IMG/VR virus record: IMGVR_UViG_3300025322_000113
Location: 1 to 31,410 of that record
From: a virus
Strand: one strand, 5' to 3'
DNA: 31,410 nucleotides
Part shown: positions 1-31,410 of the stretch, one piece after another
How positions within the stretch are numbered: the stretch's first letter is position 1
Layout of the letters: each line of letters begins with the position of its first letter
The notes under the pieces: model-generated
The model's input: only the letters and a program-made list of their open reading frames with translations
Database searches by the model: none
What the model was told of the DNA's origin: nothing
Translations under genes and position numbers: made by a program

Positions 1-206
1 TCTGTTTTTGCAATCGCAAGCTGGTCGTATTTATGAGAGAGAGCAACAACGGGGTTCCGAAGGTAGTTATCAATTTTTGCCCCCTTTGGCAAAACAACGT
101 CCCGGCTTCTATCTGGACTCGCTGTAGATATTTTTACCGTTAATACTCGGTCAGTGTCACTGGCCTTCGTTTCGGTTTGAAATACTTTGCGAACTAGGTT
201 ACTCAT
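1..206 (-). CDS. Prohead (capsid maturation) protease, N-terminal part
   Basis: ATG at 204-206 opens a frame that runs off the left edge, giving 68 visible residues. The translation contains STASPDRSRDVVLPKGAKID followed by NYLRNPVVALSHKYDQL. This is the N-terminal pattern of HK97-type (U35) prohead proteases: a beta-strand, then PDRxxDVV, then NPVVxxxH. His58 would be the catalytic histidine; the catalytic serine lies outside the window. The family cleaves scaffold or capsid N-terminal segments during head maturation. It follows the portal and virion genes, as in many siphoviruses, and major capsid should be next. No clear Shine-Dalgarno site is seen. Family assignment is from sequence pattern only. 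Confidence 0.82.
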   Translation of the reverse strand, partial: MSNLVRKVFQTETKASDTDRVLTVKISTASPDRSRDVVLPKGAKIDNYLRNPVVALSHKYDQLAIAKT

Positions 207-250
207 GGTGTATTAGTATTTTACTAGGGTGATTCATGTAATTTATACAT

Positions 251-412
251 TTATGAAGTTATCAGCTTTCTAAGGATAGCATATACCTTAGTCCCGATCT
301 GCACAATCTGTGTTAATTCCCAACCCTGCCGAGTCTTGTTATCAAGCGCAGTTTTGATCTGCGCCATCGTAAATCCAGAAGGAATCTCAATAATGTCACT
401 CTGCCATCTCAT
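251..412 (-). CDS. Small hypothetical protein, 53 aa
   Basis: The frame runs from ATG (410-412) to TAA (251-253). The ATG overlaps the upstream stop in an ATGA junction, which argues for translational coupling. The product starts MRWQSDIIEIPSGFTMAQIK, then has a WELTQIVQIG segment and a basic C-terminus. The GWEL-Q-V pattern, with predicted strand-helix-strand content, resembles small phage proteins of the type that begins 'I..pg..la.vk.aLN..aaqGWELv', but I cannot name a family. It sits in the virion-gene block between a 93-aa protein and the prohead protease. Confidence 0.65.
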   Translation of the reverse strand: MRWQSDIIEIPSGFTMAQIKTALDNKTRQGWELTQIVQIGTKVYAILRKLITS

Positions 413-690
413 AGTGGGCTAGTTGTAACTAAGTATAACTCGTATCGTTTTGCCATAGTAGAAAGTTTAATATCTCCCCAAACTATCGCCCCAGTGATGA
501 GAGCCTTAAATTGAGCATAAGTCTTATCTATCCGAACTGTCGTTTCCGCTAAAGCAAGACCGCTTATCCCAACGCAAGAGCTTTTGTAATTAGTCTCAAA
601 ATCGGTTTTGTCTAAATTATTTTGGGTAATATCAAACCCAATCAGTCCGTTAATATCAGTATAAATCATGGTTGTATATAAATAATTCAT
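409..690 (-). CDS. Hypothetical virion-region protein, 93 aa
   Basis: The ATG at 688-690 overlaps the upstream stop by one base (TAATG), so it is probably coupled to the 206-aa gene before it. The product is mixed alpha/beta with no obvious membrane segment. It contains a TYAQFKALITGAIVWGDIKL segment. A second ATG eight codons in (MIYTDINGLIGFD) is an alternative start. I do not recognise the family. Its position among structural genes suggests a minor head or head-tail interface protein, which is inference only. Confidence 0.6.
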   Translation of the reverse strand: MNYLYTTMIYTDINGLIGFDITQNNLDKTDFETNYKSSCVGISGLALAETTVRIDKTYAQFKALITGAIVWGDIKLSTMAKRYELYLVTTSPL

Positions 691-1310
691 TATGGTGTTT
701 CGTAGAAAAATAAATAATAGGTTGCATCAATCACTTGTTGTAAATTGTTCAAAACCCTAAAAAGGTATTTTGTATTTGGCTTTAATATAATCTGATAAGG
801 CGTGGTATAGGAAGGGGAAATATAGGTTTCCCAGTCGGTATGAACAAGATAGTCCACCCGTTTGTCGCCAAAATTAGTTACTGTCGGCTGGGTATAAATA
901 GCGTGGGCAAATACCTCGGTACTATCTCGCTTATTATTCCAAGGATAAACCTGCGTCCCATTGGCACTTGTGACCACATTTTCGTGAAAAGTCGCCTCCA
1001 CAAATCCAGAAGCCGAAGTCCTGTTTACGTTGACCGATATATCCCGAATTATCAAATGTGTGCTTCCTGTAACGATAAGTACATCAATAGTTGCTAGTTT
1101 GGCAACGGCCAAAACGCTTGCGGGGGTATAACTCCACGCCTTACCTTTAGAAACAAGGTCGTTTTCCACTCCCGCTGCAACGATTGTCAACTGGTCTATG
1201 GCGTGTTGGTCGTGAACTAGTTGTTCAAGGTCCGTATTTACTTCTCCTCCTCTAACCCCGTCGGGAGAAAAAACCGATATATCAGCCGTTGGTTTCAATA
1301 TATCCGCCAT
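690..1310 (-). CDS. Putative virion structural protein, 206 aa
   Basis: The start is well supported: GGAGGT lies just before ATAAATATG. The protein is beta-rich, with many alternating Val/Thr/Ile segments and a C-terminal strand region around residues 170-206 (NTKYLFRVLNN, YYLFFYET). This resembles the jelly-roll or beta-sandwich virion proteins found next to portals. No catalytic motifs are seen. It lies between the 179-aa structural protein and small genes leading to the prohead protease. A head decoration or accessory virion role is likely but not shown. Confidence 0.65.
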   Translation of the reverse strand: MADILKPTADISVFSPDGVRGGEVNTDLEQLVHDQHAIDQLTIVAAGVENDLVSKGKAWSYTPASVLAVAKLATIDVLIVTGSTHLIIRDISVNVNRTSASGFVEATFHENVVTSANGTQVYPWNNKRDSTEVFAHAIYTQPTVTNFGDKRVDYLVHTDWETYISPSYTTPYQIILKPNTKYLFRVLNNLQQVIDATYYLFFYETP

Positions 1311-1312
1311 AT

Positions 1313-1852
1313 TTATACCTCCACTCCGTTAATCCAAGCGTAAAGGTCTGCGTTAGCATTGTCTCTGTTAGTAACAATTACTAACACCTTATTGCCAGCC
1401 GCAACCTCAATCGCTTGCGGGAATTGCCACTGTACTTCGCCGGAAGCGGTGGATACAAACCCCACAGCCTTTGTCACTTCCGAAGCGGCCGGGCCGGTTT
1501 TTAATTCAACTCTGGCCTTGCCACTTGCGGCGGCCTGTACCGATTTTAGTAAAAGGGTTTTCAGCGCAGTAACGGTGTAGTCAATCACTGTGGATGGGGT
1601 TCCAGGTACGCCAGCAGACACCGTATCAAACTCGTGTATATCGGTTCCAACCGTGGCCGATACTTGGTTTACGTTAAGTGATCCATCTGGATTGACCTTT
1701 AGTTCGTTGTCATTCCCGTCTGCTACATTGACCTTACCCCGCCCTATTAAATCAATGCTCCATTTATTCGTTCCCGCAGAGTCTACAACTTTGGCAACAA
1801 CATCACCGTCTGTTTCTGTTCTTACTGGTAGTGAGCTATCATAATCCGCCAT
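1313..1852 (-). CDS. Putative virion structural protein, 179 aa
   Basis: It begins MADYDSSLPVRTETDGDVVA, an N-terminal pattern I associate with phage virion proteins encoded near the portal ('YD.SLPVRT..DGDVVAKVVD'). Residues 40-65 carry a short beta repeat (VNVADGNDN-LKVNPDGSLNV). The C-terminal half is an all-beta domain ending in NADLYAWINGVEV. The spacing of 6 nt from the upstream stop and the strong Shine-Dalgarno of the following gene are typical of a compact operon. Likely a surface or decoration protein; the exact role is unknown. Confidence 0.68.
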   Translation of the reverse strand: MADYDSSLPVRTETDGDVVAKVVDSAGTNKWSIDLIGRGKVNVADGNDNELKVNPDGSLNVNQVSATVGTDIHEFDTVSAGVPGTPSTVIDYTVTALKTLLLKSVQAAASGKARVELKTGPAASEVTKAVGFVSTASGEVQWQFPQAIEVAAGNKVLVIVTNRDNANADLYAWINGVEV

Positions 1853-1858
1853 AGTTAT

Positions 1859-2056
1859 TTATTTGTCACCTCCCCCTAGTATAGCAAGTTCCTTTTCAGT
1901 CTTGCCTATCTCCTCAATTATACTGATTAATGTCGTTTTGCTTATGCTGATTTTTTCTTCTAATTTAAGAATGTCTAACTCCACCATTGTCCGGCTATGT
2001 ACTTGCCCAGCAAGTCGTGCCTCTAGTTCCGCCTTTTTAATCTGGTTAGAACTCAT
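1859..2056 (-). CDS. Small coiled-coil protein, 65 aa
   Basis: I place the start at ATG 2054-2056 because GGAGG lies about 11 nt upstream in the coding strand and the overlap with the previous gene then shrinks to 11 nt. A start at 2110 would overlap by 65 nt. The product starts MSSNQIKKAELEARLAGQ and is almost entirely helical, rich in Glu, Lys, Leu and Ile with heptad spacing, ending LAILGGGDK. It is probably a structural adaptor or assembly helper in the head operon. Family unknown. Confidence 0.6.
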   Translation of the reverse strand: MSSNQIKKAELEARLAGQVHSRTMVELDILKLEEKISISKTTLISIIEEIGKTEKELAILGGGDK

Positions 2057-3020
2057 ATAGGTAAAATCCTCCAGTAAAATCGTGGTTTGTATTCTTTTGG
2101 TTTTCAACATATAGCGTAAATATATCTCCCTCTACCGCTAGTATTTCAAGGCTTTGACTTACGTTCCGTTCTGTCCAAGCATTACGGGCTTGCCAAATCA
2201 CCGTGCCGTTTTTCTTCATCCTAAAAATAGCATCGGTTCCGCCCTCGCCCCAGACAAACTTTAGGAGTCCCCGTGTATTCGGAGTATTATCAGGAATCGT
2301 ATAGGTGCAGACCAGCGTTTCTGTAGCCGGAACTCCTACTACCGCACCGTATTTATGAACCGCCTTTTTACCAGTTAAGTTTTCCAAATCATCCAGGGCG
2401 ATGTTTAGGGTATCTACCGAGATATTTACTTCCAAATTCTGCAATTCGGTCAGGATGTCATTCAGTACTTCCATTATGTCGGCTAGTTCCTGCGCTGATA
2501 ATCCACTCGTTTGAATTATCTGGTTGAGGGCTGTGTAGAACGCCTTGCCGTCCGATAATCGCACCGCAATAGGTTTCGTGGGGTCTGTCGGCCCGACCAG
2601 TCTCACGTTCTGTAGCTGTTTCCGTATCGTATCTCGGATAGGTTCTGCCACCGTCTGTTTCAGGGTTTCCGCCAATTCGCTTACCTGTACCTCTTTTACC
2701 GGCTCTGGATATTCGGGAAAGTTGGATACCTTGACCTCTGTGACGGGCTTCGGCTGGTTTGTTACTTCTACCTTGTGTGTTTTATTTCCTAACTCCGACA
2801 AGAGTTTGCCAACCCTGTCAAACTTCTCCGATAGCCTTTCAGTTTGAGTACGGACTTCTTCGGTTGTAAGTCCTTGTTTTTCCAACAAACTTCGGTATGA
2901 GTCTAGTATGCTTTTCCCCTGCGTCTTTACCAAAAAGAATAATTCCAGAACTTTGTCCTCGCCTAAAACTTCGTTTAGTTCCGTAAGCAATTTTTTTTTA
3001 TCATTATTCGCTTTTTTCAT
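2046..3020 (-). CDS. Putative virion structural protein with coiled coil and beta domain, 324 aa
   Basis: The first ~80 residues are lysine-rich and helical. Residues 83-115 contain three short beta repeats of the form V-x-V-(T/S)-N/E (KVEVTNQP, EVKVSNFP, EVQVSE), as in fibrous virion proteins. A helical region (about 160-205) follows, then a C-terminal beta-sandwich of about 100 residues (LLKFVWGEGGTDAIFRMKKN to FYLYEF) resembling decoration or receptor-type domains. The gene overlaps the portal-MuF gene by 17 nt, so it is probably translated with it. A head fibre or head decoration role is plausible but unproven. Confidence 0.62.
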   Translation of the reverse strand: MKKANNDKKKLLTELNEVLGEDKVLELFFLVKTQGKSILDSYRSLLEKQGLTTEEVRTQTERLSEKFDRVGKLLSELGNKTHKVEVTNQPKPVTEVKVSNFPEYPEPVKEVQVSELAETLKQTVAEPIRDTIRKQLQNVRLVGPTDPTKPIAVRLSDGKAFYTALNQIIQTSGLSAQELADIMEVLNDILTELQNLEVNISVDTLNIALDDLENLTGKKAVHKYGAVVGVPATETLVCTYTIPDNTPNTRGLLKFVWGEGGTDAIFRMKKNGTVIWQARNAWTERNVSQSLEILAVEGDIFTLYVENQKNTNHDFTGGFYLYEF

Positions 3021-5229
3021 AGACCTGTTCCAAAGCCTTAGCCCTCAACTTTCGGAGGTCGCCTAACAACTCCCCCCGCTCGGCTTCCGCTTTGGCTTTG
3101 GCCTCTGTCAATAACTCCGCAGCTCTCTTCTGGGCGGACTCTAGTATACTAGAGCTTTCGTCCATCGCCTTTTGTTTTTCCTGGGTCAATTCGGCTTTAA
3201 TAGTTTCTGCTTGTTCCTGTAGTTTGGCCTCGGTTTCTTTTAACAGTCGCCCGTACACCTCGGACTTGGCGGTTGAAGGGATATACAGTACATCGCATCG
3301 GCAATTAGGATGAGCAGGTACGTCCTGGTCCCCAGAATTGAATGGCTGGTCTTTAGGTATGGCTCCCTCGTCTTCATTAGCTTGGCAAATCTCGCACGCA
3401 CCGGCGGTAAGTAACCACCTTTTGTCCTGTACGTTATCGTCTGACAATGCTACTTCATAACTTCCCTCGGCATAGGCGGCGGCAGTTTCGGTTCTGGCAA
3501 TTCTCTCGGCCATGAATTTATTACCAGCTTCAAAGAACTCGGATATTGAATTAGTTATCTCGCCGATCCCATCACCCTGAGCTACTCCCTCGGCTATTCT
3601 CCGGCGCATCTCTTCTGTTACCGTGGAGTTCACGGAAGTAACGGCCATTAAACCTCTTTCTCTTATAAAATCTACCGCCCTGGGATTATCTAGGCTAAAG
3701 CTAATCTGGGAAGCAAGCCTGGCAATCTGATTCTCTGCCGCCTTTTGTATTGCAGTCTTATGTGTGTCTTCTAGTTGCAGTTGCAAGTCTACAAACGCTG
3801 GCCCCAATGCTCCGAATACTAACCGGACAAGATCATCTGTCTTACCCTTGGTAACCGACTTCTGTTCTCCTAAAGCCGCCACGGCCAGAGCGTGCATCTC
3901 CGCATAAATCTTTTCATATAACGGCTGTTGTCGTTTTATCTCATTATTTACCCACCGGACTCGGCTCTCTACTGCCTTTAGACTTTCAATCGGAACGTCC
4001 TTTTTAATCGCCTTCATGCTCCGGCTTTCCTGCGTTTCACCAAGAGGAAGCATTAATGAACTGATAAATACTTGGTCGCCATTTTCAACCGGAGGTAAGT
4101 CCCTCTCTGCCCTAGCTTCATTCGGAGTCAGCCACCCACTTCTCAATCCACTCTCAATCGTTCTATTTTCAAGGTCAACGTCTTCCGGTACCGGATCTTC
4201 AAAATCAAAATATAGTTTTGTCGGATCTTCATTAAATAACGGGATGTAAAATTCATTCAGGGTATCAACGACAAACTGCATCCTCGGTTTAATAACCCTC
4301 TTAGCAAATACATATTCGCCCGCTTCGGCATTGGCTCGGTTTACATCCTCACTAATTCCTAAAATAGTCTTAGGAACCCTGAACATTGCCATAATTTCAT
4401 CTCGGCTGTATTTACGGCTCTCCAAGAACTCCATCTCCTTATTCGTCATCTGCATCGGCTTATAGGTAAGTCCCCCCTGTAATATCGCTAACTTATGTGA
4501 ATTATTTATGCCCGTGTAATTAGAGTCCCAGTTCGCCTTCAATCTCTGAAATTGATCCTCTGTTAATTCGTTCGGAGTTTCTAATACCGCAGAGGGGATG
4601 GCGGAATTAAAATAGAACTTCCTCTGCCACTGTCCGGCAAAGTCGTCAGCGTCAATCGCCATCGCCGCCGCCGCAACCGTTCCCATTCCCCGATAACGGT
4701 TGAGTGGATTGAATCTCTTAAAATGGACAATCTCGGAACTCTCCAACGGTACCATTGCCCCCTTCTCATTTTGATAAACATAGCCGGATACTACTTCTTG
4801 TGCGCTTTTAACTATATGCATCCGTGTCGGATCAAGTAGCCAAATCTCCCCCGGCTTCTGTGTTACCTTGCCCTTGGGAAGATACCAAAAAGTATTGCCC
4901 TCTAATTCCAAATAAGACTGGGTGCCAAGCATTAATTGGCTAGAGGTAGTGAAATTATTTACATTATTAATCAGTTTATAGGCAATATGTTCCGGTGCGG
5001 GTACGGCTTCGCCCTTGGCGTTTTTCCGAAACAACATCAGCTCCATATTGGCAATCTCTTCTGCTATGGAGTTGACGCAGGTATAAACCCAGCTTTTATA
5101 TGCAGCTAAATATGCACGCCCCTTCATCTCTGGGGGTTCATTCCCAGTCAAAAAAGAAAACACATTAGGATTGAACTCTTTTTTGAGTACGCTTGATACC
5201 CCACCGATCAACTTACTTAGAATGTTCAT
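3004..5229 (-). CDS. Portal protein fused to MuF-like head morphogenesis domain, 741 aa
   Basis: Residues about 35-400 match the HK97-type portal family in order and content: YKSWVYTCVNSIAEEIA, EIVHFKRFNPLNRYRGMGTV, RKYSRDEIMAMFRVPKTILG, and LTPNEARAERDLPPVENGD. The portal forms the dodecameric vertex through which DNA is packaged. Residues about 420-650 form a helical linker and a MuF/SPP1 gp7-type domain ending in RIARTETAAAYAEGS, CEICQ (Cys612, Cys615) and AHPNCRCD (His640, Cys643, Cys645). Residues 660-741 are a charged coiled coil. The two functions are normally encoded by adjacent genes. A late-type promoter lies directly upstream and the ATG is probably leaderless. Confidence 0.9.
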   Translation of the reverse strand: MNILSKLIGGVSSVLKKEFNPNVFSFLTGNEPPEMKGRAYLAAYKSWVYTCVNSIAEEIANMELMLFRKNAKGEAVPAPEHIAYKLINNVNNFTTSSQLMLGTQSYLELEGNTFWYLPKGKVTQKPGEIWLLDPTRMHIVKSAQEVVSGYVYQNEKGAMVPLESSEIVHFKRFNPLNRYRGMGTVAAAAMAIDADDFAGQWQRKFYFNSAIPSAVLETPNELTEDQFQRLKANWDSNYTGINNSHKLAILQGGLTYKPMQMTNKEMEFLESRKYSRDEIMAMFRVPKTILGISEDVNRANAEAGEYVFAKRVIKPRMQFVVDTLNEFYIPLFNEDPTKLYFDFEDPVPEDVDLENRTIESGLRSGWLTPNEARAERDLPPVENGDQVFISSLMLPLGETQESRSMKAIKKDVPIESLKAVESRVRWVNNEIKRQQPLYEKIYAEMHALAVAALGEQKSVTKGKTDDLVRLVFGALGPAFVDLQLQLEDTHKTAIQKAAENQIARLASQISFSLDNPRAVDFIRERGLMAVTSVNSTVTEEMRRRIAEGVAQGDGIGEITNSISEFFEAGNKFMAERIARTETAAAYAEGSYEVALSDDNVQDKRWLLTAGACEICQANEDEGAIPKDQPFNSGDQDVPAHPNCRCDVLYIPSTAKSEVYGRLLKETEAKLQEQAETIKAELTQEKQKAMDESSSILESAQKRAAELLTEAKAKAEAERGELLGDLRKLRAKALEQVYEKSE

Positions 5230-5235
5230 GTTTTT

Positions 5236-5265
5236 ATTTTATCCTGCCCGACCTCCATTTTTATA
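5236..5265 (-). promoter_or_regulatory. Phage late promoter upstream of portal gene
   Basis: On the minus strand TATAAAA (5265-5259) is followed by exactly 17 nt, then TAAAAT (5241-5236), then AAAAAC and the ATG of the portal gene. The same three-part arrangement occurs at 22389-22418 and 30049-30078. A transcript starting 6-7 nt after the hexamer would begin at the start codon. A GGAGG lies in the spacer but is too far from the ATG to be its ribosome-binding site. The rest of the 92-bp gap between terminase and portal holds nothing else I recognise. Confidence 0.65.
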
Positions 5266-5321
5266 CAAGAGAATAGTCGTAGCCCAATACTGCTTAATAC
5301 TATCCTGGCAAAGTATATCAG

Positions 5322-6662
5322 TTAAATGAACCTTATCCCCGCCCTTGGTTTCCCGTGGACAAAGGTCAGCATTAGGCTGTCGGCATAGTCGGGCGATTTG
5401 CCAGTTCTCTGTATCAACTCATCTTTGGGCTCTATCTGTAGAACCTTATCGGTTGTTACTTTATATTTCATCCATCCCAGCTGATTAAGACCATCGTTTC
5501 TGATAAGTTTCCCTCCGGCAATCAACCAATTCCGCAAACTCCAAAACGCCTCTGCTTTTATATTCTTGAACCGTGTCTTATCCTGCGGAAACTCGCCAAC
5601 AGATACCCCGTTAACCAATAACCCTTTCTCTTTTAGACGGTCAGTTACTCCCCGACCCACGCCGATATCGTCAATAAATACATTCTGCGCTTCTATTTTG
5701 TGTGTCTCCATCAGATTTGTAATCTCGTTTACATTTGACATAGTATCTTGGCTCCGGTTCTTACTGGCGACCCAAGCCACATTGTTGGCTCGGATAGTGA
5801 AGACGTTATAATCTCCTCCCGCACCAATATCGCATCCTAGTTTAAGTTCGCCCTCCGGCTTTAATTCATCAACCACGGCCTTAATATAGTCTTCGTCTGT
5901 GATAAGAAACCTATAGCCACGAGCGTCTATGGCATCGGCTTCTGGAAACTTACAGGCATAGTAAACATCAAAGAACGCCTCACTTCGCATCTCGTCAATA
6001 AACTCTGGACTGTATCTTCCCTCCTGTAATCCTACCTGATAATCAATAAAAATCTTTTTGTAATTAGACTGGTTCCAGGTACGGAGAAAGTGGTTGCGGT
6101 AAAATGGGTTGCCAATTTCTAGTAAGAAAGTATCACGGTACGCATACCCTCCCGCCATACGTTTGACCGTGGAATATAACGGGTCATCAATCAATGAGCT
6201 TTCATCTAGGATTAATCTATTGCCACCAAATCCCAGTGTAGCCTCTAAACTTCGCTTGGCGTTTCTAGCATCTAGCGTCAGGGTTTGTATTCCACCCCCA
6301 CTGGTAAAGGTTATATGGTTTCGGCTCCGTTCCCTCCGTAGTCTATCTAGGCTGGTATTCTGATCTAATTCTAGGGAGTTGAGGAATATGTTGGAATCAA
6401 AACAATGGTCAATAATATATCCCATGATAATTGACGCTTTCTTCTCGGACGGAGCCATGATTGTAAACCTCTCTCCCATAGCACAAGCACTTGCTAATAC
6501 AGCTACGGCCACGGTTAAACTCTTCCCGTATTGGGTCGGAGCTATAACCTGTACTCTCTGCCCGTCTAAATCTACAATGCAGTCAAATATCTGCTTCTGG
6601 CTTGGTGACAAGATTAGAGGCTTATTATTAAGTCTAAATATATGACTAAAATCATCCGTCAT
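5322..6662 (-). CDS. terL: Terminase large subunit, 446 aa
   Basis: This is the ATP-driven DNA packaging motor and headful or cos nuclease. The N-terminal ATPase has a Walker A-like loop APTQYGKS (residues 41-48), Walker B LILDES with Asp153-Glu154, and a GNP coupling motif (184-186). The C-terminal RNase H-like nuclease shows the expected acidic residues: Asp278 in LGCDIG, Asp331/Asp332 in VFIDDIG, and Asp425/Asp428 in SPDYADS. Length is normal for the family. The start overlaps the small subunit gene by 11 nt, indicating coupled translation. Confidence 0.95.
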   Translation of the reverse strand: MTDDFSHIFRLNNKPLILSPSQKQIFDCIVDLDGQRVQVIAPTQYGKSLTVAVAVLASACAMGERFTIMAPSEKKASIIMGYIIDHCFDSNIFLNSLELDQNTSLDRLRRERSRNHITFTSGGGIQTLTLDARNAKRSLEATLGFGGNRLILDESSLIDDPLYSTVKRMAGGYAYRDTFLLEIGNPFYRNHFLRTWNQSNYKKIFIDYQVGLQEGRYSPEFIDEMRSEAFFDVYYACKFPEADAIDARGYRFLITDEDYIKAVVDELKPEGELKLGCDIGAGGDYNVFTIRANNVAWVASKNRSQDTMSNVNEITNLMETHKIEAQNVFIDDIGVGRGVTDRLKEKGLLVNGVSVGEFPQDKTRFKNIKAEAFWSLRNWLIAGGKLIRNDGLNQLGWMKYKVTTDKVLQIEPKDELIQRTGKSPDYADSLMLTFVHGKPRAGIRFI

Positions 6663-7092
6663 CGTTCTCTGGCTCTGGAAGTTGTTTAGCCTCCGCCTTT
6701 TTTAATCTGCGGTGGGCGATAATCTCCCTAAGTAAAATAATCCCCTCATCCCGTTCGGAGATATCTTTAGTCATCTCCAACCTTGAAAATTCCTCCTTCT
6801 CCATCGCCTGTAACCATTCAAGGGAGATTTTAGTATCACCTTCCATTAGTGCGGCTATGATATTCTTTCTCGCTTGTAAATTAGGCTTTGCTCTTTCCCT
6901 CTCCAATTTATTACGAAATTCCTCATCGCTGTTGTAATAAATAATATAAGTTGAATAAGCCACGTTGGCATAGAGACAGCTCTTGAAAAACGAGTACCCC
7001 ATTTGTAAATAGGGCTGTAAATCGGCAAAACATTTATCTAGGTCGGCTTTAGGTCTACCCGGTTTTCCTAATTCTTTTAACTTGTCACTCAT
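6652..7092 (-). CDS. terS: Terminase small subunit, 146 aa
   Basis: It starts MSDKLKELGKPGRPKADLDK. The GRPK basic segment followed by a helical region (residues 20-60) is like helix-turn-helix small terminases. A central helical stretch (KPNLQARKNIIAALMEGDTK, then SLEWLQAMEKEEF) is typical of the oligomerisation region of these proteins, which recognise phage DNA and load the large subunit. The gene overlaps terL by 11 nt and the upstream sigma-like gene by 8 nt. Identification rests on position plus sequence style. Confidence 0.85.
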   Translation of the reverse strand: MSDKLKELGKPGRPKADLDKCFADLQPYLQMGYSFFKSCLYANVAYSTYIIYYNSDEEFRNKLERERAKPNLQARKNIIAALMEGDTKISLEWLQAMEKEEFSRLEMTKDISERDEGIILLREIIAHRRLKKAEAKQLPEPENDDG

Positions 7093-7585
7093 TGTAGTAA
7101 TCTGCTAACCATTCTCGTAACTCAAAAAGGGTCGGTTTATAGTAGCATTTTAATACTGGGTGTAAATTCCACGAATCCAGCAATCTATCGGCTTTAATTT
7201 CTGGGTTGGCAAGAAAAAAAAGATATACAGCCGACCGTGACAAATCTTTACGGTTTCGTAGTATTTGTTTTCCACGCTGTGTTAACAGTTTTATCTTTTT
7301 AGCCTTCGCAAGTTTCTGTTTGATCCTAAATGAAATTTGATATACGGCCTGAATACCCACCCCCATCCTCTTTGCAATTTCCTCTCTTGTCCTACCATCT
7401 GCCAATCTCTTAAATACCCGTGCCTGTTTATCGGTTAAGACTTTAAGTACTGCCAGGACTTGTTCCTTTTCGTCTGCCCGCAGTAATTCTTCCTCTGGCC
7501 CTGGTCTAGTATCGGTTATTTGTAAACCGGCATCCAATAAATCATCTAATGAAACGTGGCGATATGAGAAGTCGGTATATCCCAT
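7085..7585 (-). CDS. Sigma-region-4-like helix-turn-helix regulator, 166 aa
   Basis: With the start at ATG 7583-7585 (MGYTDFSYRH), the gene begins just after the glycosyltransferase stop. An in-frame start at 7657 would overlap that gene by 62 nt. Residues about 50-95 read VLTDKQARVFKRLADGRTRE then EIAKRMGVGIQAVYQISF, the pattern of sigma-70 region 4 or ECF C-terminal domains, which bind the -35 element. The following ~70 residues (lysine-rich, then helical) are unfamiliar. No region 2 is visible, so it cannot be a complete sigma factor. It may be a late transcription regulator, or a terminase-linked factor as seen before terS in many phages. Confidence 0.7.
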   Translation of the reverse strand: MGYTDFSYRHVSLDDLLDAGLQITDTRPGPEEELLRADEKEQVLAVLKVLTDKQARVFKRLADGRTREEIAKRMGVGIQAVYQISFRIKQKLAKAKKIKLLTQRGKQILRNRKDLSRSAVYLFFLANPEIKADRLLDSWNLHPVLKCYYKPTLFELREWLADYYNE

Positions 7586-7595
7586 ATATTTATAA

Positions 7596-8471
7596 CTACT
7601 TTCCGAAGTCGTCAACAAATTTTTTAAGTACCCCGCTTCGGATGGGTTTTTCTGCAACTAAGTTTATACTAAATGATTGTTTGGTTATTTTCTCCCAATC
7701 TAAATCTTTTCTCCTAACTAACGGCGTATCAAATTTCTGCCAGTTATCTTTAATTGAATGTTGGGGTCTTTGGAATTTTCGTACCGTGGTTACAACCCCA
7801 GGCCAGTTTCGTTCAAGTAGTCGTGCCATTTTTAATCTACCGTCACCCTGATAAAGCTCGGCGGTATTTCCTCCCTTAATCGTCATAGTCATTCGCTTAT
7901 CTATGGTAAATGCATTCATTAGCACCGTACACCATTTATCAGACAGAACTTGGAGACATAGGTCTGTATCTTCGTTGTAGCGACCCCTCCAGCGATGTGG
8001 TAGGTCGTTTCTAATCAAAAGGCAAGAATATACATGGCAGTTGAGATTGAACGGTCTAGGCTGTTGTACAACAAAAAAAGTATAGTTTAGGCCAGCGATA
8101 GCAATATTCTCGTATCGGTCTACAAAGTCCTCCGTTACCGATAATGCTATCTTAGAATTACACGGCAGTCGCTTACCTTTAAATGTCCGCCTCATCCGAT
8201 CAATGTTGTCGTCCAGAATCCAATGTCTTTTGAATCCAGCCGCCTTAGCGTGTTCCCATACCCAGTTTCGGGCAGGAATGGAGCCTAATCCTAAGTTACT
8301 AAATGGCAGGGTATAAATTATCTCTTTCCCGAACTTCTTGGCATATAAGTCAAACTCCTGTGGCTCAACTACTAAATGGAATGGGGTATTGTCCTCAATT
8401 AGAAAGTCGGCTGTACCGTGATAATCATGTCTTCCTTTTGAGATAACATAGACGGGATATTTAGGTTGCAT
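7596..8471 (-). CDS. TET-associated-type glycosyltransferase (TAGT/GREB1-like), 291 aa
   Basis: The sequence has the layout of TET-associated glycosyltransferases of phages: PVYVISKGR at the N-terminus, PARNWVWEHA (66-75), ILDDNI with the acidic metal-binding pair (Asp87-Asp88), RYNEDTDLCLQ (164-174), then TMTIKGGN (195-202). This is a GT-A-like fold. In characterised relatives it transfers sugars to hydroxymethylated bases in phage DNA. The gene overlaps the ParB-like gene by 11 nt, and linkage to ParB-like proteins and terminase is known for this family. No TET/JBP dioxygenase or nucleotide hydroxymethylase is in the window, so the substrate is open. Confidence 0.68.
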   Translation of the reverse strand: MQPKYPVYVISKGRHDYHGTADFLIEDNTPFHLVVEPQEFDLYAKKFGKEIIYTLPFSNLGLGSIPARNWVWEHAKAAGFKRHWILDDNIDRMRRTFKGKRLPCNSKIALSVTEDFVDRYENIAIAGLNYTFFVVQQPRPFNLNCHVYSCLLIRNDLPHRWRGRYNEDTDLCLQVLSDKWCTVLMNAFTIDKRMTMTIKGGNTAELYQGDGRLKMARLLERNWPGVVTTVRKFQRPQHSIKDNWQKFDTPLVRRKDLDWEKITKQSFSINLVAEKPIRSGVLKKFVDDFGK

Positions 8472-9507
8472 CTTGGAATTTGACGGAGGTTAAATCCTCA
8501 CGCTCTTTGTGCGGATACCAAATTGATCTATCCTGGGAATTGGGCGGTTCGCCCAATAGTTTAAGTAGGGCGATCTTATCTTCAACCGATCTGAAATTGA
8601 CAATGATCTGAATGTGGTTTGCCTCCCCCTGATACTCTGGCATCCCTACCCATTCTGCGGCAGAGTCCTTACTGTTTATTTCGTTTGCCGATCTGGTAAC
8701 CATTAAGAGATTGGCTAGTTTCTGGTTATCAAACCCCGTTCCCAAAAGTCCGGCATCGCCCTTTTCTTTAATCTCCTTCAGTATTTCGGTTAGTTTCCGG
8801 TCATCAACTTCCGTAAATTTACCCATCTCATTATTTGAAACAATTATTTTAAGTGCCTGATCGCTATCCGGTTCAATCTGGAGAATCTTTACCGGCACTA
8901 TTTTTATATCTAATTTTTTAGCAGCCTGAACTACCGCATGACCATCTAAAATAGTTCCGTCTTTGGTTATGAGGATGTTTTTATAAATCCCGTTCTGCTG
9001 GATACTTTTAACTAGATGGTCAATTTGTTCGGGTGGATGTTGACGATAACTATATTTGTTCGGTTTTAGAGTTTCAATGTCTGCCCGATCAAATAATGTA
9101 CTTAGAAAAAAGGGTTGTGGTAAGAAAGTTACTTGCGGTGCCGGTTGTAAATCCACGGTATAGTCCTGCCATTCAATCTCCGGAAAATCCTTCATCAGGA
9201 GAGTTACTTCGTCAAACTCGTAAAACCCCGCCCTGTCATTGTCGGAAAGCGCATAGTCAATTTTTTGTTTCCCACCCTTAATATCAACTACCGAAACCCA
9301 AATATCTTTAATTCCCAACTCCCGATAAGCCTTTAGTCTCATATTCCCCCCTAACACTTCTCCATCGGGGGTTATTACCAGCGGTTTATATTGACCCAGT
9401 TTTACAATCTGTTTTTTTAGCCGTTCCAGTCCTTCTTTAGTTATTGATCTGGGGTTTTTATCCCATTCCCGAAGTTTGTTTATATCCCAAATCGTCCTAT
9501 CTTCCAT
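8461..9507 (-). CDS. Tandem ParB-like domain protein, 348 aa
   Basis: Two ParB/sulfiredoxin-like domains lie in tandem. The first (about 5-80) has WDKNPRSITKEGLERLKKQI, then PLVITPDGEVLGGNMRLKA. The second (about 147-212) has NKYSYRQHPPEQIDHLVKSI, then NILITKDGTILDGHAVVQAA. In both, the DGxxLxGxxR/V segment corresponds to the nucleotide-binding loop of ParB-type domains, but the second lacks the usual arginine (GHAVV). The C-terminal 100 residues are mixed alpha/beta and end in a GEPPNSQDRSIWYPHKER segment. Such proteins often accompany phage base-modification genes and terminases. Start: TATTAT and GGGGAG lie directly upstream of the ATG. Confidence 0.75.
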   Translation of the reverse strand: MEDRTIWDINKLREWDKNPRSITKEGLERLKKQIVKLGQYKPLVITPDGEVLGGNMRLKAYRELGIKDIWVSVVDIKGGKQKIDYALSDNDRAGFYEFDEVTLLMKDFPEIEWQDYTVDLQPAPQVTFLPQPFFLSTLFDRADIETLKPNKYSYRQHPPEQIDHLVKSIQQNGIYKNILITKDGTILDGHAVVQAAKKLDIKIVPVKILQIEPDSDQALKIIVSNNEMGKFTEVDDRKLTEILKEIKEKGDAGLLGTGFDNQKLANLLMVTRSANEINSKDSAAEWVGMPEYQGEANHIQIIVNFRSVEDKIALLKLLGEPPNSQDRSIWYPHKEREDLTSVKFQDAT

Positions 9508-9520
9508 CTCCCCAATAATA

Positions 9521-9649
9521 TCACTTCAATTTTCCTTCTGTTATTTTCTCCGGTAGGTTATATTTCTTGGCCGTCTTGTAGTCTATGGTCTTATGTTTAA
9601 TCTTTAATCTTCTGCCGGGGCATACCCCGCCATAGCAGATTCTACTACC
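9521..9649 (-). other. Gene-like open frame with no start codon
   Basis: Between the ParB-like gene and the MerR-like gene, a 42-codon frame reads ICYGGVCPGRRLKIKHKTID then YKTAKKYNLPEKITEGKLK and stops with TGA at 9521. It is lysine-rich and looks like protein, but is closed upstream by TAA (9650-9652) and has no ATG, GTG or TTG at its start. A second short frame (ATG at 9660, 18 codons, MVFKVVESAMAGYAPAED) overlaps it in another register. The pair could be a small gene broken by a frameshift or sequencing error, or expressed by frameshifting. Confidence 0.3.
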
Positions 9650-9664
9650 TTAAATACCATCGCT

Positions 9665-9940
9665 TTAAGCCATACTACTATTTTCTGTTGGCGTGTTAAC
9701 CCCCGGATTGGTGGCCTGGGGTCTGCGAATGTTGTGGCGATATTGTTTAACTTCATTTACAATCTGGGCAATATCTTCGGAAGAATAAAACCTCCACTTA
9801 CCGTTCCCGAATCCAATAGCACTCTTGGGTTTTGAAATTACTCCCCGCCGTTCATAGCCAACTAAGGTGACATAGGAATGAGGAAGTCCGGCTTTGGCAA
9901 GAGCTATTAATAAATGCTTTTTGGAAAACATATCGGCCAT
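9665..9940 (-). CDS. MerR-like DNA-binding protein, 91 aa
   Basis: I take ATG 9938-9940 (MADMFSKKHLLIALAKAGLP) as the start because it clears the upstream gene; a start at 9985 would overlap it by 32 nt. Residues 5-70 have the winged-helix pattern of MerR-type domains: helix, GLPHSYVTLVGYERRGVISK, a basic wing, and KWRFYSSEDIAQIVNEVKQY, which is the usual 'R.Ys..DI..I' helix. The tail is short and polar. It has no effector-binding domain, so it is more like excisionase or MerR-type phage regulators. It follows the ssDNA-binding protein and zinc-ribbon genes in one operon. Confidence 0.6.
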   Translation of the reverse strand: MADMFSKKHLLIALAKAGLPHSYVTLVGYERRGVISKPKSAIGFGNGKWRFYSSEDIAQIVNEVKQYRHNIRRPQATNPGVNTPTENSSMA

Positions 9941-9953
9941 ATATATAAATATA

Positions 9954-10466
9954 TCATACTTTGTGTCCCCAGCACATCTCGTCATCGGTTAATCCCACCA
10001 CCCACTTACCGCAATCCTTACACCTGTGGATACTAGGATAGGCTAGTCTGGTATCAAATCCCTGATTGGCCGTTTCCTCTTTAAGTTCTAACTTTAGATC
10101 GGACGGACTTAAACTCTCGGCCTTAGATAAAAATACCTCGGCGATATCTTTGTCTACGTCTTTAATCGCCGGAGCAACCAACTGTAGTTTATAAAAAGGT
10201 ACTAATGCTACCCGTTCTCTGGAAAAACCATATTTTTCTACAAAAATCTCATAAATAGAAATGTATGAGTAGGCCGTTGATTCTTTGAGTCCAATTTCGG
10301 GAGCGGAGAGGAATGATAAAAAACTGGGATGCTGTAATGCCTCATACAGCTTGTTATCTCTAAAGTCCTTTAGTAGTGCGCCTAGGGAAAGAAACAACCC
10401 ACCTTGGACTTTAAGTGCCGCCTTAATAGCTTCGTACCTCTCATTTACAGCTTGTATGTCGGTCAT
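9954..10466 (-). CDS. Helical protein with C-terminal zinc ribbon, 170 aa
   Basis: The ATG follows the TAA of the ssDNA-binding gene directly (TAAATG). The first ~125 residues are predicted helical (VNERYEAIKAALKVQGGLFL, then GLKESTAYSYISIYEIFVEK). This resembles phage proteins of the DUF3102/KorB-like helical DNA-binding sort, which I cannot confirm. The C-terminus carries CKDCGKWV and CWGH (Cys149, Cys152, Cys165, His168), a probable zinc knuckle. Operon position between ssDNA-binding protein and MerR-like regulator suggests a DNA transaction role. Confidence 0.55.
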   Translation of the reverse strand: MTDIQAVNERYEAIKAALKVQGGLFLSLGALLKDFRDNKLYEALQHPSFLSFLSAPEIGLKESTAYSYISIYEIFVEKYGFSRERVALVPFYKLQLVAPAIKDVDKDIAEVFLSKAESLSPSDLKLELKEETANQGFDTRLAYPSIHRCKDCGKWVVGLTDDEMCWGHKV

Positions 10467-11084
10467 TTATAAGTCGTCTGGAATTTGATCCGCAAGACTA
10501 GCTCCTGTCGTATCGCTGGGTATGTCTTCAACTACTGTATGGGACTCCTTGCCTTTGCCTACGGTTAGTCCTTTGGCTTTCTCCAAGGCCTCCTCCTGTT
10601 CTTCGGTTAGGTCAACTTTGTCTAGTCTTCTGGTAACGTAATAATTTCCGGTGACTTCGGTTCTCTCTACTCCCCAGGCACAGCCAAAGACATCAACCCC
10701 ATCGTCTTTATAACCAACGATTGTCCAGTGAACGCTAGGAGCGGTTTGGAATATGCCGGCGGTATTATTATTTAGATTAAGTATCGGGTAAAAGAACGTG
10801 GCTTGCGGTTTTAGTTTGTTAGCAACTTCCATTTGTTTTTTATCATCTCCGGCAACTTGTCTCATGGCTTGCCACTGGTCACAAAAAGTACATGGGGTTT
10901 TGTTATCGGGAGAGTTATATTTGTCACACAGCACGGATTCTTTGTCTCCTATCCAATGCTTAGTTTCATATTTAGGGGGAGCGGCGATTATAAATCTGAT
11001 CTTCTCGCCCTTCGCCGTAAGTTTAATATAAAGGCCTCCGGCTCTCGGTACATTCAGGTTTTTATCAAATCCCGCTTCTTGCAT
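10467..11084 (-). CDS. gp32-like single-stranded DNA-binding protein, 205 aa
   Basis: The protein combines an OB-like beta region (KIRFIIAAPPKYETKHWIG to ATFFYPILNLNNN) with a zinc site His43-x9-Cys53-x11-Cys65-x2-Cys68. The same order of ligands occurs in T4 gp32 (His-x12-Cys-x9-Cys-x2-Cys). A helical acidic segment follows (TEEQEEALEKAKG) and the protein ends in an acidic tail (SLADQIPDDL), like the protein-interaction tails of SSB and gp32. It would coat ssDNA in phage replication or recombination. A strong extended -10 promoter stands 11 nt before the ATG; no good Shine-Dalgarno is seen. Confidence 0.7.
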   Translation of the reverse strand: MQEAGFDKNLNVPRAGGLYIKLTAKGEKIRFIIAAPPKYETKHWIGDKESVLCDKYNSPDNKTPCTFCDQWQAMRQVAGDDKKQMEVANKLKPQATFFYPILNLNNNTAGIFQTAPSVHWTIVGYKDDGVDVFGCAWGVERTEVTGNYYVTRRLDKVDLTEEQEEALEKAKGLTVGKGKESHTVVEDIPSDTTGASLADQIPDDL

Positions 11085-11088
11085 ACTC

Positions 11089-11116
11089 TTAACAGATTAT
11101 ACCATAATTGTATAAA
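11089..11116 (+). promoter_or_regulatory. Sigma-70-like promoter on the plus strand, driving the structured RNA
   Basis: TTAACA (11089-11094), a 16-nt spacer and TATAAA (11111-11116) form a good consensus-type promoter pointing rightward, against all genes. The start would be near 11123, about 12 nt before the first base of the pseudoknot helix. The minus-strand -10 of the ssDNA-binding gene lies inside this spacer, so the two promoters cannot be occupied at once. Confidence 0.5.
11096..11104 (-). promoter_or_regulatory. Extended -10 promoter for the ssDNA-binding operon
   Basis: On the minus strand TGGTATAAT is an extended -10 with a perfect TATAAT (11101-11096). The expected start near 11089 leaves only about 5 nt before the ATG at 11084. 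No -35 resembling TTGACA is present at the right distance; the upstream DNA is an AT repeat. It should drive the ssDNA-binding, zinc-ribbon and MerR-like genes, and perhaps the genes beyond. Confidence 0.6.
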
Positions 11117-11122
11117 TATATA

Positions 11123-11497
11123 TATACCTAAAATCAAGTGGCATCTGGACAGGTCTGTTACTCTCCGCCCCGTGGGTCTGACAGCGGAAATTAAGGCTGT
11201 TGACTTCGGAATTTGCACAATTTTCCTACTAAACAGCCAAGCCCCACTTGTCCTTAACCAGATGCCGATCGTATCTTACCACGCTGATAGATGGGGGCAA
11301 GGTTTGACTTGCAGGTTGCTTTGAAACTTACTCACGGAGTAGAAGTATCAACCTTCACGCTCCAGGGGTTGGGATTAAGACGTCGTATGAGTCCCCAACA
11401 TAACTCCGTTGTCTTTGCGGTTCACTGTCCGCACCCCATCTATCAATTTGTAAAGTACGATCAATCTCTGATCTGGCCCAAATGCGACAAAGGGCCA
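11123..11497 (+). ncRNA. Large multi-branched structured RNA candidate
   Basis: This region has no convincing gene but is full of inverted repeats. Domain 1: a 9-bp helix (11140-11148 with 11258-11266) plus CAAGT/ACTTG (11135-11139 with 11246-11250), which together form a pseudoknot with adjoining 5' strands. Inside are hairpins 11164-11188 and 11195-11238. Domain 2: a perfect 12-bp helix (11285-11296 with 11434-11445) enclosing hairpins 11297-11312, 11314-11353, 11368-11399 and 11416-11433. ACGGAGT (11334-11340) can also pair with ACTCCGT (11403-11409). Domain 3: hairpins 11459-11473 and 11474-11497. The strand is inferred from the plus promoter at 11089-11116. The overall style recalls large phage RNAs such as ROOL and GOLLD, but no identity is shown. 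No intrinsic terminator was found. Confidence 0.5.
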
Positions 11498-11509
11498 AAC
11501 CGCAGACTA

Positions 11510-12523
11510 CTACTGTTGCCAGTAGTAAAACACTGCACGGAACAACTTAGTAATTGGTCCGTCTGGTATCACTACGATTGGGCCTCCGCCACAACCCGCT
11601 TTTTGCTGTAATCCGAAAGTATATGCCAGTGACGGGTTTAATCCGCCAATGACTACATATCCATCGTTTTGCTCATCACGGACTGAATGAGTCCAACTAA
11701 TGGGCAGGGACTTATGTTCTCCCTCGGTGTAGTAGATATTGACCTGATCTGCCTGGGTCTTGTTCCACTTCACTGTCGCTATCGCACCAGCTCTCAATAC
11801 ATGAGGATTCTGTGGAAGCAAAATAGTATTTAGATCGGTACATACCGGCGCACCACCAGCTTGTGCTGGGGTCAGCGGTTGTTCTGGTGTCCTAGTGGGT
11901 TCAGGCGTTGGTTCGGGTGTTGGCTCCGGTTCATTTGCCTCACAATAAAAGTAGTCGTTGTCTCCTGGTTTTTCCAGGTATTCTTCCTCTTCATATTCTC
12001 GGTGATAACCTTTCTCACAATCACAGTACCCCTCGGTATTGGTCATGTATTTAGGTGTTTCACTTTGATTCCCCGCAATGTTCGTACACACATCCACTTG
12101 GGGTGTCGGTGTGGGAGGAACTGGGGTTGGCGTAGGAGGAACCGAAGTCGGAGTTGGAATAGGGGTCGGCTGGGGAACATTACAGTTGTTGTTCCAAGTC
12201 GCTTGTCCCTGTGTAGTCCAATTCCTGCCGTTAAAATCCCAGAAACCAGGAGGGATAATATCGTTCCCATTTTGGTGTCCACTTGTATTGTGGTCACCCC
12301 CACCACTGCCGTCTACTGCGTTCCAATCCACGGTTAGTTTCTGGTATGGGTTCTGTTGGCTACTGGTAGCGTGGCAGATAGTTACCTGCGTGGTCGCTCT
12401 TGCCTTGCCCGTTACAAAGAAAAAGAAAACGACCATAACAGCTATTACCCCCAAAACAATTAAGGCAGTCATCCACGGCCCTTCCATTTTCATTAGAGGT
12501 GTTTCTTGTTTACCTTTAGACAT
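11510..12523 (-). CDS. Membrane-anchored surface protein with Pro/Thr linkers, 337 aa
   Basis: A short cytoplasmic start and one membrane segment (residues about 17-39, ending at ARATTQ) act as anchor or signal. Outside lie three domains separated by Pro-rich linkers: residues 44-114 (VTICHATSSQQNPY to NWTTQGQATWNNNC), a Cys-rich EGF-like stretch (146-194, with CDCEKGYH), and a beta-sandwich, FN3-like domain (227-317). Linkers (115-143 and 195-226) are PTP/PVPP and EPTPEPT repeats. The first domain resembles secreted proteins I know from Patescibacteria and Actinobacteria. A strong Shine-Dalgarno (AGGGGGGTGA) precedes the ATG. It lies among early genes, so surface alteration or superinfection exclusion is more likely than a virion role. 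The stop codon overlaps a perfect 8-bp hairpin (11508-11527) with a GCAA loop on this strand. Confidence 0.75.
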   Translation of the reverse strand: MSKGKQETPLMKMEGPWMTALIVLGVIAVMVVFFFFVTGKARATTQVTICHATSSQQNPYQKLTVDWNAVDGSGGGDHNTSGHQNGNDIIPPGFWDFNGRNWTTQGQATWNNNCNVPQPTPIPTPTSVPPTPTPVPPTPTPQVDVCTNIAGNQSETPKYMTNTEGYCDCEKGYHREYEEEEYLEKPGDNDYFYCEANEPEPTPEPTPEPTRTPEQPLTPAQAGGAPVCTDLNTILLPQNPHVLRAGAIATVKWNKTQADQVNIYYTEGEHKSLPISWTHSVRDEQNDGYVVIGGLNPSLAYTFGLQQKAGCGGGPIVVIPDGPITKLFRAVFYYWQQ

Positions 12524-12547
12524 TTATTTCTTCACCCCCCTCTACAA

Positions 12548-12652
12548 TCATAATGTTTGCGAAATTAAATAAATCCAATATGCGAGTGACAATCCAAAAA
12601 CAAAGCAGAATAGGTAGAAGAACAAATATGGCAAAGAGTACCAATTTTTCAT
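12548..12652 (-). CDS. Small membrane protein, 34 aa
   Basis: The ATG (12650-12652) overlaps the stop of the upstream gene as ATGA, and TGA is at 12548-12550. The product starts MKNWYSLPYLFFYLFCFVFG and continues LSLAYWIYLISQTL, so nearly the whole chain is one hydrophobic, aromatic-rich membrane helix. It is followed within 25 nt by the anchored surface protein gene and may act with it, for instance in the same membrane. It is too small for family assignment. Confidence 0.6.
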   Translation of the reverse strand: MKNWYSLPYLFFYLFCFVFGLSLAYWIYLISQTL

Positions 12653-12855
12653 ACTGATCCCTCGGTTCCATTCTTTCCCAATACTACACCAAAATTGTAA
12701 CTTCCATCTTCAAACACAAACCCAACTATACCGTGTTTTTTGTGGCAGGTTTGGAGAAAATCTTTGAAATGGGTATCTATCCGGTAGTACGCAACTCCGG
12801 TTGTATGAATTTCGTTTTCCTCTATATCAATTGCTGTTACCTTTTGTTTTTTCAT
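12649..12855 (-). CDS. Hypothetical early protein, 68 aa
   Basis: The gene starts inside the end of the preceding one (29-nt overlap) and ends in an ATGA junction with the 34-aa membrane protein. The product has a beta-helix-beta look: KVTAIDIEENEIHTTGVAYY, a helix with HFKDFLQTCHKKHG, then GFVFEDGSYNFGVVLG. I do not recognise it. No signal sequence is seen. Confidence 0.55.
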   Translation of the reverse strand: MKKQKVTAIDIEENEIHTTGVAYYRIDTHFKDFLQTCHKKHGIVGFVFEDGSYNFGVVLGKNGTEGSV

Positions 12856-13036
12856 AGTCTTGCTGGACTTTAAGGTTAAATTCGTTAATTTGTCGGTTAC
12901 TTAAAACTAGAAGTCCCCCGTCAAACCCGACTGCGGCATACTTATCTCGCCCATATTTTCTGTTTAATTCCTCTACCCGATCTAGGGCTTGTTGGGCCTC
13001 TCGGAAAAACTCTCCTACAACTATTCGTCCGGCCAT
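12827..13036 (-). CDS. Hypothetical early protein, 69 aa
   Basis: It starts MAGRIVVGEFFREAQQALDR. A helical first half is followed by a YAAVGFDGGLLVLSNRQINE strand region and a charged tail. It overlaps its neighbours by 16 and 29 nt, so it is part of a tightly packed operon of small genes (12649-13729). Function unknown; compact size and early position fit host-takeover proteins, which is inference. Confidence 0.52.
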   Translation of the reverse strand: MAGRIVVGEFFREAQQALDRVEELNRKYGRDKYAAVGFDGGLLVLSNRQINEFNLKVQQDYEKTKGNSN

Positions 13037-13272
13037 TTGAAGTATGCTAGTTTGTACTTCCCCCGTCCGTGGTGATCGGTGAAAGTCCGATAAGTAACTG
13101 CACCGGCAAAATTAGCAAACTCCCTTCGCTGTACTCCTACTTCAACAGCAAAAGTTTCTCCGTCATCATAGGTTATCCCGCTATTATAATCGTGGTCTGG
13201 CACTGGGGCGTAAAACCCTTGCTGTTTAATATACTTGCCGTCAATTAGTTTTTTTAGTCTGTAAACTTTCAT
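13021..13272 (-). CDS. Hypothetical early protein, 83 aa
   Basis: The ATG overlaps the upstream stop as ATGA. The product starts MKVYRLKKLIDGKYIKQQGF and is rich in Tyr, Asp and Lys with a strand-dominated pattern (ETFAVEVGVQRREF, AVTYRTFTDHHGRGKYKLAYF). No known motif is seen. Translational coupling on both sides supports it as a real gene. Confidence 0.55.
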   Translation of the reverse strand: MKVYRLKKLIDGKYIKQQGFYAPVPDHDYNSGITYDDGETFAVEVGVQRREFANFAGAVTYRTFTDHHGRGKYKLAYFKWPDE

Positions 13273-13538
13273 ATCCCCGTAATTCCAACTTTAGAAAACC
13301 AAATTAAAGCCTCATCCCGTCCTTCGGTATCTTCCGGTTCCTCTTGTATTCTTCGCACAAGTTCTCCCTGATTCTCTCCGTCAAACTGTCCCCAAAAAAA
13401 CCAAACATTATCGGAGATATCGGTAGATACTGATTCATTCCTCTCTTGTTTGTCGCTCCTATATCCGAAAGTATCGTCATATTTTTCCCAGACTTGATGC
13501 GCAACCCGTTTTAATAATTCCAAAGCGTCTTTACTCAT
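13269..13538 (-). CDS. Hypothetical early protein, 89 aa
   Basis: ATGA junctions link it to both neighbours. It starts MSKDALELLKRVAHQVWEKY, then has a polar DKQERNESVSTDISDN stretch, VWFFWGQFDG, and an acidic EEPEDTEGRDEALIWFSKVG end. It has an acidic character and no membrane segment or cysteine motif. Family not recognised. Confidence 0.55.
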   Translation of the reverse strand: MSKDALELLKRVAHQVWEKYDDTFGYRSDKQERNESVSTDISDNVWFFWGQFDGENQGELVRRIQEEPEDTEGRDEALIWFSKVGITGI

Positions 13539-13729
13539 ACTTTTTCTGGATCGGTTTCAAAAAATCCGTCCTTCGTCTTGTAAATAATCACAGTCTCAAA
13601 CCCCCCAGTATTTCCTTCTAATACAACCCTAAACTCCAAGCTCTGAAAATAGTCTCCATCCTTTATAGTTTCGTCAAATACGTGGTTGGCGCATTTTTCA
13701 AGCATGGCGTGTATTTTTCCTTTGTTCAT
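13535..13729 (-). CDS. Hypothetical early protein, 64 aa
   Basis: ATG 13727-13729 is supported by GGAGG about 8 nt upstream, although it overlaps the Hjc-like nuclease gene by 32 nt. A second ATG eight codons in (MLEKCANHVFDE) is possible. The product is a small alpha/beta protein with YFQSLEFRVVLEGNTGGFET then VIIYKTKDGFFETDPEKV. Function unknown. Confidence 0.52.
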   Translation of the reverse strand: MNKGKIHAMLEKCANHVFDETIKDGDYFQSLEFRVVLEGNTGGFETVIIYKTKDGFFETDPEKV

Positions 13730-14066
13730 CTCTGTAATCCTCCAACTCTTTAAGTAAATTAAGGAACTCCCCAGCTTCTAGGGCGACTATAATCGGCCGA
13801 TAATTACTTGTAAATACTAACACCGGAGGCCTGTTTGGCCGCTTCTGGGCCTCGGCTTGAGTCCACCAATCCCAGAAAGCTATCTTTTCTTGGTTTTTCA
13901 ATTCAAACTGCCAAGGTAAGTGAGTCCAGATGTCGGACTTTAATCCCTCAAACCCTCCGCTCCTAGGCATCCTTTTAGCATCAGAATCTAAACCGCTCTC
14001 CCGTAACATCTTGGCAAAGCGGAGTTCAAGTCTGCGCCCCTTCTCCTTCGGTGCAAAGTATTTCAT
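13698..14066 (-). CDS. PD-(D/E)XK nuclease, Holliday-junction-resolvase-like, 122 aa
   Basis: The protein follows the layout of Hjc/VRR-type nucleases: KEKGRRLELRFAKMLRESGL with Glu14, SGGFEGLKSDIW with Asp45, and WQFELKNQEKIAF with Glu55 and Lys57. These give an E...D...ExK active site. A helix (WWTQAEAQKRPNRPPVLVF) and a strand (RPIIVAL) follow, as in the fold. Size is right for archaeal-type Holliday junction resolvases. It probably resolves recombination or replication junctions before packaging. ATGA coupling joins it to the HTH gene upstream. Confidence 0.72.
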   Translation of the reverse strand: MKYFAPKEKGRRLELRFAKMLRESGLDSDAKRMPRSGGFEGLKSDIWTHLPWQFELKNQEKIAFWDWWTQAEAQKRPNRPPVLVFTSNYRPIIVALEAGEFLNLLKELEDYRDEQRKNTRHA

Positions 14067-14542
14067 TGTTTTAGCCTCGCATTCAGAAACCCTACAATGT
14101 TAGACTTTGAGGCGACTTGCTTTAAGGCTTGGTACTCCTCTTGGATGGCCGCAGTATTCTTTGCAACCTTCTCCTCCACATAACCAGCAATGGCCTCTTG
14201 CAACCCGTCCCAGGCCTTTGTGAGGTTCGCTTCTGCGTCCCCGACAAATACCGTGGTGTGTTCCTCAATGTGGACTATCTCTGGTTTGTGATAACCATTA
14301 CCGCCGGATTCGTTTTTAGCCTTGATGAGTTCAACCGCCATCTCATATTCTGTTTTAGATTTTATCCTTTCAATTTTATCGCCAGTAAGATATCTCTGTA
14401 AATCTTTGATGGCATTCATTGCGGTGGTGTATGAGACTCGGAATTTCTTGGCTAAAGCTTTAGTCGTTCGTCCAGCAATAAAATCATCATAAAGTTCTAC
14501 TAAATCGTGTCGCTTTAGATAGTGTTTAGTTTTTCTTACCAT
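14063..14542 (-). CDS. Helix-turn-helix protein, 159 aa
   Basis: ATG 14540-14542 is chosen because AGAGGGGGTG lies 6 nt upstream; the in-frame GTG at 14551 lies inside that site. Residues about 10-45 (VELYDDFIAGRTTKALAKKF then RVSYTTAMNAIKDLQRYL) form a homeodomain- or resolvase-like helix-turn-helix. The rest is mostly charged helix, with a GGNGYHKPEIVHIEEHTTVF segment in the middle. It could be a transcription regulator of the early operon or a replication accessory factor. ATGA overlap with the nuclease gene downstream. Confidence 0.6.
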   Translation of the reverse strand: MVRKTKHYLKRHDLVELYDDFIAGRTTKALAKKFRVSYTTAMNAIKDLQRYLTGDKIERIKSKTEYEMAVELIKAKNESGGNGYHKPEIVHIEEHTTVFVGDAEANLTKAWDGLQEAIAGYVEEKVAKNTAAIQEEYQALKQVASKSNIVGFLNARLKQ

Positions 14543-14762
14543 GTAAAACACCCCCTCTCGGGGCAGGATGGTAATACTGTAATATCCGGAGTGTAAACCG
14601 TACCAGAGACATCATTTCAATTTTGTTTAAGCTCAATGATTCTGGGTAGACATCCGGCTCTCCATCGGGAGCATTGGTTTTTATCCAGCGAAGAATACCC
14701 AGCTTTTGGCCGTCCCAGCCAAACTCAACATGTTTAAGCTTCTTCTGTGCGGATGAAATCAT
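14526..14762 (-). CDS. Hypothetical protein, 78 aa
   Basis: The gene overlaps the RecB-like nuclease gene by 29 nt and the HTH gene by 17 nt. The product starts MISSAQKKLKHVEFGWDGQK, has LGILRWIKTNAPDGEPDVYP, and a helical MMSLVRFTLRILQYYH segment. Its end contains the strong ribosome-binding site of the next gene. No family is recognised and no Shine-Dalgarno is seen for it, so it is probably translated by coupling. Confidence 0.5.
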   Translation of the reverse strand: MISSAQKKLKHVEFGWDGQKLGILRWIKTNAPDGEPDVYPESLSLNKIEMMSLVRFTLRILQYYHPAPRGGVLHGKKN

Positions 14763-15585
14763 TGTGGTAGAGCAGGTCTTTATAGCGTGAGTAACTAACT
14801 CTCCAATTTATTTTGTCGCCGTCTGTAAATGGTTCTAGCGGAGGAACTTCGTTTTTTTGCCAGTACTCGGAGAATTTACGCACATCATCGTCCCATAGTT
14901 TTTCTAGTACACTAGACTTTCTGATAACTACCTCCTCAATCCAGCCAGTATCTTTTGCTATATAAACCAGGTGTCCCTCATTCAATCCTAGTCCCTTTAA
15001 GTAGGTATAAAGTTGCAGTTTATGGTGAGGGTAGGCGTTGGATAGACCTTGTGTACCCTTGTGATACTTAAATGCGTAACTATTGATAGACTTCACCTCA
15101 AAAATAGTCTTAGGCAATCCCTGCGGGTATTTGATCTTCCAACTTAGTATTAGGTTTTTCAATGCCGTTTTCTTATCCTTAGCCTTGTGTTCTCCATCTC
15201 CCAGCTTGGCTATTACTTCGTCAATACTTCCAATTACCTTGTCCCAGTCTTTAACTTCCAAATAAATATCCGGCCGTCCAACTACAGGCAGACACCCCTC
15301 CTGTTTAACCTCAACCTTGTCCTGTGAGTCAAAAGCTATCTGGCAAGTTTTTAACATCCCCGTCAATCCTTCTTCAATCTGTCTGCCTAAAAAGAATGTC
15401 ATTAAACCCTTACCGTCTGCGGGGTTGGAATACGGCGTACCTTTCATCTGGTGCCAGCGGTCAATATATGGCTTGCCCAAATCAGAGGCCCAGATAATCT
15501 CACGAGGTTGCGGTACGGTTTCGGCGGTATGTCCAATTAAGTCTGATACTAAATCTTTTATATTCCAATTATCCGTATCGTTCAT
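14734..15585 (-). CDS. PD-(D/E)XK exonuclease, RecB/Cas4-like, 283 aa
   Basis: The motifs of the RecB-type nuclease fold are present in order: ASDLGKPYIDRW (33-44), FFLGRQIEEGL with Glu71, VVGRPDIYLE with Asp106, IFEVKS with Glu163 and Lys165, and HKLQLYTYL with the QxxxY pair Gln191/Tyr195. The iron-sulphur cysteines of Cas4 and AddB are not evident. Such phage enzymes process DNA ends for recombination. It is the first gene of an early run, and its TATAAT lies exactly 6 nt before the ATG, so the mRNA should be leaderless. Confidence 0.8.
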   Translation of the reverse strand: MNDTDNWNIKDLVSDLIGHTAETVPQPREIIWASDLGKPYIDRWHQMKGTPYSNPADGKGLMTFFLGRQIEEGLTGMLKTCQIAFDSQDKVEVKQEGCLPVVGRPDIYLEVKDWDKVIGSIDEVIAKLGDGEHKAKDKKTALKNLILSWKIKYPQGLPKTIFEVKSINSYAFKYHKGTQGLSNAYPHHKLQLYTYLKGLGLNEGHLVYIAKDTGWIEEVVIRKSSVLEKLWDDDVRKFSEYWQKNEVPPLEPFTDGDKINWRVSYSRYKDLLYHNDFIRTEEA

Positions 15586-15591
15586 AGCTTC

Positions 15592-15597
15592 ATTATA
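15592..15597 (-). promoter_or_regulatory. -10 element for leaderless RecB-like nuclease gene
   Basis: A perfect TATAAT on the minus strand (15597-15592) is followed by GAAGCT and ATG. The preceding GTAG is shared with the promoter at 16287-16292. A TTGACA lies at 15627-15622 but the spacing (24 nt) is too long; TATATA stands at the normal -35 position. The 57-bp gap between genes holds nothing else. Confidence 0.5.
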
Positions 15598-15642
15598 CTA
15601 CAATTAATCATTTATATATAGTGTCAATGCGCCTTATACGTT

Positions 15643-15864
15643 TCATATAAGCCATCGGTGGATGAAACTATTAAAATTAATAGGATAGGGTCGTTTGCCA
15701 AATTTTTTAGCGATCTGTTTCTGTCGCCGGTTCAACTCATCTATTGCCGGCTGTGCCTTATCTAGTGCTTCCTGCCTAGTAATACTCCCCCTGCCCCACC
15801 AGTCTCTTAACGTCTTACAAAATACCACTAAGTCACGGGTACTACTTTTCGTTATATCGTCCAC
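15643..15864 (-). CDS. Hypothetical protein, 73 aa
   Basis: The start is GTG (15862-15864) with GGAGG about 8 nt upstream, so the non-ATG start is well supported. The product begins MDDITKSSTRDLVVFCKTLR, is helical (RQEALDKAQPAIDELNRRQK), and ends in a basic, aromatic tail (KRPYPINFNSFIHRWLI). It overlaps the gene upstream by 23 nt. Not recognised. Confidence 0.55.
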   Translation of the reverse strand: MDDITKSSTRDLVVFCKTLRDWWGRGSITRQEALDKAQPAIDELNRRQKQIAKKFGKRPYPINFNSFIHRWLI

Positions 15865-16033
15865 GGATGTCCTCCATTAAAGAATTAAGTTGCTCAAATG
15901 TATATTTATGGGCCGCAAACATTTTATCTATCAACTGTCTCATCTCTTTAATCGTCTGGCTCTGTGCGGCAATAACTATTTCCTGTTTCTTATAGGCATC
16001 GTTTAATATCGCTATTTGTTGCTGGTCGGTCAT
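15842..16033 (-). CDS. Small helical protein, 63 aa
   Basis: ATG 16031-16033 follows the upstream stop after one base (TAATATG), the same junction as in the tail genes. In-frame starts at 16057, 16069 and 16105 would give longer forms overlapping that gene. The chosen product begins MTDQQQIAILNDAYKKQEIV and is a continuous helix with heptad spacing (SQTIKEMRQLIDKMFAAHKY), probably a coiled coil. Function unknown. Confidence 0.5.
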   Translation of the reverse strand: MTDQQQIAILNDAYKKQEIVIAAQSQTIKEMRQLIDKMFAAHKYTFEQLNSLMEDIRGRYNEK

Positions 16034-16034
16034 A

Positions 16035-16280
16035 TTAGGTATGTTTTTGATAGGCATTACTTTTAACATCTTCAACGTAGGTATCTCCGTATTCCCACGA
16101 GCCATAAGTCAGAGGACTTTTAACAGCACAAAACCACCGAGCATAAGGTTTATTATCGTCAGCTTGCCATTTTTTAAGTACCCGCCATTCCCATCCAGCC
16201 AGGTTTACCCAAATCTCATAAGGTTCCCATACCTTTCGTTCCTTATTACATAGGTTCTTGCTTCCAGTTGCAGTATTCAT
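16035..16280 (-). CDS. Hypothetical protein, 81 aa
   Basis: It starts MNTATGSKNLCNKERKVWEP and is unusually rich in Trp and Tyr (EIWVNLAGWEWRVLKKWQAD, then YARWFCAVKSPLTYGSWEYG). This pattern fits small phage proteins with one beta-sheet, but I cannot name it. The promoter directly upstream is the best in the window and places the transcript start at the ATG, so this gene heads an early leaderless operon. Confidence 0.58.
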   Translation of the reverse strand: MNTATGSKNLCNKERKVWEPYEIWVNLAGWEWRVLKKWQADDNKPYARWFCAVKSPLTYGSWEYGDTYVEDVKSNAYQKHT

Positions 16281-16286
16281 ACCCCT

Positions 16287-16314
16287 ATTATACTACTATT
16301 TATATATATGTCCA
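16287..16314 (-). promoter_or_regulatory. Strong sigma-70-type promoter, leaderless
   Basis: On the minus strand TGGACA (16314-16309), 16 nt, and TATAAT (16292-16287) match the housekeeping consensus at 11 of 12 positions. AGGGGT and then ATG follow, so transcription should start at or beside the start codon at 16280. It probably drives the early block down to about 15643, and possibly beyond with the promoter at 15592. Confidence 0.65.
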
Positions 16315-16337
16315 GTTTGGGTTCATTTACCAGGCTC

Positions 16338-16979
16338 TTATACCCATTCTTTACCATTCCACCGTTTTTTCTTTTTCTTCTTGTCGGCTGGATGTTCAGG
16401 GAACGGATCGTCTGGAAAGTCTTGGTGGTATTGCTGTCTGGCTCGGTCGTTAAAATCTTGCATCGCCGCATCATAAGAATCATCCCAGTACTTCTCCCCC
16501 CGTTTTGTTTTTGCTCTTCTGTCGTCATGGAGGGTTACAAAAGGGTTTGGTATTTTTCCCTGCTTAAATAAACCATAATTCTGCGCCGCCTCCTGTGCAT
16601 CGGGATGGACTACAAAATCATCTTCTGTCGCCCCTAGCCCCGTATGTTCATATCTGGATACGGGAACTACATTGTCCTCCGTGTTATATGGTGTTTTAGT
16701 TACCCGTGTCTGCCATCCAACGGGCCGGATATGATTCAAGTCGGGTTTAACCGCAGGCACATGAAACCAGCCCCGCTCTTCGGTATATCTAGGGATAGCG
16801 TCTGGGATTGTTCCCTTCGGCATACCCAATACAGCATGGGCAAAATGTGCAAACACCCGATAAAACCACGCCTTCTGTTTTTCTGATAAATCAACTCGGG
16901 GTTCTTCTGGTGGGTTATCGGGGTCAAAGTCCGGATCAAAAGTCCGTTTCCAAGAATGTCCGTTATCTTGTTCTGTCAC
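16338..16979 (-). CDS. HNH-like protein, 213 aa
   Basis: The start is GTG (16977-16979), since an in-frame stop lies directly upstream. Residues 82-112 read NHIRPVGW (82-89), DNVVPVSRYEH (102-112), the spacing expected of an HNH/beta-beta-alpha metal fold (His83, Asn103, His112), though the usual CxxC zinc pairs are absent. FVVHPDAQEA follows. The N-terminus is acidic and Pro-rich; the C-terminus ends in a lysine run (residues 200-206) and RWNGKEWV. It may be a nicking or homing-type nuclease, or a degenerate relative. Confidence 0.5.
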   Translation of the reverse strand: MTEQDNGHSWKRTFDPDFDPDNPPEEPRVDLSEKQKAWFYRVFAHFAHAVLGMPKGTIPDAIPRYTEERGWFHVPAVKPDLNHIRPVGWQTRVTKTPYNTEDNVVPVSRYEHTGLGATEDDFVVHPDAQEAAQNYGLFKQGKIPNPFVTLHDDRRAKTKRGEKYWDDSYDAAMQDFNDRARQQYHQDFPDDPFPEHPADKKKKKKRWNGKEWV

Positions 16980-17028
16980 TCATTTTGTGTAACATATTCT
17001 GTAATAGTCTGGCAACATCCAAACTAAA

Positions 17029-17057
17029 TTGATTTTTAGGTACAAACCGGATAACAT
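17029..17057 (+). promoter_or_regulatory. Candidate plus-strand promoter
   Basis: TTGATT (17029-17034), exactly 17 nt, and TAACAT (17052-17057) form a moderate promoter on the plus strand, 4 of 6 matches in each hexamer. Transcription would start near 17064, just before the 71-nt three-way junction. Confidence 0.35.
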
Positions 17058-17063
17058 TGTATC

Positions 17064-17145
17064 AATCCACCGCCAGTATAAGCCCATCGTTGGATTAGCG
17101 ATTGGCACAGCCCTTGTTAAAAAGGACTCAATGCTGGCGGTTTTT
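17064..17145 (+). ncRNA. Candidate small RNA with three-way junction and T-run end
   Basis: An 11-bp closing helix with one U-G pair (17069-17079 with 17131-17141) encloses two hairpins: 17082-17106 (8 bp, one mismatch, 9-nt loop) and 17109-17128 (CCTT/AAGG core). TTTTT follows the closing helix (17141-17145), so the helix can serve as its own terminator. The U-G pair in the closing helix favours the plus strand; one mismatch in the second hairpin would instead be a wobble on the minus strand. It does not have tRNA arms. If read on the minus strand it would be the 5' leader of the HNH-like gene. Confidence 0.4.
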
Positions 17146-17146
17146 C

Positions 17147-17303
17147 ATTGTCAACTCCCGCTCGCTATTGTCAACTAGTTGTAAACTCCCTATAAAAGTT
17201 GTTAACAAGTTATAAACAATTTTCTTAGCCACGACCCACGCTAGTTATAAACAATTATCCTCGCCCTACTACTAGTTATTAAGAATAATAATAATTATTA
17301 TTA
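17147..17303. repeat. Iteron-like AT-rich block, possible replication origin
   Basis: ATTGTCAACT occurs at 17147-17156 and 17167-17176, exactly 20 bp apart. AGTTATAAACAATT occurs at 17208-17221 and 17243-17256. Palindromes CAACTAGTTG (17172-17181), TTGTTAACAA (17199-17208) and TAATAATAATTATTATTA (17286-17303) lie between and after. Repeats in phase with the helix, followed by an easily melted AT tract, are typical of replication origins or clustered operators. TTATAAACA differs from the DnaA box TTATCCACA at two positions. Confidence 0.4.
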
Positions 17304-17340
17304 ACTACCCCTGTTAGAAGAGAAGTAAGTGTAAATATAA

Positions 17341-17500
17341 GCGATTGCTTCAGCCGAAATTTTCATTTCGGGGGTAACTCCCTCCTATCGCCTGAAGGGC
17401 CATGTCGCCTTTCTACTTATTAACTTCCCCTGCCGATGGTGTACCAGTACGGCTCTGGGTATCGTTAGTTCGGACGGGTCGTCATTTGTTTTCGCAAGCC
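17341..17500. other. Structured noncoding stretch with possible pseudoknot
   Basis: GCGAT (17341-17345) pairs with ATCGC (17387-17391) and CTTCAG (17348-17353) with CTGAAG (17392-17397). The two helices cross, so they form a pseudoknot or two exclusive folds. Between them is a perfect 7-bp hairpin CCGAAAT/ATTTCGG (17354-17371). Further right, TACCAG/CTGG-TA with a 7-nt loop and CGGGT/ACCCG add more stems. On the minus strand this is the 3' flank of the 78-aa gene. I see no open frame worth calling and no match to a riboswitch I know. Confidence 0.35.
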
Positions 17501-17511
17501 ACCCGACACTC

Positions 17512-17748
17512 TCAAGTTGCCCACTTGCGCTTTAGATTTTCTAAAGTTTTAAGAATTTCGTTTTTAGCCTCTTCTGCCTGTTCTTTAGTTTTGAAACAAT
17601 TAAAACTAATTGCCATTAAAAAGTGAGGGTTATTATTTTTTTTATTTTCACTATTCAACCACCGTGCCGAAAATACACGCATTGTTCTGGAAACGTACCA
17701 AAATAGTTCTTTTTCTTTTGGTTGCCAAATTTTATTATCTAACACCAT
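17512..17748 (-). CDS. Hypothetical protein, 78 aa
   Basis: It starts MVLDNKIWQPKEKELFWYVS and continues with a strand-rich core and FKTKEQAEEAKNEILKTLEN. This pattern (P.eGe.YWYi...G.v....w.......fkTkeeAe.a.) is common in small phage and prophage proteins of unknown function. The start codon is immediately preceded by a T-run and a 9-bp hairpin whose 3' arm contains the only Shine-Dalgarno-like sequence (GGGGA). Expression should therefore depend on read-through or opening of that hairpin. It is isolated between two noncoding regions. Confidence 0.62.
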   Translation of the reverse strand: MVLDNKIWQPKEKELFWYVSRTMRVFSARWLNSENKKNNNPHFLMAISFNCFKTKEQAEEAKNEILKTLENLKRKWAT

Positions 17749-17786
17749 AAAAAAATCCCCAACGCCGTTGCCACAACCATTGGGGA
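17749..17786 (-). terminator. Intrinsic terminator abutting a start codon
   Basis: On the minus strand TCCCCAATG (17786-17778) pairs with CGTTGGGGA (17764-17756); one U-G pair works only on this strand. An inner GTTG/CAAC stem closes on a 3-nt loop. Seven Ts (17755-17749) follow and then the ATG of the 78-aa gene. It can end the late tail-lysis operon that finishes at 18180, and it also hides the GGGGA ribosome-binding site of the next gene. Confidence 0.65.
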
Positions 17787-17920
17787 ATTTCCCTGATTAT
17801 GTAGCAACGGTCAATTAAAAGCAACATATAACTTTTTTGTCTATATGTAAACAACCAAAATAGTCACCTGATTTTTTTCTGACTTTTTTCTGCACCGGCT
17901 TGCAATGGAGTCTAATATGT

Positions 17921-18003
17921 AGGGGGAAACTGGGGTATTGGGACAAAGGGAATCATCTGCGCCCCTCGTGGCGTAGACTTCCTCGCCGTATTCCGGTTTC
18001 CCT
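17921..18003 (+). other. Plus-strand structured segment
   Basis: GGGAAACTGG (17924-17933) pairs with CCGGTTTCCC (17993-18002), 10 bp with one U-G pair that works only on the plus strand. It encloses an 8-bp hairpin (17956-17963 with 17970-17977) with a G-U pair, again valid only on the plus strand, and a 6-nt loop. TAATAT at 17913-17918 could be a -10, but the -35 is poor. It may be the 5' part of the RNA ending at 18102. A 7-bp AT hairpin at about 17825-17846 lies upstream. No gene is seen in 17787-18179. Confidence 0.4.
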
Positions 18004-18010
18004 AATGCTA

Positions 18011-18039
18011 TTGACACACAACCGACTTGAAATTAATAT
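18011..18039 (+). promoter_or_regulatory. Plus-strand sigma-70-like promoter
   Basis: A perfect TTGACA (18011-18016), exactly 17 nt, and TAATAT (18034-18039) point rightward. The start would be near 18046. The terminator-like hairpin at 18074-18102 follows on the same strand. Confidence 0.5.
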
Positions 18040-18045
18040 ACACGA

Positions 18046-18102
18046 AGCCCTTGTCGCAAGCCTTGGGTCAGAGAGCCGCCAGCAATGGTGGCTTTCGCTT
18101 TT
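18046..18102 (+). ncRNA. Candidate short plus-strand RNA
   Basis: The segment between the plus promoter and the plus terminator would give an RNA of about 55-60 nt. It has a small CTTG/CAAG hairpin near its 5' end (18050-18060) and ends in the GCAA-loop terminator stem. It has no open frame. It could be a regulatory RNA or a decoy, or a leader whose target lies elsewhere; nothing in it identifies a known family. Confidence 0.38.
18074..18102 (+). terminator. Intrinsic terminator on the plus strand
   Basis: AGCCGCCA (18074-18081), loop GCAA (18082-18085), TGGTGGCT (18086-18093) form an 8-bp stem with a GNRA loop, followed by TTCGCTTTT. The single G-U pair in the stem is valid only on the plus strand. 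This supports real transcription against the gene direction. Confidence 0.55.
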
Positions 18103-18144
18103 ATCGGGTATATATAAACCTGGACACAAACTCCGCCCCGCAAG

Positions 18145-18176
18145 CCAATCTATGCATTTTTACACCAATCTATGCA
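18145..18176. repeat. Two direct repeats CCAATCTATGCA, 20 bp apart
   Basis: CCAATCTATGCA occurs at 18145-18156 and 18165-18176, separated by exactly 20 bp from start to start. The same spacing is seen for the ATTGTCAACT pair at 17147-17176. It lies just beyond the stop of the holin-like gene. Two copies in phase suggest a protein-binding site rather than a CRISPR array. Confidence 0.45.
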
Positions 18177-18179
18177 AAT

Positions 18180-18464
18180 CTAGTCTCCTGTTTCATAGAT
18201 TCTCTCTGTCCCGTACTTTCGCAGAATAGCTAAAATCTGGCTTAGAAACCAAGTTGCTATAGATCCCTGTGTTATCTGGTTCGGTATAAAATCGGCCCAG
18301 GTAAATCCGTCTGCTATCGCAGTTTGTACGGCAGTAAAGTAAATCAATGCCACCGGAATTAAAAACAAGGCTCCGGTTTTTAACCAAGAAACAATATCCT
18401 GATATAAAAGTTTTCCTTTTGGAGAAACGATGGCCGTTATTTTTTCTGTGTTGGGTTGTCCCAT
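18180..18464 (-). CDS. Putative holin, 94 aa
   Basis: The ATG has a good Shine-Dalgarno (GGAGGTGAT) upstream. The protein has two hydrophobic segments, residues about 29-50 (TGALFLIPVALIYFTAVQTA) and 66-82 (GSIATWFLSQILAILRKY), with a charged N-terminal region and short polar tail. Small size, two membrane helices and position next to an amidase fit a holin, which forms membrane lesions to release the endolysin. It is the last gene of the tail-lysis operon before the noncoding region. Confidence 0.68.
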   Translation of the reverse strand: MGQPNTEKITAIVSPKGKLLYQDIVSWLKTGALFLIPVALIYFTAVQTAIADGFTWADFIPNQITQGSIATWFLSQILAILRKYGTERIYETGD

Positions 18465-18467
18465 TTT

Positions 18468-18545
18468 TTATATCACCTCCAGCCCGTGTAAGCCCGCTAG
18501 TCGGTTGAAACCATCTGGGGTAGTGATAACATATCTCTTTGTCAT
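18468..18545 (-). CDS. Possible 25-aa peptide
   Basis: ATG 18543-18545 opens 6 nt after the stop of the coiled-coil gene and reads MTKRYVITTPDGFNRLAGLH, then GLEVI and TAA. Its end contains the Shine-Dalgarno of the holin gene, so translation could couple to it. It has no Shine-Dalgarno of its own. It fills an otherwise empty gap in a compact operon, but is too short to be sure. Confidence 0.3.
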   Translation of the reverse strand: MTKRYVITTPDGFNRLAGLHGLEVI

Positions 18546-18550
18546 ATTTG

Positions 18551-18922
18551 CTATATTTTTAGCTTCGCCCTAATTCTTTTAATAAACCCCGGACGTATTT
18601 CAATTATGCGCTTACCTGCAAGGGTGTCTACAACCTCTCCCAGCCTATCGCTGATCTGTTCCCCGGCCTCCTCAACCTTAATCGCAAAATGCTCCTTATT
18701 CTCGGTCATCTCCTGTTTAATCTCTGCCGTATTTTTATCGTACCTCTCTCGGATTCTGGACACGGCTTCGCTCAATGAGTTCATTTTATTGACCAAATCT
18801 TCCAAAATGTTCCTGTCCTCGTAAAGCAAATCCAATGACTTCTGCATCGTGTCCTGTCTTCGGACAACTTTCTTTATCTCGTCCTCTAGTCTTTGAAAAA
18901 ATATGGTGTCGTCCCTATCCAT
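18551..18922 (-). CDS. Coiled-coil protein in lysis cassette, 123 aa
   Basis: ATG 18920-18922 (MDRDDTIFFQRLEDEIKKVV) lies 2 nt after the endolysin stop; an in-frame start at 18970 would overlap by 46 nt. The product is almost wholly helical with long heptads (MQKSLDLLYEDRNILEDLVN, then NKMNSLSEAVSRIRERYDK) and a basic C-terminus (KRIRAKLKI) that could touch membranes or nucleic acid. There is no transmembrane segment. Its site between endolysin and holin suggests a lysis regulator or spanin-like accessory, unproven. Confidence 0.58.
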   Translation of the reverse strand: MDRDDTIFFQRLEDEIKKVVRRQDTMQKSLDLLYEDRNILEDLVNKMNSLSEAVSRIRERYDKNTAEIKQEMTENKEHFAIKVEEAGEQISDRLGEVVDTLAGKRIIEIRPGFIKRIRAKLKI

Positions 18923-18924
18923 AG

Positions 18925-19740
18925 TTAGCGACTCAAGGCCTCTTTGACCTTGCGGTATTTCACCCACCACCAGCCGCTTCCGTTCATAACTGTATCTATT
19001 TCATAGAGTTTTGCTTTAACGGTATCTAGTTCCTTCTTGATATTTTCACACGGGTCAACCGGCGGAGTCGGTGGAACTGGAGGCGGTGTAGGACTGGGTG
19101 GTGGGGCAGGTGGTGGAGTTGCAACTACCGGACTAGGACTAGGATAGCCGCTCCAATTGTCTTGTATGATTCTAGTTCTAAGATTATCCCCAGCAACTTT
19201 CCAGTTGCTACCAGGGCAGGCAGTAGCGGTAGCCCCCGGAAACTTCGGATGTTGGTATGTGTCTTGGTGTCCGATAACACAGTCCCATCCCGTTAGTTGC
19301 GGAAAGGCCTCTAACCCCAATAAGAAGGTGCAGAGTAAATACGCCGAATGGACTTGGTTTGCAGTCGGAAGTTCTTTTGTAAAATCGCCCACAAAACAAA
19401 TGCCTATCTCGTGGTCGTTATTATTGGCAACATTACTTCCCCCGTGGCTTAAATCCCCGACATAAGCGACCGTACCGTCAGAGCAAATGATAAGTCTGTA
19501 CCCAATTCCGCCCCAACCCCTTCCGTCAACGTGTAGGTGGGCGATCTTGTCACACTCCGCTCGCCAATTACCGTCGCTCTTGGCGGTCTGTGCAGTAACG
19601 GAGTGGTGCATGACCACGAAATCAACCTTGTCAGCAACGAGTACCGGCCCCCACGAAAAGCTATCGCCATAAATCGCCTGTCGGTAGTCCTGCCATTTCC
19701 CGATCGCAGAGAGTGTCGGTATCTGTAATTCAACCGCCAT
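18925..19740 (-). CDS. Endolysin, N-acetylmuramoyl-L-alanine amidase (PGRP/amidase_2), 271 aa
   Basis: The catalytic domain (about 35-195) shows the T7-lysozyme-type zinc site: His45 in FVVMHHSVT, His158 in CVIGHQDTY, and Cys175 in TATACPGSNW. GGIGYRLIICSDGTVAYVGD (77-96) is the typical core, with Tyr81 near the active site. It cleaves the bond between muramic acid and L-alanine in peptidoglycan. A Pro-rich linker (199-229) leads to a short helical C-terminal segment (CENIKKELDTVKAKLYEIDT) of unknown binding role. No signal peptide is seen, so release depends on a holin. The -10 TATAAT stands 6 nt before ATG. Confidence 0.9.
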   Translation of the reverse strand: MAVELQIPTLSAIGKWQDYRQAIYGDSFSWGPVLVADKVDFVVMHHSVTAQTAKSDGNWRAECDKIAHLHVDGRGWGGIGYRLIICSDGTVAYVGDLSHGGSNVANNNDHEIGICFVGDFTKELPTANQVHSAYLLCTFLLGLEAFPQLTGWDCVIGHQDTYQHPKFPGATATACPGSNWKVAGDNLRTRIIQDNWSGYPSPSPVVATPPPAPPPSPTPPPVPPTPPVDPCENIKKELDTVKAKLYEIDTVMNGSGWWWVKYRKVKEALSR

Positions 19741-19746
19741 GTTTAT

Positions 19747-19775
19747 ATTATATGCTGGGCAATTAATGGGTTATA
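19747..19775 (-). promoter_or_regulatory. Late-type promoter upstream of endolysin
   Basis: TATAACC (19775-19769), 16 nt, TATAAT (19752-19747), ATAAAC, ATG. This matches the late pattern TATAAAA-N17-TAAAAT-AAAARC-ATG with small changes and a spacer one base shorter. It would allow lysis genes to be transcribed separately from the tail genes. Confidence 0.5.
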
Positions 19776-19786
19776 CATTTTTGTTT

Positions 19787-20113
19787 CTAAAACCAGGCGA
19801 ATAATCCCTGCATGAGTTTAACGATAGAATCGCCGTGTAAATATCCAGTTTGGATAAAATGAACTATCAAAATAGTGCTTATACCGGCAATCATATAAAA
19901 TAACAATTTCAGCTTAGGTTTAATTTCCCCCACTCCCCGTGTATTGTCTTCCAGCGCAACTTTAACGGAAGTCATGCACTCGTGATTAGTCTGGGTTTCC
20001 GTTTTGAGATAATCAATGATTCGCTTTATCTCACTGATTTTATCCTCCACCCTAATAAATTTTTCCTCAAGGTATTCTCGGAAGTAGCCTGGTAGTTCAT
20101 CAGCTTTTTTCAT
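19787..20113 (-). CDS. XhlA-like holin accessory protein, 108 aa
   Basis: Residues 1-60 form a charged coiled coil (EEKFIRVEDKISEIKRIIDY). A membrane segment follows at about 69-88 (KLLFYMIAGISTILIVHFIQ), then a short tail. This order, helical cytoplasmic part then one C-terminal membrane helix, matches haemolysin XhlA-type proteins that assist holins. The ATG overlaps the stop of the collar-like fibre gene as ATGA. Phage lysis modules commonly contain such a partner next to the amidase. Confidence 0.62.
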   Translation of the reverse strand: MKKADELPGYFREYLEEKFIRVEDKISEIKRIIDYLKTETQTNHECMTSVKVALEDNTRGVGEIKPKLKLLFYMIAGISTILIVHFIQTGYLHGDSIVKLMQGLFAWF

Positions 20114-21372
20114 AGTGTTGCCATTAATAAACCTCCGCCGACATCAAATACTTTCTGGACAAAGGCCACAGTTAAAAATGCTGGTTCGTTACTGGTAGAG
20201 GAAGAGTCCATGCTATCTGTGGAATATACGGCCGATGTACTGGTTACGGCAGTCAAAGGGTGTGTGTGCGCCGGTGTCGTAGCATGACCGCCCAATCCAT
20301 TCTTACCCGTGCCATTATCACTTGCCGCCGAGCCAGTATGGGTGTGTGTGCTACTTGCGGTATGAACGTGGCTGTGTGCGGTATGTGCGTGGGTATTTGA
20401 ACCTCCCGTATTTCCTATCTCCGCTAGGGTATTTGCCATTTTTACATGAAACCCCCGCATATCCGGCGTTCCTCTTGTCCCGTCACAAAGAGCCCACCCA
20501 CTCGGAACTGTAACTAGAGTTCCCAGCCACATACCAATTAAGCCATTGGGCTGACTGACCCCTGCCGTGTTTCTAATCGGAGCTAATTTTTTGTGAGATG
20601 GTTCAACCGTATTTCCGGAGCCAGCTGTTCCGGTAAAAGCGGTAATTCCTGCCGTAGTAGCATCTAGCGTTACAGGATGTGTATGGTTTAGATATGATTT
20701 GTTCCCGTTTGTTTCATCTTGTCTTAGAAAGCCAGAGGTTGAGGTAGAAGTCGTACCAGAATGAGTATGTGAAGAAACCGTGTGGGTGTGATCAACAACG
20801 TGGGAGTGGTTTATCGTCCCGCCAGTTGCTCCGGCATCTCCCAGAGGAGCCGCACCTTTAAGGTATTTATTGCGTAAATCCGGCGTGCCACCACTACCAT
20901 CGCAAAACGTCCAACCAGTAGGTGTACCCGCTATTTTAGACCACAAACACCCGATACTGTTAACGGCTGCACCACCATTAGACCTGATAAAAATGGGGGA
21001 GTAAAATGCGGGGTCGCTGGACGTTACAGCCCAGGAAGCAGAGGTAGATTGAAGCCCACCGCCCGATGGACTTGAAACAGAAAAATCAGGATGGTTATGT
21101 GTGCCGGTTAAATTGAGCGGGTTACTGTTATCCCCCGTAGTAGAGTCGCTTAATTGGGGAATTGAAACCGTATGGGAGTGGGAGTTTTGCGTATGTATAT
21201 GCCCCGTAGAAGTGTGTGAGTGGGTCGCAGAACCACCAGGGACGTTAGGGTTAGTAGAAACGGCTGTCCCCTTTGGAAACACAGAGTCCAGAGAAGTTTC
21301 CCTAGCCCATCCAGCGGGGATTGAGGCGTGGGTTGAAAACCATAAGAAAATTACATTAATGGGTATCGCCAT
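20110..21372 (-). CDS. Tail fibre with three collar-like units and histidine clusters, 420 aa
   Basis: Three copies of a tail-collar (microcystin-dependent-protein-like) unit begin at about residues 8, 141 and 279, each with the pattern W....P.GW..CDG..GTPD.R, complete in copies two and three (WTFCDGSGGTPDLRNKYLKG and WALCDGTRGTPDMRGFH). The first copy is diverged and lacks the CDG motif. Between them are HxH clusters (51-68, 90-94, 189-204, 230-232, 327-345, 369-371), as in T4 short and long tail fibres, where HxH pairs hold metal ions along the trimer axis. A strong Shine-Dalgarno (AGAAGGAG) precedes the ATG. Likely a receptor-binding fibre tip. Confidence 0.8.
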   Translation of the reverse strand: MAIPINVIFLWFSTHASIPAGWARETSLDSVFPKGTAVSTNPNVPGGSATHSHTSTGHIHTQNSHSHTVSIPQLSDSTTGDNSNPLNLTGTHNHPDFSVSSPSGGGLQSTSASWAVTSSDPAFYSPIFIRSNGGAAVNSIGCLWSKIAGTPTGWTFCDGSGGTPDLRNKYLKGAAPLGDAGATGGTINHSHVVDHTHTVSSHTHSGTTSTSTSGFLRQDETNGNKSYLNHTHPVTLDATTAGITAFTGTAGSGNTVEPSHKKLAPIRNTAGVSQPNGLIGMWLGTLVTVPSGWALCDGTRGTPDMRGFHVKMANTLAEIGNTGGSNTHAHTAHSHVHTASSTHTHTGSAASDNGTGKNGLGGHATTPAHTHPLTAVTSTSAVYSTDSMDSSSTSNEPAFLTVAFVQKVFDVGGGLLMATL

Positions 21373-21562
21373 TTTGCTCCTTCTCTATTATCTGGGAGAC
21401 ACGGTAGAAAGGTTTATCAATTAATTGCCTGGCTCTTTCCAAGGCCTTTTCTGCCGTTTCATCTATCAGTTCCAATGAACAGACATCATTCAACGATCCA
21501 CTGTCACTACGTTCTACATAGGCCTGAATTACGAATACTGTGATTTTGTTTTTGTTAGACAT
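21356..21562 (-). CDS. Small protein between fibre genes, 68 aa
   Basis: ATG 21560-21562 (MSNKNKITVFVIQAYVERSD) overlaps the upstream stop by only 8 nt and is preferred over a start at 21622. The product has a strand, an acidic middle and a helix (TAEKALERARQLIDKPFYRV). Its end overlaps the start of the collar-fibre gene by 17 nt and contains that gene's Shine-Dalgarno. It may be a fibre chaperone, as small genes beside fibre genes often are, but nothing proves this. Confidence 0.52.
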   Translation of the reverse strand: MSNKNKITVFVIQAYVERSDSGSLNDVCSLELIDETAEKALERARQLIDKPFYRVSQIIEKEQNGDTH

Positions 21563-22382
21563 TTTGACCCACGACAAAGCCTTCTGTGTTGGTAGTATCC
21601 AGACAGTTGAATACCAACTCATCAGCTTTATTTGCCGTGAGCGTCAATGTGGGCGCAATCCCATCGGGCCAACTAAGGCTTCCCCACCAAGTAACTGTGC
21701 GGCTTCCAACGCCATCTTGTTTCACCCTAACTACAAAGGTCTTGCCACTGGTTAAATTGGAAAGAGTAAAGGTGCGGTTTCCCGCTATCGTCACTCGGAA
21801 CTTACGACCAAGATTAAGGTCTACATTTATGGTTGCGCCGTCTGTTAAATCAACCCATCCCTCGGTGTAAATGTATGTGTAAAACTGTGGTCTGGTATCG
21901 GTAATGTTTGCATCCAGAATTAGCGTAGCCCCAGAGGCAACAGTAACATTGGCAAGCCGTATAAATGGATTGGACGCACCGATAGCGGTTGAAATATCAC
22001 CGTTAGTAGGAGCAACTGGGGATGCGGCAGGAGTGCCGACTACATCAAACAATTTCACCACGTTAGAAGAATCTGCGTTGGCGGTTTCGGAAAGGTCTAC
22101 ATACAAAACCACTGCGTCAATTCTTGGGTTTCCGGATGAGTTGGCGGCAATCGCTAAAGTCTCATCGGCTGTCGCACGGATAGGATAGGTGCTTGCTCCT
22201 CGGATATAGGCCTTCCCCATTCCCACTAAAACCGTCAGATCGGGGACGGCCTGTTCTACTACTTCAAAATCTGCTCCCATAGCATTGTAGACACCCGATT
22301 GATTCACCAAATCGGTTAGTGTCTGCAAGACCGAAGCCTCTGGGTGGGCCGTACCTCCGCTTCTTAGTGTATATATCGCCAT
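21555..22382 (-). CDS. Tail appendage/fibre protein, 275 aa
   Basis: The N-terminal part (MAIYTLRSGGTAHPEASVLQ to about residue 75) is like baseplate or upper-fibre proteins with a VVEQAVPDLTVLVGMGKAYI stretch. The C-terminal ~100 residues carry the repeat-beta pattern RKFRVTIAGNRTFTLSNLTS, then GKTFVVRVKQDGVGSRTVTW, then WPDGIAPTLTLTANKADEL. That domain ends many phage tail fibres. It is headed by one of the three perfect late promoters. A virion role in host attachment is likely. Confidence 0.72.
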   Translation of the reverse strand: MAIYTLRSGGTAHPEASVLQTLTDLVNQSGVYNAMGADFEVVEQAVPDLTVLVGMGKAYIRGASTYPIRATADETLAIAANSSGNPRIDAVVLYVDLSETANADSSNVVKLFDVVGTPAASPVAPTNGDISTAIGASNPFIRLANVTVASGATLILDANITDTRPQFYTYIYTEGWVDLTDGATINVDLNLGRKFRVTIAGNRTFTLSNLTSGKTFVVRVKQDGVGSRTVTWWGSLSWPDGIAPTLTLTANKADELVFNCLDTTNTEGFVVGQNV

Positions 22383-22388
22383 GTTTTT

Positions 22389-22418
22389 ATTTTAACGGAC
22401 GGGCGGCATATTTTTATA
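22389..22418 (-). promoter_or_regulatory. Phage late promoter upstream of tail appendage gene
   Basis: TATAAAA (22418-22412), 17 nt, TAAAAT (22394-22389), AAAAAC, ATG on the minus strand. Apart from the spacer it is identical to the portal promoter at 5236-5265. The 39-bp gap between genes is fully used by it. Confidence 0.65.
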
Positions 22419-22421
22419 TGC

Positions 22422-22643
22422 TCATGCCTCATCTACTTTAATTTTACCTCTAACTAAATTGACATGGGTATTAATTTCCGACAGTTTATCTTTTAGTAAG
22501 TCTTTCTCCTTGTTCTTTTGTACCCCACGCAATAATCCCGTCATCTGTATTTTCAGCCAATCTTTGACCGTGTAACCCAAGCCATTTATGACCGTCTGTA
22601 CTTCTTCTGGAATCTCAATCTTGAACTTTGTCTTAACAGCCAT
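22422..22643 (-). CDS. Small helical protein, 73 aa
   Basis: It starts MAVKTKFKIEIPEEVQTVIN with a short strand, then GYTVKDWLKIQMTGLLRGVQ and a lysine-rich helix. The form resembles small tail-associated or antitoxin-like helical proteins, without a clear family. Its ATG is preceded by TAAAAT-AAAAAC, the -10 part of the late pattern. It separates two groups of tail appendage genes. Confidence 0.52.
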   Translation of the reverse strand: MAVKTKFKIEIPEEVQTVINGLGYTVKDWLKIQMTGLLRGVQKNKEKDLLKDKLSEINTHVNLVRGKIKVDEA

Positions 22644-22649
22644 GTTTTT

Positions 22650-22655
22650 ATTTTA
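22650..22655 (-). promoter_or_regulatory. Late -10 element without clear -35
   Basis: TAAAAT (22655-22650) then AAAAAC and ATG repeats the late promoter's downstream half exactly. At the -35 position the sequence is AATAGTT, a poor match to TATAAAA. Confidence 0.4.
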
Positions 22656-22674
22656 CTGCTTTTTACAATTAAAA

Positions 22675-23127
22675 CTATTCAGGGAAGGCCACGGCCATAA
22701 TTGATCCGTGCTGGTTTCTGGCAGTAACAGTCCCACTTCCCGCTTGCCGATAAAAAGATAGTTTCACGATAACATTTCCGGTTCTATTGGTTCTTATATT
22801 AAATACCGGACAGGCCGTCCATGACCCCGTAGGGTTAGCCCTGGCACTTCCCACACCTGGCATCTGTAATCCGTCAATAAAAATAACCGAATTGATATTG
22901 TCATTTAAGGTGTCACCGTCTACCGAGATGGTGCCAAAGGCCATGATGGTATACATCCCGCTACCCAGAGTCAAAGTTAAACTCGCAACATCAACCGGCG
23001 TAGTGGAACTGCTTGTCCAATCTCCCCCAGTTGCTAACTGATAGCCAATGATCGGAACCTTTGCCATCTTAGCTTGGGTTACCGCCTGATCTTGTAATGA
23101 TTGTGTTTTCAGTTTTGTTTCAGCCAT
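22675..23127 (-). CDS. Tail appendage protein, 150 aa
   Basis: It starts MAETKLKTQSLQDQAVTQAK, an N-terminal coiled 'neck' like that of the 138-aa gene upstream (QIKNLAVTMPKMSSG). This is a common attachment segment in phage appendages. Residues 35-150 are a beta jelly-roll-like domain ending GTVTARNQHGSIMAVAFPE, similar in style to C1q/TNF-type tips. AAAGGA precedes the ATG. It probably forms a trimeric receptor-binding tip. Confidence 0.65.
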   Translation of the reverse strand: MAETKLKTQSLQDQAVTQAKMAKVPIIGYQLATGGDWTSSSTTPVDVASLTLTLGSGMYTIMAFGTISVDGDTLNDNINSVIFIDGLQMPGVGSARANPTGSWTACPVFNIRTNRTGNVIVKLSFYRQAGSGTVTARNQHGSIMAVAFPE

Positions 23128-23144
23128 TTCAGTTTCCTTTCAGT

Positions 23145-23561
23145 TTAGGCAATTTCATAAAAAATAGATAACACGACATATCGTAGCGTACCTAAACTCC
23201 AACTTGCCCCATTGTATTTATAAATAGTGAGGCTTGTATCACCATTCGTCTGTGCTACCCCTATCATCTGACCAGCATCATCAAGGTTTACCGGCCCAGT
23301 TGAATACCCCACAGCAGTAACAGGCAGTGTCGCAGTTAACCGTGGTTGTGCAGTCCCCCCCGTTGTCCCGTGGTAGATAGCTTTGCAGTAGCATATTTTT
23401 CCGACAACAACGTACTTAGCTTCTACAATCGTTACTGCGGTATACGTCATAGTCAAATATCCTGTCGGGGCTATGTTTGTCCATGTCTGCCAACCCGAAC
23501 TCATCTTCGGCATAGTAACGGCCAAGTTTTTGATCTGGTTTGTATTTACCTGTGTTGGCAT
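23145..23561 (-). CDS. Tail appendage protein, 138 aa
   Basis: It begins MPTQVNTNQIKNLAVTMPKM, the short alpha-helical neck also seen in its neighbour, followed by a beta-rich head (WTNIAPTGYLTMTYTAVTIV to LGTLRYVVLSIFYEIA). The start follows the upstream stop after one base (TAATATG), the same junction used between other tail genes here. Likely a small virion fibre or receptor-binding protein. Confidence 0.62.
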   Translation of the reverse strand: MPTQVNTNQIKNLAVTMPKMSSGWQTWTNIAPTGYLTMTYTAVTIVEAKYVVVGKICYCKAIYHGTTGGTAQPRLTATLPVTAVGYSTGPVNLDDAGQMIGVAQTNGDTSLTIYKYNGASWSLGTLRYVVLSIFYEIA

Positions 23562-23562
23562 A

Positions 23563-24285
23563 TTACAAGTATGAACTCACGCATTTGATAACTATTGCGG
23601 TGTCGCTTATCTGATCAACATTAGCAGTGCTGGTCTTTGCTATTACATAAAAAGTCGTTTTTGCAGTTAACACAACTGGAACCTCCCTGAAAATAGTTGT
23701 CTTAGCATAAGCCGTACCACCCTGAATGAAAAAGTTGATTGTCGCCTCGGAATCACTTTCAGAACTAGACGAGGTAGAAAGGCTAAGGAAATTATCGCCT
23801 GTAGAACTGCCCGCATCATATCCTTGGAATACAGCCTGCATATAAACTCGCCAGATCCCGATTGGTATATCTATACTCGCAGATCCAAGGTTATACCAAG
23901 TACCAGCTACGGGGTTGGCCTGTAATCCCCCACCAAGATAGGCTGGAAATGTCCAGTTTGTCGGGCTTAACGGAAACCCCTGCGGAGCCTTGACCATGGA
24001 ATAAAATGGGACAGTAATTGCCGCACCCGTTAATGAATAATAAGGCCCACCATAAACCGTCACTACCGTATTCGGCGAAGAATAAACCACGTTTGTAATT
24101 AGAAAATACTTTACGGAAGTTTGGGTTAATTTTAGCCTCATTCCGGCACTATATTTGCCAGTCTTATCTCCGGAAATTAGGAATGTAAAAGTTGGAGTAT
24201 CTGCACTGTTGTAAGTCCAGGTTTCGTTAGCGGCAATCCAACCGTTTTCGGCTTTCAGTTGTTCATTTCGGAATAGTGATGGCAT
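23563..24285 (-). CDS. Tail structural/appendage protein, 240 aa
   Basis: The N-terminus (MPSLFRNEQLKAENGWIAAN, ETWTYNSADTPTFTFLISGD, then KTGKYSAGMRLKLTQTSVKY) matches a domain I have met in many phage tail proteins ('NE.LKAENGWI..gEtWTYaSaDsPTFTFtisGDKT..Y..GMrikLTQt'). The C-terminal part from about residue 130 is a beta domain (GTWYNLGSASIDIPIGIWRV to TAIVIKCVSSYL). It follows the large fibre gene directly (TAATATG junction) and probably joins the tail tip. Confidence 0.72.
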   Translation of the reverse strand: MPSLFRNEQLKAENGWIAANETWTYNSADTPTFTFLISGDKTGKYSAGMRLKLTQTSVKYFLITNVVYSSPNTVVTVYGGPYYSLTGAAITVPFYSMVKAPQGFPLSPTNWTFPAYLGGGLQANPVAGTWYNLGSASIDIPIGIWRVYMQAVFQGYDAGSSTGDNFLSLSTSSSSESDSEATINFFIQGGTAYAKTTIFREVPVVLTAKTTFYVIAKTSTANVDQISDTAIVIKCVSSYL

Positions 24286-24286
24286 A

Positions 24287-26392
24287 TTAAGTGTAGTGTC
24301 CTAGTCTATAACATTGAAAATGTGCCGTGCAGTTAATTGCCGCTCCGGAATCTTGGTATCCTTTAATTTCCACATAATCTCCGGCGGGTATGAACCATAT
24401 AAGGGAAATGCTCCACGTTATATTGTTTCCTCCAACTGGATTGACTGTATATCCCCGACTCTGGTTTCCCCCGTTAAAGTAAAAATCAACTCGTCTTTGT
24501 GTTCCCCCTGCCGCTCCTGCCCATAACCCCTGTGCCATGAACATATATACCCCCGAAGTAACAATGGTTATACGGCTGTTATTCGTTACGTTGCTATGCA
24601 TAGAATTCGTGTCCCATACTTCCGAATCAAATGCCAAGGTGGTAAAAACACCATTTGCCATAGAAACTGGCCCAGAGTGTTCTAGTTCGCAACCAATAAC
24701 TATACCCATTTTTATCCCCGTGACGGCGGCAGTCTCAATACTCCCAGTCGCAACAGTATTAGCGGGTACATTAGCACTCCCATCTAATACTGCTATCTGA
24801 TTAGCTGTCGGTGTGGCGTTGGCATGGTAACCGTCTACCGTATCGGCATTACCCGTAGCCGATACTGTATTCTGGTAAGTTACCAAAATAACCGATCCGG
24901 TAACAGGTGCGACAACAAAAGTAATTGTTCCGGCGGTAGGTGAGGTTTCCGTATAGTCATTCCCCCCGGGTTTCATTAGTTGCCCGTCACGGTATACCTG
25001 TGTACTTCCGGCGACATATTGCAGTGATAAGGTAAACAGAGTATTAGACCCATTCACCAAACCGGCGGGGGTTTCGTTTACAATTAAAGAATTAGTACCA
25101 AACGCTATCTCGTAATCAACTAAGAGTATGTCTCCGGACGGCGGAGCAATTATCATTGTGAACCCCCCCACTCCTTCGGTGAAGTCAACGCCCACAGGCT
25201 TTAATCTTTGCCCGTTTAAGTGAACCCGAAGCGTCCCAGTTAAAAACGTGCTAGCGGTTGTGAAAACAGTATTGATCCCATTTACTGCCCCACCAGGGAC
25301 TTCGTTCAATACCGAACTGCTACCACCTGTGCCGGTTCCCAGAGAAGTATTGTATCCAACAATCAAGATGTCCCCTGTTAGTGGAGCTACAACCATGGTA
25401 AAAGCAGATGAGCCTTCCGTGTAGTCTTCTCCCCCACCCTTCAACCGCACCCCGTTGTGGTACACCTGTAACGATCCGGTGATAAATGCACCCGCTGTAG
25501 TAAAAGCTGTATTACTTCCGTTGACCGCACCACCTGGTACTTCGTTCTCTACCATTCCCCCCATTCCCCCACCACCGCCTACAACTGTCGCCCAAGTCCC
25601 ATCGTCTTTGAGGAACTTCCCTAGATTCGTCCCCTTCGGCACAAAACCGTGCTTAGCGGTAGTAAAGTCGTTAGTAGTAACATCTACCAAGGTTATGTCA
25701 TTCTCCACTACAGCCCCCCATGCGGGGTTACCGGCAGCGTTACCATGCAATACCGTTGTAGTTGTCCCCTGGTTCAGAAAATGAGCGGAGGCCAATAATA
25801 GAGTGATGTTTGCCGATAGGGCGGCTCCATTGATCGTCCGGCTGGTCGGCACATATCCCGACAAATCTTGGTCGCCCGTGTTTGTTCCGGAAGTGTTATT
25901 TATGACCACAAGGTTTGCATCGGTAACGTATCTGCGATTTGTAGAATCATTTATGTCGGCGGTAGTAGCATCGGCCCCAGCTGTAACCAAACCCTTTGTG
26001 TCATAAGTTATCTTTGTCTTAGTAGCTCCTGTTATCGGGGCGTTTTTCAAAACAAGATCGGAGACTTTACTGCCGCTATCCTTAATAATCTTTCCGGTTA
26101 TCCCGTTGAATACGGCGATATTGTCAGCGGTAGCCCCTGCCGGCCCAACAACGTCCCCTACCCCCGCACCCGCACCAATGTCTGTCCACACTCCGTTTTC
26201 ACACTTTCGGAGTCTGTCGGTGGTCGTGTTGTAATAAACCCGTCCATCTTCAACTGGGGGATCGGATGCTTTTAGGTCAAACACCAGCTTGCCATCCGGC
26301 GGAATCAATAACTCACGGATCGCTACTAATCGCTCCAACGCTTCAATCCGCTTGGTTTGTTCTTGAAAAATTATAGGTAGGTCGTCTGCCAT
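24287..26392 (-). CDS. Large tail fibre with three tandem repeats and C1q-like tip, 701 aa
   Basis: Residues 1-30 form a short coiled coil (EQTKRIEALERLVAIRELL). A long Gly/Thr/Asn-rich shaft region includes the NTGDQDLSGY motif. Three repeats of about 70-80 residues start at 283, 363 and 439 with NE(V/T)P(G/A)G(A/L)VNGxNTxFT and contain a GDILxVxY-like end. NADTVDGYHANATPTANQIA (515-534) is a usual fibre linker. The C-terminal 135 residues (565-700) resemble a C1q/TNF jelly roll (FTTLAFDSEVWDTNSMH to CYRLGHYT). It sits after the hub gene, as expected for a side or central fibre that binds the host. Confidence 0.8.
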   Translation of the reverse strand: MADDLPIIFQEQTKRIEALERLVAIRELLIPPDGKLVFDLKASDPPVEDGRVYYNTTTDRLRKCENGVWTDIGAGAGVGDVVGPAGATADNIAVFNGITGKIIKDSGSKVSDLVLKNAPITGATKTKITYDTKGLVTAGADATTADINDSTNRRYVTDANLVVINNTSGTNTGDQDLSGYVPTSRTINGAALSANITLLLASAHFLNQGTTTTVLHGNAAGNPAWGAVVENDITLVDVTTNDFTTAKHGFVPKGTNLGKFLKDDGTWATVVGGGGGMGGMVENEVPGGAVNGSNTAFTTAGAFITGSLQVYHNGVRLKGGGEDYTEGSSAFTMVVAPLTGDILIVGYNTSLGTGTGGSSSVLNEVPGGAVNGINTVFTTASTFLTGTLRVHLNGQRLKPVGVDFTEGVGGFTMIIAPPSGDILLVDYEIAFGTNSLIVNETPAGLVNGSNTLFTLSLQYVAGSTQVYRDGQLMKPGGNDYTETSPTAGTITFVVAPVTGSVILVTYQNTVSATGNADTVDGYHANATPTANQIAVLDGSANVPANTVATGSIETAAVTGIKMGIVIGCELEHSGPVSMANGVFTTLAFDSEVWDTNSMHSNVTNNSRITIVTSGVYMFMAQGLWAGAAGGTQRRVDFYFNGGNQSRGYTVNPVGGNNITWSISLIWFIPAGDYVEIKGYQDSGAAINCTAHFQCYRLGHYT

Positions 26393-26393
26393 G

Positions 26394-27434
26394 TTATTTC
26401 ATGTCTAAAGTAATGGAGGCTTGGCTGTTAGTGTCTATTTTAATGTTCCGGCGATAGATTCTCTTAAACACGTTGTTAATCTCCATCGGCGCAATGTTTA
26501 CTTTCAAGCTGTCCCCGACTTCATAGTTCAGAATGTCCGGCTCGCCGTCAAGGTGGGTAAGCTGGATAGAGAGGATCGGAGCCTGATAGTCGGCAAGCAA
26601 CTTATCTCCCTTATCGTTCAATGTTTCGGTGGTAATTATTTCCCGTGCCGACAAAACTTCCTCTAACAACTTGAATGTGGTTTTGAATGCGGGGATACTC
26701 TGCCTGGTCACGAACAATACGTCATCGTTAAACCCCTCGCCTAAAACATAAACCTTGTTTGTAAGACTCATAATCAATGGCTTACGCACTCCCCACGCCA
26801 ATGTGTTTTGTTCGTCCAATACAAGGTTCGGCCTCTGGCTACCCTTTGTCGGGTAGAAAACATTAAACCGATCAAGGTTGTCTATCTCAAAGTCAAAGCC
26901 GTTATACAAGTTGTTATTGCTCATTTTAGTTATTTCCTCTTTGATGTTTGCAAATCGGAATGTTCTGTCTCTATCAACGGAGGTAGTAATTAATCCCTGG
27001 GTAATACCGAAGTCGGAATAGGGTAAGTCTGATTGTTGGCTCTCGTCAATTAAAGTCCAGGCTATGTCTCCGGCATCGGTAGAAACAAATACTCGCTTAT
27101 TAATGGTCCTCCGCTTTGCCAAGAGGTTAAAAAATCCTACCGCAAATGCCTCTATTACTTGTCTACCGCTATTGTTCTGTTGAATTGCGAAGTCGGTAAT
27201 CACTCCTGAAAATATAGGGGTGTCGTTTTTCTCTACCGTAACCTGCCGAATCCCCGCAGTTAACAAAAATAAGGGGGTTGTACTGTATTTATCGCAAGCC
27301 TCCTTAACCGCATAATAGTCTAGGCTTAGTCTGCAATCCTTCCCGACATTCAATTCTTCGGTAAGTCCAATGCTCAAATACGGAATCTCTATAACATTTC
27401 CGGTACTACTGTCGGTTATATATAAATTTATCAT
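26394..27434 (-). CDS. Tail hub / Tal-like protein (Gp37-like), 346 aa
   Basis: ATG 27432-27434 (MINLYITDSSTGNVIEIPYL) overlaps the Dit stop as ATGA and is preferred over an upstream start at 27470 inside that gene. The order of segments (GVITDFAIQQNNSGRQVIEA, FFNLLAKRRTINKRVF, WTLIDESQQ, then LGEGFNDDVL) fits the siphovirus ReqiPepy6 Gp37-like hub family that caps the tail tube and carries fibres. It is short, without the C-terminal peptidase or coiled-coil extension of longer Tal proteins. Confidence 0.78.
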   Translation of the reverse strand: MINLYITDSSTGNVIEIPYLSIGLTEELNVGKDCRLSLDYYAVKEACDKYSTTPLFLLTAGIRQVTVEKNDTPIFSGVITDFAIQQNNSGRQVIEAFAVGFFNLLAKRRTINKRVFVSTDAGDIAWTLIDESQQSDLPYSDFGITQGLITTSVDRDRTFRFANIKEEITKMSNNNLYNGFDFEIDNLDRFNVFYPTKGSQRPNLVLDEQNTLAWGVRKPLIMSLTNKVYVLGEGFNDDVLFVTRQSIPAFKTTFKLLEEVLSAREIITTETLNDKGDKLLADYQAPILSIQLTHLDGEPDILNYEVGDSLKVNIAPMEINNVFKRIYRRNIKIDTNSQASITLDMK

Positions 27435-28267
27435 AGGCCAAGGTAGGTATCCCGGTAGGAGATTGTGCATTTCCCATACGGGTTACTGCTACCGGCCCCT
27501 AGATGGATGGTATTGTTCCCCAATGCCAGCGTCCAAAAATCCCCCGTGGCATATTGTCTTGCCACATTGTTTGTCGGGAGGAACCTGACAGTGCGAAGGT
27601 AGGTATCAACCTCAATTACATCGCTTGCTGAAGCAAGGTTATAAGTAATGTTTAATGTTTTGCCGGTGGTTACGTTCTGCAAGGACGGATTCAATAGTGG
27701 CCCCTGAAATCGGAATATCGGAAATGCCCTGTAGTTTCCCCCTACGGCCAGTACGACTTCGTTAGTCCCCCCGACAGACATATCTAGCGGAATGGGCATG
27801 GGTACGGGTGTCCCTCCACCGGAAAAAATGAAGACATCCATCTGTGCTAGCGTCTGGCTCTCTAGGAACGGCCTCTCGGTTTCAAACTCAACCAGCATTG
27901 TTGCCGTAAAGGGTTCATTGATAGAAACATCGCCGGACAGATCAACCCCCTTAACCGTAGCTTGCAAATCCACTCCATTTGCCTTATCAATTTCAAGCAA
28001 GGCCGATCCACTAGAAACTACTCGGCCAATAACTTCTGCAAAGTCTTCCCGTTGATCGGCAATATCGGTAGAGTCATCACCCACGACAACCCATTCGGTT
28101 CCGAATTTGTTAGCCACGAATTTTACATCGGAAGATTTGCGACCAAAATAAGCACCCTTCTTACTGCTACTCCAATCTACTTCTGGGAAATTGAGGTTGC
28201 GGATACCAGTACAAAATCGCTTTGTATTAGTAAGGGCTTCGCCAGCTAATCTAATTTGTGTGATCAT
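27431..28267 (-). CDS. Distal tail protein (Dit-like), 278 aa
   Basis: The gene sits between tape measure and hub, with ATGA junctions on both sides. It has an N-terminal beta domain with WSSSKKGAYFGRKSSDVKFV, a middle helix (DIADQREDFAEVIG) and a C-terminal galectin-like beta part (FRFQGPLLNPSLQNVTTGKT, RTVRFLPTNNVARQYATGD). This is the usual plan of Dit proteins, which form the hexameric ring joining tail tube to tip. Residues near the end (YGKCTISYRDTYLGL) resemble the last strands of that fold. Confidence 0.78.
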   Translation of the reverse strand: MITQIRLAGEALTNTKRFCTGIRNLNFPEVDWSSSKKGAYFGRKSSDVKFVANKFGTEWVVVGDDSTDIADQREDFAEVIGRVVSSGSALLEIDKANGVDLQATVKGVDLSGDVSINEPFTATMLVEFETERPFLESQTLAQMDVFIFSGGGTPVPMPIPLDMSVGGTNEVVLAVGGNYRAFPIFRFQGPLLNPSLQNVTTGKTLNITYNLASASDVIEVDTYLRTVRFLPTNNVARQYATGDFWTLALGNNTIHLGAGSSNPYGKCTISYRDTYLGL

Positions 28268-30042
28268 CTTGTATTGCGCAAAATCCAGGCAAGTTTATAA
28301 CCAAGTAAATCAAAGTCCGGCTCGCCTGATAGCGTTGGATTAATTGTAATGGGCTGGTTAAATGTTTGCTGTACTCCCGTGGGGACAGGTGATCTGCCTG
28401 CCTGCATATCTTTGGATAATACAAACTCCCCCTCGTGTAAAAGTACCAGCCCAGTCTGTGGAACGAACCCACCGAATTGCCGACTGGTAAAACCCTTGAC
28501 CCCCGCCTTAACTCCCTCGGCGGCTTTGCTAACAGCACCACTGATAGCATCCTTAATGCTGTTCCACACTCCAATTACTTTGTCGCCAAAATCTTTGATC
28601 CCCTGCCACATCTCGTCAATTTTGGTTTGGATGGCCTTTTGCATTTTAATAAATATCTCCTCGGCTATTCCAGGAAGGGTACTTAGAAACGCTTGTACCT
28701 TCCCAGGCCAAGAGGAAACATTAGTAGTAATCCATGTCCAGAGCTGTGTAAGCAATGCAATTGCTTTTGTTACTAAGTCGGTGAAAATTAAAGCAACCTT
28801 GATCGGAAGTACCGCCATCCACATTATAAAGTTAGCAATCATCTGCGGTATAGCAACGGAAATCCAACCGATAAAATACCCGATAGAGAACGGAAGTGTG
28901 GACAGCCAAAACTCGCTCCATGCGGTACTCACGCTTGTAATAAAACCGGCAATCCCGGCAATAATGTCTGTAATAAAAGTTGTAATTGCGCCCCACATCA
29001 GTTGTACGGATAAAACGATATTGTTTGCCGCCTCTTGGAACATAAACACGATACCCTCCCAATGATGGGCAATAACAACTGCGGCTCCCACTATTACCCC
29101 CACTAACAGAGCAATGCCAGCCACAATCAACGTGACCGTACCGGCAGCGGCTATTAATGCACCAGCCAGCAATACTCCGAAGACAACGGCTAGCGTACTA
29201 ACGGCAATTACAATTGCGGCAACCACCTCCTGGTGTGACTGTAGCCAAGTATTAAACTCGGCTAGTCTAGCGGAGACATTATCAATTCCCCCGACTAAAT
29301 TAAGGAGAGTTTCTACAAACCCCTTACCCAGAGTTTCCTGTATATCGTTAACTGTATTTTTCAAAACGTCTAACTGTCCACCAAATGTTTTTGCAGACTG
29401 GGAGGCAGTACCACTGAATCTATCGCTAAGTTCATCCAGTATGAATCTTTGGGCTTCTGCGGTTTTTCCCACATCCACCATGCCCTTAATCATTTTTTCC
29501 TGATCGTCTGTAAATATAATCCCCTGTCGCCTTAACCTTCCTAGTGCCTCGGCCGGATATGATAAAGCCAATCCCACAGCCTGTGCGGCGGCTCCTAAAT
29601 CTAATTGCATAGCGGCGGCCATATCAACAGTAGCTTGGGTTGCCTCCTGAATTGTCTCCGTTCCTACTCCCAGTCGGAGCATTAAAGTAGAGGCGGAAAC
29701 GATTGCCTCATCAGAAAATCTGGACATAGACTGCAATGACGATGCAAACTCCAATACCCGCTCCTGTACACCCGTTATGTTATCCCCCGTATTTGCAAGA
29801 TTATTTAATGCCGCATTTAATCCAAATACCGCATCCTCGCTCTCCATAAAAGCCTGTACGCTAGTTACCGCAAAAGCAGTAGTAGCGGCCAGTCCTGCGG
29901 CCAAAGCTATTTTGGCATTTTTTAACTGCCCTACCGTGTTCTTGCCAAAACTACTGACGCTATCGGAAACTTGGTTAACAACTTTTGAGGCGTTATCCCT
30001 CGCTTCTAATAAAATCTCCAATGTCCTGCTATCGCTTGCCAT
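28264..30042 (-). CDS. Tape measure protein, 592 aa
   Basis: N-terminal segments (TLEILLEARDNASKVVNQVS, LAATTAFAVTSVQAFMESED, then SRFSDEAIVSASTLMLRLGV and KTFGGQLDVLKNTVNDIQET) are standard for phage tape measure proteins. Two hydrophobic regions (about 270-325 and 330-435) follow, then a helical stretch and a C-terminal part ending FDLLGYKLAWILRNTR. At about 1.5 angstrom per residue the tail would be near 90 nm, so this is a short-tailed siphovirus. It is preceded by a perfect late promoter that overlaps the stop of the chaperone extension. Confidence 0.9.
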   Translation of the reverse strand: MASDSRTLEILLEARDNASKVVNQVSDSVSSFGKNTVGQLKNAKIALAAGLAATTAFAVTSVQAFMESEDAVFGLNAALNNLANTGDNITGVQERVLEFASSLQSMSRFSDEAIVSASTLMLRLGVGTETIQEATQATVDMAAAMQLDLGAAAQAVGLALSYPAEALGRLRRQGIIFTDDQEKMIKGMVDVGKTAEAQRFILDELSDRFSGTASQSAKTFGGQLDVLKNTVNDIQETLGKGFVETLLNLVGGIDNVSARLAEFNTWLQSHQEVVAAIVIAVSTLAVVFGVLLAGALIAAAGTVTLIVAGIALLVGVIVGAAVVIAHHWEGIVFMFQEAANNIVLSVQLMWGAITTFITDIIAGIAGFITSVSTAWSEFWLSTLPFSIGYFIGWISVAIPQMIANFIMWMAVLPIKVALIFTDLVTKAIALLTQLWTWITTNVSSWPGKVQAFLSTLPGIAEEIFIKMQKAIQTKIDEMWQGIKDFGDKVIGVWNSIKDAISGAVSKAAEGVKAGVKGFTSRQFGGFVPQTGLVLLHEGEFVLSKDMQAGRSPVPTGVQQTFNQPITINPTLSGEPDFDLLGYKLAWILRNTR

Positions 30043-30048
30043 GCTTTT

Positions 30049-30078
30049 ATTTTATCGCTTAACCCTGGGAATTTTATA
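30049..30078 (-). promoter_or_regulatory. Phage late promoter upstream of tape measure gene
   Basis: TATAAAA (30078-30072), 17 nt, TAAAAT (30054-30049), AAAAGC, ATG. It lies in the 3' end of the chaperone extension frame, so it is embedded in coding sequence and still keeps all positions of the pattern. Confidence 0.65.
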
Positions 30079-30317
30079 CTTGGAAATGTCCGGAGCCTTA
30101 TTTTTCTGCTTACTTCTTTCCGATATAGCCATCTCTTTGCCAAGTTTATACATCTTCATCGTCTGCACCCACCAGCTCGGCTGTTTCATTAGTTCAGTAT
30201 AGGTAATCCCAAACCCATCACAAAGCGATATTGTCACAGTTTGTTTGTCCCCCAGAAGTTCGGGGTCATTGTGGTAGAAACTCTTAAATGCCTGAATCTT
30301 GACCAACTCTAATTTTT
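30052..30317 (-). CDS. Tail assembly chaperone extension (gpT-like), reached by -1 frameshift
   Basis: This frame lies -1 relative to the preceding chaperone gene. It has no ATG of its own; the only candidate start is a TTG at 30304-30306. The short gene ends ...CCA AAA AAA AAT TAG, and a -1 slip on CCCAAAA or AAAAAAA would fuse the frames to K-L-E-L-V-K-I-Q-A-F, giving a protein of about 195 aa. The extension (SFYHNDPELLGDKQTVTISL, then GITYTELMKQPSWWVQTMKM) is helical and basic at its end, as in lambda gpT-like parts, which bind the tape measure. Confidence 0.75.
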
Positions 30318-30638
30318 TTTTGGGATACTCGCTTCGTTTGCGATCTTGTTACAAGCTTCGGAAATCTGCTTGCCATCCTGTATTGGCATCTCCTTTACGG
30401 CCTGTACTAAATCGGTTAGTTCTTTACCACTAGGGTCAATTATTTTTACTACCACCAATTCAATAGCTTTGCTCTGGCTATCTATTGCTCCGACAGGATT
30501 AATCTCGGTAATTTTTTGTGTGTCTATATCAATTTTAGCCAAAGAGGCATAGGTCTTTTGTAATTCTAAAAACTGTCCGTAGTTTAATTCTTCCCGTATC
30601 GTTACCAAGTATCCCGAAGCAGTCTTAATATCTGTCAT
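30309..30638 (-). CDS. Tail assembly chaperone (gpG-like), 109 aa
   Basis: The gene lies between tail tube and tape measure. It starts MTDIKTASGYLVTIREELNY, followed by GQFLELQKTYASLAKIDIDT and a helical end (QISEACNKIANEASIPKKN). This size and plan match siphovirus gpG-type chaperones that bind and solubilise the tape measure during tail assembly. Its last codons are a run of nine A bases preceded by CCC, a canonical -1 slippery site (30315-30323 region). Confidence 0.75.
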   Translation of the reverse strand: MTDIKTASGYLVTIREELNYGQFLELQKTYASLAKIDIDTQKITEINPVGAIDSQSKAIELVVVKIIDPSGKELTDLVQAVKEMPIQDGKQISEACNKIANEASIPKKN

Positions 30639-30648
30639 CTTGCCGATA

Positions 30649-31410
30649 TTAGTATGATACCACTGAGTTTGTCAATGCCGCATGAACCAGTTTATCGGTC
30701 GTACCGTCAAATATAGCCTTCGCCTCTACGGAGATTTTGTTGTAGTCCTCGGCTATTGGAGTTTCGGTTGTGGTTAGCACTACCTTGGGGCAAGTGATAA
30801 CTAAAACCTCACTTGATGGCCCATTCATCGTTAGGACAAATTCTACTTCGTCCATATTCTTGAATTTATCCCAGACGTTCGTTTTCATTGCAGAATCAAA
30901 ATATCCCTCCATGCTGATGTTTACTTCCGACCCCGTGGTGTATTTGTATTGCGGTTCACCATCTCCACCGATAACGTACTTGTACTCAAGGTTATTGACC
31001 AGCTCAACCTCGCAGGATTGGAATGTCGCAATCGTTACTCCCCCGACTTTCACTTCTGCCGTGTCGGATCGCCATGCCGCTAAATCAGAATAGGCTGGGG
31101 TAATTGCCGCAACTTCGTTGAACCCCTTGGCTTTAATTTCGGCCATAACCACAATCGGCGCACCGTTAGAGACTGAAAACTTTAGGGTGTTTACGATTGA
31201 TCCGAAAAAGCGTCCAGAGAGGTCTTGTAGGTTCTGTTCAATAGTATATGCGATTTTTTCTGCGGCCTCATTAAAGGTATGGACGTATGGCCCAGCACCA
31301 GTTGTTACCAAGTTTCCAAACCAGGAATATAGGAAGTGACCAACATTGTCTGCTAACAGTGGAAGCTCAAAACTACCCTCGTATGAAGCGTTGCCCTTTT
31401 GGGCATATAG
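30649..31410 (-). CDS. Major tail tube protein, partial at right edge
   Basis: The frame remains open to the window edge, so the TTG at 31309-31311 is not the real start. Upstream residues read ASYEGSFELPLLADNVGHFL then YSWFGNLVTTGAGPYVHTF, which is the 'G....e.pl..dn.G.ll...lG....tg....ythtF' core of tail tube proteins (Phage_tube_2-like). Residues further on show paired beta strands (VKVGGVTIATFQSCEVELVN, SEVNISMEGYFDSAMK). 253 residues are visible. It forms the hexameric tube through which DNA passes. Confidence 0.82.
   Translation of the reverse strand, partial: LYAQKGNASYEGSFELPLLADNVGHFLYSWFGNLVTTGAGPYVHTFNEAAEKIAYTIEQNLQDLSGRFFGSIVNTLKFSVSNGAPIVVMAEIKAKGFNEVAAITPAYSDLAAWRSDTAEVKVGGVTIATFQSCEVELVNNLEYKYVIGGDGEPQYKYTTGSEVNISMEGYFDSAMKTNVWDKFKNMDEVEFVLTMNGPSSEVLVITCPKVVLTTTETPIAEDYNKISVEAKAIFDGTTDKLVHAALTNSVVSY

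Follow-up and report, generated by a model that had tools for sequence, protein, structure and literature searches.

The 425-nt gap between the genes P0001 and P0002 of a phage genome (the window analysed here is the entire IMG/VR virus record, 31,410 bases) is non-coding and folds non-randomly, and it is probably an RNA gene. The explanation we adopt, with a confidence just above even, is that the gap would encode a structured, independently transcribed plus-strand RNA acting in trans, of which we infer the strand, the ends, the independent promoter and the trans action (Table 1). Taken alone, the location of the structured RNA on the plus strand is rather likely. As a single sequence, the RNA is a good candidate, and its plus-strand reading is favoured by the z-scores of the fold, the non-coding frames, the GC content, a -10 box of the phage type, the separate -10 box of P0001 and the opposite-strand tRNA genes of a relative. 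On the other side stand the lack of any homologue found, a minus-strand fold that is also non-random and has A/G-richer unpaired bases, the lack of a plus-strand terminator and the AT-rich nature of the promoter DNA; the plus-strand RNA is put forward as a prediction.

Table 1. Features of the P0001-P0002 region (positions refer to the window)
Feature	Position	Strand	Remarks
P0001	10467-11084	-	205 aa; CxxC-containing, acidic tail
Non-coding gap, P0001 to P0002	11085-11509		425 nt; from ORF list and codon statistics
AT-rich spacer	11086-11139		-10-like boxes both ways; divergent promoter candidate
TTAACA-N16-TATAAA, alternative promoter	11089-11116	+	Read from sequence
TATAAT in extended -10 (TGGTATAAT)	11096-11101	-	11 nt ahead of P0001 start codon
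TAAAAT -10 box	11129-11134	+	Same box as late genes of the phage; seventh base after it is 11141, one base from the first predicted pair
Domain 1 (predicted)	11140-11266	+	Stem GGCATCT/AGATGCC (9 bp when extended) enclosing GGACAGGT/ACTTGTCC; arms 11155-11184 and 11195-11238
Domain 2 (predicted)	11267-11462	+	Basal helix 11267-11279/11450-11462; perfect 12-bp helix 11285-11296/11434-11445; multiloop with at least four hairpins
3' hairpin TGGCCC...GGGCCA (predicted)	11474-11497	+	No T run after it
P0002	11510-12523	-	337 aa; N-terminal segment hydrophobic, one stretch rich in proline and threonine; converges on the RNA

The recognisable genes of the phage are all located on the minus strand and encode a portal protein with a Mu-F-like domain, a large terminase, a TET-associated glycosyltransferase and a ParB-like protein, as well as a Cas4-like exonuclease, an amidase, tail proteins, a tape measure protein, Dit and a tail tube protein; it is a tailed phage of the siphovirus type. 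At about 60-66% identity, its terminase clade comprises many IMG/VR contigs and also one contig from a genome assigned to Candidatus Daviesbacteria (L213, JACQIX010000019.1; terminase at 10001-11332, 63% identity). Since this one relative is a contig in a Candidatus Daviesbacteria metagenome bin, the host of the phage is likely to belong to the Patescibacteria (CPR). Neither tRNA nor tmRNA genes were detected by ARAGORN in the 31.4-kb window. P0001 is likely a single-stranded DNA-binding protein (SSB), as suggested by its gene position, its architecture and a weak similarity to relatives matching phrog_1192; a family search with its own sequence gave no match, and its structure prediction has a pLDDT of 34. 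Family searches with P0002 gave no informative match either; this protein contains the motif ICHATSS...HQNGNDIIP, which we take to be one of CPR surface proteins, together with proline/threonine-rich linkers.

The preliminary description had reported no convincing gene in about 375 nt of this stretch, and codon statistics derived from the genes of the phage itself agree: all six frames of the gap score as non-coding, at -0.15 to -0.43 per codon, and contain 4-11 stops, whereas the phage genes score +0.11 to +0.33. Two plus-strand ORFs that overlap the gap have codon scores of -0.03 and -0.06. The GC content of positions 11140-11500 is 0.49, compared with 0.44 for the whole genome and 0.16-0.36 for the other short gaps checked, and A, C, G and U are nearly equal in the same stretch. 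Raised GC and even base use mark the long intergenic gaps where structured RNAs get found (Stav et al. 2019, PMC6429828), and the present region resembles the candidates of that study in its long gap, raised GC, even bases, compact genome and predicted structure, although the classes described there usually have several representatives, whereas the RNA here is a single sequence.

Besides being non-coding, the region folds better than shuffled sequences, which is the combination looked for in a structured non-coding RNA. On the plus strand, positions 11123-11497 fold with -127.8 kcal/mol (z-score of -4.96), the z-score of 11117-11509 is -4.93 and that of 11140-11500 is -6.0, with 0 of 240 shuffles folding as well. 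In a structure scan of the whole 31-kb window, the region is one of the top two places. Moreover, eight perfect helices of 7 bp or longer are present in the gap, where 3.0 would be expected; 2 of 150 dinucleotide shuffles reach this number, and none of the 150 has a perfect helix as long as 12 bp.

The predicted plus-strand RNA is composed of two directly adjoining domains (boundary at 11266/11267), whose basal helices can therefore stack. The basal stem of domain 1, GGCATCT(GG)/(CC)AGATGCC in its extended form, corresponds to a 9-bp helix described earlier and was found at 11140-11148/11258-11266. The basal pseudoknot attributed to it is not confirmed as described: the complementarity between CAAGTGG (11135-11141) and CCACTTG (11244-11250) is real, yet this pairing and a nested helix of 8 bp, which is more stable (11147-11154/11246-11253, mean pairing probability 0.81), exclude each other, because both need the same 3' side. 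From the outside to the inside, domain 2 shows a basal helix with one internal mismatch, an internal loop, the perfect 12-bp helix and a multiloop, in which no unpaired base separates the first hairpins and the last one from their neighbours; the 3' hairpin of the domain (5 bp, TTC loop, 11416-11433) is flush with the 12-bp helix. Four hairpins of the multiloop have pairing probabilities of 0.83-0.99 and two further ones are weak, as in the earlier picture of a perfect 12-bp helix closing a four-hairpin multiloop.

The spacer upstream of domain 1 is poor in GC (0.20 for 11086-11135), and its plus-strand TAAAAT box ends 5-6 nt ahead of the first pair of domain 1. The motif TANAAT-N6-ATG occurs at seven gene starts of the phage, all on the minus strand. 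With this spacing, transcription would begin at the start codon itself, so the messages of the phage are probably leaderless, and its late promoters seem to have a distinct motif. The sites of the late type are located at 5225-5241, 19736-19752, 22378-22394, 22639-22655 and 30038-30054, those of the early type at 15597 and 16292, and a TATAAAA is often found about 24 nt upstream of these elements. When the same TANAAT-N6-start rule is applied to the plus-strand TAAAAT, a non-coding RNA of about 320-360 nt would be made from the gap, starting at around 11140/11141 from a promoter divergent to P0001, converging with P0002 and having its 3' end at 11462 to about 11500. As for TTAACA-N16-TATAAA, proposed before as a consensus promoter, both boxes are present, but they lie in a spacer of 20% GC where chance boxes are expected, and the promoter scan omits them because the -10 box has no final T. 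No intrinsic terminator was found on the plus strand 3' of the region. In one related phage (L089), tRNA-Arg and tRNA-Thr (45-119 and 693-767) are encoded on one strand and the other genes on the opposite one.

The main rival is a minus-strand RNA within the P0002-P0001 transcript, that is, a cis-acting leader or a processing or stability element of P0001, for instance for autogenous control of the SSB, which is an unlikely reading but one of real weight. All the genes lie on the minus strand, no terminator was found between P0002 and P0001, and P0001 is SSB-like by position. The assignment of the RNA to the plus strand in the preliminary description is backed by the stronger z-scores of that strand, although folding alone leaves the strand undecided, given minus-strand z-scores of -3.0 to -4.6 (-4.6 for the longer stretch, -3.8 for 11140-11500). 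The minus-strand values are consistently weaker, most of all in domain 1 (-1.64 against -3.15 on the plus strand; domain 2, -4.58 against -5.84). On the other hand, the 3' hairpin becomes a longer one of 10 bp with two G-U pairs (11470-11501) on the minus strand only, and the unpaired bases of the minus-strand fold (A 0.36, G 0.21) are richer in A and G than those of the plus-strand fold (A 0.31, G 0.12), as expected from known structured RNAs. In phage T4, gp32 exerts autogenous control of the SSB through a short leader pseudoknot; the region described here likewise adjoins a probable SSB gene and is structured, but it exceeds 320 nt, the opposite strand folds better and the -10 box of P0001 is close to the start codon. 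This separate, divergent -10 box would put the region outside the P0001 message, and the structured region therefore need not be a leader of P0001. In addition, the three relatives whose early genes resemble those of the phage most closely (L098, L110 and L243) lack a gap of this kind here, and in the last two the SSB-like gene directly follows the previous one.

An element working at the DNA level, such as a replication origin or a recombination site whose hairpins are used as DNA, would be compatible with the folding of both strands, the neighbouring probable SSB gene in the replication module and the AT-rich stretch at 11086-11135. However, the gap contains no direct repeats or iterons, the GC skew does not turn at 11 kb, and origins do not usually consist of many nested hairpins with loops, all of which makes this explanation improbable.

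Searches for homologues of the RNA gave negative results throughout. There was no match to the RNA region by blastn against phages, and single-protein scans with P0001 and the portal protein gave no close relatives. Alignments of the portal, terminase, nuclease and Cas4-like proteins yielded many relatives, in whose loci (about 3.5 Mb of phage sequence) no such RNA was found by blastn, nhmmer or covariance models of both domains, each built from a single sequence (196 positions for domain 2; 127 for domain 1, the model of which covered all but the last two locus sets). The RNA was likewise absent from the whole contigs of 32 relatives. Among 374 sampled class genomes of the Patescibacteria, domain 2 had no homologue, and one 38-nt match (E 0.085) was taken as chance; neither the DNA of the RNA region nor domain 1 had a homologue in samples of 380 genomes of the phylum. 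When 14 bases of the domain 2 internal loop were used as a pattern, 102 stretches matched, apparently by chance, and the fold was present in none of them. For diverged RNAs, exact patterns and models built from one sequence are weak tools, which had no known homologue as a sensitivity control here, and some of the searches left out records very near the window. Judged by these searches, the RNA appears to be an orphan, either recently acquired or fast-evolving. The lack of conservation and the absence from relatives would also suit a non-functional remnant or filler with fortuitous pairing, a possibility that is likewise improbable, since no plus-strand shuffle matches the fold, the GC of the gap is raised with even base use, and a filler of about 400 nt is rarely kept by phages.

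Structured gaps at similar places in four relatives (L116, L119, L113 and L217) were folded and compared, and they have no sequence in common with the RNA. The one in L116 (80-373, plus strand) is a candidate non-coding RNA in its own right (z-score of -5.7), with two long arms inside an AGAGCAG/CTGCTCT helix and no Rfam match. In L119, the structured stretch (5760-6140, plus strand) is non-coding and lies some 4 kb upstream of the terminase; it has a terminator-like hairpin (AACCCC...GGGGTTTTTC) and no Rfam match. In L217 (90-262, plus strand), an unusually long insert is flanked by ends that resemble the acceptor, D-arm and T-arm of a tRNA-Leu; the whole is closed by a long acceptor helix and is not called by ARAGORN. 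In the window itself, a second, longer and largely non-coding region (16980-18179) harbours at least two plus-strand structured candidates: 17069-17145, which ends in a terminator-like T run (z-score of -4.6), and 17885-18105 (z-score of -4.1; -5.5 for 17821-18180), in which a hairpin at 18071-18096 resembles a terminator.

Large structured RNAs of phages, such as ROOL and GOLLD, are abundant, and their function is mostly not established. A resemblance in style to these two had been pointed out for the gap RNA, together with the advice to search Rfam for ROOL, GOLLD, tmRNA and RNase P, but a kinship finds no support: Rfam 15 gave no match at the gathering threshold in the window, and cmscan of 561 nt with permissive filters at E<=10 returned a single meaningless weak line (E 4.8) and none of these families, while the gap is shorter than 430 nt and the window has no tRNA. 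Like ROOL, the predicted RNA is large, non-coding, rich in hairpins and phage-encoded, but it differs in having no covariance-model match at E<=10 and no relatives; ROOL RNAs, which assemble into homo-oligomeric cages, often occur near tRNA islands of phages or prophages, and here the phage is present but no tRNA is found in 31.4 kb. With GOLLD it shares being a complex RNA encoded by a phage, although many GOLLD RNAs exceed 800 nt (PMC12286853), compared with a gap of 425 nt that has no Rfam match to the conserved 3' domain and no tRNA nearby. Neither ARAGORN nor Rfam detected a tmRNA with its tRNA-like ends and tag reading frame, and the covariance models for the catalytic cores of group I/II introns and RNase P gave no Rfam match at E<=10. 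Membership in a known family, with a divergence beyond the reach of Rfam (ROOL, GOLLD, tmRNA, group I intron, RNase P or a tRNA-like RNA), is thus close to refuted by cmscan and ARAGORN, even if the size would suit a tmRNA or a group I intron and the 12-bp helix with its flush TTC-loop hairpin faintly recalls an acceptor plus T arm. DGRs, retrons and TIGR arrays were set aside by inspection, as the gap has no repeats and no reverse transcriptase was matched among the phage proteins scanned.

If the plus-strand RNA is indeed made, it would act in trans as a stable phage RNA produced alongside the DNA-replication genes, in a manner possibly like that of ROOL. Such an RNA would bind a protein or a ribonucleoprotein, for example the ribosome or the tRNA or RNA-polymerase machinery; a base-pairing mode is disfavoured because it has hardly any long unpaired stretches. 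That it represents a new class, namely a medium-large, two-domain, trans-acting RNA of Patescibacteria phages, unrelated to Rfam families and transcribed against all genes, is a tentative and rather doubtful proposal. No report on structured RNAs from Patescibacteria phages was found in the open-licence literature. If confirmed, this RNA would be a further class, coming from hosts whose genomes are very small and in which RNAs supplied by phages may replace missing functions.

Follow-up and report, generated by a model that had tools for sequence, protein, structure and literature searches.

Start-abutting late promoters and probable leaderless expression of structural and lysis genes in a phage most likely infecting Patescibacteria

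Where does transcription begin, and with what does the ribosome engage, when a promoter hexamer ends only 6 nt before a start codon? The DNA examined here, referred to as the window, is a viral contig of 31,410 nt. The initial annotation placed TATAAT or TAAAAT 6 nt before the ATG at 5229, 15585, 16280, 19740, 22382, 22643 and 30042, with an identical geometry leaving no room for a Shine-Dalgarno (SD) sequence, and proposed leaderless expression. All seven hexamers are found at these positions, and no SD match of at least 5 nt lies within 20 nt of any of these starts. All lie on the minus strand (as do the window features below unless marked otherwise), at gene starts on the coding strand, and the reading frames behind them are open over 73–741 codons.

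In AT-rich upstream regions TAWAAT could arise near an ATG by chance. The looser pattern TANNNT-N6-ATG, which had been suggested for surveys, is indeed not enriched in the window (20 observed, 20 expected), so that the signal resides in the full −10 consensus. TAWAAT-N6-ATG (TAWAATNNNNNNATG) matches seven times over both strands against a mean of 1.01 in shuffled windows, none of 100 of which reached seven. Relative to the 51 called starts, TAWAAT is found at distance 6 from seven of them and at every other distance between 0 and 44 nt from one at most (binomial P ~4e-11, with the local upstream frequency as background). Furthermore, such sites are kept in related phages. This conservation rules out chance, to which we attach a negligible probability.

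The seven sites share TAWAAT-N6-ATG but fall into two promoter classes, a division which had escaped notice. Four of them (30042, 22382, 19740 and 5229) carry a second box, RTATAA, 18–19 nt upstream of TAWAAT, which the initial annotation had also missed. The late promoter at 5227..5266 comprises GTATAA (5266-5261), a 19-nt spacer, TAAAAT (5241-5236), AAAAAC and ATG 5229, and leads the portal protein gene (3004..5229; PHROG portal, E=2e-116). The same arrangement is seen at 30040..30079 (GTATAA, N19, TAAAAT, AAAAGC, ATG 30042) before the tape measure gene (28264..30042; PHROG tape measure, E=3e-20), and at 22380..22419 (ATATAA, N19, TAAAAT, AAAAAC, ATG 22382) before a virion structural or tail fibre-like gene with orthologues in 10 related phages (21555..22382). 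With a spacer of 18, the promoter at 19738..19776 (GTATAA within AAAAATGTATAA, TATAAT, ATAAAC, ATG 19740) leads an N-acetylmuramoyl-L-alanine amidase/endolysin gene (18925..19740; PHROG amidase, E=2e-16). The window also contains a fifth pair, absent from the initial annotation, at 204..248 (GTATAA 248-243, N19, TAAAAT 223-218), 11 nt before ATG 206; the predicted +1 at 211 would leave a 5-nt leader without SD, and the reading frame runs off the contig end. No RTATAA-TAWAAT pair is present on the plus strand of the window. A matrix trained on 47 sites from other phages ranked four of the window's five late sites among its top seven matches on both strands, with the site at 204..248 as the second highest match in the window. 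The hexamer before the 73-codon frame at 22643 (TAAAATAAAAACATGGC, 22641..22655) shares the −10 and the discriminator; no RTATAA box occurs at the expected position, and its late-matrix score is −11.8.

The upstream regions of 15585 and 16280 differ from those of the RTATAA sites. At 15583..15597, TATAAT-N6-ATG precedes a Cas4-like exonuclease gene (14734-15585) and has TATATATAAAT upstream. The site before the 81-codon frame at 16280 (16278..16315), which scores −23.7 against the late-promoter matrix, carries TGGACA 16 nt upstream of TATAAT, a hexamer resembling a host sigma-70 −35. An extended −10, TGGTATAAT, lies 11 nt before ATG 11084 (11082..11105) and is a short-leader candidate. The context TATATATA is common to the 11084, 15585 and 16280 sites. 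The early-region sites at 15585 and 16280 are probably served by promoters of the host type, placed in the start-abutting geometry.

Other features of the window deserve mention. Immediately before the reading frame at 17748, a terminator-like inverted repeat (CCCCAA...TTGGGG) followed by a T run occupies 17749-17790. On the plus strand, in a gene-poor stretch at 17200-17270, GTTATAAACAATT occurs twice within ~40 bp and is possibly a replication or attachment site. The protein encoded at 11510-12523 has a hydrophobic stretch near its N terminus and is rich in Pro/Thr in the middle; no family match was obtained for it. A TET-associated glycosyltransferase (7596-8471; PF20691, E=2.5e-47) suggests hypermodified bases in the phage DNA. 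A ParB_N-domain protein (8461-9507), which strongly matches the phage DNA methyltransferase and ParB-like families of PHROG, is kept in nine related phages.

Is the two-box arrangement a property of this phage or of its clade? Exact-motif scans of viral contigs (TAAAATAAAAACATGGC or TATAA-N-TAWAAT...ATG) returned mostly unrelated phages and were replaced by protein-based relatives. A tape-measure search found no relatives; terminase alignment provided many related viral contigs, with 241 terminase relatives in all, and the motif set comprised 20 phage records including the window. In these records, [GA]TATAA and TANAAT are paired 51 times at spacing 19 and 1–5 times at any other spacing in the range 10–29, sites of one phage being non-independent observations. 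The resulting consensus reads A-tract-T-RTATAA-S-N18-TANAAT-N6-purine. In one relative (G017), TGTATAA accompanies five exact N6 sites. In a GC-rich phage (G018) GATAAC replaces the box with the same spacing (five sites, one spacing only). Three others (G005, G006 and G007) combine an A-tract box with sites like TCCATAAAATATTTRTATG, found at five genes in the case of G007. Among distant terminase relatives (below ~53% identity) the motif occurs at chance level and is not shared.

A purine occupies the seventh position after TANAAT in 45 of 48 clade sites, and in 37 of 40 when start-codon cases are set aside (P ~1e-5 against a 62% purine background). This preference places the +1 at that base, and a 6-nt gap then sets the +1 on the A of the ATG. 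Nothing is conserved 15–25 nt upstream of RTATAA across the clade sites, which makes RTATAA the −35-like element and TANAAT the −10. The alternative is that RTATAA is the real −10, with a leader of ~25–30 nt in which TAAAATAAAAAC acts as an A-rich translation-enhancing sequence, Kozak-like in the manner of Bacteroidetes. TATAAA is a plausible −10 and AAAATAAAAAC, in which A stands at −3, looks like the A-rich sequences found before starts; A-rich Kozak-like pre-start sequences are active in Flavobacterium (PMC6847099). Against this, no partner box accompanies RTATAA at −35 distance, and TATAA was rejected as a −10 for that reason. Moreover, the interval between RTATAA and TANAAT is fixed at exactly 19 nt, yet anything between 6 and 29 nt separates TANAAT from the ATG; TANAAT is thus part of the promoter rather than of the start. 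The bases between TANAAT and ATG vary among phages (AAAAAC, ATTTRT, GGCGGTAGT), no conserved A-rich bases at a fixed distance from the ATG were found among the clade sites, and the purine preference sits at the seventh base after TANAAT. We consider this alternative improbable.

With TANAAT as the −10, a second box at constant spacing and a purine +1, the late sites have the features of sigma-70-type promoters. Their spacer of 19 (18 counted from TATAAR) exceeds the usual 17, which counts against our overall reading, and no TTGACA-like −35 lies ~17 bp upstream at the late sites; RTATAA stands at 19 instead.

The gap between hexamer and start codon is less uniform in the clade than in the window. 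TANAAT lies 6–11 nt before the ATG in nearly all portal orthologues, which share 31–48% identity. The gap is 6 in the window phage (11 at 206), mostly 6 in G017 and usually 8–9 elsewhere, with 6–11 common. Several relatives have gaps of 12–29 nt at some genes, and there leaders are present. Thus the exact 6-nt distance holds in this phage and some relatives but not clade-wide.

The following sequence of events is proposed. A phage-specific late promoter, A-tract-T-RTATAA-N19-TANAAT, would drive the structural and lysis genes. Its −10 hexamer ends 6 nt upstream of the ATG, and transcription would start on the seventh base beyond it. This base coincides with the A of the ATG or, with a longer gap, lies 2–5 nt upstream. 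The mRNA would then have no leader, or one too short to contain an SD, and the ribosome would have to initiate on a 5′-terminal AUG. The motif, its spacing, conservation and place at orthologous genes, the purine at the predicted +1 and the lack of an SD can be read from the DNA itself; we infer that the seventh base also serves as +1 in the cell. Leaderless or nearly leaderless expression of the late genes is the best reading and well supported; the fixed-spacing partner box, the conservation at orthologous genes of divergent phages and the purine +1 mark TAWAAT as a genuine promoter −10. The earlier proposal is retained with three corrections, which concern the host, the promoter classes and the gap in relatives: expression is predicted to be leaderless in the window phage and to range from leaderless to a very short leader across the clade. 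Overall, that the window is part of a Patescibacteria siphophage whose start-abutting late promoters yield leaderless or near-leaderless structural and lysis mRNAs is the best explanation, with a probability of roughly 0.8.

The host assignment comes from the terminase. Aligned against species genomes, it gave a single match, in a Candidatus Daviesbacteria genome, with 63% identity. On the matching contig, chromosomal genes (secA-, lysS- and serS-like; translations judged by eye) enclose a serine recombinase together with the terminase, which indicates a prophage remnant. The remnant (L362 and L363, on contig C40 of G001, ~14980-23352) encodes a large serine recombinase, a primase-like protein and the terminase; no portal was found in it. 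The host link therefore stems from a chromosomal remnant whose terminase is 63% identical, and not from the window phage itself. Most likely the phage infects Patescibacteria, and the terminase points to the Daviesbacteria lineage. The initial annotation had pointed to Actinobacteria or Deinococcus-Thermus, a hint we abandon because, among cellular genomes, it is this Daviesbacteria chromosome that carries the closest terminase.

A survey of the probable host for the same geometry, which had been recommended, proved informative. In 538 kb of the Daviesbacteria genome, restricted to reading frames of at least 80 aa, the distance from TATAAT to ATG peaks sharply at 6 (21 cases) and 7 (10 cases) against 0–4 elsewhere. 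A TTGACA-N17-TANAAT peak is present as well; the RTATAA-N19 motif of the phage gives no peak in this genome. Among 59 Patescibacteria genomes, N6 exceeds N10 in 41 and falls below it in 15 (Wilcoxon P=9e-5). The enrichment is 1.45-fold overall, 2–4-fold in about a quarter of the genomes and absent in others; leaderless genes are thus not uniform in Patescibacteria. The host lineage employs the start-abutting −10 geometry for its own genes too.

Start-abutting genes are not the only kind in the window. An SD match of at least 5 nt occurs in 9 of the 41 other genes, the best being GGAGGTGA at 18464. The remaining genes mostly have no clear SD and overlap or adjoin the upstream gene. The 16S rRNAs of the host's family, used here as no 16S was detected in the host genome assembly, retain the anti-SD CACCTCCTTTCT. 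Two initiation modes side by side, as first suggested, agree with these observations. Given the TATAAT-N6/7-ATG peak and the 16S anti-SD, SD-led and −10-led starts probably coexist in both host and phage.

Which protein might recognize RTATAA? The gene at 7085..7657 encodes a protein that resembles sigma-70 region 4 and has a helical domain at its C terminus. It matches a PHROG sigma factor family with E=8e-11; the match to TIGR02937 (E=2e-8) is below the family cut-off. The similarity is confined to residues 31–130 and to the C-terminal part of sigma models. The PHROG match covers the region 4 helix-turn-helix, and no match to sigma region 2, the −10 reader, was obtained. The structural model has a mean pLDDT of 72 and is good over residues 70–120 and 131–190. 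A fold search with it placed region-4 structures on top, with weak E-values (at least 0.06). Homologues are present in 12 of 12 motif-carrying phages and also in the variant-box phages, the gene across one clade being again a non-independent observation; more distant terminase relatives, in which the motif is at chance level, have no homologue. This co-occurrence is a clade-wide association and not proof. In several relatives the counterpart is split into two reading frames (L376:2285-2889; L387:11362-11867; L383:4719-5048 and 7667-7864), and in G013 the two halves are ~2.6 kb apart.

We regard the 7085-7657 protein as a candidate late factor and putative −35 reader of RTATAA, with the host sigma region 2 reading TANAAT. 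Alternatively, the late sites abut their start codons in the same way, but RTATAA is bound by a separate activator acting with an ordinary host sigma-70 holoenzyme, a possibility that concerns the identity of the factor and not leaderless expression. The host uses the same −10-to-ATG geometry, a missing RTATAA-N19 peak in its genome is expected of a phage activator site as well, and a second helix-turn-helix protein (14063-14551) has a weak late transcriptional activator match (phrog_532, E=0.002). However, RTATAA occupies −37 to −32, the usual place of region 4 binding, the protein co-occurring with the promoter throughout the clade resembles region 4, and the box is altered (GATAAC, A-tract) where the 7085-7657 homologue has diverged. 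We consider a separate activator less likely than not. Tentatively, at somewhat less than even odds, we propose a split-sigma switch in this Patescibacteria phage family: a phage region-4-like protein, one chain here and two separate reading frames in several relatives, would replace host −35 reading while host −10 reading is kept. Late promoters abutting start codons would then give a leaderless late proteome, and box (RTATAA, GATAAC or A-tract) and protein would have changed together.

The tiny Patescibacteria, of which hardly any have been brought into culture, account for a large part of bacterial diversity. The present analysis yields a phage late promoter consensus and a candidate factor for this group, together with evidence that some of these hosts themselves carry many −10-led genes. 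The promoter signature can help tie orphan phage contigs to such hosts.

Leaderless transcripts are found for lambda cI, for the Thermus phages phiYS40 and P23-45 and for phiKZ. As in these systems, a phage mRNA is expected to start at or beside the AUG, here as a prediction from sequence alone; the host phylum, the promoter and the candidate factor are different. Two-part sigma or region-4-like late regulators include B. subtilis SigO/RsoA, T4 gp55/gp33 and ArpU. Like them, the partial-sigma protein of the window could redirect RNA polymerase to new promoters; unlike them, it matched only generic sigma-70 region 4 and helix-turn-helix models (NCBIfam, PHROGs) and none of these families by name.

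Phage transcripts have been described in general terms as often leaderless (PMC5312081). TA-led, leaderless genes are known in Actinobacteria and Deinococcus-Thermus (Zheng et al. 2011, PMC3160421), from a survey of 953 bacterial genomes in which the listed groups do not comprise Patescibacteria and phages were outside the scope. In the literature searched, we found no report of −10-led leaderless genes in Patescibacteria; one elsewhere is possible. The window genes resemble TA-led genes in having a −10-like signal ~10 bp before the start, no SD, and SD-led genes alongside; in contrast, their promoter is of a late class specific to the phage, which has a −35-like box of its own. The principle is already known; the late promoter, its box and the candidate factor appear to be new.
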